Positions 1 to 62,418 of a stretch of 62,418 nucleotides of DNA are shown one piece after another. Each line of letters opens with the position of its first letter. Positions within the stretch are counted from its first letter, which is position 1. The translations under genes and the position numbers were made by a program. Location: positions 1 to 62,418 of IMG/VR virus record IMGVR_UViG_3300021963_000132, one strand, 5' to 3'. The notes beneath the pieces were generated by a model. That model had not been told where the DNA came from and did no database searches. It saw only the letters and a list, made by a program, of their open reading frames with translations. Source of the DNA: a virus.

Positions 1-3000
1 TGATTCACTGACCAGAATGAAGCGACCATTGAAGGGTTTCAGTATTTTTTGCGCTGGCTTAAGGTCAATACCTACCCATTGAGAATGCGACCAATCGTAT
101 TCCGACAGGTCAATATTTGTGTCAATCTGGGCACGACCAAGGTACGAGTGACGCATATTGCGCCCAGCGAGGTCCTTGGGGCGAATGAATTGTTTACGGA
201 ACGTTTCGGTTCGTGGTGGCGATTTTGCACTGCGCATTGAACGCATTGTTGATGGACCGTTGGGGTCGTCGTCGTCACGGGGAATAGCGCTCCAGTATCG
301 TTCTACGCGCCGTGCATTTTCTTTGCCAAGAAACGCCTCGAAGACCCGCTGGTTAAGAATTTGGTAACGCCCATCTCGCGTGCGTTGAACTGCCAGTGAA
401 GGATTCGCCCCATCAACACTGTTATCATAAAGATAAAACTCATCCATATCGCCACGAAGAATCGCATCAGTAGTAGTTCTACGCAGGTCGTCGGAGTATC
501 CCTGGGCTTTATATAGGGGAAGGTCCGGTCCACCGCCCTTTGCTCGAGCACGCATTCGTTTTTCAGCAACATCAACAGGCGTATAGACAAAATGACCAAT
601 TGTCGTATACCCTGCACGCTTTGCCTCGGACAATTGTTCTGTCCTTACTCCAGTTCCCGTAACAACATGGTCGCGTTGTTGCTCAATCGCCTGTCTGCGT
701 CCATACCTTGTCCACTGAGTGGACCAACGATGGATTTCCAAGGCGCCCTTGCCACCATCCCATCGTGGGTGACCCTTTTTAATTTCATCTGGGTCAATAT
801 CGGGAATTTCATCTGGTGTTGGGACACCAATGAATACACCAGACTGACGCATGCGAGACTTCCCTGAACCGGTTGTACCACCCAAGAACCAAAGAGTGGG
901 CCTATCTGGGTCCATGTTTTTGCGTTTTGCACGTCCGAAGACTGCATCAAGAATCTGTTGACCGAGGCGTGTATCGGGGTCGTTGCTAACACGTGCCCGT
1001 GCTGCACTATCCGAGGCAGAGCGCATTGATTGAATGGTTGCACCAAATGCTGCGTCAACTTTATCCGGGGACATGCGAACAAGCACTTCCAATGGAGCGT
1101 CTTCTAGATAATCGGGGTGCTCGTCGTACCAGTCAATGGCCTCTTTCATTCGTGCACTTCTCATGCCCAGCAATCGGTCACCGAGTGCCTCTAGCCGCTC
1201 TGCCGACAAACTGCTACGACCGCCGCGGCCACGGTCATTACCAAAACGGGTGACGAATTCATTGACGCTTATGCCGAAGACATCAGCCATATTTTGTATT
1301 GATACATTGTCAACGGTAGCGCGGACGGCATAATTGTCATCTGTATATGCAGCAAAAGACTCTGCAAACCATTCGACGCGAGCAGTTTCTGCATACTCAC
1401 TTATTTTGCGTGCCGATGCACGTTCTTGCTTGGTTCCCCAACCGATACGCCGGTATTCGGGCTCAAATGCTCCACCCTCGAAGTCGGTCACATTGCGCGT
1501 TCCACGCTTGAGGTTCTCATGCATTTCGGCGAGCGTTTCAACATAGTGCTCTAGTGAACGAGGATTTTGTTTTGCGGCCATCACCTCCCAGGCGTGAGCC
1601 AGTTCGTGTCGCAACATCTGGTCAACGTCGATATTGCGAAACTCAAAACCACGTGCTCGTGCTGCATCCCCAAAATTTCCTGGATTTGGTATGGCTTCTG
1701 TATTGAACGCAATAAAACCGCTCGACGCATAGCCACCCATAACAAAGTTCCATGCCTCTGGCCCACCGCCACTGATGCCTAGCAGACCCATTCCTTCAAT
1801 ATCTGGCTGAAAATCAGTGACCACAATTGGTGGCATACCGAATTGGCGAAGTGCTGCGGCTACTCCTGGAGTATTCCCAACCTCATCTTGGAGCATAGTT
1901 CGAAGAACTTGAGCAGCCTCAAAGTTCGGCTCAGCATCAGCGATTCGTTTGATTAGGCGGCGCGCATAGTTGCGAGTATATGGATTAGCGCGAAGTGTTT
2001 CTTCTAATTCCTCGAGAGAGGTTGGTACCATCTGAGCGACAAGTTCTTTAAGGTCGGAGTATCCATAGAACTCATACTCGTCAGTTACCTCATCAATATT
2101 ACGCAAAACACCTGATACTTCTTTCCTCGCTTTTTTGCGCGATGTTGATGAAATATCCTCGCCAGTTGCTGCTTCCGTCGGAAGACCTCCCGATTGTCCC
2201 TCTTCCATTTGCTCTTTGCGTTTTTGCGTAGTTGGTTTTGGTTTTCGCAGACCGCCAAAGATGCTTCGCATGCTCTGTAGGGTTTCATTATCCCGTTCAT
2301 TTGTATCGCGTTGTGGTGCAATTGACTCTGGAACAATTCCAGCAATACGAGAGAATGTCTCAGGGTCAATTTCTCCCACTCCAGCGGTGCCGTATCGTCT
2401 ACGGTTATCCTCATTGGCAAGAGCGGTTCCCTCGAAGAGTTTGCTAATGCGCCGACCCGCTCCTTCTGGAACTATGAATTTGGGGATTACAGGACGCTCT
2501 AGTGGCGTACCTTCAAACACAATGCCATCTTTATCCGCATCAATGGCCCCAGTAACATCGACAAATACGAAACCATTAGGGGCGGAACGTAAACCACGGC
2601 CGATACGTTGACCAACCTTTGGCCCGAGTCTCTTTACTTCAATGCCTTCAAATGCATTTGGTGTTGACGGTCCGTGTAGGTCCTCATAGATACTTTTGGC
2701 ACGTCGCCGCTCCGCCTTGGGTTTTGCCTTGCGTATCGCATCCATGATGAATCGCTCAGAACGCTTTTTCATGTTCCTGCGCCCAAGAGCAGTTCGTCCA
2801 GTGCGATTAGAAAGGTCCGACATATTCGTGCATGGCATCCAGATTGTCCGACCCGAACGTGATATGCGGCGACTAATTCCAATACATCCAAGTTGGCGAG
2901 ACCTATCGCGCGCGGCTTCAATATCCGTAAAAACGTCTGGGTCTTCATCCCGTGGCGCGGCTGGCTGGTACGACTTTCCAACGACACCAGATACCAAACC

Positions 3001-3282
3001 ACCACCAGCAATAGTGTCAATCGCTACTACGCCACGAGAACCCAATGGCTCCCATTGTCGCTGAATATTGTTGGAACCTCGTTGTGAGCGTGTGGTTTTT
3101 GCTGGTACGAAAATTGGCGCTCTGGTTAATTGCCCAATGGGCCTAAGGGAGCGCAACTTTTCTGCACTTGCACATGGGTGCCACTTGCCGTCGTCAGTTT
3201 GATGAGCGCCCGAGCAGCCAAGTTTTTTCGCTTCTCGCAGCGCCCTCATCTTCGCCGCGGTTACTGATGTGACCGCATCCAT
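1..3282 (-). CDS. Giant polyvalent protein A, C-terminal part cut by the window: zincin metallopeptidase plus zeta-toxin-like kinase
   Basis: The frame is open from ATG 3282 to base 1, so at least 1,094 residues are present and the C terminus lies outside. Near the N terminus are Cys motifs of the type GCxGAH...W.PC (about residues 23-37) and LGCIG...WMPC. The shared tag follows, LGPKVGQRIGRGLRSAP and then an Asp loop with D248, D250 and D252. HELAH at 559-563, with a downstream AESFA segment, marks a zincin metallopeptidase. A P-loop GGTTGSGKS (801-809), followed by a region with zeta-toxin-like character (DPDEIKK, a conserved Arg/Lys stretch, VVTGTG), suggests a zeta-type kinase. Zeta toxins phosphorylate UDP-sugars; that activity is inferred here. 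Linker motifs SMRSIF, GMRSAR, SMRSAS and TMRSMR separate the parts. It is the last visible gene of the minus-strand giant series. No neighbouring antitoxin is visible. Confidence 0.85.
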   Translation of the reverse strand, partial: MDAVTSVTAAKMRALREAKKLGCSGAHQTDDGKWHPCASAEKLRSLRPIGQLTRAPIFVPAKTTRSQRGSNNIQRQWEPLGSRGVVAIDTIAGGGLVSGVVGKSYQPAAPRDEDPDVFTDIEAARDRSRQLGCIGISRRISRSGRTIWMPCTNMSDLSNRTGRTALGRRNMKKRSERFIMDAIRKAKPKAERRRAKSIYEDLHGPSTPNAFEGIEVKRLGPKVGQRIGRGLRSAPNGFVFVDVTGAIDADKDGIVFEGTPLERPVIPKFIVPEGAGRRISKLFEGTALANEDNRRRYGTAGVGEIDPETFSRIAGIVPESIAPQRDTNERDNETLQSMRSIFGGLRKPKPTTQKRKEQMEEGQSGGLPTEAATGEDISSTSRKKARKEVSGVLRNIDEVTDEYEFYGYSDLKELVAQMVPTSLEELEETLRANPYTRNYARRLIKRIADAEPNFEAAQVLRTMLQDEVGNTPGVAAALRQFGMPPIVVTDFQPDIEGMGLLGISGGGPEAWNFVMGGYASSGFIAFNTEAIPNPGNFGDAARARGFEFRNIDVDQMLRHELAHAWEVMAAKQNPRSLEHYVETLAEMHENLKRGTRNVTDFEGGAFEPEYRRIGWGTKQERASARKISEYAETARVEWFAESFAAYTDDNYAVRATVDNVSIQNMADVFGISVNEFVTRFGNDRGRGGRSSLSAERLEALGDRLLGMRSARMKEAIDWYDEHPDYLEDAPLEVLVRMSPDKVDAAFGATIQSMRSASDSAARARVSNDPDTRLGQQILDAVFGRAKRKNMDPDRPTLWFLGGTTGSGKSRMRQSGVFIGVPTPDEIPDIDPDEIKKGHPRWDGGKGALEIHRWSTQWTRYGRRQAIEQQRDHVVTGTGVRTEQLSEAKRAGYTTIGHFVYTPVDVAEKRMRARAKGGGPDLPLYKAQGYSDDLRRTTTDAILRGDMDEFYLYDNSVDGANPSLAVQRTRDGRYQILNQRVFEAFLGKENARRVERYWSAIPRDDDDPNGPSTMRSMRSAKSPPRTETFRKQFIRPKDLAGRNMRHSYLGRAQIDTNIDLSEYDWSHSQWVGIDLKPAQKILKPFNGRFILVSES

Positions 3283-3289
3283 ATTTTTC

Positions 3290-3628
3290 CTATCTGGAAG
3301 ACAAGTGAACTTCGATGTCGTCTTCAGAAACACCGTCTAGGCGAAGAGCAACCGCAGTTGCCTCACTTGGGTCTAGTGGGTATCTGGCCATCCATAGGGA
3401 TGCCTCCTCAAACTCGACCTCAAATGCCTTCATGGCCTCATCTTGACGCGCAATTGCAGAGCGAACAACTTCTTCTCCTGTCTGAACGCCATCCCATTCT
3501 TCGCCAGTAATCATTTCCACTAATTGTCGACGCTTTTTGGGCATTGAAGAAAATGGTGGGTAATTCATTAAGGCACTCAGAAGGTCGTGTTGTTCCATAA
3601 AGCGCTTTTGGTCATCTGTCAGTTCCAT
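3290..3628 (-). CDS. Hypothetical 112-residue acidic protein between two giants
   Basis: The ATG at 3628 has GAGG seven bases upstream, a usable ribosome site. The product is acidic and helical-looking. It begins with a DDQKRFMEQHDLLSALM segment, and later residues (around 60-100) resemble a small globular helical protein with no Cys pairs or membrane segment. It sits 7 bases downstream of giant B and 7 bases upstream of giant A, so it is co-transcribed with them. I do not recognise the family. A chaperone or small partner for the adjacent giants is possible from position alone, and nothing in the sequence proves it. Confidence 0.8.
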   Translation of the reverse strand: MELTDDQKRFMEQHDLLSALMNYPPFSSMPKKRRQLVEMITGEEWDGVQTGEEVVRSAIARQDEAMKAFEVEFEEASLWMARYPLDPSEATAVALRLDGVSEDDIEVHLSSR

Positions 3629-3635
3629 ATGTACC

Positions 3636-6600
3636 TCAGTCTACTCTTTCGCCAGCATGTAGTTTGGCAACCATATCGGCGCTCAGTGGCACGCCATCTA
3701 TGACCGCCTTTTCAACTGCACGAGTCATTTCCAGACCACCAACTCCACCGTATGTAATTACCGCACCACGGTTAAACACAAGCATAACTCCATTGTTCGC
3801 ACGAATTGCGTCGTATCCATAAAGTGGTGCGAGAAGATTCCTTAGCACCCCACGGGTGGAGCCACGGGCAAAGTAATCAAGGGCAGCCAATGCACGCTTG
3901 CGGTCCTCTGGGTTTTTTGCATTGCGGACAGCATTGACCAACTCCATGATTGTTTTCCCACCACGTGTTTGCCATGCTGGGTCATCTGGTTGGTATTTTG
4001 CGTAAATGTTTTCCTCGATGAGTTCGAGAAGTCTCTTGAGTGCATCGCCTTCAGTTTTTTGCGCAAATCGTTCGGGAAGGTCTGGGCTAGAAAACGCCAA
4101 GTTAATGCCACCAGAAACATCTGCCAATTCATCTTGAAGTGTCTCCAACTCCCTCAACGTAATTACTTTTGCATCAGGTGCCAATGTCGCTACGGCTCCA
4201 CCTGGCCCAGGAATTGTATTTTTGAGCCGTTTTCCAGTCGCCGGGTCCGTTTGATTGTCAGCCGTAATATAACCTTCCCAGTTTGTTACAGCGGCGCGGG
4301 TGTCGCGTCCATCCTCCATAACAATGGCCCAGTACTCGCCGACACCCTGTGCCGAACCGCCTTTACCAGGTGTCACGCGACGTTCGCTGCTGTCGTCCAT
4401 GAAGTCCTCAGCGAATGTCTTTCCGCCGAATCCACGCCTAATAACACGTGCCCCTGGAACCTTTGACAGTTCAGTTAGTTCATCAAGCGTCACAACCGTT
4501 GGGCGGTGATTCAAATCAAGCACATTAAGAATTTGTGCAAGAATTGGGTCGTCGCCAGGGTTGAGACCCTTTTGCTTTTTCTTAATTTTTGCAGCCTCTT
4601 TCGTGTCTGCCTCTGCAAACAACTTACGGAGTTCCGAAAGTAGTTTGATTCCTTCTGGTGTGGTGGCCGAATCCTCGCCGGAGAAGACGCTCTTGCGCGT
4701 GGCGAGCGTCTTATTGGCAGAATCAACCGCACCATTGGCGTCATTACGTCCAGAAGCCAGTAGGCCCAAACGCGAGGCTTTATAACGAGCGAGGATGCGT
4801 AGTTCTTTCTTCGTCTTCTCCCGCGTGCCACTGGTTACCGTACCGCCAGTTCCCGTCTTTAGCGCCGTGAGGCGTCGAGCGGCATCACGCTTACGGTCAT
4901 TGCGGGCGTTGTAGCGCCTGACCCATTGACTTGGGTCGGGGATGATTGTCCTAGCCCAGAAAGAAGAGCCCTTGCGCTTGCTGCCAGTTTTTTCAGATAT
5001 ATCAGCAACATGGAACCCCATTCTGCGCAATGAAGAACTATCGGCATCTAGTTGTTCTTCGGAAACATCACCAAGAACATCAAAATCCTTTCCTTTACCG
5101 CGCAAGCGACCATCCCGGAGTTCGACCTTGTCTTTCCATTTCCACGTATTCCCAACATCGGCGAAAATTTGTTTGTCCAACTCGCCTGACCTGAAACGCT
5201 TAACTAGTTCCTTGTATTCCTTTTTCTTTTTGCTGACTGTACCTCGTTTGGTCCGTGGGACATCTGGAACATTGGCTGCTCCGCTTTCCATCCAGTCGTC
5301 AAACATTGCGTCAAGTGTTGCTCGTGACCCGATTATTCCATCTGGCTCAAACAATTCCTTCCTGTACGTTGAAGGCAGTTGTTCTGGAATGTACCGCATG
5401 GCGTCGCCGCCGTCAGCATTAGTTGAATTATTGTCGTTGCCCGCGAGTCGTCCCTTCGCAATGGTGGATAGTGCTGCCGCATCATCGAGGAATTGACGAT
5501 AAGCAATAGCAACTTTTTCGCGCTGAGTTTTTTTCGCAGCAAGAGAACGTTTGTTTTTTTCTACGTCAGTTCCCTGGGCAATTGCTTTGTTAAGGGCATC
5601 AATATCCTTGTCCAAATCGTCTAGGCGCGAGTTGTAGAGTTTGCGTACGCTAACGATTCTGGTCGCCAAGGTATCGGCGCCTTCTTTCGTGAGACCCAAA
5701 GTCATTTCACCAGTCTCTGGGTCACGAACTCCGGTAACCAATGAGTACTTTTGAAGTTTGGCGAATTTTTTTGCCTTACGCCCTTCAGCAGTGACTTCCT
5801 TTTGAACAGTCGCTCCATCGAGGGCAAGTCGTGGCGCCATGCTGTCACCAAAGATACCAACATCTCGATTTATTCCACCAGCAGACTCAAAAGCACCAAC
5901 TGCGTAGTTGTCGATATTGGCTACGTTCCCATTCGCATCAAATTCCACAGATAGCGAACCACCACTGAGGCGACGAATTGCAGCATCTTCGAGTTTCGCT
6001 ATACGAGAAATGGCCTCTTTACGCTGCTCGTCAGAAAGACTATCCCAGATTTCTCCATCAGAATCATCAATCTTTGTGTGTCCTGGGATAATCGCAATTC
6101 CGCTACGCATGCTTGTACCACGCTCGATGGTGGCAATACGCTGACGCTCCGACACGCTCCCACGAGAAACACCACGCGATGAGCGAAGTCCACCAGCAGG
6201 TTTGTTGGGTGTATCTATGCGTTCGTTAGGTGCCATGACGGAGAAGCGACCACGTCCCCGCAGTTCCCGCATCGCTCCGTCTGACAGTTCATATCCGTTG
6301 CGTCTAAGAATGCCGAGCAGGGCGTCTCTATCAACATTGAATTGTTCTGTTTTCCCGTTTTTGAAAACAACAGTAACGGTTCTTTGCTGAGGGTCGTAAT
6401 AGGCTCCACGCATTGTTGCGGTGTTTTCCTTGACCCGCTCGAGGACCGCTGCTCGGGGAGTTGGTCTGCTGCTGCGACTAGAGGGGCCGCGCGAGGAACG
6501 TGTGCTGGGACCCCCGTCGGTACCCATGCCTTCACCAAAATATGATTCCAACGCAGAATTGCGCATTCGCATAAATTCGTCGAGTTCTTCAGCAGAAGGC

Positions 6601-9600
6601 ATTGACAGTCTCGTGCCTTGAGCCTCTAGCATCGCAGATGTCCAGATATTGCCATCTGCGTCAGCACTCTCCATCTCTTCCAAGACACCTTGCAAGTCGG
6701 AAACATTTCCTCCAGGAAGATTGTCTGGGTCACTCATCCACTTGTCAACAGCCCTCTTCGCGCGAGCAAAGTCATCACGATTCATGACAATCATGTCATT
6801 CCCAGCGGCTGCATTTGCAAGTGCCGCATATAGGTCTGCTATGCCGCGGTAGTCGTCATCGCTGAAATTTTCAGCCGTACGATTGATTAGCCAGACAGCC
6901 TGGTCCAGGGCGCCATATTCAAGTATGGTCATGTCCCCTGCAATTTCATCATCACGAAGACCTGGTTCATCGGAACGTGGGCGTGCCGAACGTGCGGATG
7001 GCATTGAGAGTCTGGTTCCCTCTGCCTCAAGCATTGCTGATGTCCAGATATTGCCATCTGCGTCGGCAATCTCCATCTCATCTAGAACGCCCTGCAAATC
7101 AGAGACAAATCCACCAGGGAGATTGTCTGGATTATTCATCCAGTTGTCAACAGCCCTCTTTGCATTAGCAAAATCACCACGACTCATGACAATCATGTCG
7201 TTCGCAGCAATTGCGTTCTGAATTGCATCGCGTAGTGCCGCTACGGCCGGTGAGTTATCATCGCGCTGCAATAGGCGCACTGCATCATCAAGGGCGTCGT
7301 ACTCACCGATAGTCAAGTCACCGGCAATCTCGTTACTACGAAGACCTGGTTCATCGGAACGTGGGCGTGCCGAACGTGCGCTGCGGAAATTATTCGTATT
7401 TGCTCCCCGACGGCGACGCTTCCCACCGGGCGGCACATCTTCGGGGTCGCGGTCAAAACCATCATCACCAATCAGGTCTTCAAAATCGCGTTCGGCCCGG
7501 ATTGGGTCCCTTTCGTTGTCGCCACCGCGACGTGAACGCTGACTCCGGCTTGATTCTGGAGCCACATCCCGGACAAGGCGGCCAGTCCTCTTGTCACGCC
7601 ACCTACCCTTACTGTCCAAGTACAGATTAGGGTCAACTGCCATTCCTTGGCGAATTTCTTCTTCTAGTTCTGCTGAATCATCCTCTGGGTCATCAAAACC
7701 GGCGGCGATGGCGGCATCGCTGCGACGCGAACGTGTCGTGGGCGTATCGTTGCCACGCTTGAACGAGAAGATAGACAAACCACGCTTCCCTGGGGCCGCT
7801 GCCAATTTTTCTCCGCCAGGGGTAATCTTTGTGCCAGCAACATTGACACGAGCCTCGGGCGTATATTGAGAAAAGTCATCTGCGTACTTCTTCGCCATTT
7901 TCTGACGAGCGGCCAATGTGTCAATGAATGTTTTGCGCATTGCCGCTGGGACGCCAGAGTTGGCCATTTCCTTATCAATAGCGACCAAGTCGAGACCTTC
8001 AACTCTGCGCATTGATGTTACGAAATCGTCATTAGAAACATTCCCGTAGAGGTACTTGGATTGAGCGCTTTGGCTATAAATCATTGTTGCTGGCTCAATC
8101 CATGGGTCGTTTGGATTGAAGGATGGCTTGTCACCTCCGCGTGCGCGGTATAGCCCACCACCGCCAGTATCGAGACGAATAGCGGCACCGGTTCTTGCAT
8201 CCCACTTGGTGTTCTCCCCACCTCCGAATACGTCCCAATTGGAGAGTGCCATATCGATGCCCATGTCAAGTTTTGCAACTGCACGCTGCCGTGCATCTGG
8301 GCGGCCAAGCGTCTCTAGGCCATCTATGCCCTCACTGATAATGTGAGGCTTGCCCTTACCATCAACGATTACGGCGACGTTTGGAGCATGAGCGCCAGCA
8401 GCACGGTAGACAGCAGCAACGGCCGCTTCGTTATAGGCATGATTTGGCGTTGGGGTAGGCTTTACGAAGAACTTACGTCCTGTCTTATCGTCCCTGTACC
8501 ACTGGCCACCGTTGGACCCAAGTGGGCCACTAATGCGTGTCATTCCGTCTAGGTCCTTGAAAGACGGCAATGGACCATTGCCAATTACAGGACCGGTGTA
8601 TGCCGAGCGCATGCTCTGGGGATTATCGTATCCGAAGAAATCCCTGACCTCTTTGGGCGTAATTACTCGACCATCAGCGAGATAGACGAATCCATCGCCA
8701 CGTGCTTCATTCGGTCCAGGACTGCGATATGGCCCCCGGACGTAATCGTCGGCAGTAGACCCAGTGCCACGATATGGCCCCTGGTTGAACCACTCTTTAT
8801 GCCCACGTAGTACGCTGAAATCTACGTCATCAAGAGTCTCAACGGCACTAACAAAATTGCCTGCCGGTACAAAGGACGCACGACGACTACGCGAAGAATC
8901 GTCAGGGCGCATGGATGGGGACATATGCTCAATTCGGTCCCAGAACGATTCAGCCATCTCCATCGCCAACAAGTCCAGCATTGTTTCATCAATATCAGAA
9001 CCCATTTCGTCACGAAGTGCCTGTCGAGCATTTAGGAAGTCTTGTGTTCGTGCTGCTGGGAAATCGACGTCCTCGAAGATATCGGCGATTTCTGCATGGT
9101 CATCGTTGTTGACATCAAAGACTTCCGCGCCAGGGTAGACGTCAAGTGGACGCTTCGACTTGCTATTGAAGTCAATCAACCGCGACGTAGCCCTAAGTAC
9201 CGTATCACGCCGGTCTCTGCGACTGCTACGCGAAGAGGGTTGACCAGGAAGTCGTCCAATTCGGTCCCAGAATGATGCAGTCATCTCCATCGCCATGTCG
9301 TCTATGCCCGCCATGTAGATATCGGAACCCGGCCCCTCAATCATCGGGTGGTTCTCAAGAAGTGCCTGTCGAGCATTTAGGAAGTCTTGTGTTCGTGCTG
9401 CTGGGAAATCAGCATCACTAAATTCTTCGTAAATTGCGGCATGGTCATCATTATCCGGGTCAAATACTTCAGCACCGGGGAAAACATCTAGTGGGTTCCT
9501 TGACCTAGTGTTGAAGTCGGCCAACTTCGACATAGCGCTACGACCGCTACGCTGACTTGGCCTTGCTCCACCCTTGCGTCGGCGCCAGGTTCCGTCCCTG

Positions 9601-12158
9601 TCAACATAGATATCTGGGTCGATGGCGAGACCAAGTTTGATATTTTCCTTTAGTTCTTCGTCTACCTCTGGGTCATCAAAACCTTCTTCGCCAAGAGGGT
9701 CCCTTGTTGGCCGACGACGTGAGCGCGTGCTAGGCGAAGAGGGGCGAGTGGCTTGCTCCAATGCCATGGCGCGGTATTCTGAATCAATTTTTGTTCTACC
9801 CGTAATATTCGCCCCATCAAAACGGGCATCGGTCAAGATGGCGCCCCTCAGGTCTGCACCATCCAAGTTCACTCCTCGGAAATCTGCCCCATTCGCTACG
9901 GCACCCCTCAAGTCCGCATCCGTTAGGTCTGCGCCTGCAAACTTTGCTCTTGAGATGTCGGCCAAACGCATGTCAGCCAGTGGAAGTTGGGCCCTTTGGA
10001 GATTTGCTCTCGAAAGGTCGGTTGCCCTAAGGTCAATGAACGTACCCTTGACATCCTGTAGGTTAATTCCACCCAGGTCCTGCTCCGATAGGTCTGCGCC
10101 TCGCAAATCCGCGCCGCTAAGGTTCGTGGATTCGTCAATCATGAGACGCAGGTCTGCACCAGCAAGTTTCTTCCCTCCATCCAATTCTGCTTCTAGTTCT
10201 GTCTTACGCGGTCTTTTACCGTGGAAACGGACTGTTGAGTCTTTGAGGAAATTCTCACGAACTGAGTCACTTCCTTTTGGCGGAAACGCTTTGTCAATTT
10301 GCATCAACAATCTTGATGGCGTGCGTTGCGAACGCATACCAACACTTTGTTCCCAACCTTTATCTAATTCTGCGCCATCTAGATTGGCATCTTTCAATAT
10401 TGCGCCGTCAAGATATGCACCCGTCAGGTTTGCCCCCTGAAGATTCGCCCCAGTTAAATCAGCACCCCTAAAGTCTGCCCTAATTAAGTCGGCGCCACTC
10501 AAATCTGCTCCGCGAAGGTCAGAATTCTCAAAATCTGCACGACGACCGTAAATCCCAGTCATATCGGCGTTGCGTAGATTTGCACGATAGAAAACCGATT
10601 CCTCTGCTTCTGCGCCTGCCATATTTGCGCCAGAAAGGTTTGCCCCTTGAAAACTCGCCCCAGAAAGAGTTGAGCGATTCAGGTCTGCACCATTGAGATT
10701 GGCGTATGACAAATCAATCTTCTGTAGGTCCTGGTCGGAGAGGTCTGCCCCTTCTAGATTTGCCTCCGGAACGAGTTCGCTTGTGTCTACGTCCTCCCCA
10801 CCACGACGTGAACGCATGCCAGCAAGTTCGCGTTCACGCTGTAGCCCGGTGCGCAAGGTGCGGTCGGGCGCATGGTCTCCACCCTGGACAAATGGATAGC
10901 CCTGTTTTTTGATTTCGTTCAGCGTGCGGCCCAGGAATTCTGGGTTATTTTCTAGTTCCCGCACCCATTTGTCATCCACGCCACTATATGTGTAGACGCG
11001 GCCACCGTTATAGGTAACGATAAGTTCCTTATTGTCGTCATCCCATGTAAGTTTTTCAACTGCACGTGAATCACGTGTGTCAATCTGGCTCTTGCCACCC
11101 TTGCCAACGCGACTTAGGCGACCGACACGGTTGGAGATAATTGCCCTACGCGACTGCTCGGTGGTGGCGCGACCCGGCACCGATGGAGTAAATGTCCGAC
11201 CATCCGCTCCAGTTAAAGATGCTGCGTCATTTCCAAGTAGTTCACGAATGCGACCCTCAACCCTGGAGATATCGGCATCACCAAGTTTTCCGGCACGACG
11301 GAGTGTTTCGTTCTCCTCCGACTCGCCCTCGAGCATTGACGAAATTTGTCTACCGAGATTCTGTGGCACAAGGAAGCGCGGAATAATGGGGCGCTCAAGG
11401 GGAAGTCCCTCAAAGACGATGCCATCTTTATCGGCGTCAATCCGCCCTGTTACGTCAATGAAGACAAAACCATCTGGTGCAGCGCGAAGGCCACGTCCAA
11501 TTCTTTTTCCAATTCGACCACCAAGGCGTTTTTCTTCAATGTCCTCGAATCGTTCTGCCTTGATGGAGTACTTGTAGGCAACATCCTGAAGTCCAGTGCG
11601 ACGCTGAATTGTTCTTGGCGCCACAGAGTCTGCAATATTCTGAGTAACAGCGGCCGAAATTGTTTTATCTCGACCACGGACTAGGCCTGTTTTTATATCA
11701 AAACCGAATGAGCCAGAACGGAGCAAGGCAGCAAACGAACGTGCCTGAACATCGTATTTGAATGCAAGTGTTTTGAAATGGATTGCATTTTGACGAGCAG
11801 ACAAATCAAACGAACGAATCTGGAAGTCACGACCGGATGGCGTTGCGGATTTGGTATTGGTTTTATGGGTTCCAACAAAACTGCGCTTTCCAAGCGTCTG
11901 TTCTGGAGAATTTTCAGAAGCGGCCATTAGCGCCGAAATGAAAGTTCTGTCCTCTGATGGCAAATTGCGTTGTTGTGATGTGGAAACGCCAATGGGCAGG
12001 AGGTCAATAAGTGATTTGCCTTTTTGTGAGTTCGCCCACAGTGCCCACTCTTCGGCACGCTTAGTGGCGCCGTAGGCAACATTGGATGAATCATCAGTAA
12101 CGACAATCCCGTACGGCTTACTTGTTGCCGTATCAGTAAGGATGACGTATTTTTTCAC
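3636..12158 (-). CDS. Giant polyvalent protein B (2,840 aa): KTSC, pentapeptide repeats, HipA/PI3K-like kinase, C-terminal ADP-ribosyltransferase-like domain
   Basis: Order of parts: a unique N-terminal region; the shared tag with D241, D243 and D245 followed by PLERPIIPRF; a KTSC domain (about 363-420); two blocks of pentapeptide repeats of A(D/N)LxG type (about 465-590 and 660-790); two copies of a PLDVxPGAEVF...FWDRI module (about 883-966 and 995-1076). A kinase-like domain (about 1206-1335) follows, with FFVK, an NEAAVAAVYRAAG helix, a catalytic-looking SNWDVFG and a metal-binding-like RLDTGGGG, as in HipA/PI3K-like phage kinases. Then come two 128-residue tandem repeats (about 1592-1853), a long charged region, and an ADP-ribosyltransferase-like C terminus (about 2560-2815: VIRRGFGG, GxGEYWAI, YDAI...LVFNRGAVITY). 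At least 12 RS/SR-rich linkers of MRSxR type separate modules. The ATG overlaps the upstream stop by four bases (ATGA). Domain names are by eye; the activities are inferred. Confidence 0.88.
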   Translation of the reverse strand: MKKYVILTDTATSKPYGIVVTDDSSNVAYGATKRAEEWALWANSQKGKSLIDLLPIGVSTSQQRNLPSEDRTFISALMAASENSPEQTLGKRSFVGTHKTNTKSATPSGRDFQIRSFDLSARQNAIHFKTLAFKYDVQARSFAALLRSGSFGFDIKTGLVRGRDKTISAAVTQNIADSVAPRTIQRRTGLQDVAYKYSIKAERFEDIEEKRLGGRIGKRIGRGLRAAPDGFVFIDVTGRIDADKDGIVFEGLPLERPIIPRFLVPQNLGRQISSMLEGESEENETLRRAGKLGDADISRVEGRIRELLGNDAASLTGADGRTFTPSVPGRATTEQSRRAIISNRVGRLSRVGKGGKSQIDTRDSRAVEKLTWDDDNKELIVTYNGGRVYTYSGVDDKWVRELENNPEFLGRTLNEIKKQGYPFVQGGDHAPDRTLRTGLQRERELAGMRSRRGGEDVDTSELVPEANLEGADLSDQDLQKIDLSYANLNGADLNRSTLSGASFQGANLSGANMAGAEAEESVFYRANLRNADMTGIYGRRADFENSDLRGADLSGADLIRADFRGADLTGANLQGANLTGAYLDGAILKDANLDGAELDKGWEQSVGMRSQRTPSRLLMQIDKAFPPKGSDSVRENFLKDSTVRFHGKRPRKTELEAELDGGKKLAGADLRLMIDESTNLSGADLRGADLSEQDLGGINLQDVKGTFIDLRATDLSRANLQRAQLPLADMRLADISRAKFAGADLTDADLRGAVANGADFRGVNLDGADLRGAILTDARFDGANITGRTKIDSEYRAMALEQATRPSSPSTRSRRRPTRDPLGEEGFDDPEVDEELKENIKLGLAIDPDIYVDRDGTWRRRKGGARPSQRSGRSAMSKLADFNTRSRNPLDVFPGAEVFDPDNDDHAAIYEEFSDADFPAARTQDFLNARQALLENHPMIEGPGSDIYMAGIDDMAMEMTASFWDRIGRLPGQPSSRSSRRDRRDTVLRATSRLIDFNSKSKRPLDVYPGAEVFDVNNDDHAEIADIFEDVDFPAARTQDFLNARQALRDEMGSDIDETMLDLLAMEMAESFWDRIEHMSPSMRPDDSSRSRRASFVPAGNFVSAVETLDDVDFSVLRGHKEWFNQGPYRGTGSTADDYVRGPYRSPGPNEARGDGFVYLADGRVITPKEVRDFFGYDNPQSMRSAYTGPVIGNGPLPSFKDLDGMTRISGPLGSNGGQWYRDDKTGRKFFVKPTPTPNHAYNEAAVAAVYRAAGAHAPNVAVIVDGKGKPHIISEGIDGLETLGRPDARQRAVAKLDMGIDMALSNWDVFGGGENTKWDARTGAAIRLDTGGGGLYRARGGDKPSFNPNDPWIEPATMIYSQSAQSKYLYGNVSNDDFVTSMRRVEGLDLVAIDKEMANSGVPAAMRKTFIDTLAARQKMAKKYADDFSQYTPEARVNVAGTKITPGGEKLAAAPGKRGLSIFSFKRGNDTPTTRSRRSDAAIAAGFDDPEDDSAELEEEIRQGMAVDPNLYLDSKGRWRDKRTGRLVRDVAPESSRSQRSRRGGDNERDPIRAERDFEDLIGDDGFDRDPEDVPPGGKRRRRGANTNNFRSARSARPRSDEPGLRSNEIAGDLTIGEYDALDDAVRLLQRDDNSPAVAALRDAIQNAIAANDMIVMSRGDFANAKRAVDNWMNNPDNLPGGFVSDLQGVLDEMEIADADGNIWTSAMLEAEGTRLSMPSARSARPRSDEPGLRDDEIAGDMTILEYGALDQAVWLINRTAENFSDDDYRGIADLYAALANAAAGNDMIVMNRDDFARAKRAVDKWMSDPDNLPGGNVSDLQGVLEEMESADADGNIWTSAMLEAQGTRLSMPSAEELDEFMRMRNSALESYFGEGMGTDGGPSTRSSRGPSSRSSRPTPRAAVLERVKENTATMRGAYYDPQQRTVTVVFKNGKTEQFNVDRDALLGILRRNGYELSDGAMRELRGRGRFSVMAPNERIDTPNKPAGGLRSSRGVSRGSVSERQRIATIERGTSMRSGIAIIPGHTKIDDSDGEIWDSLSDEQRKEAISRIAKLEDAAIRRLSGGSLSVEFDANGNVANIDNYAVGAFESAGGINRDVGIFGDSMAPRLALDGATVQKEVTAEGRKAKKFAKLQKYSLVTGVRDPETGEMTLGLTKEGADTLATRIVSVRKLYNSRLDDLDKDIDALNKAIAQGTDVEKNKRSLAAKKTQREKVAIAYRQFLDDAAALSTIAKGRLAGNDNNSTNADGGDAMRYIPEQLPSTYRKELFEPDGIIGSRATLDAMFDDWMESGAANVPDVPRTKRGTVSKKKKEYKELVKRFRSGELDKQIFADVGNTWKWKDKVELRDGRLRGKGKDFDVLGDVSEEQLDADSSSLRRMGFHVADISEKTGSKRKGSSFWARTIIPDPSQWVRRYNARNDRKRDAARRLTALKTGTGGTVTSGTREKTKKELRILARYKASRLGLLASGRNDANGAVDSANKTLATRKSVFSGEDSATTPEGIKLLSELRKLFAEADTKEAAKIKKKQKGLNPGDDPILAQILNVLDLNHRPTVVTLDELTELSKVPGARVIRRGFGGKTFAEDFMDDSSERRVTPGKGGSAQGVGEYWAIVMEDGRDTRAAVTNWEGYITADNQTDPATGKRLKNTIPGPGGAVATLAPDAKVITLRELETLQDELADVSGGINLAFSSPDLPERFAQKTEGDALKRLLELIEENIYAKYQPDDPAWQTRGGKTIMELVNAVRNAKNPEDRKRALAALDYFARGSTRGVLRNLLAPLYGYDAIRANNGVMLVFNRGAVITYGGVGGLEMTRAVEKAVIDGVPLSADMVAKLHAGERVD
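6954..6996 (-). repeat. Direct repeat copy 1, edge of 128-codon tandem module
   Basis: These 43 bases are identical to 7338-7380. The spacing of 384 bases is 128 codons, so the repeat marks an in-frame tandem duplication inside giant protein B. The repeated bases encode the linker RSARPRSDEPGLR at the start of each module. The perfect DNA identity here, against diverged flanks, suggests a recent duplication or gene conversion. Confidence 0.85.
7338..7380 (-). repeat. Direct repeat copy 2, edge of 128-codon tandem module
   Basis: Identical to 6954-6996. It opens the first (N-terminal-side) of the two 128-residue modules of giant protein B, each of which ends with GTRLSMPSA. The two modules share segments such as DMIVM.R.DFA.AKRAVD.WM and NLPGG.VSDLQGVL.EME. 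Confidence 0.85.
9014..9065 (-). repeat. Direct repeat copy 1, FPAARTQDFLNARQAL module
   Basis: These 52 bases match 9359-9410 base for base. They encode the DFPAARTQDFLNARQAL segment of the second PLDVxPGAEVF...FWDRI module of giant protein B. The distance is 345 bases (115 codons), so both copies stay in frame. Confidence 0.85.
9359..9410 (-). repeat. Direct repeat copy 2, FPAARTQDFLNARQAL module
   Basis: Exact copy of 9014-9065, in the first of the two modules. Flanking residues have diverged (DADFPAAR against EDVDFPAAR). Retained synonymous identity over 52 bases suggests recombination between the copies or recent duplication. Confidence 0.85.
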
Positions 12159-14188
12159 TTTTTACCTCCAAGGATTGCGACCATAACTTCCTGCTGGCGC
12201 TCGAGTGTGTCGAGTCTCTGCTTTGAAATCGCAGTAATAATATCCAGGTGGGATAGTTCTGCTTCGCTCATGCGGCCATCACGGGAAAGCCGCTCTTTGT
12301 AGTTTACAAAATTGAATGCTCGGGCACGAGCAAGTAATTGTCGTAGTTCTTCAAGGAATATCCGTCGTTGCTGCGCTTGTAGTTCTTTAAAATACCGACC
12401 ATAGACACCGTCGTCGGTGATACTTGCCATATTCTGAATAGAATTTTTTTGTCTAGCAACAATACTTATTTCCGATAATGCCGTTAACTCCGAACCAAAG
12501 TCCGATACAACTGGGTCATTGGTGTCGGCTCCCTTGAACACATCAATGGTTGCCGGACTTCTGTTTTCTGTCCCATTAACAAAGTCAGAAAGAAGTAGTG
12601 CTGCCATCTTTTTGGGAGACGCTTCAGACAACGCTACGTCCTTGTTTTTTTCACGTCCGGGATATACGTTGTCTGTACTGTCAATGAGATATGATGCTTT
12701 ACGGCCGGTGGCAACACGGTAGATATCGGGCGACTCGAGCCCAAGGTGTTGCTGGAAGTCTGAGGCAAACGCATCATCCAGGTGCCCAAAGGACGACCTG
12801 CCCTGACGCAAAATATACGAACGGTTTGCCGGTCCATCAAAGCGCTCTAGCCCGCCACCAAGATTGCGTCGCTTGAAGAGATTTGTCTGCGACAACGCCT
12901 GTTGAAGAATCTCCGGCGAGATTCGGGAAAGCGAACCTCCTGCCGCAATATGGTCAACCGCAGCAGATAGCGAGGTGATTTTGTCTGATATTTCAGCAAT
13001 AGACGAGGATTCCCTAGTCTCGCCGAGGCTCGCGCTTGGTTTCTTCTTGAGAAGTTGCTGAACCCACTTCTCGGTACGACGACCACCGTTCCCCTTGACC
13101 AGTTCATGTGGACGACTCACTCCAACAAACTTTTCACTATACTTTATTCCATCTCCTGTTTGTTCGACAACTTTCTGAAGTCGTGCAGATGGATTTTCGG
13201 AGTTATCAATGGCACTGGCTGCATTGACAGTGCGGCCAAGTTTGCGGCGCTCACCAACGGTCAGTGGGCGAACCTTTTCTAGGCTCAAGGTTGAACCTCC
13301 TGGCAAAACCCAAGTTACGTTGGTAACTCCAGTATTTGACAGAAGACCCAACTCGTCTTGGCCAATAGACGGAACATCATTGATTCTCAGCAGGTATGTG
13401 CCACCCTCCATGTCGCGGTTGTCTGGAATAGCGCGAAGAATTTTCGGGCTGACAACTGGTTCAAGGACAAAACCATCTCGTCGGACTAATCGTGTTGCCG
13501 AAATTCCTGGCGCACCCATGTCTCGCGCCAAGCGTTCTACTTCACCCAGTCGTGCCTGAACATTTGCATCGCCAACTCGTGGAATTTGGGGACGACGAGA
13601 GTCAATAATTGAATCTCCATATTCTCCGGCGCCGAGTGGAGTGCTCTCAAGTGTGCTTGCGACTGCACGTTCACCACGACGAACGGCTCGTACGATTGCC
13701 GAAATCGCAGACCCCAACGGCCCAGGGAGGTCAAATAATTTCTGCCCGCAAGTTGAAAATTCGTTATCTGTGAACCGGCCTCCGTATTGATACCCCTCTG
13801 GGCAGCGGGCTGTACGGTCTCGCATTTTGGGTCGTCCCCGACCCCCTCCCGGCATGCCTGGCGTCAGGGCTGTAAAAATACCCGAACGGACTGGGCTGCG
13901 AAGCGGCGAAATATCTCCGGGGAGGGCATATGAGCCTGCGGCCTGAAGTGTTTGCCCAAGTCGCCCAGATGAGCCAACCAAGCCGACTCGCTTCACTTCA
14001 TATTTGAATCGGGCCCCAGTGGCCATGCCCATGGCCTTGAATGAAACTATTTCTGGCCTGGAAGCAAAAGACGAATAGTACAGACTGCCACTGCCGTGGT
14101 CGGCTTTTTCTGCAATGACATGCCTCTCAACGATGGATGTTGAGTTGGGGCAGCACTTGCTCTTTTTTTCAAACCGATATGTTCTCAT
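12155..14188 (-). CDS. Hypothetical 677-residue protein with Cys motif and possible HipA/PI3K-like kinase fold
   Basis: The protein has a basic N terminus with a CC pair, then a motif RCPEGYQYGGRFTDNEFSTC (about residues 128-150) that is also seen in giant C (RCPPGTPNANQFTD...C). A mostly helical region follows. The stretch from about residue 445 (RSYILRQG) to about 590 (LLLSDFVNGTENRS, VVSDFGSEL) recalls the ATP-binding and catalytic segments of HipA/PI3K-like phage kinases (D..N..DR...DFG order). This is a weak, by-eye match. The C terminus is helical and charged and looks coiled-coil. The stop overlaps the ATG of giant B by four bases, so translation is probably coupled. No Shine-Dalgarno is seen at its own ATG, three bases after the previous stop. 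Confidence 0.85.
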   Translation of the reverse strand: MRTYRFEKKSKCCPNSTSIVERHVIAEKADHGSGSLYYSSFASRPEIVSFKAMGMATGARFKYEVKRVGLVGSSGRLGQTLQAAGSYALPGDISPLRSPVRSGIFTALTPGMPGGGRGRPKMRDRTARCPEGYQYGGRFTDNEFSTCGQKLFDLPGPLGSAISAIVRAVRRGERAVASTLESTPLGAGEYGDSIIDSRRPQIPRVGDANVQARLGEVERLARDMGAPGISATRLVRRDGFVLEPVVSPKILRAIPDNRDMEGGTYLLRINDVPSIGQDELGLLSNTGVTNVTWVLPGGSTLSLEKVRPLTVGERRKLGRTVNAASAIDNSENPSARLQKVVEQTGDGIKYSEKFVGVSRPHELVKGNGGRRTEKWVQQLLKKKPSASLGETRESSSIAEISDKITSLSAAVDHIAAGGSLSRISPEILQQALSQTNLFKRRNLGGGLERFDGPANRSYILRQGRSSFGHLDDAFASDFQQHLGLESPDIYRVATGRKASYLIDSTDNVYPGREKNKDVALSEASPKKMAALLLSDFVNGTENRSPATIDVFKGADTNDPVVSDFGSELTALSEISIVARQKNSIQNMASITDDGVYGRYFKELQAQQRRIFLEELRQLLARARAFNFVNYKERLSRDGRMSEAELSHLDIITAISKQRLDTLERQQEVMVAILGGKK

Positions 14189-14191
14189 AAG

Positions 14192-14818
14192 TCAGTCACA
14201 GCCGCAATCGTCAGTTGTTGGAAACGCAGACTTTACAAATTGGCCAGAATCATCTTGGCCCTCAAATTCCCAATTAGTTTCATCACGCAAAAAACCACAG
14301 AATGATGGTTCCATGTCAACAAAATCCCTTAGGACAAGTATGGCATGTTTTACATCATCATTTGTCACAACAAAACCCATATCATCGTCAAAATCTTGTT
14401 TAATATTATACATTTCTGAAAATAGAATTTCATCGGCACTTTTCTTCTTACCGAACCGACTGGCCATACGCTTACTCCAGTCCCCATCAGACCACACCGA
14501 ACCGCTAACAACGTTTTTGAGTTTGCGACGACAATTCTTCATTCCTGGGTGATGACAACCCTCATTGGGCCACAAGCCGGTCGTCTCATGATGTAGCCAC
14601 GCGCAAATATTATTGAGGGGGTACAATTCTGGATGGTCGGCCAGAATGACCTTGCAACGTCGAAATCCCCCAGGCTTTTTCATAATTGGACGCCAGTACC
14701 GAAGCAGTCTTTCGAGGTTTCCTCGTCGAGGGCCACGGCCCTTGAGGATATCTCCCGTGATTCTCTCCTGAGGCAAATCCAGAAGGATGTCCTGCGGTGC
14801 TTTGTAGTTGTATTTCAT
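14192..14818 (-). CDS. Hypothetical 208-residue Cys/His-rich protein
   Basis: The ATG at 14818 opens a soluble, Cys- and His-containing protein. The middle has NNICAWLHHETTGLWPNEGCHHPGMKNC, a clustered C/H pattern (about residues 70-100) that could bind a metal. The end is acidic and finishes with a CGC triad. There is no membrane segment and no recognisable catalytic motif. It lies 5 bases downstream of the 112-residue gene at 14824-15162 and 3 bases upstream of the 677-residue gene, clearly within the same transcription unit. The family is not recognised. Confidence 0.8.
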   Translation of the reverse strand: MKYNYKAPQDILLDLPQERITGDILKGRGPRRGNLERLLRYWRPIMKKPGGFRRCKVILADHPELYPLNNICAWLHHETTGLWPNEGCHHPGMKNCRRKLKNVVSGSVWSDGDWSKRMASRFGKKKSADEILFSEMYNIKQDFDDDMGFVVTNDDVKHAILVLRDFVDMEPSFCGFLRDETNWEFEGQDDSGQFVKSAFPTTDDCGCD

Positions 14819-14823
14819 CAGAA

Positions 14824-15162
14824 CTAAATGCCTTCCGTAATAGTCGCAAGGATAGATGAGAGTATCTGCTCTCCGCGTTGAGACGACCAGAAAAATTCGC
14901 GCTGCGAAGGTGGAATAGATAATACATTATGAACAACAAACATCATTGGCAGAGTATCTCCAGACCTATTGAATACAAGTGACGACGATGGTTTATTGGT
15001 GCTGTCGTACGATACGCGCTTGTCGCGATGGGGGTCTTCCCCCGTTATTAGTTGACGAGCGAAACCGATACATTCATCCGGTGTATAGCGAGAATTGCCT
15101 AGTGAGACTACATTTGTTCCAAATAGTCTAATAATTTCTTGATACCACTGTTCGTCGGTCAT
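14824..15162 (-). CDS. Hypothetical 112-residue protein
   Basis: The ATG at 15162 overlaps the stop of the upstream 1,056-residue gene by four bases (ATGA), typical of translational coupling. The product is a small mixed alpha/beta protein with a segment SSLVFNRSGDTLPMMFVVHNVL (about residues 58-80) that looks like two strands. It has no Cys pairs and no membrane helix. The family is not recognised. Its position between the zincin protein and the Cys-rich protein suggests an accessory role in the giant-protein operon; that is inference only. Confidence 0.78.
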   Translation of the reverse strand: MTDEQWYQEIIRLFGTNVVSLGNSRYTPDECIGFARQLITGEDPHRDKRVSYDSTNKPSSSLVFNRSGDTLPMMFVVHNVLSIPPSQREFFWSSQRGEQILSSILATITEGI

Positions 15163-18100
15163 AGAGGGACCTCATCAAATCGCGCAAGTTTGTCGCCAGG
15201 GAAACTACCACCAAATATCCAGAGCATGTATCTATAGACAAGTTGCATCTCTTCATTGGTAAGCGGACGAGTAAAGCCTCCTCCTTTTGCGACCTGAGCA
15301 AGCGGTATCCCAAGCATCTCTGACAAGCCTGTTTCTGCAGCAAATTCCGCCAATGAGAATCCATCCGACGAAAGCAAGGTTTGTTGGCTTACTAGCGTTG
15401 CCTGATAAGAAGAATACCCCGGCGAATCATTACGCAGAATGGCGCCGGGTGCGGCAGGAAGCCCAACCCGCCCACTGATTTCTCTAAGTTGCTCTTTTTC
15501 TGCGTCAGAAAATGGCGCTAATTCTAGGATTGAAGTCGGCAACATTTCAAAAATCAATCCTGTCGTATCAGTTAGTTTGCCAAAGGCATTAGGAATTTTT
15601 GCACGTTGAATCTGATTGTTGCCGACCTCATCAATCGCTGCATTTGTTGCGGCAATAAGAGTATCCATGTCTGCCGATTCAAAATCTTCAAATGTATTGA
15701 TTCCAAAGCGTCTAAAAGCCCTAGGGAGCAGCACCTCATTTGGTTTTATTAAGTTGTTGTTCTCCGTAGCGGCCCGAATGCGGTCAAAGTTACTGACTGA
15801 CCCCCCGGCCAATGACGATATTGAGGTATGAATTCTATCCATCATTGGGCCGACTCCGAGAAGCGCATCAGCAATTGGCCGTGCTTCCTCTGCAGTCAGT
15901 CCAGCGATTTCTCCCGAACCCGAAATTTTGATATCCGGGAATCCCAACGTATCTAGAACAAAAGCCGACGGAAAGTTGGAGCCAGTCCCTAGCATTACGC
16001 CGCGGAAATCATTCCGATGACTACTGGCTTCCCATTGCAACAAGTCTGGAGAAAGCATAGAGAACAAATGATACGGAGTTAATACATCCCCAGTTTTATT
16101 TGCAACCCCGAGTCGCGCATTCCCAGTAGTCTGCGATATCTCGTTTAGTACTCGTGCTATTGATGCATTCATCCGAACTGGCTGATTGCCGAAGTAAATT
16201 GCCTTGTTTAGTATTCTGGAAATATCTTTATCCAGTTCAGATGCTTCTTGTCTTGAAATTGGAAACGGGAGGCCAAGGAGTCTGCCTAGTTGTGCCCCAC
16301 CAACGGAATCATAGTTTGAGATTAAATTGCTAGTTTGCGCAAATTGTCCGAGATAGAACGGGAGTAGAGCGTCTATCCCAGGACGTGGGGTAACACCATC
16401 TGGTTCGTATTCTGTGCGGTGGAGCACGTCGTTTTGCGAAGATGCCCAATACAGCAGGCGACGCCTAAAACCATCTGGGTCATTTTGTGCAAACGATTGC
16501 AAACTTTCCTTATATACATCTAGATAAAACGATTCAACCGGAAGTTGTTTTTCTAAGGTTTCTTTATCTGGGAGTGTTTTCCCCTCCTGCGCAAATTGTT
16601 TACTCAGGTTAGACAAATAATCGGACCTCAGTTGTGCTGCTCGTTGACGGAGTTTGTCTTGCATTCGCAAAAAATGCAGGGCATGTGTCATTTCGTGTAT
16701 GCCAGTGAATGTCTGATTAATAGGTGACCATTTCTCAACAACACCATTAACTGCATCGATTGTTTGCTTATACCGACCCTGGGTTGTAAGCATCGTTGTT
16801 GCCATGCTTAAATTATCCAGGAAATATCGCATATCATTTAGGGTTCCTCCGAGCATCTCCTGCTGCACGTCTTCGAGGGATATGCCAAGTAGGTTTGCAT
16901 CAACTCTATTAATGCTGTCGACAGTTTCAAGTATAAAAGGAAGATTTCTTTCGATAACTTTTAACAACTGAGGATTCGCATTTACCGCCACCGAAACAAG
17001 TTCGTCCTGAAAAAAAGAAAACGAGGCGACCAATTGAGAGATAGCGTCCAATGTTTCTCTCCGCATACCCAGTGCGAGTGGCGCAATTTCGGCGACATCT
17101 CGGAGGTTCACCAATTTCACTGTGTCAACTTGCATTTGCTTAGAAATCGCAGCCGATAGAACATTGAAATTCTTTTTGTCTTGGCGCAATATCCAGCCCC
17201 AACCTACTCGGTTTGCAAAATTGTCGTCATGACTATACTCAATTTCAATTCCAGGTTGTTCGTACATTTTCCTAGGACGCATTCGTGGGCCGCTACCGCG
17301 CAAGAGCAAGGATTCGTCAACTGGTTCCCACTTGGCTGTTCGCTGTGGTGCCGAAGTTTGTCCGTTAACCCCGGAGTCAGCAGCACTGCTATCTAGACGA
17401 GATATTTTCCACCTAACAGTATTTCGCAATGGTTCATCTTCTAACATGAATACGAATTGAGATATGTATGCCTCCTGCCATGGGTGGAGTTCGTCGTCTG
17501 GTCTCATCTCATCAAGAAAATCTATATACGAACGACCTCTGTCTGTTCTTCCGAATCCGGGAATGATTTTTGTCAATACCCTCTGTGCGTCGGCTTTAGT
17601 TTTGAGCGACTTGCCGCCGTTGTGGCGAACCGCAACGTGGTCTTTGATGTCTTGTACACGTTCGAGCATGGTTTTCCCCGAGATTGAGCGCTCCTTTACC
17701 GTGTCTGCCCTAGCCGTTCGGATACTACGCATGCTTTGCGGCTTTCCTGATTCATCGAGTACAAAGTCAAAGCCAGGTACAAAGGGGCGCATGGTTGGTA
17801 ATCCATCATTAACAAAACCATCGCCATCGCCATCAACCGAACGATTGACACTCAGTGAGGGCCCAAGTGCTTTTGCTCCGGTTGCTGACCTAAGTGGCTC
17901 AATAAAGGAGCGCCGTAACTGTGTTCCATCAAGATGTGGGCTAGATGGGTTTATCATTTTGCGTCGGAATGCGTACGCTCTTTCCTCTGCAGATTTTTTT
18001 GATTTTTTCCCCGGAACCAATTCTGTTACAACCTTGGCGCCAACCAGCAATTCATCATCTATTGGTTGGGTTTTGGAGAGAAACATGCGAGACCAGCGAT

Positions 18101-18329
18101 TTCTATCTTCATTTCGGGGTGGTGGGCTCCACAGAAATCGGTGAAACTTTGAAAATTTGAATTCTTTTATATCTGCAGTTGTGGTAATAAATTGCATAAA
18201 AGGCAGATACTCAATGGCGTCAGACCTAGAGACAAGGGCGCCATCTAATTTTTGTTCTCCATACGGTGTTAGTAAATAAAATAATTTTCTATCATTGTAG
18301 GAGCCAACCAATATTGCGCGAGTTTTCAT
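15159..18329 (-). CDS. Large polyvalent protein E (1,056 aa) with HEMTH zincin metallopeptidase domain
   Basis: The chosen ATG at 18329 overlaps the upstream TGA by one base (TGATG); a GTG at 18332 is the alternative. Near the N terminus is the Asp-rich tag in a variant form: D166, D168 and D170 in a DGDGDGFVNDG loop, then LPTMRPFVPGF and the linker SMRSIRTAR. HEMTH at 545-549, in the context TGIHEMTHALHFL, is a zincin zinc-binding motif. A downstream acidic ligand should complete it but I cannot fix it by eye. The rest is helical and unassigned. Compared with the giants it has few MRSxR linkers. Peptidase activity on host or virion proteins is inferred. Confidence 0.87.
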   Translation of the reverse strand: MKTRAILVGSYNDRKLFYLLTPYGEQKLDGALVSRSDAIEYLPFMQFITTTADIKEFKFSKFHRFLWSPPPRNEDRNRWSRMFLSKTQPIDDELLVGAKVVTELVPGKKSKKSAEERAYAFRRKMINPSSPHLDGTQLRRSFIEPLRSATGAKALGPSLSVNRSVDGDGDGFVNDGLPTMRPFVPGFDFVLDESGKPQSMRSIRTARADTVKERSISGKTMLERVQDIKDHVAVRHNGGKSLKTKADAQRVLTKIIPGFGRTDRGRSYIDFLDEMRPDDELHPWQEAYISQFVFMLEDEPLRNTVRWKISRLDSSAADSGVNGQTSAPQRTAKWEPVDESLLLRGSGPRMRPRKMYEQPGIEIEYSHDDNFANRVGWGWILRQDKKNFNVLSAAISKQMQVDTVKLVNLRDVAEIAPLALGMRRETLDAISQLVASFSFFQDELVSVAVNANPQLLKVIERNLPFILETVDSINRVDANLLGISLEDVQQEMLGGTLNDMRYFLDNLSMATTMLTTQGRYKQTIDAVNGVVEKWSPINQTFTGIHEMTHALHFLRMQDKLRQRAAQLRSDYLSNLSKQFAQEGKTLPDKETLEKQLPVESFYLDVYKESLQSFAQNDPDGFRRRLLYWASSQNDVLHRTEYEPDGVTPRPGIDALLPFYLGQFAQTSNLISNYDSVGGAQLGRLLGLPFPISRQEASELDKDISRILNKAIYFGNQPVRMNASIARVLNEISQTTGNARLGVANKTGDVLTPYHLFSMLSPDLLQWEASSHRNDFRGVMLGTGSNFPSAFVLDTLGFPDIKISGSGEIAGLTAEEARPIADALLGVGPMMDRIHTSISSLAGGSVSNFDRIRAATENNNLIKPNEVLLPRAFRRFGINTFEDFESADMDTLIAATNAAIDEVGNNQIQRAKIPNAFGKLTDTTGLIFEMLPTSILELAPFSDAEKEQLREISGRVGLPAAPGAILRNDSPGYSSYQATLVSQQTLLSSDGFSLAEFAAETGLSEMLGIPLAQVAKGGGFTRPLTNEEMQLVYRYMLWIFGGSFPGDKLARFDEVPL

Positions 18330-21300
18330 CACAGCACCATCTTGTTCTGTGTTTGTGGTAACTCTATTCTATATAAAATCTGCTCATTCCCTGATTTGCG
18401 ACTCGTCGGTTTCTTCGGCCCAAGTCGCTTGGCTAGCGAACGGAGCCATTTAGCCTGTTGTTTGGAGATGTATCCCTCATCGAGTGCGTAGCCAATAGCC
18501 CATGACGACCAACCCTCACGAATGCTCTTGCGGAGTTTGCTCATCACCCCAGAAACCCCACCCTTTTTCCATGAAGACACTAAGTCACTGGTCAATTTCT
18601 CTGTATCTATTTGTTTTGCTACGCCACGGGCAACATTGGAGGCTGCGTCCAAGACTTCCTCGGATGTGTAGCGTCTCCCCGTGCGCTGGCTTCGCATTGT
18701 GGTCGGGGTTTCGGCTCTTCTCCTGATGACATCGCGAGCAGCCGAAATTCCAGCATTTCTTTTTTGACGACGAGCCTCTGCTCGTTCATATAGGAGTTCG
18801 CCTATTTGTTCATCAGTTTTTCGGCGCTTTTCGTCAAGTTCATCAAGGCGTTTCCGAATTTGTTCTTTCTTCTCGCTAGAAAGTGACGTCCACTCCTCTG
18901 GGGTCGGCCCAAAAGTCATCAGTGCGTCGAATGCCTCCTGAGAACCCAGTTCTGCGACTATTTCTGCTTCTACCGCTTCCACCTCGGCATCAAGTTCTTC
19001 ATATGCATTGCCTACAATTCTATTTAATTCTGCTAGTTCCTTCGGATTCGCTCCAGCGATTATTCTTTGCGACTCTTGTTGAATTAAACTTGCGTCTTCT
19101 TCGGCCACGAATGGTTTTGGATTGATGCCATGCCTAGATAGGGCTGGATATTCATCGCTGAACGACCTCCGCTCGCGTAGTGAACGATTTCTTGAGGCAA
19201 CCGAGCCCGCCACCGCCATCCGGTCTGTAACTGTCTCCATGTCCGCACTTCCACGAGATGAGCGCATGCTGGGTGGGGCGCTAGTACCGTCCGCACCGGC
19301 AGTGGGGGTTTTGCCCGCCGCACCACCCCTCCGCGTGCGCTCAATGAAGCGGAAACCTTCTGCAACAGTTTCCGGCGAAGTTGCCTCAACGGCCCCAACC
19401 GGCACGTATGTACCTGCCTTCGACACTGCCGCAATTCGCTCATCAGCGTTCGCGTCATGGTCCTCCAGCATGAGGGTGAATTCATCGGCACTCATTGGCG
19501 CAACTTCTGGACTGAACTTGTAGAAGTCCTCCTCTCCCAACTTTGCCTCCTTGATTCCGACGTGGTCTTGGAATGCTTTGGACATAGTCAAAGAGGCAAT
19601 AATACTGTCTTGGATTTCTTCAGTATGAACAGTTAGTTGTTCATCTTCTGGAAGTGTCAAGTTGGCAGATTTTATTGCTGCCCAGCGATGGTGACCATCC
19701 ACCACATAACCATCCTTTGAGGAGATGATACTTCCATCCATCCACCAAGGGAATGCTGTTTTTGGCTTGCCATTATCATCAAGGATTCGATTTCCATTTC
19801 TGTCAAATAGTGGAATCTCTTCTTTAAGTTCAAAGTTCAGCCATTGCTCGCGAAGTTTCTTAAACTCCTCACTGCCGCGTTTAACTCCGCGACTTTCAGC
19901 CCAAGACACAAATGATTCGTAATTGTCCTCAATGCTAATTACCATTCCGGCTACTTTTTCCGCCTGAATCTGCGACTGTGAGGCGGTAAGTTCCTCAACG
20001 GAAATATTGCGACGAGATACAACAGCATCTCCATCTAGTCCTTTTGCTTTCCATCTCTTATTGAGGTGTTCAATCAGGCGTGGCACAAAGTCCACCTCTG
20101 TGTCGTTCCAGTCCACTAATGAGTAAAATTCTTCTTTTTCTTCATCGCTAAGTGTTCCGGCGACAAACTTACCCTTTTTGTTTGTCTTGGCATGCTTGGC
20201 CTTGAGTTCTTCAAAACGAGCCATTTCCTCTGGCGTTAGTTCAATTTTTTGACCCTCAGGGGTGCGCTTTCCTGGTTTCCATTTTGTATCTACAAGACCA
20301 GCCTTTGCTGCGCGTGCGCCATTGGTGTCGTCTCCCTTGAGGCGCCCAGAAACCTGTGGCATCTTCATTCTCTTTGTACCAATATTTTTAGCACAGAATA
20401 TATTTGTTCCAGAGATGTACATTTTGCACGAGTCAATGGTGTATTGAGCACGCTCTTTTTCTGTCATATCAGGCACACTTTTAAGATAGGTATTAAGTTC
20501 TTGTTGTAATATTTCGTTGGCTTTTTTGCTTTGTTTAGCACGTGCTTTGCTGCCCAGGTCCACATTGTAGCCAAGAGCCATGAGTGCTGCTGCGGTAGAA
20601 ATATCATCAACCCTATATACCGGCTGACCATCGGCAACAGAGACAGTGCCAGTCCGCCTAAGCCCTAATTTTTGTAGTTCATTATCGGACTTATCGTGTA
20701 GGCCGCCTTCACCCATTTCGCGAATCTTTTTGAATGCTTTGACAGATTCAGGGTCGGGCTTGGGTTCGGGTGCTTCAGCACGCTGTGACCGCATGCTGCG
20801 AGGACGCGAGGTTGCGTCAGTGACATCCGGCGCGCCACGTCCACGAACATCGCGGGAGATAGGTGAACCTGAACTTTCGTAGAATCGCATGCCCTCGGCC
20901 AGCGACTCTTCGCGTCCCTCGGCACGCTCAATAGCACCCTTGGGGGCATAAAGACCACGTTTTTTAAGTTCGGCCACCGTGTTTGGCAGGTCATCCGTAT
21001 ATTTGGTGAGCACGGAGCCCAATTCATCTGGGGTTATTGATGGAATATCGGCATTGGGAACAAAGTATTCCTCTTCTCCCAATTTGGCTTTCTTGATTCC
21101 CACATGCTCCATCATTGCCTTGGCGGTATTAAGCGCTTCAAAGATGTTGAGGTCAACCTCTCGCGTATTAATCGTTAATTGTTCTTCTGGTGGAAGACCC
21201 TCGTTGACAATACGAATTGCCGCCCATCGGTGATGGCCATCCACAACATAGCCATCTCGTGCTGTAATAATTGACCCCTTGGCCCACCACGCTTCGGCAA

Positions 21301-24300
21301 ACTTTGGTTTTCCAGTTTTTTTATCAATCTTCTGCACACCGTTTTCATCCAAAAGCGGAATTTGTCCATCAAGTTCGCCCTTAAGGAACTTTGACCGCAT
21401 CTCCATGAATTCTGGAGAACCTCGCTTGATTCCCTGCGACTCAGCAAAAGTTACAAACGAGTTGTAGTTCTCTAGTACGCCATTGGTCATTTTCCCGACT
21501 TTGTCTGCTTGTAGTTCAATTTGTGATGCCGTATAGTTCGACGGGTTAACACCGTCAATTTGGGTAACAATGTCCTCGCGCCCGTAGGCTTCGCGCATTT
21601 GGTCTATCCACTCATCAACGAAGTCAACCTCTGTGTCATTCCAATCAACGAGTTCGTAGAAGCGTGCAGTTTCTTCTGGCGAAAGTGGATTTGCTATTTC
21701 CTTGCCCTTGGCTGGATGGCGGGCTTTGAGGGCCTCAAACTCGGCCATCTCCTCTGGGGTAAGTTCGACCTTTGTTCCATCCGGATTTCTCTTACCCGCT
21801 TCCCACTTGGTCTTGACGAGCCCAGCCTTTGCAGCCCGCGCAGCAAGCGTGTCATCGCCCTGCATGCGCCCACTAACCTGAGGCATCTCTAGGCGCTCAG
21901 TACCAATGCTCTCGCTGCAGAAAAAGTTCGTTCCGCCGATGTACATGCGACAGCCGTTGATTTGATATGAGGCACGCTCTTTGGGGCTAAGGTCGTCGCG
22001 TAGTTTTAGATACTCGTTTAGGTCTTCCTGGAGCGTTTCAGCGGCTCGTTGTGTTTCTATTGCCCGGGCCCCATCACCCAATTCTACGTTATAGCCAAGA
22101 GCGAGCAAGGCTGCGGCAGTCTCATTGTCACTGACTTGATAAACAGGTAGCCCATCATCAATACCGACGTTGTCTGTTCTGGTCAAGCCGAGTTCTGCCA
22201 AATCGTCATCACTGGCATTATGCAGACCGCCTGGCCCCTTGCGCTGGACCTCGTCAAATACCTCACCTATACGACGTTGGCGTTTTGCAATTGGGGTAGT
22301 TGAGCGAACTCCACCATCGGCTCCAGTTATTTCGCGTGTTGACGTGCGGCCCAATAGTGGACCATCGGATGGCTTGGCAGATTGAGCATCTAGGTCATCG
22401 GAAACACGGCGAGCCATCACATTCCCACGCCTGCCAAGTTCATCCAAATCTGCCAATTCGTCATCACTCAATACAACATCTGTGAATTCTGAAGAAACTC
22501 GCGCAGACCGAAGTCCAACCTCCCTGCGCCGTTCCATTTCTGGCGTACGGAGAGTTGACTCGTCAGCATGCTCGCCGCCAGTAGTAACACGCCCCCTTGC
22601 ACTTGACTTGGCAAACATTACGGCGTCCGAAATAAAAACTGGGTCCCTGGTCCCATCACTGTCATCCTTATGCGTGCGTTCAATAAGCAAAACATACTTT
22701 GGGTCAACTCCAGAATATGTTTCAGTGACTCCGTTTTTCCATGTAACGATAAGTTCGCGATTATCGTCGTCCCATGTAATGGCGTCAATCAGTTGTGAAC
22801 GCCTGGTATCAATTCGTGTTTTCCCACCTTTGCCGACACGGGAAAGTTCACGTTCTATGTCGGAAGGGTTGTCGGCAAAATCAATAACCCAATCTGGTAT
22901 TTCTTCCTCAGGTATATCATCCCCCGTCGTCGGGGTGTTGTCTCCGCCCCTACCGACATCGGGGGTTCGTCTGCGACGTTCAATTTCGTCTCTTGCAAGA
23001 GGCAGTTTCCCAGTTCGCATATACTCGGCCCGAAGGGGTTCATCGTTATATGTTCCCCCTTTGCTGCCCCTCATGGTCAGTGACCTAATGTTTTCGGTGT
23101 TCATGTCGTAGCGCAAGCGTTTGAAAAGTAGTTCTTCATTCGGCTCACCTGACACAGCACCGGTAATCGCAGTAAGGGCATTTATGTCATGGAGTGCTAT
23201 TCCGTGTGGATTTGTAACTATTAAAGTTGCTGAATCACCAAAATCTTTTTTATGTTGTTCAACTGCTCGTTTTGCTGTCTTGTGTTGACGCAACAATAAA
23301 AATGCATTTTTAAATCTGGCTGCTGGGTGATTATCTGGAAGTGTTCCATCCAGCAACCCGTCTATTGTGGAATCTAAGTCTCCGGTAATGCCCGAATCCA
23401 TCAGGAGTTGTTTTATTTTTTCCCGACCACCAATTTCTTCTGCTGTCAATTTTTCTAATTCAAGGCTATTAATTGGAATCTTTGCGGTGGCGACATCGTC
23501 GGTGGTCACCTGGCCACCGATAACGGCCTGATGTGTGGCGGGTGTTTTTGCACTTCGCATGGAACGCATGCCGCTACGGCCAGAGCCAAGACCTGTTAGT
23601 TTTTCGCTTGATGTCGCTTCGGCAACCTCTATCAACTCTTCCAATGATTCAAGTTCGGTTGCTCCATGTTGTTGACTGGCAAGGTGTGCTGCAGCAACCT
23701 CGTCCCTATCGGTTGACAGAAGTGGTGTTGGTTGGCGTTTGCCGTCAAGTATATCGCCGCGTGTATAGGCAGTACGTTTTGCTGTCTCTGGCGAAAGAAC
23801 CAATTCAATGACTTTACCGCCGCGTTTATGTTGGGCGTATTGGTCCATGTCATCGGTACCAGAAAAAAACTCTGCGCTTCTACCTATGAAGCCTTCGCCC
23901 GGAAGCGAATCAAGGTATTCCTGAGTTTGCTGCTCGTTGGTTTGGTGAGACAGGTATCCAAAGTGCGAGCGCTCGGAGTCCGGTAGTTTCCCCGATACGC
24001 CATTGGCATCCTCAAATGCCCGCTGTAGAGAGGAGCCAATACTGTCTGGCCGCTTCTCTGCCGGAGAGGGTAGTTTCCCGCTTACTACAAAATCTGCGTA
24101 TTCGTCCTCTGTGAGGGAAATACGTGGCCTATCGTCGAAACGTTCATGGAATCTGAATACCGTATTATTGATTTCATCAATGGCATTATCAGAAAATAAA
24201 ACTTCCATTGTTGACGAACTTATGGAGTCTAGGAGTTCGTAATATTCCTCTGGCAAATCGCCTGCATCATATTTGTTTCGTAGTTCTTCTAGTCTCCCCA

Positions 24301-27300
24301 GGGCCGTCTCGCGCTGTGCTCTTCCCTGTCTTATGCGTTCCGCCCTTCTTCTCTGGGCATCCAGCATATCGAGGCTTCTTGAACCCAAATCAGGAGTGGT
24401 CCCAAAGTAATCACTCCCACTCTCTGCCATTGTCTCGTGTACTGCCTTGACTTTTTTGTTATTCCGCGTTGACACCGCAGCATCGGCACTTCTTCCACGG
24501 ACAGAGCGCGATGACACGGGAATCTTTCCACGTTCTTCTACGAGTGTGTCGCGCAGAATTCGTTTTTCTTCCGCTGCTGCGGAGCCCATGGGAGCGTCAA
24601 TCGCTTCAACTTTGTCAATCAAATCTGTGAGTATCTCATCTTTTGATTTTTGTTTTGATGGCGTCAGAATTGGTGTGCCATCAGGCATTTCGCCCGTTAC
24701 CTCAAGTGAGCCTGGTGGCATGAGAACGCCATCCGTTGCACCGTCATGACCATTCTTTGTGTGCATCGCACGAGTGCCTTTGGGGGCAACAATAACAACG
24801 CGCTGCGACATTTCGGGGGATGTCAATTTTAGTGAATCGCCAGCATCCGAGTCAACGAGCAGGCCACGCACGGGAGATGAGTGCTCGATGACGCTTCCAA
24901 CCGTTAGGGGCTCATCCAATTCAATTGCTGAAACAATTGTCATCTCGTCTTCGACAACAGAACTTTCAAGACCATCCAATGTTGGGAATATCTTGTCGCG
25001 CATCTGGTTCTCCAGCAGGGCGTCAACACTTTCCTGGTCTGGCGTACTCATTGTCCCAGCGCCCTCGCGAAGTGATTCGCGCGCACGTGCCGAGCGGTCA
25101 ACGGATGCACGAATTTCCGTCACATCATCAGCAAGTAACCCAGATGCGGTTTGCCATTCTCTACTGAGTTCAATGGGCTGGTCTGCTTCAGCGATGGCTT
25201 TATGCTGCGGCCCATTGCGCTCTGCTATTTCGTCTATCTTGCGACGCCCAACAAGGTCTGGGGCACTGGAAAGCGTTGCTGATGCAAGTTCCTCGCTAGT
25301 TGGTTCATATTCTGGGGAACGACGCTTCTTCTTATCGCCCTTGTCTGGGGCATTCTCCTTGTTACGTACTTTCCCGGGGACATATTGCCTATTGGATGAA
25401 TCAAAGCCATCTCGTCCTGTTGTGAGGTCGCCGGTATGGTCGGCGATTTCGCGCTGCCAGTGGGCAAGTTCATCATCATCAACTTCGGTAATGTCGTCAT
25501 AGCCACGAGCGCGCCTCTTATTTAGTGCACTCTGGCGAAGACCTTTTTGGTTTGGCCGGAGACTAGAGTCAGCGCGACGCATGTATTTGCCCGGCTGTGG
25601 GTTGTAGCCCTTAGCGTTATAGTCCGCAACCTTGTCGTCGGACATCTTTGAACGCGTAGTGTTTTGGTCAAGAATTTGACGCATTCCCTTAATGGCAAGC
25701 CACATGCGAGCCTGTTCATCTGCGGTAAGCGGTTCTGTCGCCGACTTGTCACGTAGGCGCTGGTACTCCGCTTCTAATTTTTCGTAGCGTGCATCCAGTT
25801 GCTCTGGGCTCATCTTCCAATATGCATCAGTTTTATGGCGTATGCCACTCAATGGGTCATTGGGGTCCGGTCCGCCCTCTTCTGGTCCTAGGCCGAATGC
25901 AGCGTCAATAAACTGACGAATTTCGTCGTCATTTTGTTCAAGTGGAATACTCGAGGAGTCTTCTGGATGCCACTGTGTTTCGTTGTCCATCCAGATGTGA
26001 CCAGCCAAGTCACCAAAACCAACAGGAACCTCTTTGGGTTTTCCAGTTTCATCTACATCTGGAGTTGGTGGGGCTGAGGGGGTTGGCACTCCGGGTGGGT
26101 CGGCTTGAGGCGGGTCAACCTCTATGTCTGGTGAACCCCTGGGGGGTATTGGAGCATCAGGGTCGCCGAATCCTGGAGGGACATTGCCCGGTATGTCGCT
26201 GGGGCGCCTATACGTCTGACTCTCTGGCAACATCCATTTAATGCTGGTTCTTACCTCTTCTCCAGCAAGTAATCCCATTTCCCACTGTGCGTATATTTCT
26301 GTGCTTCCCTCCATGAGGGCTTTACGCAACTCTTTGGCTGCTTCTTCAGGTTTGCCTGCCTCGAGGAGACGTTCCGCGTTTCTTAATTTATCTTGATAGT
26401 ACTTGCCAGCAAATATATTAGTAAGACTTCCCTCGAGCGTATACGCACCTCCAGGCGGAAAGTCATAGGCGTTGGGGGAATTCATGAATTCACTGAGTAC
26501 CGCATGCATCCACTCGTCGTTAGTCCATGTCTCTGGGGGACTTTCTAGAACTCTTCCGCTCGGCAAGACAATACGCCCATCTCGCTCATATATATCCAAA
26601 ATCTTTTGCTGAGTAGCGTTATATTGAAGTGCATGTCCAAGTTCGTGGTACGCGATATGTCGAGCCTTCCCCCTGATGCCATCAATACCAAGTGCTGCCT
26701 GGAGTCTTGCTGAACTCACTTCGTTGGCATAACCAACTGATTCTGCGAATACCATCGCGTTACTAATTTCTTCGGCAACTCGCAGCATCTCGGCCAAGCG
26801 TTGTGGTTCGCTAAAACTTTCATCTGGTACTACATACCATCCACCCTTGCCATCCTCTGCTACGCGCTTGGCGCCGCTAGGTCCAAGTAGGTGGGTCAGT
26901 GCTAGCCCAACAGAGTTGAATTTAACAGTGGTAGAAAGCCGTCCATCAATAAGTGTTGCAGGACTTGTCGCACCTTCGATTTCGGCAAATTCCGCAATAC
27001 TTTCGCCGGGTCCTAGTTCATTACCTACCGTAAGCGCTGTAATATTGCCTAGTGTTTTGGCTGCATCCGGATAATCCCTACTCCATACGGCAACCGTAGA
27101 CAGAGATTCCCTTTGTGCCAAATGGTGTCGCCTCCTTACGTCATCTAGTACAGTTTGTCGTTGTTCGGGCGTAAGGCTACTTAGAAATTCCGGGTCAATA
27201 TGACTCTCTAGTACTTTGCGAATTTCTGCGTCATAAACAGCAGAGGCTGTTTTCATATTTTCCCTGAATGACTTCGTGTCATCCCACCGCATACTGCACC

Positions 27301-28411
27301 CAGAGGTGTCGTCGCCACGACAAATTTTAAAACCTGGAACGTCGGCGAATATCCCAGCCTCTTGTTCTCCGGAGTAGTTTACGTTTGGACCAAAAAGAAA
27401 GGCAAATGCTTCTTCCTCTGCCTCTTTTTGCGTAAGACCTTCATCCATAAAGCGAGCCGTCAGGTCGTTGTATATTCCCTCCATGACATCCGCATTGGCA
27501 TTTTCCAATGAAATATCTTCTGGGATATCTCCCAAGACTTCTTTAAGAACTTGATTGAAACGCTCACCTCTGGCTTGGATGTGTTCGCGACTTCCAATTT
27601 GGTCACGCCGGGCACGCTCAAACCTATTTTGCTGCTCGCGCTCGAATGGGGTAAGAAAGCGGCCATATCTCTGGACGTCGGAGCCAAGTTCCGCCATTTG
27701 GTTTAGGCGCTTCCCGACACGGAGGAAACCTCTAACAATTGTTCCAACGCCTATTGTCATGCAGTTGGACATATCGACATCAGTGAACTGGTTGGCATTG
27801 GGTGTGCCCGGGGGGCACCGCATCTTGCCATTGGCGTCAATGATTCCGCCAGCAGCACGGAATGCCGCCTGACCAATTTCGCCCGCTTCTTCGGAAATTC
27901 TTTTTCCAAGAGCCTTGAAACGAATTTTGTCGGTTACTTTCCCCGATGGAGTGCCGGATTCGCTTGTCTCGTAGCGAACAAGATGAACGGGGGGACGATT
28001 GACGTAGTACTGACGCAACTCCTCCCTGGCTTTTTCTGCTTCTTCTTTTGTGGCAGGACCAGGTGGGTCAACCCAACCGAATTTTGCACCGTTGGGCGAG
28101 GTTAATTCACGAAATGTCGTGTGTAATTTAAGTAGTTGCCCAGGCTTTCTTTTTGCCGATGGGTTGTAGTCAAGTTTTATCTGGGGTACTTCTTCGTTTA
28201 ATTCCCCCGTTTGTTCTCGATTGCTCCCGCCACCAATTGTTTTGGCGGCTGGCGGAAGTGCCTTGATTGCGATGTTGGGCACAAGACTAGGCTGAGCGGC
28301 GGAGAACCCCCTCAGTTCCTTGAAATATAGGCATGCCTCATTAATGTCACGGGCGCGCAGGCTATACGCCTTTCGCATGATGTGACGATGAGGGATTTTC
28401 CTACCCGCCAT
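18329..28411 (-). CDS. Giant polyvalent protein C (3,360 aa): HELGH zincin, ART-like region, KTSC, two ParB-like modules
   Basis: The ATG at 28411 has GGAG six bases upstream; a TTG at 28423 is less likely. Parts in order: a Cys motif RCPPGTPNANQFTD...C (about 195-220); a zincin, HELGH at 589-593; a proline-rich linker (about 754-790); an ADP-ribosyltransferase-like region (about 1130-1257: a Ser-rich strand, VVIVAPKGTRA, GVLMPPGSLEV); a module with FGYLSHQTNEQQTQEYL (about 1477-1563); a KTSC domain (about 1860-1917). Two diverged copies of a roughly 380-residue module follow (about 2090-2467 and 2594-2977). Each has a C-x2-3-M-Y-I-(G/S)-G-T-N...C motif and the ParB/Srx-like signature DGYVVDGHHRWAAI. 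A coiled-coil and a basic C-terminal domain (about 3230-3330) end it. Linkers GMRSMRS, GLRSAR, SMRSQR, SMRSSR and TMRSQR separate modules. The EF-hand-like tag is not obvious here. Confidence 0.88.
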   Translation of the reverse strand: MAGRKIPHRHIMRKAYSLRARDINEACLYFKELRGFSAAQPSLVPNIAIKALPPAAKTIGGGSNREQTGELNEEVPQIKLDYNPSAKRKPGQLLKLHTTFRELTSPNGAKFGWVDPPGPATKEEAEKAREELRQYYVNRPPVHLVRYETSESGTPSGKVTDKIRFKALGKRISEEAGEIGQAAFRAAGGIIDANGKMRCPPGTPNANQFTDVDMSNCMTIGVGTIVRGFLRVGKRLNQMAELGSDVQRYGRFLTPFEREQQNRFERARRDQIGSREHIQARGERFNQVLKEVLGDIPEDISLENANADVMEGIYNDLTARFMDEGLTQKEAEEEAFAFLFGPNVNYSGEQEAGIFADVPGFKICRGDDTSGCSMRWDDTKSFRENMKTASAVYDAEIRKVLESHIDPEFLSSLTPEQRQTVLDDVRRRHHLAQRESLSTVAVWSRDYPDAAKTLGNITALTVGNELGPGESIAEFAEIEGATSPATLIDGRLSTTVKFNSVGLALTHLLGPSGAKRVAEDGKGGWYVVPDESFSEPQRLAEMLRVAEEISNAMVFAESVGYANEVSSARLQAALGIDGIRGKARHIAYHELGHALQYNATQQKILDIYERDGRIVLPSGRVLESPPETWTNDEWMHAVLSEFMNSPNAYDFPPGGAYTLEGSLTNIFAGKYYQDKLRNAERLLEAGKPEEAAKELRKALMEGSTEIYAQWEMGLLAGEEVRTSIKWMLPESQTYRRPSDIPGNVPPGFGDPDAPIPPRGSPDIEVDPPQADPPGVPTPSAPPTPDVDETGKPKEVPVGFGDLAGHIWMDNETQWHPEDSSSIPLEQNDDEIRQFIDAAFGLGPEEGGPDPNDPLSGIRHKTDAYWKMSPEQLDARYEKLEAEYQRLRDKSATEPLTADEQARMWLAIKGMRQILDQNTTRSKMSDDKVADYNAKGYNPQPGKYMRRADSSLRPNQKGLRQSALNKRRARGYDDITEVDDDELAHWQREIADHTGDLTTGRDGFDSSNRQYVPGKVRNKENAPDKGDKKKRRSPEYEPTSEELASATLSSAPDLVGRRKIDEIAERNGPQHKAIAEADQPIELSREWQTASGLLADDVTEIRASVDRSARARESLREGAGTMSTPDQESVDALLENQMRDKIFPTLDGLESSVVEDEMTIVSAIELDEPLTVGSVIEHSSPVRGLLVDSDAGDSLKLTSPEMSQRVVIVAPKGTRAMHTKNGHDGATDGVLMPPGSLEVTGEMPDGTPILTPSKQKSKDEILTDLIDKVEAIDAPMGSAAAEEKRILRDTLVEERGKIPVSSRSVRGRSADAAVSTRNNKKVKAVHETMAESGSDYFGTTPDLGSRSLDMLDAQRRRAERIRQGRAQRETALGRLEELRNKYDAGDLPEEYYELLDSISSSTMEVLFSDNAIDEINNTVFRFHERFDDRPRISLTEDEYADFVVSGKLPSPAEKRPDSIGSSLQRAFEDANGVSGKLPDSERSHFGYLSHQTNEQQTQEYLDSLPGEGFIGRSAEFFSGTDDMDQYAQHKRGGKVIELVLSPETAKRTAYTRGDILDGKRQPTPLLSTDRDEVAAAHLASQQHGATELESLEELIEVAEATSSEKLTGLGSGRSGMRSMRSAKTPATHQAVIGGQVTTDDVATAKIPINSLELEKLTAEEIGGREKIKQLLMDSGITGDLDSTIDGLLDGTLPDNHPAARFKNAFLLLRQHKTAKRAVEQHKKDFGDSATLIVTNPHGIALHDINALTAITGAVSGEPNEELLFKRLRYDMNTENIRSLTMRGSKGGTYNDEPLRAEYMRTGKLPLARDEIERRRRTPDVGRGGDNTPTTGDDIPEEEIPDWVIDFADNPSDIERELSRVGKGGKTRIDTRRSQLIDAITWDDDNRELIVTWKNGVTETYSGVDPKYVLLIERTHKDDSDGTRDPVFISDAVMFAKSSARGRVTTGGEHADESTLRTPEMERRREVGLRSARVSSEFTDVVLSDDELADLDELGRRGNVMARRVSDDLDAQSAKPSDGPLLGRTSTREITGADGGVRSTTPIAKRQRRIGEVFDEVQRKGPGGLHNASDDDLAELGLTRTDNVGIDDGLPVYQVSDNETAAALLALGYNVELGDGARAIETQRAAETLQEDLNEYLKLRDDLSPKERASYQINGCRMYIGGTNFFCSESIGTERLEMPQVSGRMQGDDTLAARAAKAGLVKTKWEAGKRNPDGTKVELTPEEMAEFEALKARHPAKGKEIANPLSPEETARFYELVDWNDTEVDFVDEWIDQMREAYGREDIVTQIDGVNPSNYTASQIELQADKVGKMTNGVLENYNSFVTFAESQGIKRGSPEFMEMRSKFLKGELDGQIPLLDENGVQKIDKKTGKPKFAEAWWAKGSIITARDGYVVDGHHRWAAIRIVNEGLPPEEQLTINTREVDLNIFEALNTAKAMMEHVGIKKAKLGEEEYFVPNADIPSITPDELGSVLTKYTDDLPNTVAELKKRGLYAPKGAIERAEGREESLAEGMRFYESSGSPISRDVRGRGAPDVTDATSRPRSMRSQRAEAPEPKPDPESVKAFKKIREMGEGGLHDKSDNELQKLGLRRTGTVSVADGQPVYRVDDISTAAALMALGYNVDLGSKARAKQSKKANEILQQELNTYLKSVPDMTEKERAQYTIDSCKMYISGTNIFCAKNIGTKRMKMPQVSGRLKGDDTNGARAAKAGLVDTKWKPGKRTPEGQKIELTPEEMARFEELKAKHAKTNKKGKFVAGTLSDEEKEEFYSLVDWNDTEVDFVPRLIEHLNKRWKAKGLDGDAVVSRRNISVEELTASQSQIQAEKVAGMVISIEDNYESFVSWAESRGVKRGSEEFKKLREQWLNFELKEEIPLFDRNGNRILDDNGKPKTAFPWWMDGSIISSKDGYVVDGHHRWAAIKSANLTLPEDEQLTVHTEEIQDSIIASLTMSKAFQDHVGIKEAKLGEEDFYKFSPEVAPMSADEFTLMLEDHDANADERIAAVSKAGTYVPVGAVEATSPETVAEGFRFIERTRRGGAAGKTPTAGADGTSAPPSMRSSRGSADMETVTDRMAVAGSVASRNRSLRERRSFSDEYPALSRHGINPKPFVAEEDASLIQQESQRIIAGANPKELAELNRIVGNAYEELDAEVEAVEAEIVAELGSQEAFDALMTFGPTPEEWTSLSSEKKEQIRKRLDELDEKRRKTDEQIGELLYERAEARRQKRNAGISAARDVIRRRAETPTTMRSQRTGRRYTSEEVLDAASNVARGVAKQIDTEKLTSDLVSSWKKGGVSGVMSKLRKSIREGWSSWAIGYALDEGYISKQQAKWLRSLAKRLGPKKPTSRKSGNEQILYRIELPQTQNKMVL

Positions 28412-28433
28412 TCCGGGCTCCAATCCCTAGTGC

Positions 28434-30047
28434 TTACTTGTTGTCGTCGACTTCGGTCTGAAGAAGTTCAAACTCAACCAGGCTCTTCAGGAACTCGTCG
28501 GTGCTTCCATCTGTGACCTGAATTGCCTTTTCGCCAGCAGTCCACTCGGTAGGAATTAACTTTTCCATACCCATTTCTTGTGCACGCTTCATTATGTGGC
28601 GCTTTGCGGCGGCCATGTCCTTGGCGCGACCATGGGCCATAACAGCATTGCGAAGGTCTTCTTCGGATGCGATTGGGAATGAACCATCTTCCATTGCCTC
28701 GCCAGACTCAGCCATCTGCTGACGTGATTCCTCGGAAAATGCACGCTTCAGTGCAATTTCTGCGGCTTCCGCCTCAATCTCATCAACATCATCCGGCTCC
28801 CACTTGTCCCATCCGAGAACCTCGCCATCAAGCGCAACATACACGTCATAGGACTTGGCGTCAAAGCCATCAATTTCAACCTGGAAGGCATCAAAGCCCT
28901 CAAAAACGCCCGGCTCCACGGCCACAATAGTCCCTGGCACCGACTTGACAGCAATTTCTGCAGCCTCATTGAAATTGATTAGTTCAATATCGTCCATCAA
29001 AGACTTCTGCTCAAAGACGCTGTCATCTAAACGATGAAAGCCAAGAACTTCAGCAGTTGTTCCATCAATGAAAATTTCATTTACGTGACCGGACTTCGTC
29101 TGAACGTCAACAACGAACATGTCGGCCTCAGCCGAGTACCCTGAGTCAATGACGTCACCCTTGAACATCGTTTCTGCAAGACCCTCAACGTGGAGCAGGC
29201 CCGGAAGACCCTTTTCGGCCACACAACCGCCAGGGCAGTCGTTGCACACAGAAATTGAACCAGGGTAAACCTTGCGGTCAATCGCACACATGAAGCCATT
29301 CATCCCGATGTCGGCTGACTTGGTTCCAAGTTTGCGAAGACGAGCCATACGCATGGCTTCCATGTCGGGTGCAGGCCCACCAGCAACGCCAGGACGCATC
29401 GGCATTGCTTCCATCTCCTCGTCTTCCATTTCTTCATCCTCCATTTCCATGTCCTCGTCGTCCATGTCCATGTCGTCAGTTTCCTTGTAGGACATCATGC
29501 GCTTGCCCCAGCCCTTGGGGGTAGCCATGGGCTCCATTTCCTCGTCTTCGTATTCCTCTTCGTCCATATCTGGCGCCATGGGCATCCCCATTCCCTTGCG
29601 ATAGCCCTTTGCAGCCGGTTCAAGATAAGCGCTCAATGAATCGTCCTCTTCGTCGGCCATGTCATCCTCAATGATGTCATCCTCAACCATGGCTGCAGCG
29701 GCTTGAGCAGCCTTTTTGCGACGCATCATCATCTTCTGATATGTCATTTCTTCTTCATCCATGGACGCTTCATCTTCGGTCGCATCCATTTCATAGGGCT
29801 TCATTCCCATGCCCTTTTGGGCGCGACGCATAGCCATCATCTTCACCATTTCGTCATCGTCCATCATCTCGTCGTCCTCGATGTCCATGACGGGAACCAT
29901 CTTGACTTCCACAGCCATAGCCCCACACTTGCCGCATACTTTTGCGCCTGCCTTGTAGCCACACTCTCCACCGGCAAGGCCTTTGGCGCATTTGGCAACC
30001 GTTCCGTCCTTCTCGATTTTAACGATTGCTTTTTCGTCATAATTCAT
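28434..30047 (-). CDS. Acidic Met-rich protein (537 aa), probable head-associated or scaffold-like protein with C-terminal domain shared with phage head proteases
   Basis: The ATG at 30047 has AAGGAG eight bases upstream, better than the GTG/TTG starts further out. The N terminus holds a Cys cluster (CAKG...CGYKAGAKVCGKCG, about 18-44) like a zinc ribbon. Residues about 55-235 are extremely acidic and Met-rich, with DDE and EEME runs. A second Cys cluster (C..IDRKVYPGSISVCNDCPGGC, about 265-290) precedes two PepSY-like beta repeats. The C-terminal part (about 455-500: DGSFPIASEEDLRNAV...AKRHIMKRA) matches a small domain often attached to phage head-maturation proteins. It stands alone between two giants and may have its own promoter. 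A scaffold, head-core or highly expressed virion component is the likeliest role; it does not look like an HK97-fold capsid protein. Confidence 0.85.
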   Translation of the reverse strand: MNYDEKAIVKIEKDGTVAKCAKGLAGGECGYKAGAKVCGKCGAMAVEVKMVPVMDIEDDEMMDDDEMVKMMAMRRAQKGMGMKPYEMDATEDEASMDEEEMTYQKMMMRRKKAAQAAAAMVEDDIIEDDMADEEDDSLSAYLEPAAKGYRKGMGMPMAPDMDEEEYEDEEMEPMATPKGWGKRMMSYKETDDMDMDDEDMEMEDEEMEDEEMEAMPMRPGVAGGPAPDMEAMRMARLRKLGTKSADIGMNGFMCAIDRKVYPGSISVCNDCPGGCVAEKGLPGLLHVEGLAETMFKGDVIDSGYSAEADMFVVDVQTKSGHVNEIFIDGTTAEVLGFHRLDDSVFEQKSLMDDIELINFNEAAEIAVKSVPGTIVAVEPGVFEGFDAFQVEIDGFDAKSYDVYVALDGEVLGWDKWEPDDVDEIEAEAAEIALKRAFSEESRQQMAESGEAMEDGSFPIASEEDLRNAVMAHGRAKDMAAAKRHIMKRAQEMGMEKLIPTEWTAGEKAIQVTDGSTDEFLKSLVEFELLQTEVDDNK

Positions 30048-30157
30048 TTGTTGACTCCTTGCTTGGGATGGCGCAACGTTCAGTTGTATTGGATAGTAGT
30101 CGCAAGGCGACATTCTGTTGGGAAAGATAAAATTGGATTTATTGCTCTGGCCACTCG

Positions 30158-30163
30158 AGTATA
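30158..30163 (-). promoter_or_regulatory. Possible -10 element (TATACT) ahead of the acidic protein gene
   Basis: TATACT reads on the minus strand in the 84-base gap after giant D, about 110 bases before the start of the acidic 537-residue protein. No good -35 element at 16-18 bases is visible. The same TATACTCG string occurs at 61090 on the plus strand before another well-spaced gene, which gives slight support. A short weak hairpin (CAGCA/TGCTG) also lies in the gap. Confidence 0.3.
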
Positions 30164-30197
30164 CAGCAAATTAATGCTGCTATTTCTGCAATTTTGA

Positions 30198-33100
30198 CTA
30201 TTCATACAGGGCAACTTCTACCTCATCGCCTTGTTCATTAATTTTCTTTATGGTACGTGAATTTATGGGCTGTACAGTCTTATCTACAAAAGTTGCCATT
30301 GCTGCCTTTGCCATCAGTTCTGCCATCTCTGCAAAAAGGGATACACGAACATCACCACCCCTTCCCAGTTGTCGGTCAAGTGCGACATATAGTGCTTCAA
30401 TTATTTCATCAAGTTCACGCTGTGTAAGGAAGAGTGCGCCAGCATTGGTTCTTTTGTCAGTAAGTAATCCAGATTTTTGCCGACGCATAATCTGCTTCAG
30501 CATTAACAGTGCTTGCTTTGTTCTGGCATCGTCGGCTTTCTGTGCCTCGACATCGAGGGAGTCCATTAATTCTTTAAAACGTGTTGCTTCTGCCCTAATC
30601 TCTGCGCGGCCATCTTTTTGACTCCTCATTGAGGCGGGCTTTTGCTGTTCGTTGCGTCGGGCAGCAAAGTATTTTTCGACATCTGGAATTCGATTAAAGG
30701 AGTTGCGCTTTGCCGATGAAGGCCTTTGCCTCTGTGGTTCAATTACTTGAGTCAACTTTGCGCCACGACCGGGGGTTCTGTCTATAAATGGGTCGTCGGC
30801 ATAGGACTCTCTTATTTTTTGCAAGCCATCCCTAATGCCTTCTGCGTTGGCAATATTTTTGAGTACTACTTGCTTTGAGCGAGCATTTGTTCGCGGCCCG
30901 AATCCGGAACCCCTGTTGGCCAAGGCATCCGCCACAACATCACTGACCAAATAATCATCAAGTAGCGATAGGGCATCGTCTAATTGACCAATTGATAAAT
31001 CACGACCCTCATCTGGGCTTGGTGATTCAAATAATTTATTGAGGTCGCGCCAAATCAGACTATGGCGCATGTCATCGTTGCGTGCTGCATACCCGGCGGC
31101 AATTGCGTCATCCATTTGTGCAATAAATTCGGATATTTTATTTGCTCGATTTTGTCTTTGCTGCTTGGCAGCCACTGGGTTATCTGGGGTTGATGATGTC
31201 CTTGCTTTACGTTTCTCGCTTTCGGTAATTCGTTTCGTAAGAGAAGAACGACTCAGCAGCGATGCCAACGAGTTATCTACCGATGATGGTCCATCACTAG
31301 CACGCTCGACGCCAACCGGAGCCTGCGGGTCCTCCTCTTCCAAAAGCATTCCTGAACGCAACTTGCGAGACACCGCTTCTAGTGTTTTTTGGCTAGCAGT
31401 TATTGCATCTTGCCACAAAGCGTTAATGTCAGCATCATTTATTTCTAGCGGGCCCGTCTTCTTCTTGTTTGCCTCTGGGCGCAATATCCGTATGACATCA
31501 ACGGCTTGAAGTGGATTCAGTTCCAAGAAGTCCAAATCGTAAACTTTTTGTGATTGGAAATTCAGAGCATCCTTCGAGGAACTTGATAGCGAATCCCAGG
31601 ACCTAGCGAAAGACGGTAGTGAGCCACGGGAGTCGGGTGCGTCATATGCGAGCGACTCAAATTTTTGTTTTTGTTCGGCGTTGCTGTCCGCCAAGGACAA
31701 CACGGAGAAAATATTATTTGCTTCATCAATTGCATCTTGCTTGCGAATCCCCTTCTTATTGTCTGGAGATGCGCTGTTTTGATTAATCCATGCCAATTTC
31801 TCCACTGGTGACATATTTTTGTATTCCGGTGGAATCATTTGCCTTAGCGGAGAGCCAGCACCATTATCAATTCTTGTAAAATTGCTGGTTCCTGAACTGC
31901 GCATTGATTGTGGGGACAGATTTCGGAGTGCTTGCAGGCCATTCCATTCATTGAGTGTTAGTCGTGAACTCAGGGATATCTCTTTTGCTATGCCGATGTT
32001 TGAAGATTGAGCCCAGGCGAGTAGTTTTTCTTGCTCCTCTTTCCCCATCGACATTGGTGCGCCATTGTTGAAAAGCGTTTCGCTTGAAATTCCGGAAATG
32101 CGACCCATATCGGTTGTGTCAAATTTATTCTTTGGACTAGCCGCCGCTTGCTCAAGTGGCGTGAAGCCTGACATTGCTGGTAAACCCGGTTGCTTATATG
32201 CAAATTCGTATGCTTGTAATATTTCGGCAAATTGTGCTGGACTAACAGAAAAGTTTGAACGAATTCCGCTACCTTGCGAACCTTCGATTAGTGCGTCATA
32301 TAATTTGAATCCAGCAGCAGCATTTGTATTCGCCTGAAACACTTGTTGCAGGCGCGCAAGTTCATCACGGATAATTCCCATTTCGTCACTGGAAAGGCTT
32401 ATGTCTATTGGGTTTTGTGGCAGGGACCCAAACCTACGAGAGAGTGGGGCAATCTGGTTTTTGAACATTGTTGAAACACCGACCGAGTCAACAGCATCAA
32501 GGATATTGGTCGCCATGGCTGGCTCACCATTGCTGAATAGACGGGAGACAAGGCTGTGAAGTTTTTCTGGTGTAACGGATTCAATAGCCTGGGCATTAGC
32601 ACCAGAAACAAGACCGTCAAGAATTGATTTAACGGTTTTTTGTTCGTTGTCTGATAATTGAACCCTCTTGATATCGCGCTCTAGTAGTGACTTGAGGTCG
32701 GGGACACGTCCACGCGCACGTCCTCCAGAATCAACGACATAGCGAGCGTTTGTAGCAATGTCATTAAGTGCTTGACGCGCAGAAGACCTACCGAATGCAA
32801 AATTTTCAATTTCCGTGTCGGTCAATCCGCCATATCGTATGACGTTTCCATTCTTTTTGCCGACAATGACTTCGCCCCTATTGCCATCTATGTTGATGAA
32901 TCGAACATCGGAGTCAGCAAACTTCTCACTTCTCCCGGGATAAAGGCGTTCCGTGTCCGGTAGACCCCTTCCGGTGGGGACGCTTGACCTGCCCATGGTT
33001 CGTCCCACGCGCTTTGCGCTTCGCGTTGTCGGAGCGATTGCGAGAACTTCGCTTTCCGTAATGTCGGCCGAAGTTGTATTGATGATTGCATTTTTTGCAC

Positions 33101-36100
33101 TTAGTAGTTGTTTGCCGCGCTGTATGGAAACATAAGCATGACGCAGCATGTGTGTTGCCGCTGAATTGATTGCTCTAATTTCATCTTCGTCATTAACATC
33201 ATCTAATGACAAAACTTCATCAATATCAAAATTATAAAATGGCGTAAAGTTATTTGAATCCTTTGCAAATTCTTTAATAATTTTATTCAAACTATCTGCA
33301 AGGTTATTAGCCGACATTGTGCTCGCCCTACCACCTGCCGGAAGGTCAAATAGTATTTCTCGTTCCCGTGGTGAGCCCTGTATAAGTGCCGATACTTGTT
33401 GCCATTCATCTTGAGAAAGACCGACTTTATCAATGTCCTTAGCCGTATATTTCTTGGCATCAGAAAGAGCAATTTCTCTAGTAATTTTGTCAATAGAATC
33501 CTGGCGTTGCTCGGCCAACAGATATTCAATAGTTGATTGAACCTCTTCAATCTCGTCACCTACGGCCAAAAGCATGTTGTCCAATACGCCAAAACGCAAG
33601 TCGTCTTCATCTGACAATTCGCCCTCTTCGTTTATCCGTGCTTCGATTTGGTCTCGCTGTGCTGAAATACTTGCGTTTTCTTCAAGTAGACGCTTTACAC
33701 GACTCTTTATTTTTTCATGATTTAGATTTCTGAAATCATCCAAAATGTCTGCCCGTACAGCAGGCAATAGGGAACGAGAACTTCGCATGGAGGCGGAGCG
33801 ACCGACATTCAATAATTGATGGTCATCCTGCACGTAGGCCGAAAGTGATGAGCCAGTTTTTAGGTCGCGCAGTAACACTTGTGATGAATTTTTCTTAGCC
33901 TTACTTATGCCCATCACAACGTAACGTTGTTCACCCTGGAGGTCCAAATTGGAAAGAAAGTTGTTGGGCAATATGTCGCCCAGTTTTATGTCGCCACCAA
34001 ATGAGAGATAGCCGTCTTGTCCATCTGGCGATGATGAACCAATGGGCCTTCCGGCTACCCCGTAGTTCAGTCCTACAGTATTCGCCGCAAGGTCCTGCAG
34101 GTAGCGCGCCCTCTCCCCAACCGCTCGCCCACTTTTCATGGAGCGATACTCACGCCATTCATTTTTGCTCGGGCCTTGGTCCTTCTTGCCGGGTATCTTT
34201 TTGGCGCGACGACGCTGCTCTTGCTCGAGGCGAACTTGCTCCGGGGTGAGTTTCTTCATGTTGCTGGTAACTTTTTTATCACCGGTAACATTCCATTTTT
34301 TGCGATTTTTGCCTCTGCGTGACCGCATTGAAAGTGGCTGACCCCCACTAAGGAACATTGCGTCAATTTTGTCAACACCAAGTGCAGTTAGTTGACCAAA
34401 ATCAAGTTCCGCCAAGTCCGACTTTTCTAGTTCGGTGCCATACATTTCGTTATAGTCCGCAATGAGCCCGCGCACCATGTTCATTTCTTCAGGTGACAAC
34501 TGTGGCTGCCGTTCGCCGTCAATATCGAAACCAAGCAAACGGCTCAACCCATCACGTACCCCATTGTCACGCTGCTGACGTAATTGCGCATAATTGGCCA
34601 ATGAATTGAATACGCTGTCGTCAATTACGCCATCATCAAACATGTCCTGAACAACAGGGTCAAATTTTCTCTGCGAACGGAAGTTGGGAACCGCCTGTGA
34701 ATAAAACACAATATCGAGTGGTTTCAACAATGGGTCGTTGTCAATATTGAGGCGCTCTCCGGCATCGATGAGGGCACGCATGCGCCTCTGGGCAACAACG
34801 TCTTGGTATGTGTTGCGTATTGCCGTATGGGCGCTGAGCCATGCATCGTGCTCTTCTACGCTCATTTCCCCGCTCGCCTTGCGGCGGCGCATCTCCACTG
34901 CGTCGGAGTCAAGTTTGTCTCCAAAATTATTAAATTCCCTATCATTCATAGATTGCAAATTGCTAATTAGTTTCCAGTCTTTAAATTCACGACCTTTTCG
35001 TGTCGTCAATTGCTGTCCTGTTCTAAGTGTTTCTGACTCTATAAACTCTGGCAATTTTGCTGACGAAAGTGGAATGCGTCTATCAATCTGTTCTGGTAGG
35101 GCCTGCGGGTTCGGTGCGGCAAAGAACATGGGGTCCGTAAAACGCGTGCTGCGTGCATCGCCCATCCGCAATCTGGTGACCATATAGCCACGTGTCTGCA
35201 GTTCAAGAATTATCTGGTCCGAACTAGGAAACCATGAAGGGATTGTGACGCCAGAATCATCTGGCGTTGCCGCTTTTTCTGGAATCCTTATGTTGTACAT
35301 CTCAAGTGCATCGATTAGTTCACCATCACTAAATGATGCAAGTGCGGGATTCGGCGTAGTTGTTGGTGCAACCTGCACCTGTTCGGTTAATACAGGACTT
35401 GTCTTCAAGTCGAATCGTGGTGGAGCAATCTTTGTATCGCTATTGCCAGTTCTTCTCGAACGAAGTGATGTTGGGGTTGGCGTCGGCGACATCAACAGAT
35501 TGATTTCATCTTCACTAAAGCCAAGGCCTCGCATCCAGGCAATTTGTTTTTGCCTTTGTTGCTCAAGAAACGCAGCCGAATCCCATGTTTGCTCCCCAGC
35601 GGATGGGGCAATTCCCTGTTGTGGTTGTTTTGGTTTTTCTTCAAGCGGTTCTTCTGGCCTGGCTTCAACGCGTCTGCGCCCGGTTATCTGCGCCCTTTCT
35701 TTACCAAGTTCCGCCGAGCGCCTGCGTAGCGGAATTTGTTCTTTGCGGTACTCATCCAGTGTTATCTCTTCAGCGTCGAGCCGCGCATCAAGGTTTGCCA
35801 TTGACTTGGATATTTGGCTAAGTTCATCATCAATGTCTTTGATATTTCGCGCAGAACGCACGCCTGTTGGCTCACCTGGAATTGTGTCATCAGAAACAAC
35901 GCTTCTAGATGACCGGGCAGAGGCAATACTCCTGTCGCCAGATTCGTTAATTATCCTCTGTGCACGCCGTGCGAATGAGGGCAATAACTCATCATTGTCA
36001 CGCATCTCCAAAATTTCTTCAGCCGTGAACCACTCAACATTTGTATTTTCTCCATCGCGAGGACGTAGTTTCCGCAATTCCCGCGGCCCAACCTCATAAA

Positions 36101-39100
36101 CATATGTATCGTAGGTCCAGTCTGGTGCCATGGGGTCAGAGAAGGAGTACACGGGCTCAATTGCCCTAATGTCTCCGCCGACCTCTTGCATGAATTCGTC
36201 AACGGCGGTAATCCCCGGAATCATCGCATCTATTTCATCACGATGTGCTCCACCAGGGAATGACCACTTACCGGCACCCACGCTCATATTCGGCGAACGG
36301 CGAGCCAACAGATATTCATAAGTTCCGTCTTTGCGTTTACGCCTTACAAGGGCACCAGATGCACCGTAGCGGCCATAGAAACGACGTCCAGTTACGGAGA
36401 AGTAATAGCCTTCGCCAGTACGCTGATTGTTGCCTCCACCAAGGGGGGCGAAAAACGGCAAAAACGGTGGTTTAATAAGTCCATTGCGTAGTGCCCGAAC
36501 ATGCTGGTAGGAGATGTCTCGCGCATAATGAATGCCATCATCTGTTCGGCGTATTTCGTAGGTGTCCCAGATTTTTTCGCTCAATGGCTCCTCTGGGTCT
36601 ATGTCTCGTTTTCTTGCAGTCTTCGGACGAACCCTGCGCGTGCTGCGCGTGCTGCGGCTAGTGGGCTCTGATGCTCGTGCTGTTGGTGCATGCCAGGGTG
36701 GCAGGTATTCATCCGTATCAGAAAAATCCTCAATTTCTAGGAGGCGCAGTATTTCTTCAAAAAGAGTGTCTTTTGTTATGTTTATTTCCCCAACGAATCG
36801 ACGACCAGCAAAAGACTCTATACCACGACTTCTTGCCAATTGCTCACGACTCACAAAAAGGTGATACGGATTCGATGTCTTGATTAATTTTTTAAGTGTA
36901 TTGAGTTGCTTATCCGTGATTGTGCTGGCATCTACGGTAAGTTCGCCTCCAAGTCCGGTCATGAGGCGAACCATCCCATCACCAAAGGCATCCTGATAAT
37001 CAAATTCCATCTCGTGTCGGTCAACGGGATAAAGAGTTCCGTCTGGATACATCCATGCACCCCAATAGAAACTTTTTGCGAATTCATCAACAGACATTTT
37101 CTGCATCGCCATTGGTCGTGGATTAGCGCCACGGCGCAGACGGGAACCGGCATCCAGACCCTTAATCACGTCCTTTAGGTCATTAATGATTGTGTCACGT
37201 GCTGGTGAGGGCGGCGCGTGCTCCATCAATAAGCGAAGTAAATCTGCCCTTCGTTGACTCCCCAAAACCACATAGGGATTGTTGTACATGGCTCCTTCAT
37301 CAATTAAACTTTGTAATATTCTGGATGTTTTGGCTATTTCTTGTTCATCATCATCGTCACTATCGCCAAGTCTGTCATCAATATCTTCCAGTATGGACAA
37401 AAGTTTGGCATTCTCCTCAAGACCGCGTTCTTTGCGTTGCTCTTTCCAATTTATGGCTTGCTGCTGCCGCTCTTTAATACGGCGTCGTTTCTCTTGGATT
37501 TGGGGGTCGTCGTCAATTGAAATACTGGAGCGCATTGAGCGTGTAGATGACGATGTGGCATCGGACTGCGTGGGGCGGGTGGTTATCCCCTCGCGTACCC
37601 CCACTTTCTCAATTTGTTCTGTTGTGATTTCCCAGGCGTCGTCGTCTTTTTCGATAAACACACTCGCGTGTGGGATGCGTGCTGCGAGGTCCGTGATTGC
37701 GTTAATTTGCTCATCAGTTGGAGGATTTGTGGTGTTGTAATCGATAACGATATTGCCAGGAATCGTCCGAATTTCGTAGTCTCGGCCTGGGAGCATCCAG
37801 TTGACGCGAGTCTTCTCGCGAGTTGCGACAAGCCTGATGAGCCCATCAGAAAATGCCTCTTCATAATCGTGCTCATCGCCATGGTAAAAACCAACTGGAT
37901 ATATCGAGCCATCCGGATATATCCAGCCCGCTCCCCAATCGGAATCAGCAAACTCTTCTGATGTTATTCGGTCAAAATGCAGACTTCGCTCATTACCGCC
38001 GCGTCGTCGCCGCAGGGGCTGTGTGGACTCTTCGCGTAATCGTTTTTTGATGTCGGCGCGCAGAGCAATGACAATTTGTTGTTCTTCTGGTGTCAGCGGT
38101 TCAACCTTCTCGCCATATTCCGTGATTATGGCGTCAATGGTAAGCAACCCATCTATGGATGAAGCCCCAGCATCGGTTGCAAGGGGATTATCCAATGCGG
38201 CAGAATCAGAAATAACTCCGCGTAGCAGGTCATCTCTCTTTTCTAGAGCAGTTCTCGCATACCAATTATCACCATCATCACTTCTTGGTCGCGGCTCGTC
38301 ATCACCGGTCAAGTTTGCTACTACGTCTGAATTCAAAATACGTGTTAGAAGGTCAACGAGTGTGCGATTTCGCTCAGTTCTTTTGTATCTAGTCCGTACC
38401 TCTCGGGAAAGTGCTTCGCGTTGTTCTTGTTTGGCCTTGGCGGCTAATTTTCGTCCTTCTGGCGACTCCCGAGTGACCAAACGTCTGGAGCGCTGCGTTC
38501 TGCTGCTTCGTCCATCGAGTAGCCCACGGGTGGTTGGCAACGAACGTGCTGGGCTACCCCCAGATAGGCGCTCCTCTCTAACCGATATTCCCTCAACCGA
38601 ATCAAGGGCAACTTTGCCAAGGTCTTCATCGGAGGCATCGGCAAGACGGATTGACCGAGTTGACCTCATTGAAACTTGTTGGTCAGGCGGGTCTAGGCGG
38701 TCAATGACTTCGTCAATCGGCCCGTCATAGTTCAGGAAACCAACCTCGATTTGTTCTCGTGTAAATTGGCTGGGTAGGTCTATGTTGCTTATTTGAGTTG
38801 GTGGCCTTACTATTCTGGTTATCCAGTTAGAAGCAACTTCAGCAAGTGTTGCCCGTAAATATATTTCTCTGTCTTCTTCTGTCAAATCCTCTAAACCCGG
38901 TATTTGGCGGAGGCTATTCCAGAAGTCCTTATCCCTCGCAAATGAAAGAGACGCAAGTATATTTCCCCACTCTGAATGTCGGTCAAAGGTGTTTCCTAAC
39001 GTATAGTGACCCAAAATGTCATGAAAGACAGTAAGGGGACTTAACACAAAACCACGTTTTTCTAGTTCGTCATGAATGCTCTGCCATGCATGGGGGTCTG

Positions 39101-40244
39101 TCAGTAGGTGTAGGTAGCCGTGAATAAACTCGTTTTCGTTTTTATTTGCTCCGCCAATTCTGGCATCTTCATTACGTGCTATTTTTTCTAATTCCGGAAT
39201 TATGTAATATTTGAGAAGTTTTGCAGAAATTTCATTAGCACGCAACATAATTGCATTTTGTGAATTGGCGCTGTAATCAGTCTTTAGTTGCTCCACATAT
39301 TTGTCCATAAACAAATCGTGGAAGGGGAATCGTTCGCCGTTTCCTGGCCACTTGGCAAGATTCGCATTACGTCTATTGCCGCCCTGGAACGTTGAATTGA
39401 CGAGGTCCTCCCACTTGGCCGCATCGCGGTTATTTGAAAGGTCGTCCACAATCTCCTGCAGAACCCCTGCATTGGGAATTTCGGTATTGTGGTAATCCCT
39501 GTCCCCTGGCAACAAGGAGCGGAGAATCCCATTCGGCGGAAGTCTGAGCGAAATTGTGCCATCGTCGTGAATCCGCAACTCAGAATTATTTACGATGTCC
39601 TCAATGGTAAGGTCAATATCTGGATGTGATTCAAATCCATCAATGATGGTTTTTCTTCTGAGAAGACCAGTACGCTCACGACGACCCATTAATTCCCATA
39701 CGTCACGCATCTGCCTAAGGTTGTTGACCAGTAGATACGTTTGTCGCTCAATGCGGTTTTTCTGAATAGGCGTCCAGTCCCCCATAGACAGAATTTTTTG
39801 TTCAAGTTTTTCGCGTATGCCGAGCCAGAAGTAACCTCTGCCCAAGTTATCTAATTCCTCGTAGTCCGAGTCATCTTTGTCCGTGCCCTCTACAACAACA
39901 TCACTTAGCGGAATTCTTTCACGGATGCTTCGCATGGATACTCGACCACGAGCAGTCCGGGCATCTCTCAGTTGTTCTGGCTTGCCGTCAATTCCACTGA
40001 GCAATGACCGCAATTTGTTCTCATCAAACTCAATGTTGACATTTCCGGCACGGCGCTGGTTTTCAATCTCAACAGCGTCACCTTCGGTCAACTTCGCAAG
40101 CCGTCGAGCAAGATTCTTGGGAACAATAAAACGAGGAATTATTGGACGCTCAAGTGGTTTGCCTTCAAAGACGATGCCATCTGCGTCAGCGTCAACAACG
40201 CCAGTAATGTCAACAAATGCCATGCCTGGTCCAGCGGAGCGCAA
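30198..40244 (-). CDS. Giant polyvalent protein D (about 3,350 aa, probably made as a -1 frameshift fusion to the prohead protease)
   Basis: The frame is open from 40331 to 30198. The first usable start is TTG at 40244 (ATG at 40223), but homology to giants A and B begins upstream (LGPRVGQRLGGGLRSAG), where no start codon exists. Frameshifting from the protease gene is therefore the likely entry; the fused product would be about 3,839 residues. Numbered from the TTG: the Asp tag D18, D20, D22 and PLERPIIPRF; an HDILGH...DRHSEW metal-site-like module (408-425) like those in other polyvalent proteins; two WIYPDG/WMYPDG modules (about 751-885 and 1045-1168); a Nudix domain (about 1268-1435) with GKWSFPGG but a degenerate box; a KTSC-like domain (about 2428-2501); long helical regions. 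Linkers of SMRSxR type recur at least 12 times. Confidence 0.87.
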   Translation of the reverse strand: MRSAGPGMAFVDITGVVDADADGIVFEGKPLERPIIPRFIVPKNLARRLAKLTEGDAVEIENQRRAGNVNIEFDENKLRSLLSGIDGKPEQLRDARTARGRVSMRSIRERIPLSDVVVEGTDKDDSDYEELDNLGRGYFWLGIREKLEQKILSMGDWTPIQKNRIERQTYLLVNNLRQMRDVWELMGRRERTGLLRRKTIIDGFESHPDIDLTIEDIVNNSELRIHDDGTISLRLPPNGILRSLLPGDRDYHNTEIPNAGVLQEIVDDLSNNRDAAKWEDLVNSTFQGGNRRNANLAKWPGNGERFPFHDLFMDKYVEQLKTDYSANSQNAIMLRANEISAKLLKYYIIPELEKIARNEDARIGGANKNENEFIHGYLHLLTDPHAWQSIHDELEKRGFVLSPLTVFHDILGHYTLGNTFDRHSEWGNILASLSFARDKDFWNSLRQIPGLEDLTEEDREIYLRATLAEVASNWITRIVRPPTQISNIDLPSQFTREQIEVGFLNYDGPIDEVIDRLDPPDQQVSMRSTRSIRLADASDEDLGKVALDSVEGISVREERLSGGSPARSLPTTRGLLDGRSSRTQRSRRLVTRESPEGRKLAAKAKQEQREALSREVRTRYKRTERNRTLVDLLTRILNSDVVANLTGDDEPRPRSDDGDNWYARTALEKRDDLLRGVISDSAALDNPLATDAGASSIDGLLTIDAIITEYGEKVEPLTPEEQQIVIALRADIKKRLREESTQPLRRRRGGNERSLHFDRITSEEFADSDWGAGWIYPDGSIYPVGFYHGDEHDYEEAFSDGLIRLVATREKTRVNWMLPGRDYEIRTIPGNIVIDYNTTNPPTDEQINAITDLAARIPHASVFIEKDDDAWEITTEQIEKVGVREGITTRPTQSDATSSSTRSMRSSISIDDDPQIQEKRRRIKERQQQAINWKEQRKERGLEENAKLLSILEDIDDRLGDSDDDDEQEIAKTSRILQSLIDEGAMYNNPYVVLGSQRRADLLRLLMEHAPPSPARDTIINDLKDVIKGLDAGSRLRRGANPRPMAMQKMSVDEFAKSFYWGAWMYPDGTLYPVDRHEMEFDYQDAFGDGMVRLMTGLGGELTVDASTITDKQLNTLKKLIKTSNPYHLFVSREQLARSRGIESFAGRRFVGEINITKDTLFEEILRLLEIEDFSDTDEYLPPWHAPTARASEPTSRSTRSTRRVRPKTARKRDIDPEEPLSEKIWDTYEIRRTDDGIHYARDISYQHVRALRNGLIKPPFLPFFAPLGGGNNQRTGEGYYFSVTGRRFYGRYGASGALVRRKRKDGTYEYLLARRSPNMSVGAGKWSFPGGAHRDEIDAMIPGITAVDEFMQEVGGDIRAIEPVYSFSDPMAPDWTYDTYVYEVGPRELRKLRPRDGENTNVEWFTAEEILEMRDNDELLPSFARRAQRIINESGDRSIASARSSRSVVSDDTIPGEPTGVRSARNIKDIDDELSQISKSMANLDARLDAEEITLDEYRKEQIPLRRRSAELGKERAQITGRRRVEARPEEPLEEKPKQPQQGIAPSAGEQTWDSAAFLEQQRQKQIAWMRGLGFSEDEINLLMSPTPTPTSLRSRRTGNSDTKIAPPRFDLKTSPVLTEQVQVAPTTTPNPALASFSDGELIDALEMYNIRIPEKAATPDDSGVTIPSWFPSSDQIILELQTRGYMVTRLRMGDARSTRFTDPMFFAAPNPQALPEQIDRRIPLSSAKLPEFIESETLRTGQQLTTRKGREFKDWKLISNLQSMNDREFNNFGDKLDSDAVEMRRRKASGEMSVEEHDAWLSAHTAIRNTYQDVVAQRRMRALIDAGERLNIDNDPLLKPLDIVFYSQAVPNFRSQRKFDPVVQDMFDDGVIDDSVFNSLANYAQLRQQRDNGVRDGLSRLLGFDIDGERQPQLSPEEMNMVRGLIADYNEMYGTELEKSDLAELDFGQLTALGVDKIDAMFLSGGQPLSMRSRRGKNRKKWNVTGDKKVTSNMKKLTPEQVRLEQEQRRRAKKIPGKKDQGPSKNEWREYRSMKSGRAVGERARYLQDLAANTVGLNYGVAGRPIGSSSPDGQDGYLSFGGDIKLGDILPNNFLSNLDLQGEQRYVVMGISKAKKNSSQVLLRDLKTGSSLSAYVQDDHQLLNVGRSASMRSSRSLLPAVRADILDDFRNLNHEKIKSRVKRLLEENASISAQRDQIEARINEEGELSDEDDLRFGVLDNMLLAVGDEIEEVQSTIEYLLAEQRQDSIDKITREIALSDAKKYTAKDIDKVGLSQDEWQQVSALIQGSPREREILFDLPAGGRASTMSANNLADSLNKIIKEFAKDSNNFTPFYNFDIDEVLSLDDVNDEDEIRAINSAATHMLRHAYVSIQRGKQLLSAKNAIINTTSADITESEVLAIAPTTRSAKRVGRTMGRSSVPTGRGLPDTERLYPGRSEKFADSDVRFINIDGNRGEVIVGKKNGNVIRYGGLTDTEIENFAFGRSSARQALNDIATNARYVVDSGGRARGRVPDLKSLLERDIKRVQLSDNEQKTVKSILDGLVSGANAQAIESVTPEKLHSLVSRLFSNGEPAMATNILDAVDSVGVSTMFKNQIAPLSRRFGSLPQNPIDISLSSDEMGIIRDELARLQQVFQANTNAAAGFKLYDALIEGSQGSGIRSNFSVSPAQFAEILQAYEFAYKQPGLPAMSGFTPLEQAAASPKNKFDTTDMGRISGISSETLFNNGAPMSMGKEEQEKLLAWAQSSNIGIAKEISLSSRLTLNEWNGLQALRNLSPQSMRSSGTSNFTRIDNGAGSPLRQMIPPEYKNMSPVEKLAWINQNSASPDNKKGIRKQDAIDEANNIFSVLSLADSNAEQKQKFESLAYDAPDSRGSLPSFARSWDSLSSSSKDALNFQSQKVYDLDFLELNPLQAVDVIRILRPEANKKKTGPLEINDADINALWQDAITASQKTLEAVSRKLRSGMLLEEEDPQAPVGVERASDGPSSVDNSLASLLSRSSLTKRITESEKRKARTSSTPDNPVAAKQQRQNRANKISEFIAQMDDAIAAGYAARNDDMRHSLIWRDLNKLFESPSPDEGRDLSIGQLDDALSLLDDYLVSDVVADALANRGSGFGPRTNARSKQVVLKNIANAEGIRDGLQKIRESYADDPFIDRTPGRGAKLTQVIEPQRQRPSSAKRNSFNRIPDVEKYFAARRNEQQKPASMRSQKDGRAEIRAEATRFKELMDSLDVEAQKADDARTKQALLMLKQIMRRQKSGLLTDKRTNAGALFLTQRELDEIIEALYVALDRQLGRGGDVRVSLFAEMAELMAKAAMATFVDKTVQPINSRTIKKINEQGDEVEVALYE

Positions 40245-40300
40245 CCCACCACCTAGGCGCTGGCCAACCCTGGGGCCGAGTTGTTTCAGTTCGGCATTGA

Positions 40301-40337
40301 GCCCTGACTCAGGAAAGTCGGGCGTCAGTATTTTTTT
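40301..40337 (-). promoter_or_regulatory. Programmed -1 ribosomal frameshift signal joining prohead protease and giant D
   Basis: Read on the minus strand, seven A residues (40337-40331) form the heptamer A AAA AAA in the protease frame (TCA AAA AAA TAC TGA). After a 7-base spacer (40330-40324) comes a hairpin: GCCCGACT (40323-40316), loop TTCCTG, then AGTC-A-GGGC (40309-40301), eight pairs with one bulged A. Heptamer type, spacer length and downstream hairpin all fit canonical bacterial/phage -1 signals. Slippage moves the ribosome into giant D's frame at ATA CTG ACG, two codons before the protease stop. The -1 frame has no ATG, GTG or TTG between its upstream stop and the TTG at 40244. Confidence 0.75.
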
Positions 40338-41716
40338 GAACCACCGGCCTTGCCGTAAAGAACCTCATCAATAGTTCCGGCAACATGCTCAAGGGCCATA
40401 ATCGCGTCCGCAGTGAGGCCGTTACTTATGTGGATTCCCTCGTCGTCAACCTCAGCATCTAGTCGGTGGTAGTCAATGACTGGGTCCAATAGGCTTTTTA
40501 CCTGATACGCCTCATTGGGGGTGCAGAGCACCGTGAAAACTTCTTGCTCTTCGGACTTGGACGCAGTGGGCTTAAGCGATTCCAGGAGTTCAATGGCTCG
40601 CGTAAGTTTTTCGGCAGGAACAATGCCCGAGCCGAGTGTTGCGTCAAGAATGACATCGGCGGCTTCATCCATCTGCTCATCCAATGACTTGCCACCACTG
40701 GTCATGAACACCATTCCAGTTGGCATGCCCATTCCAGGCTTCACGCTCATTGGCATTGAGGGCATCTGCGATGGGACGACCGTGGGTGACGGCATCCGAC
40801 TTTCTTCATTGCGCATGCCAATTTTTTCCGGCTTACCAAACATGTACTCGCCAGAATCGTAATCGTGGTGGTAGCCGAGACGGTAGGTGACCATGTTGCC
40901 GTTGCCTGCATCACGGTTGAAAACGACAGAATTCTCCGTTGCGTACAGGACATCCAGTCGTGAGCGCGAACGGCTCATCAACTCCATAGATAGTGCCGCA
41001 AGCGCCTCATCGGGTAGTTGGCGAGCCTCGCCTTCTGCAAAAATATCCTCACGCTGACGGGGGTATTCGCGATTGCGCTCCTCGTGATGGCGAACGGGCA
41101 GTTGGGGCAGAATTGGACGACCCACGACGGCGGGTCCTCGTGGTGTCATTAGGGCGGTTGGCCCCATTCCTGGCATTCCGCACTTTTCGGCGTCATCACT
41201 CTTTACCGAGATAGTCCCAGTCAGTTGATTCGCGCCGTGAAGAACAGGGCTGACTTCATACAACTCAACCTCATGCAGGACATTTGCTTGCGCATGGGGG
41301 TCAAATGTGGCGTTGAGGGTTTTATAGCCAATGCTCCACTCCTGCTCATGTCCAAAGAATGCAACACTCGCAAATGCCTCACGGCCCTTTTCGGTTGCAA
41401 GGTTGAATTGAACCTTGGCAAACAGTCCACCGACATTGGCCATCTTCATTTTTGCTGGAAGGCGGGGGTCGGAGGCGGGAACTTCGTAGATTTCAAGAAC
41501 CTTGCCGATGGGGTCATTCCAACTATGCCCCCATACAACGCGAGGCTTACGGCGCTTCAGACTTTCAGTAAACGCGCCAGTTGCAACAACGTCACCGACA
41601 CTGTCTTTGTTGCCAATTGCCGCCACAAAACATTCAACAATTCCCTGTGCCTCGTCAATGTTGACCTGGCCATTTAGCGCCTTAAAGTTGATTTGGTCCT
41701 GCGTAGAGTTGCTCAT
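40325..41716 (-). CDS. HK97-type prohead maturation protease (peptidase family S78), 463 aa, with frameshift at its 3' end
   Basis: The ATG at 41716 has GGAG six bases upstream; a start 11 codons further out lacks this. Residues 1-175 hold the S78 fold, with catalytic His64 in VVWGHSW and Ser128 in EWSIGYK. The family cuts scaffold and capsid precursors inside the prohead. The C-terminal 290 residues are an extension: Pro/Met-rich stretches, then a helical region (about 330-460) with a segment EEQEVFTVLCTPNEAYQVKSLL. The gene follows the portal, the usual head-gene order, and ends in a -1 frameshift signal that would fuse it to giant D. The short 463-residue form ends GGSKKY. Confidence 0.93.
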   Translation of the reverse strand: MSNSTQDQINFKALNGQVNIDEAQGIVECFVAAIGNKDSVGDVVATGAFTESLKRRKPRVVWGHSWNDPIGKVLEIYEVPASDPRLPAKMKMANVGGLFAKVQFNLATEKGREAFASVAFFGHEQEWSIGYKTLNATFDPHAQANVLHEVELYEVSPVLHGANQLTGTISVKSDDAEKCGMPGMGPTALMTPRGPAVVGRPILPQLPVRHHEERNREYPRQREDIFAEGEARQLPDEALAALSMELMSRSRSRLDVLYATENSVVFNRDAGNGNMVTYRLGYHHDYDSGEYMFGKPEKIGMRNEESRMPSPTVVPSQMPSMPMSVKPGMGMPTGMVFMTSGGKSLDEQMDEAADVILDATLGSGIVPAEKLTRAIELLESLKPTASKSEEQEVFTVLCTPNEAYQVKSLLDPVIDYHRLDAEVDDEGIHISNGLTADAIMALEHVAGTIDEVLYGKAGGSKKY

Positions 41717-41819
41717 ATTGCTCCAATCGTCTTCTTCAATAATAGTCAATCAAACGACATTTTCTTGTACCATTGGGTCATTTCGTGATGTTTACTTAAA
41801 GTCCAACAATTTCAGCAAA

Positions 41820-43868
41820 CTATGGGCGGCTGAATTCCCACGCCCTACGAGCCTCCATGTCAGCAAGGTTTGGTCGTGCGTTGGCGATTGCATCAGCGAA
41901 AATCATGTTCACTGATGTGCGCAACGCTGAATACCTATCATCTTCGCTCGGAATCCCATATGAATTGAATATGGAAGACGAAATATCTGTTGATATTTTT
42001 TCAACAATAGATTTGATGCGGCTCATCTGAGATTCCGAGTGGACAGCAGTTTCGTTTTTGCTCGGAGCCACATACTTGGCTGATTTTTCATTATAAATAT
42101 TTTGCGAATCACGAATAATGGTGGCTAAAACCGGCTTTACGTCCTCATCCAATTGTTTAAACCAAGTTTCCTTGCTTAGGATTGACTCAATATCAAGAGA
42201 GCCGGAGGCAAGTGCTTTTCGTGATTTTTGACCGCTCATCTTCTCGAGGACAACTCTCTGCATTCGCTCAAGAACGCGCTCAATGCTTCTGTCAAGAATC
42301 TCCGTCCAACGGGATACAGACAACTCACTTTGTTCATCTTTGGTAAAGAGTTCTGGCCCGATTGCGTCTGCCATCATCATCCCTGGTGGTGCACCGGCCC
42401 CTGGGGCGCCCATTGCCTCAATGGCCATTGCTCCAGCCATTGTTGTTGGGTCTGGAGAACCGCCAGCACCCATATCTGGTGGGACCGCTGCCGCGTCCCC
42501 GCCCGGGGGCATTCCTGGCATTCCTGGCATTCCTGGGATGGCCGCACCACCTGCATCGGGGGGCATTCCTGGCATCCCCGGAATAGCCCCACCACCCGGA
42601 AGTTCCATTCCTGGCTGCTGTGTTGGCATCGGCTTTTTGGTATTGGCAATTGGCGTTAGGTTGGGGTTCATGAGTAGGCTGTCCGCCAAGTCAGCCTCTA
42701 CGTCCTTACGTCCAGTGCCAGTTCGGTATTCGTTGACACTAATAAGACCCGCCTGCAATTCTTGCATCAGATATCTTTCGGATTCTTGTTTGGCAAGAAT
42801 CAAGACAGGCACATCCGATGTGTCGAAATCAATGTAATGGTCTTCATCCAGTTCATCAAGGGCGCGAGCCAAAACCTCCAAGTGTGGAGCCATTGTCTCG
42901 TTCCAGAAAACACGAATTTCTTCACCGGCATTACTAAACGTCCTGCCTGCTGCATTTCCAATTACCGACTCTGGCACACCAAAAGAAGCAAGAATCTCCT
43001 CCTTGGTGATTTGGCGCATCTGAATGTATGCAGCGTCACGCGGGTTTGATGAGGTATCTACGAAGTCAACTCCATCGTCAGCGGAAATCACCGTGGTTTG
43101 CCCCACTTTGCCCAGATTTCCCCTGAATCTATTGCGTAATTCATCCTTATCATCATCGTCGATTTCGCCACGGAGAACAAGGAGACCACCCGGCCGACCA
43201 TCATTGAGAAGGTAGTTGCGGTTGTACAACTTGGCCAAATTTTCAATTTCTACGGCTATGCCAGCAGACTCCAGTGGCGTTAGGGAGAGATATGGGTCGA
43301 GGGGGTGTGGTCGGCGAATCCATACAACATCTTTTGGATTCATCATTATCTTGTCGCCATTCGGCATCAAAACCTCATAGCCAGAAACAAAAGTTTTTGA
43401 ATCTGGAATCGGTGCCGTTGACTGTGGGGGCAGGAGGTTTAGTCCGATAATTCCACCATCTCGGCCACGAACCTTTTCAATAAAAACTCCTCGCGTACCT
43501 AGGAGCAACTGTGATGACATTCTATATCTAAATATAAATGAATTTTCACCAATGTTGCTTTTGGTGTTTAAGAGGTCCAGGATGCCCTTCTGCTTACCGG
43601 GTTTGTTTTTTACAACCGTCCCCTCAGGGGAATTGTCGCGCCTGAGGATAATGGGCAGCCGTGCCTGGTTGCCAGCAATTGCATCAATGCAGCGAGATAC
43701 CCAAGTAACTTTCTGCATTCCCTCGCGATAGGCGCGCTCAATATCCCAGGGGTCGCGATATGCCTTGCCAGCATACGAAGCGTTCTGGGCTACAATGCCA
43801 CCGGGTCCGATGGCTGATTTCTGTGCCTCATTGGCCAGAGATTTTGTGTCAATTTTGTTCCAGGCCAT
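41820..43868 (-). CDS. Portal protein, HK97 family, 682 aa
   Basis: Residues about 1-420 fit the HK97-type phage portal family, the dodecameric ring at the head vertex that carries DNA in and out and binds terminase. Visible family segments include VTWVSRCIDAIAGNQARLPI, a MNPKDVVWIRRPHPLDPYLSLTPLE stretch, QITKEEILASFGVPESVIG and FWNETMAPHLEVL. A Gly/Pro/Met-rich, collagen-like linker of PGMPGMPP repeats (about 420-490) follows. A further helical domain of about 190 residues is beyond the usual portal length. The ATG lies two bases after the stop of the upstream small membrane gene, with no clear Shine-Dalgarno, so coupling is likely. It lies directly before the protease gene. Confidence 0.94.
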   Translation of the reverse strand: MAWNKIDTKSLANEAQKSAIGPGGIVAQNASYAGKAYRDPWDIERAYREGMQKVTWVSRCIDAIAGNQARLPIILRRDNSPEGTVVKNKPGKQKGILDLLNTKSNIGENSFIFRYRMSSQLLLGTRGVFIEKVRGRDGGIIGLNLLPPQSTAPIPDSKTFVSGYEVLMPNGDKIMMNPKDVVWIRRPHPLDPYLSLTPLESAGIAVEIENLAKLYNRNYLLNDGRPGGLLVLRGEIDDDDKDELRNRFRGNLGKVGQTTVISADDGVDFVDTSSNPRDAAYIQMRQITKEEILASFGVPESVIGNAAGRTFSNAGEEIRVFWNETMAPHLEVLARALDELDEDHYIDFDTSDVPVLILAKQESERYLMQELQAGLISVNEYRTGTGRKDVEADLADSLLMNPNLTPIANTKKPMPTQQPGMELPGGGAIPGMPGMPPDAGGAAIPGMPGMPGMPPGGDAAAVPPDMGAGGSPDPTTMAGAMAIEAMGAPGAGAPPGMMMADAIGPELFTKDEQSELSVSRWTEILDRSIERVLERMQRVVLEKMSGQKSRKALASGSLDIESILSKETWFKQLDEDVKPVLATIIRDSQNIYNEKSAKYVAPSKNETAVHSESQMSRIKSIVEKISTDISSSIFNSYGIPSEDDRYSALRTSVNMIFADAIANARPNLADMEARRAWEFSRP

Positions 43869-43870
43869 AA

Positions 43871-44080
43871 TTATTCAGAACCAAGCAGATATCCGTATAG
43901 TCCGCAATTTACACCTGCCACGATAAGGCCCGCTGGGGGCAATAGAAGTGCTGCTCCTACGCTAGTTAGCAAGATAAACAATACCATCAATAAATGAGCA
44001 GAAAAGGAACGTGTGATGATTCGGTCGCGTCCCAAATGCATCCGAAGACGAATGAGCAGTTTGGCGATTAGATTTTTCAT
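43871..44080 (-). CDS. Small membrane protein (69 aa)
   Basis: The ATG at 44080 gives a basic N terminus (KNLIAKLLIRLRMHLGRDRIITR) followed by two hydrophobic helices (about 29-45 and 47-65: HLLMVLFILLTSVGAALLL and PPAGLIVAGVNCGLYGYLLG). It is the first gene of the minus-strand head operon and faces the terminase gene across a 73-base gap. Holins and other small inner-membrane phage proteins look like this, but nothing identifies it as a holin. No strong ribosome site is seen; a longer start at 44134 would add 18 residues and overlap the probable promoter region. Confidence 0.65.
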   Translation of the reverse strand: MKNLIAKLLIRLRMHLGRDRIITRSFSAHLLMVLFILLTSVGAALLLPPAGLIVAGVNCGLYGYLLGSE

Positions 44081-44153
44081 GTGATAGGTTTCGTGCCAGT
44101 TCTTTTGATGTGCCAAGTACAATCTAATACACAAAACGTGCGCGGAGTGGAAG
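44081..44153. promoter_or_regulatory. Divergent promoter region between head operon and terminase
   Basis: This 73-base gap separates the leftward head/giant operon from the rightward terminase. TACAAT at 44118-44123 on the plus strand is a plausible -10 element. The same hexamer lies 38 bases before the ribonucleotide reductase gene. No clear -35 was found, and no single convincing leftward promoter could be picked out. Confidence 0.4.
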
Positions 44154-46487
44154 ATGACAGATTGGAATAAAGTGCTTCAGTTTCTGGAGCCCAAGGAGCC
44201 GCTCTTCTGCCCAGAGGAGCCGTCAATTACGCAAAAGGTATTTTTGCGTACATATTGCATGGAGGCGCTATTCGGCGGAGCGGCTGGCGGAGGAAAAAGT
44301 TCGGCTTTATTGATGTCGGCGTTGCAATATGTTGATATTCCCGGATACTCTGCAATTATTTTTCGTCGTACGTATGCTGACTTGGCCCTACCTGGCGCAA
44401 TCATGGACCGTTTCATTAATTGGGTGGCCCCCTATGATGAAGTTCGTTGGAATGCCAATAACTATATTGCTACATTCCCATCTGGAGCCAGAATTTCGTT
44501 TGGATATCTGAATAATCAACAAGATTATTTACGCTACAAGGGGCCGATGGCGAAAGGAACAGAAGTATTGACCAGTATTGGCTGGAAGAAGATTGAAGAC
44601 ATTCAGGTCGGGGAGTTGGTTGCCTCGATGAATCCAGCAACTCGTGAGTGGGATTACCAGCCGGTCACCCATACTTGGGTCTACGACCATGACGGTCCGA
44701 TTTATAGCCCGCGCAAAGGGTCTGACGTTTCGTTCGCGGCCACCGAGGACCACACCTGGTGGGTGTCAACGCAAAAGATTAATCAATTGCGTAAGTACAG
44801 AACTAACGAATTGCCCAAGGTTGCACGATTTCCGCAGGCAGCCGAATTTGTGGGCGGCCTTCATCCGGGCGCTTCACTCTTTCCCCGTTCTGGCCACGGC
44901 AAACAGAAAAGTTCTGACCTCGTATTCTCTGCTGAAGCATGGTCAACATTTCTTGGGTGGTACATAGCAGAAGGATGCACAAGCAAGGGCTCAATCCATA
45001 TAGCGCTACATGACAGCCATAGCAGAAATCATAAAAATAATTTAGTGCACCTGCTTGAGTCTTCTGGCGCACACGTTTATGACAACCCACGATACTTGCA
45101 GTTCTCTAACCAGAAACTTGCTTCCTGGCTTGACGAAAACACCGGCAAAGGGGCACACAACAAGCGAATCCCCGACGAAGTGTTCCTTTGGAAAACCGAG
45201 TATGCCCGCCTTGTCCTTCAGTCATTGGTTGAGGGCGATGGCACTTGGAGAACTGATACGAATGCGCATTTTGTGACTGTTTCGCGCGAACTTGCTGATG
45301 ACATAATGCGTCTCGCTCAGCACTGCGGGTTCAGGGCAACCCTTGATGAACGCCACGACAATACGGTAACGCCGGACGGAAAGAAGCATGAAGTAACTGC
45401 CTTCCATGTTCACCTCTTGCATCGAGCCGGACACGACACTGGGATTAGCCTTGCTATTGATAATCAGCCGATTGTTTCCGAGCACTACAAAGGAACAGTC
45501 CACTGCCTCACTGTCCCACCACATCACACATTTTTGATTCGCCACAATGGCAGGGTTGTGTGGACTGGTAATTCAGAATTTCAGTTTATTGGGATGGACG
45601 AGGTTACGGAAATCAGAGAATCTGACTATCGTTACCTCTTCTCTCGTATGCGTCGCCCTGTATCTGGACCCCTATCCCAAGTCCCACTACGAATGCGCTC
45701 CGCCTGCAACCCCGCACCCAACTGGGTGAGACAGAGATTCATCGTAGAAGGGCAGACCGAGGGAAGAATTTTCGTACCTTCAAAATTGTCCGATAACCCT
45801 GGAATCGATGCTGATTCGTATCGTGCGGCACTTCAGGCACTAGACCCCCTGGAACGGAGGAGATTGGAGGAAGGCGACTGGTGGGCCACAACCCTTGGTT
45901 CAATGTTCCAGCGTGAGTCGATTATTGTTATTGACCCGACGGACTTGCCCAAAATCACTTCGTCTGCGCGTGCAGTTAGATTCTGGGACCTTGCGGCTTC
46001 GGAGCCAAGTCACACCAACCCCGACCCCGACTGGACGGTTGGCACTTTGATGCTTTTTGATAGCGGAATTGCTTACATACTTGATGTTCGGCGTGCTCGC
46101 GTACGGGGAGAAAAAGTTGAGGAACTAGTTGCTAGAACAGCGTATGAAGATGGGCACTCCGTAGCAATTCGCATGGAGCAGGAGCCTGGTTCGTCTGGAA
46201 AGGCGTTAATCGACCAGTATGCTCGCTACGTTCTGCCGGGTTTTGATTTTCAGGGTATTCGTTCAACCGGCGACAAGGTCACCAGGGCTCGCCCCTTTGC
46301 AGCGGCAGCCGCAAATGGAAACATTCGTTGCGTTCGTGGGCCGTGGCTCACCGACTGGCTTGATGAATTATCAACCTTCCCCGAAGCGTGTGACCACGAC
46401 GACCAGGTAGACTCGGCCGTCGGTGCATTCACCTATCTCGCTGGTTTGGGGTTGCCCCAACGCAAGCGGGTGGGTATCATCATCTGA
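44154..46487 (+). CDS. Terminase large subunit interrupted by an intein (777 aa precursor, 434 aa after splicing)
   Basis: GGAG lies upstream of the ATG. The N-terminal ATPase carries a Walker A at 41-49 (GGAAGGGKS). The Walker B (FIGMDE, ending D482 E483) comes just after the intein. The C-terminal RNase H-fold nuclease has RFWDLA (D612), an MEQEPGSSGK segment (about 675-684) and HDDQVDS (D750, D753). Terminase pumps DNA into the prohead through the portal and cuts the concatemer. The intein occupies residues 131-473, between RYKG and SEFQFIGMDE. A spliced length of 434 is normal for TerL. No small terminase subunit was recognised nearby; the HNH gene downstream may assist cutting, as in some phages. 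Confidence 0.96.
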   Translation: MTDWNKVLQFLEPKEPLFCPEEPSITQKVFLRTYCMEALFGGAAGGGKSSALLMSALQYVDIPGYSAIIFRRTYADLALPGAIMDRFINWVAPYDEVRWNANNYIATFPSGARISFGYLNNQQDYLRYKGPMAKGTEVLTSIGWKKIEDIQVGELVASMNPATREWDYQPVTHTWVYDHDGPIYSPRKGSDVSFAATEDHTWWVSTQKINQLRKYRTNELPKVARFPQAAEFVGGLHPGASLFPRSGHGKQKSSDLVFSAEAWSTFLGWYIAEGCTSKGSIHIALHDSHSRNHKNNLVHLLESSGAHVYDNPRYLQFSNQKLASWLDENTGKGAHNKRIPDEVFLWKTEYARLVLQSLVEGDGTWRTDTNAHFVTVSRELADDIMRLAQHCGFRATLDERHDNTVTPDGKKHEVTAFHVHLLHRAGHDTGISLAIDNQPIVSEHYKGTVHCLTVPPHHTFLIRHNGRVVWTGNSEFQFIGMDEVTEIRESDYRYLFSRMRRPVSGPLSQVPLRMRSACNPAPNWVRQRFIVEGQTEGRIFVPSKLSDNPGIDADSYRAALQALDPLERRRLEEGDWWATTLGSMFQRESIIVIDPTDLPKITSSARAVRFWDLAASEPSHTNPDPDWTVGTLMLFDSGIAYILDVRRARVRGEKVEELVARTAYEDGHSVAIRMEQEPGSSGKALIDQYARYVLPGFDFQGIRSTGDKVTRARPFAAAAANGNIRCVRGPWLTDWLDELSTFPEACDHDDQVDSAVGAFTYLAGLGLPQRKRVGIII
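44544..45572 (+). mobile_element. Intein with LAGLIDADG homing endonuclease in terminase, class 3 type
   Basis: The element spans Pro131 to Asn473 (343 residues), with Ser474 as the first residue of the C-extein. Position 1 is Pro, not Cys or Ser, in PMAKGTEVLTSIGWKKI. The three residues that define class 3 inteins are present: Trp202 (block B, TEDHTW), Cys451 (block F, VHCLTV) and Thr471 (block G, WTGN). Two dodecapeptide motifs, LGWYIAEG (267-274) and LVLQSLVEGDG (353-363), mark the homing endonuclease. Class 3 inteins splice using the block F Cys as first nucleophile; that is established for the class and inferred here. Confidence 0.92.
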
Positions 46488-46512
46488 ACACACCCAATAC
46501 GAAGGGGGCACA

Positions 46513-47004
46513 ATGGAAGCGCTTGAGCGCATTGCCGAAATACGAAAGACACTCGACCAATCAATAGTCGCAGCGCTTGCTGCCACGGGAGAGGGTGGCG
46601 CATCTCTCGATGACATTTGCGAGGTTCTCTTGGCTCTGCGCGACTTAAAGCGCGATGTCGCCGCATTGGACGGAGAGGTCGAGCAGGCCATCATTGGGAT
46701 AATGGACGAGAGTATCGTTATTCTTGCCTCCGGTCAACAGGTTGAGAAACGAACGGGCGCAGACCGCAAGGCGTGGGACCATAAGTCGCTCGCCTCTGTT
46801 GTCGCGGAAAGGGTCTACGAGTCATCAATTGACATGGATACGGGCGAGGTTCTATTGTCGCCCAAGGACATGATGGCGAAGATGTTTGAGTACGCGGCCC
46901 CTTCCTACTGGAGGGTCGGGGAACTCAACAAAATCGGCATCTCCGCCGATGCCTATTGCGAGAAAAGCGAAGGCAAAACCAGTATTTCCATCAGCAAAAA
47001 ATAG
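46513..47004 (+). CDS. Hypothetical 163-residue protein upstream of Rad52-type annealing gene
   Basis: The ATG at 46513 is preceded by GGGGG (strong ribosome site, 26 bases after the terminase stop). The product is helical and acidic in its first half (ERIAEIRKTLDQSIVAALA, DDICEVLLALRDLKRDVAALDGEVEQAI), then a mixed region with KAWDHKSLASVVAERV and YWRVGELNKIGI. It resembles the small proteins that sit beside phage single-strand annealing and Cas4-like genes and may act with them. The family function is unknown to me. There is no Cys pair or membrane helix. Confidence 0.85.
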   Translation: MEALERIAEIRKTLDQSIVAALAATGEGGASLDDICEVLLALRDLKRDVAALDGEVEQAIIGIMDESIVILASGQQVEKRTGADRKAWDHKSLASVVAERVYESSIDMDTGEVLLSPKDMMAKMFEYAAPSYWRVGELNKIGISADAYCEKSEGKTSISISKK

Positions 47005-47070
47005 GATTAAATCATCATTATGTCTACTGCTAAGAAACAAACACCTGCCACTACCACCGAAGGGGAAAAC

Positions 47071-47844
47071 ATGACCACCGACACTGAGCACTCTCCTCTT
47101 GAGGAGCGCGTTGCCAAAGAATCGTACTATCGGGAATTGCGCGCCAAGGATGAGAAAAAGTGCAAGGAGGAGATGCATTCTCTTCTCATTGACTTGAGCG
47201 AGCCTTTTCCTCCGGAAGTTGAGCGAGAACTACGCAAGGGCGGAACATCGCTTACCTACATTCCCGTAAGTGAAGTGATTGCTCGCCTGAATCGATGCTT
47301 TGGCGTACTGAATTGGTCGTCGGAGATTGTCAGGTGCGAACGTGACCCTCTTGACCCCGACTTCATCGTCGCTCATGTTCGTCTGACGGCCTACTCAGAC
47401 GGCGGCTGGGGCAGCAGCGTCACCAAGGATGGTTTTGGTGGACAGAAAATCAAGCGCACCAAGCAGGGCGAAATCGTTGACCTTGGTGATGAGTTCAAGG
47501 GAGCCGTGTCTGACGCACTCAAGAAGGCGGCACAGCAGTTTGGTGTTGCCCTGTATCTCGCCCGCTCTGATGAGGCCCTAAGCATAGAGATTGAGCAGGA
47601 TATGGCGCAGTCACGCCCTCAGATTGACCCGAAGGTTGCTGGTTTATGGGAGCAGTTCAAGACAATTAGTGGTGGGTTCAATGCTGAGCAGAAGGCACAA
47701 CTCGGTAAGTTCTGGAACGAGTACGCCAATGGTGCGCCAAAGCCCACGATTGAGACCGCTACACCTCAGGTGATGATGGCCCTATTGGAGGAATGCACTC
47801 GCATTAGTTTCCCCGGTTCCGAAGTAATCACGGATTCGGAATAA
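47071..47844 (+). CDS. Rad52/Rad22-type single-strand annealing protein (257 aa)
   Basis: The core (about residues 25-165) follows the Rad52/22 family pattern: PPEVERELRKGG..LTYI, VIARLNRCFGVLNWSSEI, then strands with VAHVRLTAYSDGG, and DEFKGAVSDALKKAAQQFGVALYL. Such proteins anneal complementary single strands in phage recombination. The acidic C-terminal tail lacks an obvious motif and may bind a partner. ATG 47071 is chosen because AAGGGG lies upstream; an ATG at 47020 with no ribosome site would add 17 residues. The next gene is a RecB/Cas4-like nuclease, forming a nuclease-annealing pair for homologous recombination. Confidence 0.88.
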   Translation: MTTDTEHSPLEERVAKESYYRELRAKDEKKCKEEMHSLLIDLSEPFPPEVERELRKGGTSLTYIPVSEVIARLNRCFGVLNWSSEIVRCERDPLDPDFIVAHVRLTAYSDGGWGSSVTKDGFGGQKIKRTKQGEIVDLGDEFKGAVSDALKKAAQQFGVALYLARSDEALSIEIEQDMAQSRPQIDPKVAGLWEQFKTISGGFNAEQKAQLGKFWNEYANGAPKPTIETATPQVMMALLEECTRISFPGSEVITDSE

Positions 47845-47850
47845 TCGGAA

Positions 47851-48639
47851 GTGGCTGACCTAACCGAACCAATTGGACCGCCATACAAGCCACCGGCATA
47901 TCTATCCCCATCATCGATGGGCACATTCCGGCAATGCCCACAGAAGTTTAAGTTCTCCAAGATTGATGGATTGCCAGATAAGCCAAGTGAAGCCACGCTC
48001 CTAGGCAATTTTGTTCATGAGATTCTTGAGAACTTCTATGTCCTCCCCAATGACGAACGCTCAATTGGGGCAGCAAAAGGACTTGCCGCACAGGTATGGG
48101 CTGAATCCGGATGGGAAGAGCGTATTGATGGCTACGTCAAACCCGACCAATTCAGGCGTTTTCGTTGGAATGCTTGGTGGTGCATTGAGAACCTATGGAA
48201 GGTTGAGAATCCAAAATCAATCAGCCCACTCGGCATTGAGCGCGAAGTAATGGGGAATCTCAAGAGCGCACCTGTTCGTGGCTTCATTGACCGATATGAG
48301 ACATCCGATGATGGCTTGATTCGCATCTCTGATTACAAAACCGGCAAGACCCCAGCCAAATCGTGGGTGGCAGACAAGTTCATTCAGTTGCGCATCTATG
48401 CAGCGCTCATGGCACCGGAGTCACCAGATGTTGGCACTCTCCAGTTGTTGTATCTGAAAGACGGGGTATCATTCTCTTACCAGATAACGCCAGAGAATAC
48501 TGAAGATATTATTAACTACGTTGAGGAGACATACAACGAGGTTCTTGCCGCATGCAACAGTGGCGATTTCCCGTATAGTCGCTCACGTCTCTGCGATTAC
48601 TGTGCCTACAAACCAATATGCCCAGGATGGAAAAAATGA
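47851..48639 (+). CDS. Cas4/RecB-like PD-(D/E)XK nuclease with Fe-S cluster cysteines (262 aa)
   Basis: The start is GTG at 47851, seven bases after the annealing-protein stop. Catalytic pattern: GFIDRYE, ISDYKTGK (D-x-K) and FIQLRIYA (Q-x3-Y). Four cysteines, C29 (QCPQKF), C248, C251 and C257 (LCDYCAYKPIC), match the 4Fe-4S arrangement of Cas4 and AddB-type nucleases. It probably resects DNA ends to give single strands for the adjacent annealing protein. Length and order are complete. No CRISPR array or Cas1 is present, so this is a phage recombination nuclease and not a CRISPR adaptation protein. Confidence 0.92.
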   Translation: MADLTEPIGPPYKPPAYLSPSSMGTFRQCPQKFKFSKIDGLPDKPSEATLLGNFVHEILENFYVLPNDERSIGAAKGLAAQVWAESGWEERIDGYVKPDQFRRFRWNAWWCIENLWKVENPKSISPLGIEREVMGNLKSAPVRGFIDRYETSDDGLIRISDYKTGKTPAKSWVADKFIQLRIYAALMAPESPDVGTLQLLYLKDGVSFSYQITPENTEDIINYVEETYNEVLAACNSGDFPYSRSRLCDYCAYKPICPGWKK

Positions 48640-49142
48640 AACAAATTACCGATGACGCCTTCGCTTACCTAGTAGCCGAGGAGGTCAAGAATCGCCTCGC
48701 CCCATCACAACGAGAGATTCTGCTTAACGAAAGCAATTGGACCCGCTGGCAGCGTGCTTTGGTCGCGCTGGTTGAGAATCTTGATGAGCAGTTGCTTTCC
48801 CTCGCTGACAGCGAATCATCTGACGAAAAGAGATTCTCTGAAATCGGAAGCAAGAGGATGCAGGCATCCATGCGTTCGTCATACAACCAAAAGAGGACGC
48901 GTATCGAGCGTTTTCGTTTTCATGTCAACAAGCGCCTAGACGAAGTTACGGTCATGATTGAGACCGGAGTAACCCCCACAAGCAATCCCTGGGAAGTTGT
49001 GGAATTTCTTAAGCGAGCGATTTACCAGCATCGCAAAATGATGCATGAGAATGACCTCGAGCCAACCCCAATAGATACCGCTCTGTGGGCAGCACTTTCC
49101 GAAAAGTGGGAATTTGATAACATTGACACATCGCTTCTCTAA
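48636..49142 (+). CDS. Hypothetical 168-residue helical protein
   Basis: ATG 48636 overlaps the nuclease stop (ATGA) and has GGATGG a few bases upstream. The product is helical and charged, with segments QREILLNESNWTRWQRALVALVENL and RIERFRFHVNKRLDEV, and WEVVEFLKRAIYQHRKMM near the end. It lacks Cys pairs and membrane segments. The tight coupling to the Cas4-like nuclease suggests a role in recombination or replication. The family is known to me only as a small phage protein of unknown function. Confidence 0.85.
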   Translation: MKQITDDAFAYLVAEEVKNRLAPSQREILLNESNWTRWQRALVALVENLDEQLLSLADSESSDEKRFSEIGSKRMQASMRSSYNQKRTRIERFRFHVNKRLDEVTVMIETGVTPTSNPWEVVEFLKRAIYQHRKMMHENDLEPTPIDTALWAALSEKWEFDNIDTSLL

Positions 49143-49153
49143 CGGGGGTCAAT

Positions 49154-49465
49154 GTGTTGCGTCGACGGAGTAAGAAAAAAGAAAAAGAATACGTCGTACG
49201 CAGGGAAATTGTAGGAAGACTCCTTTCTGAGCGCCCCTATTGTGAGGCGTGTCCAAAATTTGCCAAATACGACGGCAAAGTGTCATATGTGCGCCGCGGA
49301 AGCGTTGATATTCATGAGGTTGTTCGCCGTTCACAGGGCGGCTCAATTATTGATGAATCTAATTTGCTCGCAGTATGCCGTGAGTGCCATAACCGCATTG
49401 GTCGTGAGCCGCAGTTGGCATTCGACCTGGGCCTAGCCAAGCATGGCTGGGAGCGCGACAGTTAA
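49154..49465 (+). CDS. HNH endonuclease (103 aa)
   Basis: GTG 49154 is preceded by GGGGG. The protein starts with a very basic run (RRRSKKKEKE). It has two Cys pairs (C30-C33 and C75-C78) bracketing the HNH core: His54 (DIHEVV), Asn70 (ESNLLAV) and His79 (CRECHNRIG). The size and four-Cys zinc ribbon fit the small HNH nucleases found close to terminases in phages, which are required for specific genome cutting during packaging in some of them. A free-standing homing role is the alternative. Confidence 0.93.
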   Translation: MLRRRSKKKEKEYVVRREIVGRLLSERPYCEACPKFAKYDGKVSYVRRGSVDIHEVVRRSQGGSIIDESNLLAVCRECHNRIGREPQLAFDLGLAKHGWERDS

Positions 49466-49558
49466 GTCGTCACAAATTTGGGGGAATTGTTCACCGGGAA
49501 GGCGATGTGGTGTAGTAAAGTCTATTTGTCGTAACCCTCACTAGACACGGAGACAAAT

Positions 49559-49945
49559 ATGAGTGAAGTCCTTACCCTCCAGATTCCAGGAACCCTTGCT
49601 ACTAGCAGCGAAGTAAAGGTAGTTGCTCCAGTATCTGGAAAAATTACAGGCGCATATGTCGCCGTAACCACCGCCCCAGTTGGTAGCGCCCTTACCGCTA
49701 ACCTTCTGGTTGGAGCCAGTACTGCTGGTGCCTTCTCGGTCGCCGCTGCTGGAACAAGCGATGAGGCTACCCTTACCGCCGCCAACTGCTCCTTCAACAA
49801 GGGTGACGTAATCACGCTCGACATCACTGCTGTCGGTTCTAGCACCGCTGGCGCCAACATTGTGGCTTCTGTCGCCGTGGAAGTCGATGCCGAAGAGACC
49901 ACCCCAATCGCCATTGAGCCCGACAACCGCTTCGGCCAAGCCTGA
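49559..49945 (+). CDS. Small Ala/Thr/Gly-rich beta protein, possible capsid decoration protein (128 aa)
   Basis: The ATG has GGAGA six bases upstream and is followed by an unusually GC-rich, well-ordered coding stretch, hinting at high expression. The composition (Ala, Thr, Val, Gly, Ser), the lack of Cys and the alternating pattern (VKVVAPVSGKITGAYVAVT, GDVITLDITAVG) point to an all-beta protein such as a head-decoration or head-fibre subunit. A DNA-free gap of 93 bases precedes it and three hairpins follow, so it may be its own transcription unit. The function is inferred from composition only. Confidence 0.8.
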   Translation: MSEVLTLQIPGTLATSSEVKVVAPVSGKITGAYVAVTTAPVGSALTANLLVGASTAGAFSVAAAGTSDEATLTAANCSFNKGDVITLDITAVGSSTAGANIVASVAVEVDAEETTPIAIEPDNRFGQA

Positions 49946-49950
49946 TAGCG

Positions 49951-49967
49951 GCACCGTCTAGCGGTGC
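49951..49967 (+). terminator. Hairpin after the decoration-like gene
   Basis: GCACCG, loop TCTAG, CGGTGC: a perfect 6-bp stem that begins a few bases after the stop of the 128-residue gene. No T-run follows, so on its own it is a weak terminator or a 3'-end stabiliser. Confidence 0.45.
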
Positions 49968-49984
49968 GACAACCGAATACCTTT

Positions 49985-50005
49985 AGGTAAACAGTTCCGT
50001 TACCT
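49985..50005 (+). other. Second hairpin in the 49946-50068 gap
   Basis: AGGTAA and TTACCT pair over a 9-base loop (6 bp). It lies between the first hairpin and the strong terminator. It could be an RNA stabiliser, part of a regulated terminator, or chance. Confidence 0.35.
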
Positions 50006-50016
50006 TAGGAGTCACT

Positions 50017-50041
50017 GACGGGAGGGAGACCTCCCGTCTTT
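50017..50041 (+). terminator. Rho-independent terminator before ruvC
   Basis: GACGGGAGG, loop GAGA (GNRA tetraloop), CCTCCCGTC: nine perfect G/C-rich pairs followed by TTT. It is the clearest terminator in the window and separates the terminase-recombination block from the ruvC block. Confidence 0.8.
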
Positions 50042-50056
50042 GGCATTTCCGGGTGC

Positions 50057-50062
50057 TACGGT
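50057..50062 (+). promoter_or_regulatory. Possible -10 element for a leaderless ruvC transcript
   Basis: TACGGT fits TANNNT and ends six bases before the ATG of ruvC, which has no Shine-Dalgarno. Transcription starting at or next to the ATG would give a leaderless mRNA. The gene at 53766 shows the same layout (TATGTT, 7 bases, ATG). Confidence 0.4.
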
Positions 50063-50068
50063 GAACCC

Positions 50069-50602
50069 ATGCGCCTTGTTGGTCTTGACCTCTCCCTGAC
50101 CTCGACCGGCGTATCTATTGGTGGCTCAACACGCGCAATAACCAGCAAACATAAAGAAGTTCAGCGTCTTCGGGATATTCGTGACCAACTCTCTGATGTT
50201 CTTCTGGACGCCCAAATACAGGGTGCAATCATTGAGGGGTATGCATTTTCTGCACGCAATTCGCAATCACACAAGATTGGTGAACTGGGTGGCGTTGTGC
50301 GTCTACTGTTGCACGAGATGATGATTCCATTTGTTGATGTACCGCCCACCAGTCGCGCAAAATTTGCAACAGGCAGGGGCAATGCAGCAAAGACAGAAGT
50401 TATTTCTGCTGTATCTGCGCGCACTGGACTTGTTTGGTCGGGGAAAAGTGCAGATGATGAATGCGACGCGTGGCTACTTGAAGAAATGGGCTTGCAGGCA
50501 TTGGGTATCGGCAAGTACAGTTGGCCTGAAGCAAATATGTCATCGCTCAAAAATATAGATTGGTCACCAATAAAGGAGGTTGCTCGTAATGGGGCTTCGT
50601 GA
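50069..50602 (+). CDS. RuvC-like Holliday junction resolvase (177 aa)
   Basis: The RNase H-like fold has acidic residues Asp7 (GLDLSLTSTG), Glu56 (IIEGYAF) and the ADDECDAW cluster (129-134), as in RuvC-type resolvases of phages. The enzyme would cut four-way junctions formed in recombination or replication and clear branches before packaging. It has no Shine-Dalgarno; a TANNNT box six bases before the ATG suggests a leaderless transcript. The last 14 bases overlap the next gene, which keeps its GGAGG site inside ruvC. Confidence 0.93.
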   Translation: MRLVGLDLSLTSTGVSIGGSTRAITSKHKEVQRLRDIRDQLSDVLLDAQIQGAIIEGYAFSARNSQSHKIGELGGVVRLLLHEMMIPFVDVPPTSRAKFATGRGNAAKTEVISAVSARTGLVWSGKSADDECDAWLLEEMGLQALGIGKYSWPEANMSSLKNIDWSPIKEVARNGAS

Positions 50603-50936
50603 TAACCCAATTAGTCAGGTAGAAATCGAGTCTGAACTTCTCCGTCTCATTGACATGCTGGAAGAAGAGACGGAGGCATTTGAAAAACTTGCCGAAGATG
50701 CAGCCAAAAAAGAGGCTATCTACAAAGCCAACTGGGCCAAGGAGTACCTTGCCGCGAAAGGCTCCATCAAAGAGCGCGAAGCGTGGGCTGACTATAAGTT
50801 GGCAGACGAGCAATTTGATTACAAAATTTCTGAGGCCCTCGTAAAGTCAAAGCGCGAAAAACTTCTTTCGCTGCGCACCTCCATTGATGCCATGCGAACA
50901 TTGAACGCCAACGTCCGAGCACAAGTTATGCCATGA
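50589..50936 (+). CDS. Coiled-coil hypothetical protein (115 aa)
   Basis: ATG 50589 has GGAGG eight bases upstream and overlaps ruvC. Most of the chain is a predicted coiled coil (IESELLRLIDMLEEETEAFEKL... and VKSKREKLLSLRTSIDAMRTL), with an aromatic YKANWAKEYLAAKGS segment in the middle. Small coiled-coil proteins of this kind are common next to resolvase or replication genes in phages of Gram-positive hosts. The function is unknown. Confidence 0.88.
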   Translation: MGLRDNPISQVEIESELLRLIDMLEEETEAFEKLAEDAAKKEAIYKANWAKEYLAAKGSIKEREAWADYKLADEQFDYKISEALVKSKREKLLSLRTSIDAMRTLNANVRAQVMP

Positions 50937-50984
50937 TGTAATCAAGGCAAGAAATCAAGTTACTCATTCATTTGTGGAGAAATC

Positions 50985-51782
50985 ATGAATCATAAAGTTG
51001 ATGAATCACTAGTTAGTCTTCTGGTTGACATCGGAACACTCGTTCCCCTTGCTGGCAATCCGCGACGCGGAAACATTGATGCAATCGTTGCATCGTATGC
51101 CGAATTCGGGCAAGTTAAACCAGTTGTTGTCCGTCCCAACGACGATGGCACAGCAACGATTATTGCAGGCAACCACCAGGTTATGGCTGCAAAAAAGTTA
51201 GGCTGGACGCACATTGCGGCTGTTCCTATGGATGCCGATGACTCCCGAGCAATTGCATTTGCCCTCGCTGATAATCGAACTTCCGAGTTGGGGCAAACCG
51301 ATGACGCTCTTGTGTCGGAACTCCTGGCCAATGTTGTCGACGATTACGGCAGCCTATTCGATGACCTCGGCTGGGATGAATTCGAAATTGCCGCAATGGA
51401 GGAGGTCGCATTTGAGTCCGACCGCACGGGAAGTAAGCGCGAGGCGACCCCCTATATTCCCCCGGTAATTCAAGATATTCCGAACGTCAATGAAGCAATT
51501 CTCTCCTCATTGGTGAAAAGCAACGACGAAGGGGAGAGGCAGATTGTTGCGCCGTCGAACGTCGAACACAAGGATGTAGTTGTTCAGGGCAGCGGCTTGG
51601 TGACCGGACAGATGCAAAATATGCCCAAGGCTGTCGTTCAGTACACGATTGTTTTTGATGACCCAGAACAACAGCGTCGGTGGTACGACTTCATTAGGTG
51701 GCTACGCAATGAGCCAGCATATGATGGAGAAACAAATGCCGAAAAATTAATTTCGTTTATTGATGCACACTCAGAGTGCTAA
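50985..51782 (+). CDS. ParB-like nuclease domain protein (265 aa)
   Basis: GGAGA precedes the ATG. Residues about 14-100 fit the ParB N-terminal fold: LVPLAGNPRRGNIDAIVASYAEFGQVKPVVVR, then the loop IIAGNHQVMAAKKLGW (59-75), and AIAFALADNRTSELG. Phage ParB-like proteins of this type often act as nucleases or partner DNA-modification genes. They are not partition proteins. The C-terminal third (about 190-265) is a separate domain with VVQYTIVFDDPEQQRRWYDFIRWL. Its stop is one base from the stop of the convergent minus-strand gene, so there is no intergenic terminator. Confidence 0.88.
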   Translation: MNHKVDESLVSLLVDIGTLVPLAGNPRRGNIDAIVASYAEFGQVKPVVVRPNDDGTATIIAGNHQVMAAKKLGWTHIAAVPMDADDSRAIAFALADNRTSELGQTDDALVSELLANVVDDYGSLFDDLGWDEFEIAAMEEVAFESDRTGSKREATPYIPPVIQDIPNVNEAILSSLVKSNDEGERQIVAPSNVEHKDVVVQGSGLVTGQMQNMPKAVVQYTIVFDDPEQQRRWYDFIRWLRNEPAYDGETNAEKLISFIDAHSEC

Positions 51783-51783
51783 T

Positions 51784-51984
51784 TCACCACTTGCCCAAGG
51801 GGCAACTTGCGTTTTTTAGGCGAACCTTTATCTTCATGAAGCAACCACACTCTTTGCATGTTCTCGTGGGTCGGAATAACCTGTCGCACGAAATGCAGAG
51901 GTTCCAACGCTTGACGGCATAATTCGGCGCATCAAGGTCGCCGTCAACTCCAGCGGCCAATGGCTCATCTTCTTCAGATTGCAT
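51784..51984 (-). CDS. Four-cysteine zinc-ribbon-like small protein (66 aa)
   Basis: The Cys pattern CISC...CKEC with a final CPLGKW (about residues 30-66) is that of a small phage zinc-ribbon family, also seen in other tailed phages, which ends in CP.GKW. The acidic N terminus (MQSEEDEPLAAG) is variable in such proteins. It is the last gene of the minus-strand small-protein cluster. Its ATG overlaps the end of the upstream gene (AAATGC context), with AAGGA about 11 bases upstream. Function unknown; a nucleic-acid or protein adaptor is plausible. Confidence 0.85.
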   Translation of the reverse strand: MQSEEDEPLAAGVDGDLDAPNYAVKRWNLCISCDRLFRPTRTCKECGCFMKIKVRLKNASCPLGKW

Positions 51985-52315
51985 TTTTTGCTTTTCCTTC
52001 TAAAACAAATGTTTTATGTGAATAACGATAAATGAGATTTTGCAGATGTGTTGCCATTCCTGCCAAACCAACAATGTCTACCAGCGGCATTCCATCATCG
52101 ATGTAGCGAATTGTGTTAATAACCTCACTTACTGATTCATCTTCGCGAGATACTATCGACAATGTTGCATCCTTTGATTTATTATCCATGCGTAATTCCC
52201 ATATCCTGCCGAGATATGTTGCTCGCACAGAAACGTAAAATCCCAAAGTTTCTACTTGAGGAATATCTTCGGGATTAGTTATTACTAGTGGCATTTCTGG
52301 TTCTGGTGCAATCAT
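51974..52315 (-). CDS. Hypothetical 113-residue protein
   Basis: ATG 52315 is chosen because it follows the stop of the upstream gene (52326) and has AGAGAG close by; an upstream start at 52387 would overlap that gene. The product is mostly beta with strands LGFYVSVRATYLGRIWELRM and ATLSIVS, then a helical end (VDIVGLAGMATHLQNLIYRYS). No Cys pair, no membrane helix. The family is not recognised. Confidence 0.75.
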   Translation of the reverse strand: MIAPEPEMPLVITNPEDIPQVETLGFYVSVRATYLGRIWELRMDNKSKDATLSIVSREDESVSEVINTIRYIDDGMPLVDIVGLAGMATHLQNLIYRYSHKTFVLEGKAKNAI

Positions 52316-52325
52316 GGCTCTCTCT

Positions 52326-52652
52326 TTATGCTGGCGCGACAAAAAACCCAATAAGGAAGCATATTGCTCCAATGATGACTGTGCTACCAATCCATGCCAA
52401 CAATTTCATTGCTCCTCCATCTATTTGCTCCACCGAAAGGCTATCAGGGTCTTTGTCGATGTTAAAGAAGTCGTCTTCAAAAGTATTAAGGGAATCACCA
52501 TCGACCACAAAATCTGGTATGAGTCGCTCTTCTATGACGATTATTTCCATAAGTCTTGAAACGACATCACCAGTACTAATGAATTCGCCAGTATTATCCA
52601 AATTTCTGGAAGCGAGTTCAACAACGTAGTCTTCAAGGTATTTTAAATGCAC
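52326..52652 (-). CDS. C-terminal-anchored membrane protein (108 aa)
   Basis: A GTG start at 52652 is used. The body is acidic (DGDSLNTFEDDFFNIDKDPDSLSVEQ) and ends in one hydrophobic helix (about residues 82-105: MKLLAWIGSTVIIGAICFLIGFFV), so the protein is probably tail-anchored with its acidic domain in the cytoplasm. The ribosome site is weak. It lies six bases downstream of another small membrane protein, suggesting a joint membrane function, perhaps lysis or exclusion; that is a guess from context. Confidence 0.7.
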   Translation of the reverse strand: MHLKYLEDYVVELASRNLDNTGEFISTGDVVSRLMEIIVIEERLIPDFVVDGDSLNTFEDDFFNIDKDPDSLSVEQIDGGAMKLLAWIGSTVIIGAICFLIGFFVAPA

Positions 52653-52657
52653 GATTT

Positions 52658-52873
52658 TTACCTATCGCGAAAGAGTAGGTGAAATGCAAGCAGACCAGCA
52701 ATAGCGCCAGATATTTCTGGCCCATAGCCAAGTGCCTTAAGGTGATGAACATCACGAGTAATAGTATTGCGTTTGCGCTTAATGGCAATTACGTCATACA
52801 CAAGTATGAAAAAGGTTACCGCCAGGGGGCCGGTTAAGTGTTTTTCATCAAGTTTACGCAGTAATTTATTCAT
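52658..52873 (-). CDS. Small membrane protein with two hydrophobic segments (about 71 aa)
   Basis: ATG 52873 (or the adjacent ATG 52876) overlaps the end of the upstream gene (GATGATGAATAA). The chain has a first hydrophobic helix (LTGPLAVTFFILVYDVIAI, about 16-34), a basic KRKRNTITRD loop and a second one (EISGAIAGLLAFHLLF, about 52-68). The size and layout are like phage holins or small inner-membrane proteins, but no endolysin gene is visible nearby to support a lysis role. Confidence 0.7.
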   Translation of the reverse strand: MNKLLRKLDEKHLTGPLAVTFFILVYDVIAIKRKRNTITRDVHHLKALGYGPEISGAIAGLLAFHLLFRDR

Positions 52874-53120
52874 CATCGGCAAGCGACAACGCTGGGAGCG
52901 AGTCATCGGAGGCACGTCGGTGGGCGTGATTCCTTAACAGACGAGAAATTTCTGTGCCAAATCGCTCATCGGCAAAAGTCTTCATGTCCTCAAGGAGAAA
53001 TGCCATTTCGTCAGAGTGGTCAACCTCATCGACATAGCGAGCCCTCTCCGTAGCAACTTCTTCCTTGAGTTCTGAGACTTTTTGTTTCAGTGAATGAATC
53101 TTATTGACGAGTTCACTCAT
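52866..53120 (-). CDS. Coiled-coil hypothetical protein (84 aa)
   Basis: ATG 53120 has GAGGAA a few bases upstream. The first half is a coiled coil (IHSLKQKVSELKEEVATERARYVDEV), followed by an acidic helix (DEMAFLLEDMKTFADERFGTEISRLL) and an acidic tail. It overlaps the 59-residue gene upstream by eight bases and the membrane gene downstream. Function unknown. Confidence 0.8.
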   Translation of the reverse strand: MSELVNKIHSLKQKVSELKEEVATERARYVDEVDHSDEMAFLLEDMKTFADERFGTEISRLLRNHAHRRASDDSLPALSLADDE

Positions 53121-53292
53121 CACGTTCCTCTCGGATGCGGTCTACGCCTGCTCGCGCTTTTCTGATGCGCAAATTGTTGTTATTCATCACCAATGAGCGA
53201 AGCAGTTTTGTCGCCTGTTCTTCAGTGAGACTATTTTCGTCAGCACCAATAAGTGCTGCGGCTTCCCTGATTATCCCTATTCGTTTTTCCAT
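53113..53292 (-). CDS. Small helical protein (59 aa)
   Basis: ATG 53292 is preceded by AGGTGA six bases upstream, a good ribosome site. It encodes a short mostly helical protein (MEKRIGIIREAAALIG, then TEEQATKLLRSLV, RIRKARAGVDRIREE) ending TGA at 53113, overlapping the next start. The basic-acidic helices suggest a small nucleic-acid- or protein-binding factor. The family is not recognised. Confidence 0.75.
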   Translation of the reverse strand: MEKRIGIIREAAALIGADENSLTEEQATKLLRSLVMNNNNLRIRKARAGVDRIREERDE

Positions 53293-53352
53293 ACTGAATC
53301 ACCTGACCTGGACAAATGATACATCGCAAGTATGGATAGGAGTAACAGGTGG

Positions 53353-53766
53353 TCAGCGCTTATTCTTTTTGCCCCTACGACCAAATAGGCGAGCGAAGAA
53401 GCCCTTCTTTCTGGGTAGGGGGGTTCTTACCGGGGTGGGACTTGACCAGGTTGTATTGACAGTAACCTGTGGCGTTGCGCCCGATGCGGTCGTTGTCGTT
53501 GCGGCTGGTGCGATTTCGGCTCCAGTTACCTGAACATTGGGGACCGGGCGGGTTGCGGCAACTCGCGCCGGATTCTTCTTGGTAGTGGGGGCAACGGTCG
53601 CTTCCTTGCGGGGACGTCCGGGCTTACGCTTGGCGGCGCTGGATGAAGCGGGATTCGACTTCTTTGCAGCACCACCTTTTGCGGCAGCCTTCTTGGGCGC
53701 CACCTTGGGAGTAGCGGCCGTTTTGGTTGTTTGCTTTTTGTTTTTGTTGTTTTTGGAAGTAGCCAT
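53353..53766 (-). CDS. Lys/Ala/Pro-rich histone H1-like protein with AT-hook (137 aa)
   Basis: ATG 53766 starts MATSKNNKNKKQ. The chain is rich in Lys, Ala, Pro and Thr (KKAAAKGGAAKKS) like the C-terminal tails of histone H1 or bacterial H1-like proteins. It has an AT-hook core, KRKPGRPRKE (about 49-58), then a Thr/Ala/Pro-rich low-complexity stretch and a basic end (KKGFFARLFGRRGKKNKR). It probably binds AT-rich DNA, either the phage's or the host's. TATGTT seven bases before the ATG, with no Shine-Dalgarno, suggests a leaderless transcript. Confidence 0.85.
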   Translation of the reverse strand: MATSKNNKNKKQTTKTAATPKVAPKKAAAKGGAAKKSNPASSSAAKRKPGRPRKEATVAPTTKKNPARVAATRPVPNVQVTGAEIAPAATTTTASGATPQVTVNTTWSSPTPVRTPLPRKKGFFARLFGRRGKKNKR

Positions 53767-53773
53767 AAGTGGG

Positions 53774-53779
53774 AACATA
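53774..53779 (-). promoter_or_regulatory. Possible -10 element for the leaderless H1-like gene
   Basis: TATGTT on the minus strand ends seven bases before the ATG at 53766, the spacing expected if transcription begins at the ATG. No Shine-Dalgarno is present. No good -35 was identified. Confidence 0.4.
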
Positions 53780-53831
53780 GCACGGCGAAATGCTGCAATG
53801 GCGGAAGTATTCGTTCGAGTAGTTTGAGGGC

Positions 53832-54467
53832 GTGAACAACTACGATGACGCGATGAGCAAAATGGCACTTAGTCTTACCAGTGCTCAAGTTGCAAAGAAC
53901 TATATTGTTGAGGATTTTGGCATCGGAGAAGACCTGCCATTCACTTTCTTTTTCTGGCAAGGAGGGCATCTTTTAATGGCAGCACAAATGCGTCGGGAAT
54001 TGATGCTTCTCGCGGTTCAGGACAGATTGGAAAGGTGTGGCCACATGGCCGCGAAGGTGAGTTCGTCCTTCCCTGACGTTTCTGCCATCACATTCGTCGC
54101 GGAGGCATTCGAAACACTTGACAAGAGTAGGCTTGACGGGCGAGAATTGCGGGCCGCTTTTGTGGAGGAAAAAGACTTGGTCAGGGAATGTCTCACAATC
54201 ACTCACTGTGAACAAAATCGCGCAAACGGTCAACTTGAGTTGACGCTTGCCTCGCTTCCATACGAGTACAAATTGGGGCGCACCATTGATTGGGGTGCTC
54301 CACTTGGCTTTGTCGGTGGAGTGGATAAGGTTCTAAAAACCTCGGCAGTATCCAGAGTTCTCCTTGGTGCATTATCTGTTGAACGCGACATCATTACGAA
54401 TGATGCTGATATAGAAGTATTTTTTTCGACACTAATTACTGACGGTTTTAATATACAAGAGTTCTGA
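53832..54467 (+). CDS. Hypothetical 211-residue protein
   Basis: The GTG at 53832 is preceded closely by GAGGG; ATGs 12-30 bases downstream are alternatives. The protein is divergent to the H1-like gene across 65 bases. It is soluble, with helices (MRRELMLLAVQDRLERCGHMAAKV, ITFVAEAFETLDKSRLDG) and a later strand region (LELTLASLPYEYKLG) followed by a Gly-rich turn (DWGAPLGFVGGVDKVL). No catalytic motif was recognised. It is the gene just before the tRNA. Confidence 0.8.
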   Translation: MNNYDDAMSKMALSLTSAQVAKNYIVEDFGIGEDLPFTFFFWQGGHLLMAAQMRRELMLLAVQDRLERCGHMAAKVSSSFPDVSAITFVAEAFETLDKSRLDGRELRAAFVEEKDLVRECLTITHCEQNRANGQLELTLASLPYEYKLGRTIDWGAPLGFVGGVDKVLKTSAVSRVLLGALSVERDIITNDADIEVFFSTLITDGFNIQEF

Positions 54468-54475
54468 GTTCCCAG

Positions 54476-54551
54476 GAGCCAGTAACTCAGTGGTAAGAGT
54501 GGCATTCTTATAAAATGCAGGTCGCGGGTTCAATTCCCGCCTGGCTCACCA
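54476..54551 (+). tRNA. tRNA-Ile (UAU anticodon)
   Basis: Cloverleaf by eye: acceptor GAGCCAG/CTGGCTC (7 bp); D stem ACTC/GAGT; anticodon stem GCATT/AATGC with loop CTTATAA, so the anticodon is UAU reading AUA; T stem GCGGG/CCCGC with loop TTCAATT; discriminator A and an encoded CCA (54549-54551). AUA is often rare in hosts of moderate-to-high GC, so the tRNA would help translate the phage's own AUA codons. Confidence 0.93.
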
Positions 54552-54582
54552 AACCAACTGATGGATATGATAAATTTATTGT

Positions 54583-54894
54583 GTGGACCTTTATTTCTCA
54601 CAGTACCTCGGCGCCGATAGCGATTTTATGCGCGACATCAAGTTTGCGCGCGCCGATAGACAGCCCTGCATAGTCTGTGGTCATCCAACGGGAGACTGCG
54701 CGTCGGACACGTCCAATCCAACTCACGTGATTGGATTTGACGTTGCTGGCGAGCAGAGAACACCGTTGGTCTTTCTTGAAGAAGATGTTTGGGAAGAGCG
54801 AGCAATAACGCCTTACACGAAGGCTCGCGTGCTGGTATACAAGAAGGGTCAGAGCATTGGCCGTGACGAAGCGGAAAGATTGGGTCTTATCTAG
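54583..54894 (+). CDS. Hypothetical 103-residue protein with Cys cluster
   Basis: GTG 54583 begins MDLYFSQYLGADSDFM; an internal ATG 15 codons on is the alternative. The CIVCGHPTGDC segment (about residues 29-39) is a compact Cys motif, possibly metal-binding, followed by a small beta domain (THVIGFDVAGE, PLVFLEEDVWEE, KARVLVYKKGQSI). It is shaped like a small phage protein family from Gram-positive hosts. Function unknown. It lies between the tRNA and the ribonucleotide reductase gene. Confidence 0.8.
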   Translation: MDLYFSQYLGADSDFMRDIKFARADRQPCIVCGHPTGDCASDTSNPTHVIGFDVAGEQRTPLVFLEEDVWEERAITPYTKARVLVYKKGQSIGRDEAERLGLI

Positions 54895-54919
54895 ACACTT
54901 TCATTATTCGCGGGTCGCC

Positions 54920-54925
54920 TACAAT
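54920..54925 (+). promoter_or_regulatory. Possible -10 element (TACAAT) before the ribonucleotide reductase gene
   Basis: TACAAT lies about 38 bases before the ATG, in the 68-base gap after the Cys-cluster gene. The same hexamer is found before the terminase gene. The -35 region is not clear. Confidence 0.4.
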
Positions 54926-54962
54926 GGACCTCTCTGATTAACCAACACTTCTAAGGATTGCC

Positions 54963-56888
54963 ATGGCTCGCATTGATGATGATTTTGTCCGTTCGTACTC
55001 AACCCAAACTCCACCCTGGGGATTCAATGGTATGGGAGAGATTGTTTTCCTTCGTACCTATAGCCGCAAAAAGGAGAATGGCGATACCGAAACATGGCCA
55101 GAGACAATTCAGCGCGTCATCAACGGAGCGCTCGATATCGGTGTTCCATACACGCAGGATGAGGCGGAACGCCTGTTCGACCATCTCTTCAATCTTCGCT
55201 GTTCGTTTTCCGGTCGCTCATTGTGGCAACTTGGTACTCCGCTGACCCAGAAGTTCTCAGGAACTAGCCTCAATAATTGTTATTTCGTCAACATCGAGGC
55301 CATCGAGGACCTTGAGTTGCTCTTTGATTACCTCATGCTTGGCGGTGGCGTTGGCTTCTCTGTTGAGCGTTCCAAGATTCATGACCTTCCCAAGGTGAAG
55401 GCTGGTGTCTCAATCACGCATGAGCGCTCCAACGATGCCGACATTATTGTTCCAGACTCACGCCAGGGATGGCGTCGCCTGCTCCACGCTGTCTTGAAGT
55501 CGTATTTTGAGACTGGCAAATCCTTTTCGTATTCGACAATTCTCATTCGTGAGTTTGGCGCACCACTAAAGACATTTGGTGGAACCGCTTCTGGTCCTGG
55601 GGCACTCATTGATGGAATTGCCGACATCTGCAAGGTGATGGATAATCGCATTGGCAAGAAATTGCGCTCCATTGATGTTCTCGATATCTGTAACATCATT
55701 GGGCGCATTGTCGTATCGGGTTCTTCACGTCGTTCTGCTCAGATTGCTATTGGTGACCCGGATGACGTCCTGTTTCTTCGTGCAAAGAACTGGGGAACTG
55801 GCAACATCCCTGCTTGGCGGGCCAACAGCAATAACAGCATCTATGCCGACGCATATGACGAGATTCTGCCAGAACTGTGGCGTGGCTACGATGGCAGCGG
55901 AGAGCCATATGGCCTTGTTAACCGTCGCCTTGCCAGAAAGTACGGACGTATCGGTCAGGCAAAACCGGACCCGACAATTGAGGGCTATAACCCGTGCGCC
56001 GAGATTGCCCTGGGTGATGGTGAGTCATGTAACCTGTCTACGATTTTCCTACCAAACGTGCAGTCACTTGAGCAACTAACAGACATCTCCTATTTGCTCT
56101 ACAAGACGCAGAAGCAAATCACTCGCATGAACTACCCATACGAGAAGACGACAAAAATTGTTCAAAAGAATGCCCGTCTGGGTCAGTCAATCACCGGAAT
56201 TCTCCAATGCCCAGAAGAGAAGATTGCGTGGCTTGACCCCGCATACAAGGCGCTAGAAACCCTAGATGCTGTGTACTCCAGGGACAATGGTCTTCCTGTG
56301 TCTGTTCGCCTCACTACCGTTCAGCCATCCGGAACACTCTCGTTGCTTCCGGGTGTAACTCCGGGGATTCACCCCGCTTTTGCGCAGTATTACATCCGCC
56401 GAGTCCGCTTTGGTTCGTCTGACCCGCTGGTTGATGCTTGCCGCAAGCGTGGTTACAAAGTTCAGTATGATGTTGGCATCGATGGACGAGAGGACCATAC
56501 GCGCTTTGTTGTGGAGTTCCCCTGTGAGTCACCAGAAGGTTCTGTTCTCGCGAAGGACATGACGGCGGTGGCTCAGTTGGAGTGGGTCAAGAAGATGCAG
56601 ACCGAATGGGCAGACAATGCTGTGTCGGTAACTGTCTATTACCGCAAGGAAGAACTTGCGGAAATCAAGGAATGGCTTGCCAAGAACTATGACGACTCAG
56701 TAAAGTCTGTTTCGTTCTTATTGCACTCTGACCACAACTTCCCATTACCACCCTATGAGGAAATTACCAAAGAGGCGTATGACAAGATGCTGGCAAAGGT
56801 TGACTTCTCTATTCCGCTTCACCGCCCTGCTTTTGATGGCTCCGTGGAATTGGATGACTGTGCGACGGGGGCTTGCCCAATCAAATGA
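54963..56888 (+). CDS. Adenosylcobalamin-dependent ribonucleoside-triphosphate reductase, class II monomeric (641 aa)
   Basis: It reduces NTPs to dNTPs for phage DNA synthesis, using B12 to make a thiyl radical. All key residues of the monomeric class II family are present: redox Cys106 (NNCYFVN) and Cys356 (SCNLST), thiyl Cys345 and Glu347 in NPCAEI, and the C-terminal re-reducing pair C633-C638 (DDCATGACPIK). Spacing of 345 to 356 (+11) and 633 to 638 (+5) equals that of the well-known Lactobacillus enzyme. Being B12-dependent, it works with or without oxygen. The length is slightly short for the family but complete. AGGA lies upstream of the ATG, and the stop overlaps the next start. Confidence 0.96.
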   Translation: MARIDDDFVRSYSTQTPPWGFNGMGEIVFLRTYSRKKENGDTETWPETIQRVINGALDIGVPYTQDEAERLFDHLFNLRCSFSGRSLWQLGTPLTQKFSGTSLNNCYFVNIEAIEDLELLFDYLMLGGGVGFSVERSKIHDLPKVKAGVSITHERSNDADIIVPDSRQGWRRLLHAVLKSYFETGKSFSYSTILIREFGAPLKTFGGTASGPGALIDGIADICKVMDNRIGKKLRSIDVLDICNIIGRIVVSGSSRRSAQIAIGDPDDVLFLRAKNWGTGNIPAWRANSNNSIYADAYDEILPELWRGYDGSGEPYGLVNRRLARKYGRIGQAKPDPTIEGYNPCAEIALGDGESCNLSTIFLPNVQSLEQLTDISYLLYKTQKQITRMNYPYEKTTKIVQKNARLGQSITGILQCPEEKIAWLDPAYKALETLDAVYSRDNGLPVSVRLTTVQPSGTLSLLPGVTPGIHPAFAQYYIRRVRFGSSDPLVDACRKRGYKVQYDVGIDGREDHTRFVVEFPCESPEGSVLAKDMTAVAQLEWVKKMQTEWADNAVSVTVYYRKEELAEIKEWLAKNYDDSVKSVSFLLHSDHNFPLPPYEEITKEAYDKMLAKVDFSIPLHRPAFDGSVELDDCATGACPIK

Positions 56889-57385
56889 TTAACGACAACT
56901 TACCCAAGTACGACCTTGGCGGGGGAACAAACTCCCCAGAGGGGTTTCTTGCGGTTGACATCATTGAGACAGCGGACATAGTTTGCGACATTCGTCGTGG
57001 TCTTCCGTTTGAGGACAACTCAGTTGGCGTCATCCGCGCTCAAGACTTCCTGGAACACATCCCCCATTGCCGAGATTCAACATGTCTGCACATGGCTTGC
57101 CACTGCACCGTTGGATTGATGAATGAGATTCACAGGGTACTGGTGAAGGGCGGTCAGTTATTGTCCATGACCCCATCAACGGGTGGTCGCGGAGCATTTC
57201 AAGACCCAACACATTGCTCATTCTGGAACCCGAACTCATTCTGGTACTACATGCGCGAGGAACAGGCTCGTTTTGTTCCCGGCATCAAAGCAAGATTTGC
57301 GGGCGATGTCTGGGAGGATTTCCCAACTCCATGGCACAAACAGCATCACATCCTGTATGTTTATGCGAATCTTGTAAAAGTGTAA
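56885..57385 (+). CDS. SAM-dependent methyltransferase (166 aa)
   Basis: ATG 56885 overlaps the reductase stop (ATGA), so translation is probably coupled. The N-terminal DLGGGTN (about residues 10-16) and the LAVDIIETADIVCDIRRGLPF stretch (motif I and post-I) with DFLEHI (about 55-60) mark a small class I methyltransferase. It has a Cys/His insert (CRDSTCLHMACHC, about 63-75) that is unusual and may bind metal. The substrate is unknown; nucleic acid, protein or small molecule are all possible. It is short for this fold, so it may lack the usual C-terminal part. Confidence 0.85.
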   Translation: MINDNLPKYDLGGGTNSPEGFLAVDIIETADIVCDIRRGLPFEDNSVGVIRAQDFLEHIPHCRDSTCLHMACHCTVGLMNEIHRVLVKGGQLLSMTPSTGGRGAFQDPTHCSFWNPNSFWYYMREEQARFVPGIKARFAGDVWEDFPTPWHKQHHILYVYANLVKV

Positions 57386-57401
57386 AAGTGGGAGCGATTC
57401 A

Positions 57402-58052
57402 ATGCCTGAGTTGAATGCCAACATACCGCCGATTGAGTGCTACGTAAGAGGGAACTACCTGCGTGACCAGAGAGATTCTCATGACCTCTATTTTCCTTGT
57501 GTAATTTTCGGTGTTGCCTCAATTCAGGGTCGGAGTCCACTTTTTCATTTCCTAATGGAGGACGGGGGTGTTTGGTGGCGCATGCCCATTTCTGCGTTTT
57601 GCATGAAACCAGGCGTGCCGGAGGAGGACATACACAACTTAGTCCTATGGAATTCCTTCTCGGCCCATATTGCCGTAACAGAATTTCAGGCGATGCGCAA
57701 TATGAGAATGACGTATGTTGCACGCACTGGAGAATTCGTCAATGGCAAATACCTTTTCACACTTGACTGGCACGCCCCAGATGACAACAACATTAATCTA
57801 GGTTTTTCCATCAACCCTGGACAGCATAAGTGTGGTCATGTCATTGCTCGGGATGATGGGAATATTGCAATTCAACCCAATAATCGTGTTCGTCTTTTTG
57901 ACCCCTCAATAACAACAAAATCGGGCACCCTCATAGAACGACTTGTCAACACCAGACAATGGGATGTCGAAGATGCGACAAAATGGCGGACATCCGATGA
58001 TGATAGGTACGAATACGACATCACGATTGCGCAGGAATATGACAATGAATAA
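57402..58052 (+). CDS. Hypothetical 216-residue protein
   Basis: GGAG lies eight bases before the ATG. The protein is soluble and beta-rich, with a tryptophan/aromatic-rich core (HFLMEDGGVWWRMPISAFCM) and a later segment KYLFTLDWHAPDDNNINLGFSINPGQHKCGHVI. Conserved acidic turns (DPSITTKSGTLIERLVNTRQWDVED) suggest a family-specific fold. I recognise it as a common conserved phage protein but not its function. Its stop overlaps the next gene. Confidence 0.85.
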   Translation: MPELNANIPPIECYVRGNYLRDQRDSHDLYFPCVIFGVASIQGRSPLFHFLMEDGGVWWRMPISAFCMKPGVPEEDIHNLVLWNSFSAHIAVTEFQAMRNMRMTYVARTGEFVNGKYLFTLDWHAPDDNNINLGFSINPGQHKCGHVIARDDGNIAIQPNNRVRLFDPSITTKSGTLIERLVNTRQWDVEDATKWRTSDDDRYEYDITIAQEYDNE

Positions 58053-58419
58053 AATGAGCCACGGTATTGAAAAAACCATTTTGGGAGCGGGTATTGAAGA
58101 AGCCATTGCCCAAGCAGAGCGAATGTTGTGTCCCAAGGGACTACCGCATACAGGCGAAAACAATCGCGCCGAACACGGGCACACTGAATGCTGGGTGATT
58201 GGTGAACTATTGAACGAGATTGACCGATTGCGGGCTGCGCTCAGGGACACAGACAATGACTTTCACACCCTTAAGACACTGTTCGATAAGATGCGTATCG
58301 ACCGCGACCGTTGGCACAAAATTGCCGACGGTTTGTACGGCTGGGCAATCGAGGTACAGGGAGACCACGTGAAAACGGCAGAAGTATTGGCCTATAAGCA
58401 GGCGGTGCACGATGAGTAA
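58045..58419 (+). CDS. Small hypothetical protein (124 aa)
   Basis: ATG 58045 follows AGGA at good spacing and overlaps the previous stop. An N-terminal part with MLCPKGLPHTGENNRAEHGHTECW holds a Cys/His pattern. A coiled coil (IGELLNEIDRLRAALRDTDNDFHTLKTLFDKMRIDRDRWHKIAD) follows. It is one of a run of very small, tightly overlapping genes (58045-59342). The overlaps and clear ribosome sites suggest strong expression as a set; function unknown. Confidence 0.82.
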   Translation: MNKMSHGIEKTILGAGIEEAIAQAERMLCPKGLPHTGENNRAEHGHTECWVIGELLNEIDRLRAALRDTDNDFHTLKTLFDKMRIDRDRWHKIADGLYGWAIEVQGDHVKTAEVLAYKQAVHDE

Positions 58420-58570
58420 TGATATCGTGACTCGCTTGCGACAATGGGATGACCAACAGCCACCATTCCAGATAATGATGGATGCCGCTAATGAAATTGA
58501 ACGATTACGCAACATTCTTGAGAGTGTGCGAGTTGAGCGAGATATGTGGGAGCGCGAGGCGCGTCGGTAG
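58412..58570 (+). CDS. Small phage protein (52 aa)
   Basis: ATG 58412 overlaps the previous stop. The sequence (MSNDIVTRLRQWDD...QIMMDAANEIERLRNILESVRVERDMWERE) is the kind of short coiled-coil protein found in many tailed phages. It is too short for a clear domain call. TAG at 58568 ends it. Confidence 0.82.
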   Translation: MSNDIVTRLRQWDDQQPPFQIMMDAANEIERLRNILESVRVERDMWEREARR

Positions 58571-58599
58571 TTTGTAAAACATCAACACCAGGAGACAAA

Positions 58600-58767
58600 A
58601 TGAGTTACCAAAATCAAGCAGCAATTGACGCGAACAGACGACTGGAGAGGCAGCGAGACATTTACTCTGCTGGTGAGCCAACGCGCAGCATGCATGATAC
58701 GCTGAAAGAGATAAAAGTGATTTTATCCGAAATTTTGGAGTTAATGAAACAAAATGGCCCACAATGA
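58600..58767 (+). CDS. Small hypothetical protein (55 aa)
   Basis: ATG 58600 has GGAGA five bases upstream. The protein is short and helical (AIDANRRLERQRDIY, DTLKEIKVILSEILELMKQNG) with charged ends. It overlaps the next gene by 14 bases. Function unknown. Confidence 0.78.
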   Translation: MSYQNQAAIDANRRLERQRDIYSAGEPTRSMHDTLKEIKVILSEILELMKQNGPQ

Positions 58768-58969
58768 TGATATCGCAAAGATAATTATCGCCCCAACAGT
58801 TGAACGAAGGAAGTCTGTTAGGTGTCTGGTGTTTGGAGACACTATTCGTTGGGCTCGCGAAACACCTATGGAGCAAGTCTGGCCCGATGGGGACCCAGTC
58901 GCTCGCGATAAAGAGATGCTCGTGGAATGGATTACGGAGGAAGAATTTATCAATGAACAAACCCACTGA
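58754..58969 (+). CDS. Small hypothetical protein (71 aa)
   Basis: ATG 58754 overlaps the previous gene. The protein has basic-acidic alternation (IAPTVERRKSVRCLVFGDTIRW, then a WPDGDP segment and MLVEWITEEEF). It is probably a small soluble protein. Function unknown. Confidence 0.78.
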   Translation: MAHNDDIAKIIIAPTVERRKSVRCLVFGDTIRWARETPMEQVWPDGDPVARDKEMLVEWITEEEFINEQTH

Positions 58970-59342
58970 AAAGGACATGGGGATTGTCATAGATAGAATT
59001 ATCGACGGCTACTGGAGGGGCATATCGTGCGACCAGGGCTGGTGGGGCTTGGTTCTTGAGTGCGATAAGGAACTTGCCAATATTGACCCGGACTACACCA
59101 TCTACCAGGTTAAGGAAAAGTTTGGAGGTCTTCGTTTTTACTTTGACACCAAAGATATTCGTGCCAAGAACACAATGAATAAAATTGTTCGCAAATACGA
59201 AGAATTGGCGGCACGGACTTGCGAGGTGAGTGGAAAAGCCGGAGTCCTAATGTTGAAACTTGGAAGATACCGTACATTGGGCCCAGAATTCGCCGATGAG
59301 GGCTGGTCGCCGGTAGAAAACATTCTTAAAGAAAAAGGATGA
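58953..59342 (+). CDS. Conserved phage hypothetical protein (129 aa)
   Basis: ATG 58953 (GGAGG upstream) is preferred over a long upstream start that would overlap the previous gene. The protein carries WWGLVLECDKELANIDPDYTIYQVKEKFGGLRFYFD (about 24-58), a pattern common in small conserved phage proteins. A Cys-containing helix follows (AARTCEVSGKAGVLM). No enzyme motif was recognised. Confidence 0.85.
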   Translation: MNKPTEKDMGIVIDRIIDGYWRGISCDQGWWGLVLECDKELANIDPDYTIYQVKEKFGGLRFYFDTKDIRAKNTMNKIVRKYEELAARTCEVSGKAGVLMLKLGRYRTLGPEFADEGWSPVENILKEKG

Positions 59343-59363
59343 TAGGTTGTCGGAAGATAAACC

Positions 59364-60518
59364 ATGACGCGCCAAAGAATGTTCCTAGATATGTCTGTCG
59401 TAGAAGCGGCAAGACAACGAATTCGCCACGTATACGATACCTTTGACACAGTTTGTGTTCAGTTCTCTGGCGGCAAAGACTCAAGTGCTGTCCTTTATCT
59501 GGCCAAAGAGATACACGAAGAGCGTGGACTCGGACCAGTCAAGGTTATTTTCCGTGACGAGGAATTCGTCAGTCCTGCTGTGGATGAATACGTGCAATTT
59601 ATTAGTAAGCAAGACTGGGTCGACATGGAGTGGTACTGCTTGCCCCAGGGCATTGAGGTCGCATCTCTTGGGCGACGACTGGACGAAATCATTTGGTCAG
59701 AAGAAAGAATCCGAGAAGGACGTCTCTTTAGGCCCATACCTGACGGTGCCATAACCGGTTATCACTTTGGCCTAGACCACTCGCAACCCGTACCAGAGCA
59801 CATGGACTACTACACCACGGCGGGGAAGAAGGGCAATATTGCCTTTATCTTGGGTATTCGTGCGGCCGAATCAATGATTCGGTATAGGTCGTGCGTGCAG
59901 AAATTGCACGAAAACTACATAGTTACACCATTTATGTCCAAAAAGGGACTACCAGTTAAGTTTGCCAAAATCATTTATGACTGGCAAATTAATGATGTAT
60001 TTAAGTTCCTCTCCGAAGAACACAATGCCCCCTACTGCGAGTACTACGACCTTGCAACTCTAACTGGCTCCAACAATAGAGTTGGGCACCCCTTGCACAT
60101 GGTTGCGATGAGAAGGATTGGCGATGTTGTGGCGACAGAACCAGACTTCTATGACAATTTGTACGACACATACCCAATCATCGATGCCCATCGACGTTGG
60201 TGGCCAGACTACGACCTCGAAAAAATTATTGAGTCTCAGGCTGCACTGGGGTTTGGCGGCATACGTGATTTTATTAATCAGTTTTATTGGGGTCAGGATA
60301 CGGCGAAGAGGGCAATGTCATTGGTCGCCGAGTTCCGCAAAAAGCACGCGAAAGACCCCTACTCATATCCACTTGAATACTTAATCAGAATACTCTTGAC
60401 TGCCGAGGTTTGGGGCCACACAATTTCGCCCGTTGGACCCAAGACGAGAGCCCATACAGTAAGACTGGCAGCACGAAATATGGAAGAAGGAGACGACCCC
60501 CATGACATTGAAGATTGA
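59364..60518 (+). CDS. IbrA-like PAPS-reductase family protein (384 aa)
   Basis: An N-terminal PP-loop SGGKDS (residues 35-40) is characteristic of the PAPS/adenylyl-sulfate reductase superfamily. Downstream segments (FRDEEFVSPAVDEYV, WYCLPQG, NIAFILGIRAAES) and a PLVKF-like region of the ATP pyrophosphatase fold support a nucleotide-activating enzyme. It is paired with the ParB-like gene next door. This is the arrangement of IbrA and IbrB, first described as regulators of immunoglobulin-binding proteins in E. coli and widespread in phages. The true substrate is unknown; DndC, of DNA phosphorothioation, is a distant relative of the same superfamily. Confidence 0.85.
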   Translation: MTRQRMFLDMSVVEAARQRIRHVYDTFDTVCVQFSGGKDSSAVLYLAKEIHEERGLGPVKVIFRDEEFVSPAVDEYVQFISKQDWVDMEWYCLPQGIEVASLGRRLDEIIWSEERIREGRLFRPIPDGAITGYHFGLDHSQPVPEHMDYYTTAGKKGNIAFILGIRAAESMIRYRSCVQKLHENYIVTPFMSKKGLPVKFAKIIYDWQINDVFKFLSEEHNAPYCEYYDLATLTGSNNRVGHPLHMVAMRRIGDVVATEPDFYDNLYDTYPIIDAHRRWWPDYDLEKIIESQAALGFGGIRDFINQFYWGQDTAKRAMSLVAEFRKKHAKDPYSYPLEYLIRILLTAEVWGHTISPVGPKTRAHTVRLAARNMEEGDDPHDIED

Positions 60519-61062
60519 AAATGTTGACATAGCAACACTCAAGGAGCCTCAGTGGAGTACCACGCACATCCTTCGTCCGGATTTGTTGGTTCTCGCTGAT
60601 TCCATTGGTGTATATGGGGTCCTGTCGCCGCTGCTGGTTCAGTCGTCAACAAACGTAGTTATTGATGGCACTCAACGCCTACGACTTATTTCTGGGAACA
60701 AGCATCTTCTGCAAAAAACTGGCGGCATAGTTCCTGTTGTCTACATGGATGTAGACGAACTAGACGCGATGATTATTCACGTTCAGGTGAATCGAGGACG
60801 CGGAGCGATGGTTGCCAAGAAACTGTCAGCAATTGTTCGGATGTTGAGCAAAACCAAGAAATTTTCTGAATCAGATTTTGGTAAACGATTTGCTATGAGG
60901 TTTTTGGAATTAGAACTTATGCTTGACGCCTCAATCCTCAAGCATCGCGATATTAAAAATCATACATACTCAAGGGCATGGGTTCCTGTTGAGGCTCCTC
61001 CTGGAACGGTTGAGAGTGGCGATGAAATCTCCATTGAGCGCCCACCCAACCCCGATAGATAA
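60502..61062 (+). CDS. IbrB-like ParB-domain protein (186 aa)
   Basis: ATG 60502 (GGAG upstream) overlaps the IbrA-like gene by 17 bases. The ParB-like core lies at about 17-100: LLVLADSIGVYGVLSPLLVQ, VVIDGTQRLRLISGNKH, IVPVVYMDVDELDAMIIHVQVNRGRG. The DGTQR loop replaces the usual GERR of partition ParB. In IbrAB pairs the ParB-like partner is thought to work with the PAPS-reductase-like protein; the joint activity is not known. The tail after residue 105 is basic then acidic. Confidence 0.85.
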   Translation: MTLKIENVDIATLKEPQWSTTHILRPDLLVLADSIGVYGVLSPLLVQSSTNVVIDGTQRLRLISGNKHLLQKTGGIVPVVYMDVDELDAMIIHVQVNRGRGAMVAKKLSAIVRMLSKTKKFSESDFGKRFAMRFLELELMLDASILKHRDIKNHTYSRAWVPVEAPPGTVESGDEISIERPPNPDR

Positions 61063-61086
61063 CTAAATGCCAAGGAAGACCACCAG

Positions 61087-61095
61087 TGGTATACT
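61087..61095 (+). promoter_or_regulatory. Extended -10 promoter before the small basic protein
   Basis: TGGTATACT is an extended -10 element (TGn plus TATACT), about 32 bases before the ATG at 61127. The mRNA would carry a short leader with AAAGGAG. This looks like a strong promoter for the small basic protein and the head-tail genes behind it. Confidence 0.5.
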
Positions 61096-61126
61096 CGCAA
61101 TATCGTAATTTCTCAAAGGAGAAACA

Positions 61127-61273
61127 ATGCCCAAGACTAGACGACTTGTACGAGCGCTAAATGTTGCTGGCGGAGTAGTCCGTCGCGGCCTTCAGCGAAC
61201 AGCAGAGCGCGGCCGTCGCCTCCGCGAAGGCATCAGAGGCCGAATAGCACTGCGACGCTCCGCTGGCCGCTGA
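61127..61273 (+). CDS. Very basic small protein (48 aa)
   Basis: ATG 61127 is preceded by AAAGGAG. The chain has 16 arginines in 48 residues (RALNVAGGVVRRGLQRTAERGRRLREGIRGRIALRRSAGR) with alternating hydrophobic residues, so it could form an amphipathic basic helix binding DNA or membrane. Small Arg-rich proteins of this type sit near head-tail genes in some phages. Possible roles are a DNA-condensing virion peptide or a minor head component. Function unknown. Confidence 0.8.
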   Translation: MPKTRRLVRALNVAGGVVRRGLQRTAERGRRLREGIRGRIALRRSAGR

Positions 61274-61299
61274 CCCTTCTAAACGCCTGGAGGTGACCC

Positions 61300-62160
61300 A
61301 TGCTGGTCACTGTCAATGACCTCATAACCTACATGGATATCTCTTTTAGCCTACGCCAAAGAGATGCGGCTGAATTCGTCCTGGCTGGTCTTCAGAGTGA
61401 ACTGGAGACGTACCTTCGTCGCCCGATAGAGGTTGAGAATTTTACCGAGCAATACGTATTGCCGTATGACCACGTAGGAATGCCAACGTCATCCTTCTTC
61501 TACAACACGTCGTTGGATACGACAATGAACCCCCTTACCTACAGTCAGCCGTCTCCAACAATATATTTTCGTAATTCACCAGTAACTAAAGTTCATTACG
61601 TAAAAATTATCAACTCTTCAACCCCTGGCTTGTTTATGGCGGAGTCTATTGATAGGCGCGCGACTGTTACTGGTGCCGTCAAGGCGGGGACAACAGTGAC
61701 GTATACGGCTGCCGGTCACGGATTTACCAAGGGTCAGCATGTAACAATAACTGGCGTTATTCCAACTGGATATAATTTGGTTGATAAAGAAATTACTGCA
61801 GTCACATCAACGACATTCGCTGTTGGTGGAATCACCGACAGTATCGCAGCATTCGTGTCCGGGGGAACCGCAGATGCATTTGGGTATGATTATACAGTTC
61901 GCCGCTATGGAATAGACGTATATCGTGGTTTCGCTAATGATATTTTCGAAGTCTCCTATGATGCTGGGCTAGATGGTGACAATATCCCCGTATTCAAACT
62001 TATGATTTTGCGTGCCGCCACCAGGGAAATGCAAAACATGCACGACGACGTTGTTGGAATCAAGGACCTAGAACCCAGAAATGTTGCCCCACTTGAAACT
62101 GGGTTTACCGAGAGAGAACTCATGGCACTCAAAAAATACAAGCGAGTGAGGGTTTCTTAA
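61300..62160 (+). CDS. Head-tail connector protein (gp6-like) with an inserted beta domain (286 aa)
   Basis: GGAGGTGA lies directly before the ATG. The ends (about 1-117 and 195-286: LITYMDISFSLRQRDAAEFVLAGLQSELETYLRRPI... and FKLMILRAATREMQNM) resemble gp6-like head-tail connectors, which form a ring under the portal and receive the tail. Between them (about 118-192) sits an Ig/FCCH-like beta insert (TVTYTAAGHGFTKGQHVTITGVIPTGYNLVDKEITAV), common in phage structural proteins and unusual inside a connector. The stop overlaps the next start. Confidence 0.85.
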   Translation: MLVTVNDLITYMDISFSLRQRDAAEFVLAGLQSELETYLRRPIEVENFTEQYVLPYDHVGMPTSSFFYNTSLDTTMNPLTYSQPSPTIYFRNSPVTKVHYVKIINSSTPGLFMAESIDRRATVTGAVKAGTTVTYTAAGHGFTKGQHVTITGVIPTGYNLVDKEITAVTSTTFAVGGITDSIAAFVSGGTADAFGYDYTVRRYGIDVYRGFANDIFEVSYDAGLDGDNIPVFKLMILRAATREMQNMHDDVVGIKDLEPRNVAPLETGFTERELMALKKYKRVRVS

Positions 62161-62418
62161 TGTCCGGGCTTCGCGTAACACTTCGCCTCAGTGACAACGA
62201 TATCCCAGACGAAGTGGAAAAAATCAAAGACAACCTTGATGACTTCGGGCCCGTTTTTCGTCGAGCAAAAGAAGACCTTCAAACATTGTGGAAAAACAAC
62301 TTTCTTCAAAATGGGTTGCCGGTTGGGGGATGGAAACCACTTGATGCCGAGTACGGCTCATGGAAGTCGGTGAACTTCCCTGGAAGGGGGCCGATGATTC
62401 GAAGTGGGAAACTGTTCA
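62160..62418 (+). CDS. Tail completion / virion morphogenesis protein, start only (partial)
   Basis: ATG 62160 overlaps the connector stop (TAATG). Visible is the N terminus of about 86 residues, with a segment FRRAKEDLQTLWKNNFLQNG and then WKPLDAEYGSWK...GPMIRSGKLF, the pattern of the phage Mu gpG / tail-completion family. These join the tail to the head. The rest lies beyond the window. Confidence 0.8.
   Translation, partial: MSGLRVTLRLSDNDIPDEVEKIKDNLDDFGPVFRRAKEDLQTLWKNNFLQNGLPVGGWKPLDAEYGSWKSVNFPGRGPMIRSGKLF

Follow-up and report, generated by a model that had tools for sequence, protein, structure and literature searches.

Programmed ribosomal frameshifting in tailed phages is known mainly from tail chaperones and from extensions of coat proteins. 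A 2016 review of recoding, in the part of its text that was searched, covers the lambda tail, T3/T7, A2 and Listeria coat cases, gives a short-to-long product ratio of about 30:1 for lambda G/GT, and does not name a head protease (PMC5009743); a survey of 1,106 genomes mentions neither protease nor prohead (PMC3711429). The polyvalent proteins and the P1 Dar proteins are giant multidomain phage proteins, some of which are packaged in the head and proteolytically processed (PMC5512222, PMC9024508), and in polyvalent proteins the assemblin-like proteases reported are all C-terminal (PMC5512222). No paper on frameshifting of a head maturation protease was found, and frameshifting in the phage head-protease gene analyzed here was not found described; subscription journals were mostly not covered by the search, so this absence is weak evidence.

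The locus lies in IMG/VR virus record IMGVR_UViG_3300021963_000132, positions 1 to 62,418, the whole of this 62,418-nucleotide stretch being referred to here as the window. Two head genes are adjacent on its minus strand:

40325..41749, minus strand: S78 head maturation protease, zero-frame short product of 474 codons (Pfam PF04586 and PHROG)
41820..43868, minus strand: portal protein, directly upstream of the protease (Pfam PF04860, E 8.3e-45)

The PF04586 match (E 4.9e-13) spans protease residues 32-184 at 50 bits against a cut-off of 21, and the PHROG match is to head maturation protease (E 5.4e-28); that this enzyme cuts head proteins in the prohead is inferred from its family. An HK97-type capsid gene was present in seven of eight related phage contigs searched. 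The large terminase gene (44154-46487) is split by a LAGLIDADG domain, likely an intein. The isolates nearest by portal and protease are mostly actinophages, and the frameshift site described below is absent from those examined (Gordonia phages DalanDe, GMA6 and ChisanaKitsune, and Brevibacterium phage Cantare).

The protease gene ends, on the minus strand, in GGT TCA AAA AAA TAC TGA, where the following elements are found:

40331..40337, minus strand: slippery heptamer A AAA AAA in the zero frame, present in all 11 distinct window-type junctions
40324..40330, minus strand: 7-nt spacer TACTGAC, which contains the zero-frame stop
40325..40327, minus strand: protease zero-frame stop TGA
40301..40323, minus strand: stimulatory hairpin GCCCGACT-TTCCTG-AGTC(A)GGGC, 8 bp with one bulged A

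The description of this site as a canonical −1 signal in the earlier sequence-only reading is confirmed, and run, spacer and stem are retained in 11 junctions. The site satisfies the X XXY YYZ heptamer criterion for −1 programmed ribosomal frameshifting in the zero frame, the criterion of a structure 5-9 nt downstream (a 7-nt spacer and an 8-bp stem, with compensatory changes among relatives), and, in both the window-type and the in-frame clades, the criterion of synonymous constraint. The 48-nt RNA fold at the window junction has an energy of -15.2 kcal/mol (z -3.65), equalled by one of 200 shuffles. In the −1 frame of the window a TGA TGA lies at 40365-40370, after which the frame is open to 30198. 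The resulting extension, giant B, has these features:

30198..40331, minus strand: −1 frame extension (giant B), 3,377 codons from ATA
40113..40280, minus strand: conserved DxDxDG module at the start of the extension, with paralogues near 2541 and 11438
35997..36353, minus strand: NUDIX domain within the extension (Pfam PF00293, E 4e-6, above the curated cut-off)
30243..30623, minus strand: C-terminal helical domain, common to the in-frame protease fusions of relatives (HMM; AlphaFold mean pLDDT 81)

The proposed fusion length of 3,839 aa holds if the protease starts at an internal ATG; with the TTG at 41749 as the start it becomes 3,850.

Searches of IMG/VR with the N-terminus of the giant, the protease and the portal returned at least 135 loci. 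Eleven distinct junctions, the window counted, share one layout: a zero-frame stop directly behind the slip site and an open −1 frame that begins with the same DxDxDG module. The A-run and hairpin, whose recurrence in related phages had been proposed as a check, do recur in this clade, with seven or eight A throughout and with spacer and stem also kept, and no loss of the heptamer was seen among relatives of this layout. A scan of DNA for the exact signal also returned six contigs without a protease, which were regarded as chance matches. A homopolymer sequencing or assembly error that split one in-frame gene would be a natural suspicion at an A-run, as such runs are error-prone and the gene occupies a single frame in other relatives. 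The same frame offset nevertheless recurs in the 11 distinct junctions, several of them assembled independently from different metagenomes; contigs from separate metagenomes carry identical A-runs (L005/L006/L007; L011/L012; L017/L018/L019). The zero-frame stop is TGA, TAA or TAG and lies at different positions, and therefore has not been passively copied. As the site is also under constraint, an error is largely refuted and hardly credible as an explanation.

This constraint was measured in codon alignments of the window-type sequences, read in the zero frame before the slip and in the −1 frame after it. Synonymous codon identity peaks at the junction at ~0.87-0.90 against a mean of 0.46, falling on either side; by this measure the junction is the most strongly constrained part of the region at synonymous sites, with a signal beyond chance. 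The stem changes in ways that preserve pairing: in L009 a G-C pair has become A-U (GACT/AGTC in the window, AACT/AGTT in L009), in L014 the bulge has moved, and L015-L017 have a different, perfect 8-bp stem at the same 7-nt spacing. The folding z is only modest for L005 and L008 (about -0.8 to -0.95), and the L015-L017 stem exceeds the length tested for folding.

The giant might instead be a separate protein, made by re-initiation coupled to termination at the protease stop and starting at a weak or non-canonical codon, such as a CTG or ATA in the overlap or TTG 40244. The window and L003 have a CTGA overlap where the protease ends, a GTG or TTG lies 12 nt past the start of the heptamer in some relatives, and in L021 and L066/L119 the extension is a separate ORF that begins at its own ATG and lacks the heptamer. 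These last relatives do meet the sequence-only reading's test of an own start or a missing heptamer, but they form a separate branch with a third arrangement of the same gene, and relatives with the window layout all keep the heptamer. The claim that the −1 frame of the window contains no ATG, GTG or TTG from the TGA TGA to TTG 40244 was found correct, that TTG being the first such codon. The window, L015-L017 and L195 have no such codon ahead of the conserved module, and in L015-L017 and L195 the first candidate start falls within it; the other relatives have GTG or TTG candidates at varying places. Because the position of the putative start varies or the start is missing, as in L015-L017 and L195, independent initiation cannot be the shared mechanism. 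Re-initiation also leaves the invariant A-run, the covarying stem and the synonymous constraint upstream of the stop unexplained, and relatives make the same joint in frame; we regard it as very unlikely. A −1 frameshift remains the preferred reading.

In more distant relatives the protease frame itself continues for 500 to more than 3,000 residues. Most relatives therefore encode protease and extension as one ordinary gene, so that the fusion, which had been taken as new, is commonplace among them; it is the frame offset that distinguishes the window clade. The same Gly-rich joint carries, in most of the in-frame relatives, a G GGA AAA or A AAA AAA followed by a spacer of 4-8 nt and a GC stem, and a stop in the −1 frame usually lies 1-5 codons beyond the slip site. 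The 12-codon segment at the junction ranks first of 416 for synonymous identity among eleven in-frame sequences (0.944; mean 0.522, sd 0.118). Downstream folding at 33 distinct GGGAAAA sites has a mean z of -2.45 relative to synonymous-codon resampling, with 24 of the 33 below -2, compared with a mean z of -0.19 and 10 of 132 below -2 for the controls. Nine distinct stems share one geometry in which all 54 of 54 pairs are standard and all six pairs are altered on both sides; when 3' arms were dealt to other sequences, 34.8 pairs were standard and none of 5000 trials reached 54. Pairs were counted ungapped by script, as MAFFT had misaligned the short stems. The −1 stop lies no more than five codons away at 29 of 33 sites against 42% in the control; short distances are partly built in, since a −1 stop within 15 codons was one of the grounds on which heptamer sites were chosen. 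Near the window clade stands the in-frame relative L020, with A AAA AAA G followed by a 6-nt spacer and a stem of z -3.3; its −1 frame ends after one codon.

These sites also bear on RNA polymerase slippage, in which transcription through the seven A would yield a mixed mRNA pool and hence both products. The window clade does present a homopolymer, and some in-frame relatives (L031-L053) have ten or more A; the latter have no clear stem and were left out of the support. Most relatives, though, carry G GGA AAA at the junction, which favours the ribosome over RNA polymerase because no homopolymer slip is possible there, and the conserved stem and spacer suit a ribosomal stimulator. Polymerase slippage is accordingly judged very unlikely indeed. 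The comparisons strongly support the reading that ribosomal frameshifting is widespread in the in-frame relatives with the roles of the frames swapped, and that it can make both forms in both designs, although there are no expression data.

Heptamers also occur in distant relatives, L102, L118 and L135 among them, and were judged to be there by chance. The in-frame lineages L068, L105 and L133 have no clear frameshift site; because of these and of L021 and L066/L119, which lack the heptamer, frameshifting is not essential everywhere. The protease tree places the window layout in two separate positions, the window clade and L195, the latter beside in-frame relatives; starred branches of this tree alone do not force two origins, but the extension of L195 has the sequence type of the second clade.

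The identity of giant B follows from its C-terminus. Over its last ~125 residues it is homologous to the C-terminal end of the in-frame fusions, and an HMM that was built on the final 150 residues of in-frame relatives alone matches the end of the window giant with an E of 6e-30; the domain was found in six of six closed −1 extensions. Because an HMM of in-frame relatives alone matches its end, giant B is identified by homology as the frame-shifted second half of the protease gene and not an unrelated neighbour. The earlier reading missed both this and the widespread swapped-frame frameshifting in relatives. Polyvalent-like domains (NUDIX) sit between the protease and the C-terminal domain; Pfam and PHROGs searches with the whole of giant B gave no match, and NUDIX appeared only with fragments. 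A metallopeptidase-like HDILGH motif was also seen by eye in giant B. Models of the C-terminal domain (best mean pLDDT 81) found no fold match in PDB or BFVD at E <= 0.001, and homology to a scaffold is therefore not shown.

Several other giants are encoded in the window. The module VDADxDGIVFEGxPLERPIIPRF is common to three giants (2541, 11438 and 40193, minus strand), lies ~230 residues into the protein in two of the three, is possibly a shared targeting or cleavage region, and has no match among isolate phage records. The sequence-only reading had likened the start of giant B to a segment of the giant at 18329-28423; a paralogous segment exists, but LGPKVGQRIGRGLRSAP is located in the left-edge giant (ORF 1-3333, at ~2.6 kb). 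That partial giant also has a HELAHAWE metallopeptidase-like motif and a Walker A-like GGTTGSGKS, both seen by eye. The giant at 3636-12158 carries a KTSC domain and a long stretch of pentapeptide repeats (Pfam E 4e-57). A AAA AAA occurs in frame a second time within this giant, 6386 nt from where it starts, as a heptamer match only.

The best explanation, and in our judgment a highly probable one, is that a −1 frameshift yields a short protease and a protease-extension fusion; carriage into the prohead and cleavage of cargo are inferred only. The frameshift originally suggested for this gene is upheld by the conservation of heptamer, spacer and stem, the compensatory changes, the synonymous constraint, the lack of usable starts and the in-frame relatives; production of the two forms by this means is strongly supported by such comparison, in the absence of any measurement of expression. 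Ribosomes translating the S78 protease gene would reach the hairpin, where a fraction would move back by one base on A AAA AAA. Those that stay in frame would terminate at once, giving the short protease, and shifted ribosomes would read the −1 frame to make the protease plus a long extension ending in the conserved helical domain. Most relatives would do the reverse, with unshifted ribosomes producing the fusion and a −1 slip at G GGA AAA or A AAA AAA producing the short protease.

A possible role of the extension, by analogy with known head proteases, is that of a prohead anchor for the protease. In short relatives the middle of the extension is charged, of low complexity and scaffold-like, and in the window it is enlarged to hold domains such as NUDIX. 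The inference is that the extension brings the protease and a polyvalent-like cargo to the inside of the prohead, the cargo being released afterwards by protease cuts at repeated [LM]RS-type linkers. Extensions are enriched in the motif [LM]RS or G[LMF][RA]S, with 12 [LM]RS in giant B where 2.9 are expected; SMRS/[LM]RS linkers show strong enrichment in the giants at 30198-40331, 18329-28423, 3636-12158 and 1-3333, and no [LM]RS linker occurs in the window protease or portal. In relatives, an F/I-K-S-[IV]-G stretch lies ~100-130 residues into the capsid protein, the position at which HK97-type capsid proteins are cut. Cleavage of cargo at the linkers is proposed, as an inference, from this enrichment and the capsid stretch together. 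A broader reading remains tentative, and we would put it at somewhat under an even chance: that in a large clade of uncultured phages a conserved −1 frameshift sets the ratio of free protease to protease fused with a C-terminal region for prohead targeting and cargo, with frame roles flipped, probably more than once, and that the fusion is a Gag-Pro-Pol-like precursor bringing multi-enzyme cargo into the prohead, to be freed at [LM]RS / G[LMF][RA]S linkers resembling the capsid F/I-K-S junction.

A head-protease site conserved despite exchanged frames would strongly indicate that both forms matter in head assembly, and suggests a possible way of metering a cargo of several thousand residues into the capsid. 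Several known systems come close to this arrangement. The in-frame relatives resemble E. coli dnaX (gamma/tau), where an A-rich heptamer, spacer and stem with a −1 stop within a few codons give a truncated protein; dnaX is a different gene, and in the window clade it is the long product that is the −1 product. In lambda G/GT, too, a −1 frameshift lets a phage morphogenesis gene produce a short and an extended form, and its slip site, G GGA AAG, is nearly the G GGA AAA of the relatives, but it serves tail assembly rather than a head protease, and we know of no frame-swapped relatives of it. CsoS2 of alpha-carboxysomes is also made in two lengths by frameshifting and is a shell-assembly scaffold protein, in a bacterial organelle and without a protease. 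The polyvalent proteins differ in that the protease here is N-terminal and is joined by frameshifting. In retroviral Gag-Pro-Pol, an analogy from unrelated viruses, a −1 frameshift sets the amount of enzyme-bearing fusion that enters the assembling particle; in the phages described here the protease is the zero-frame part and the extension is the cargo.
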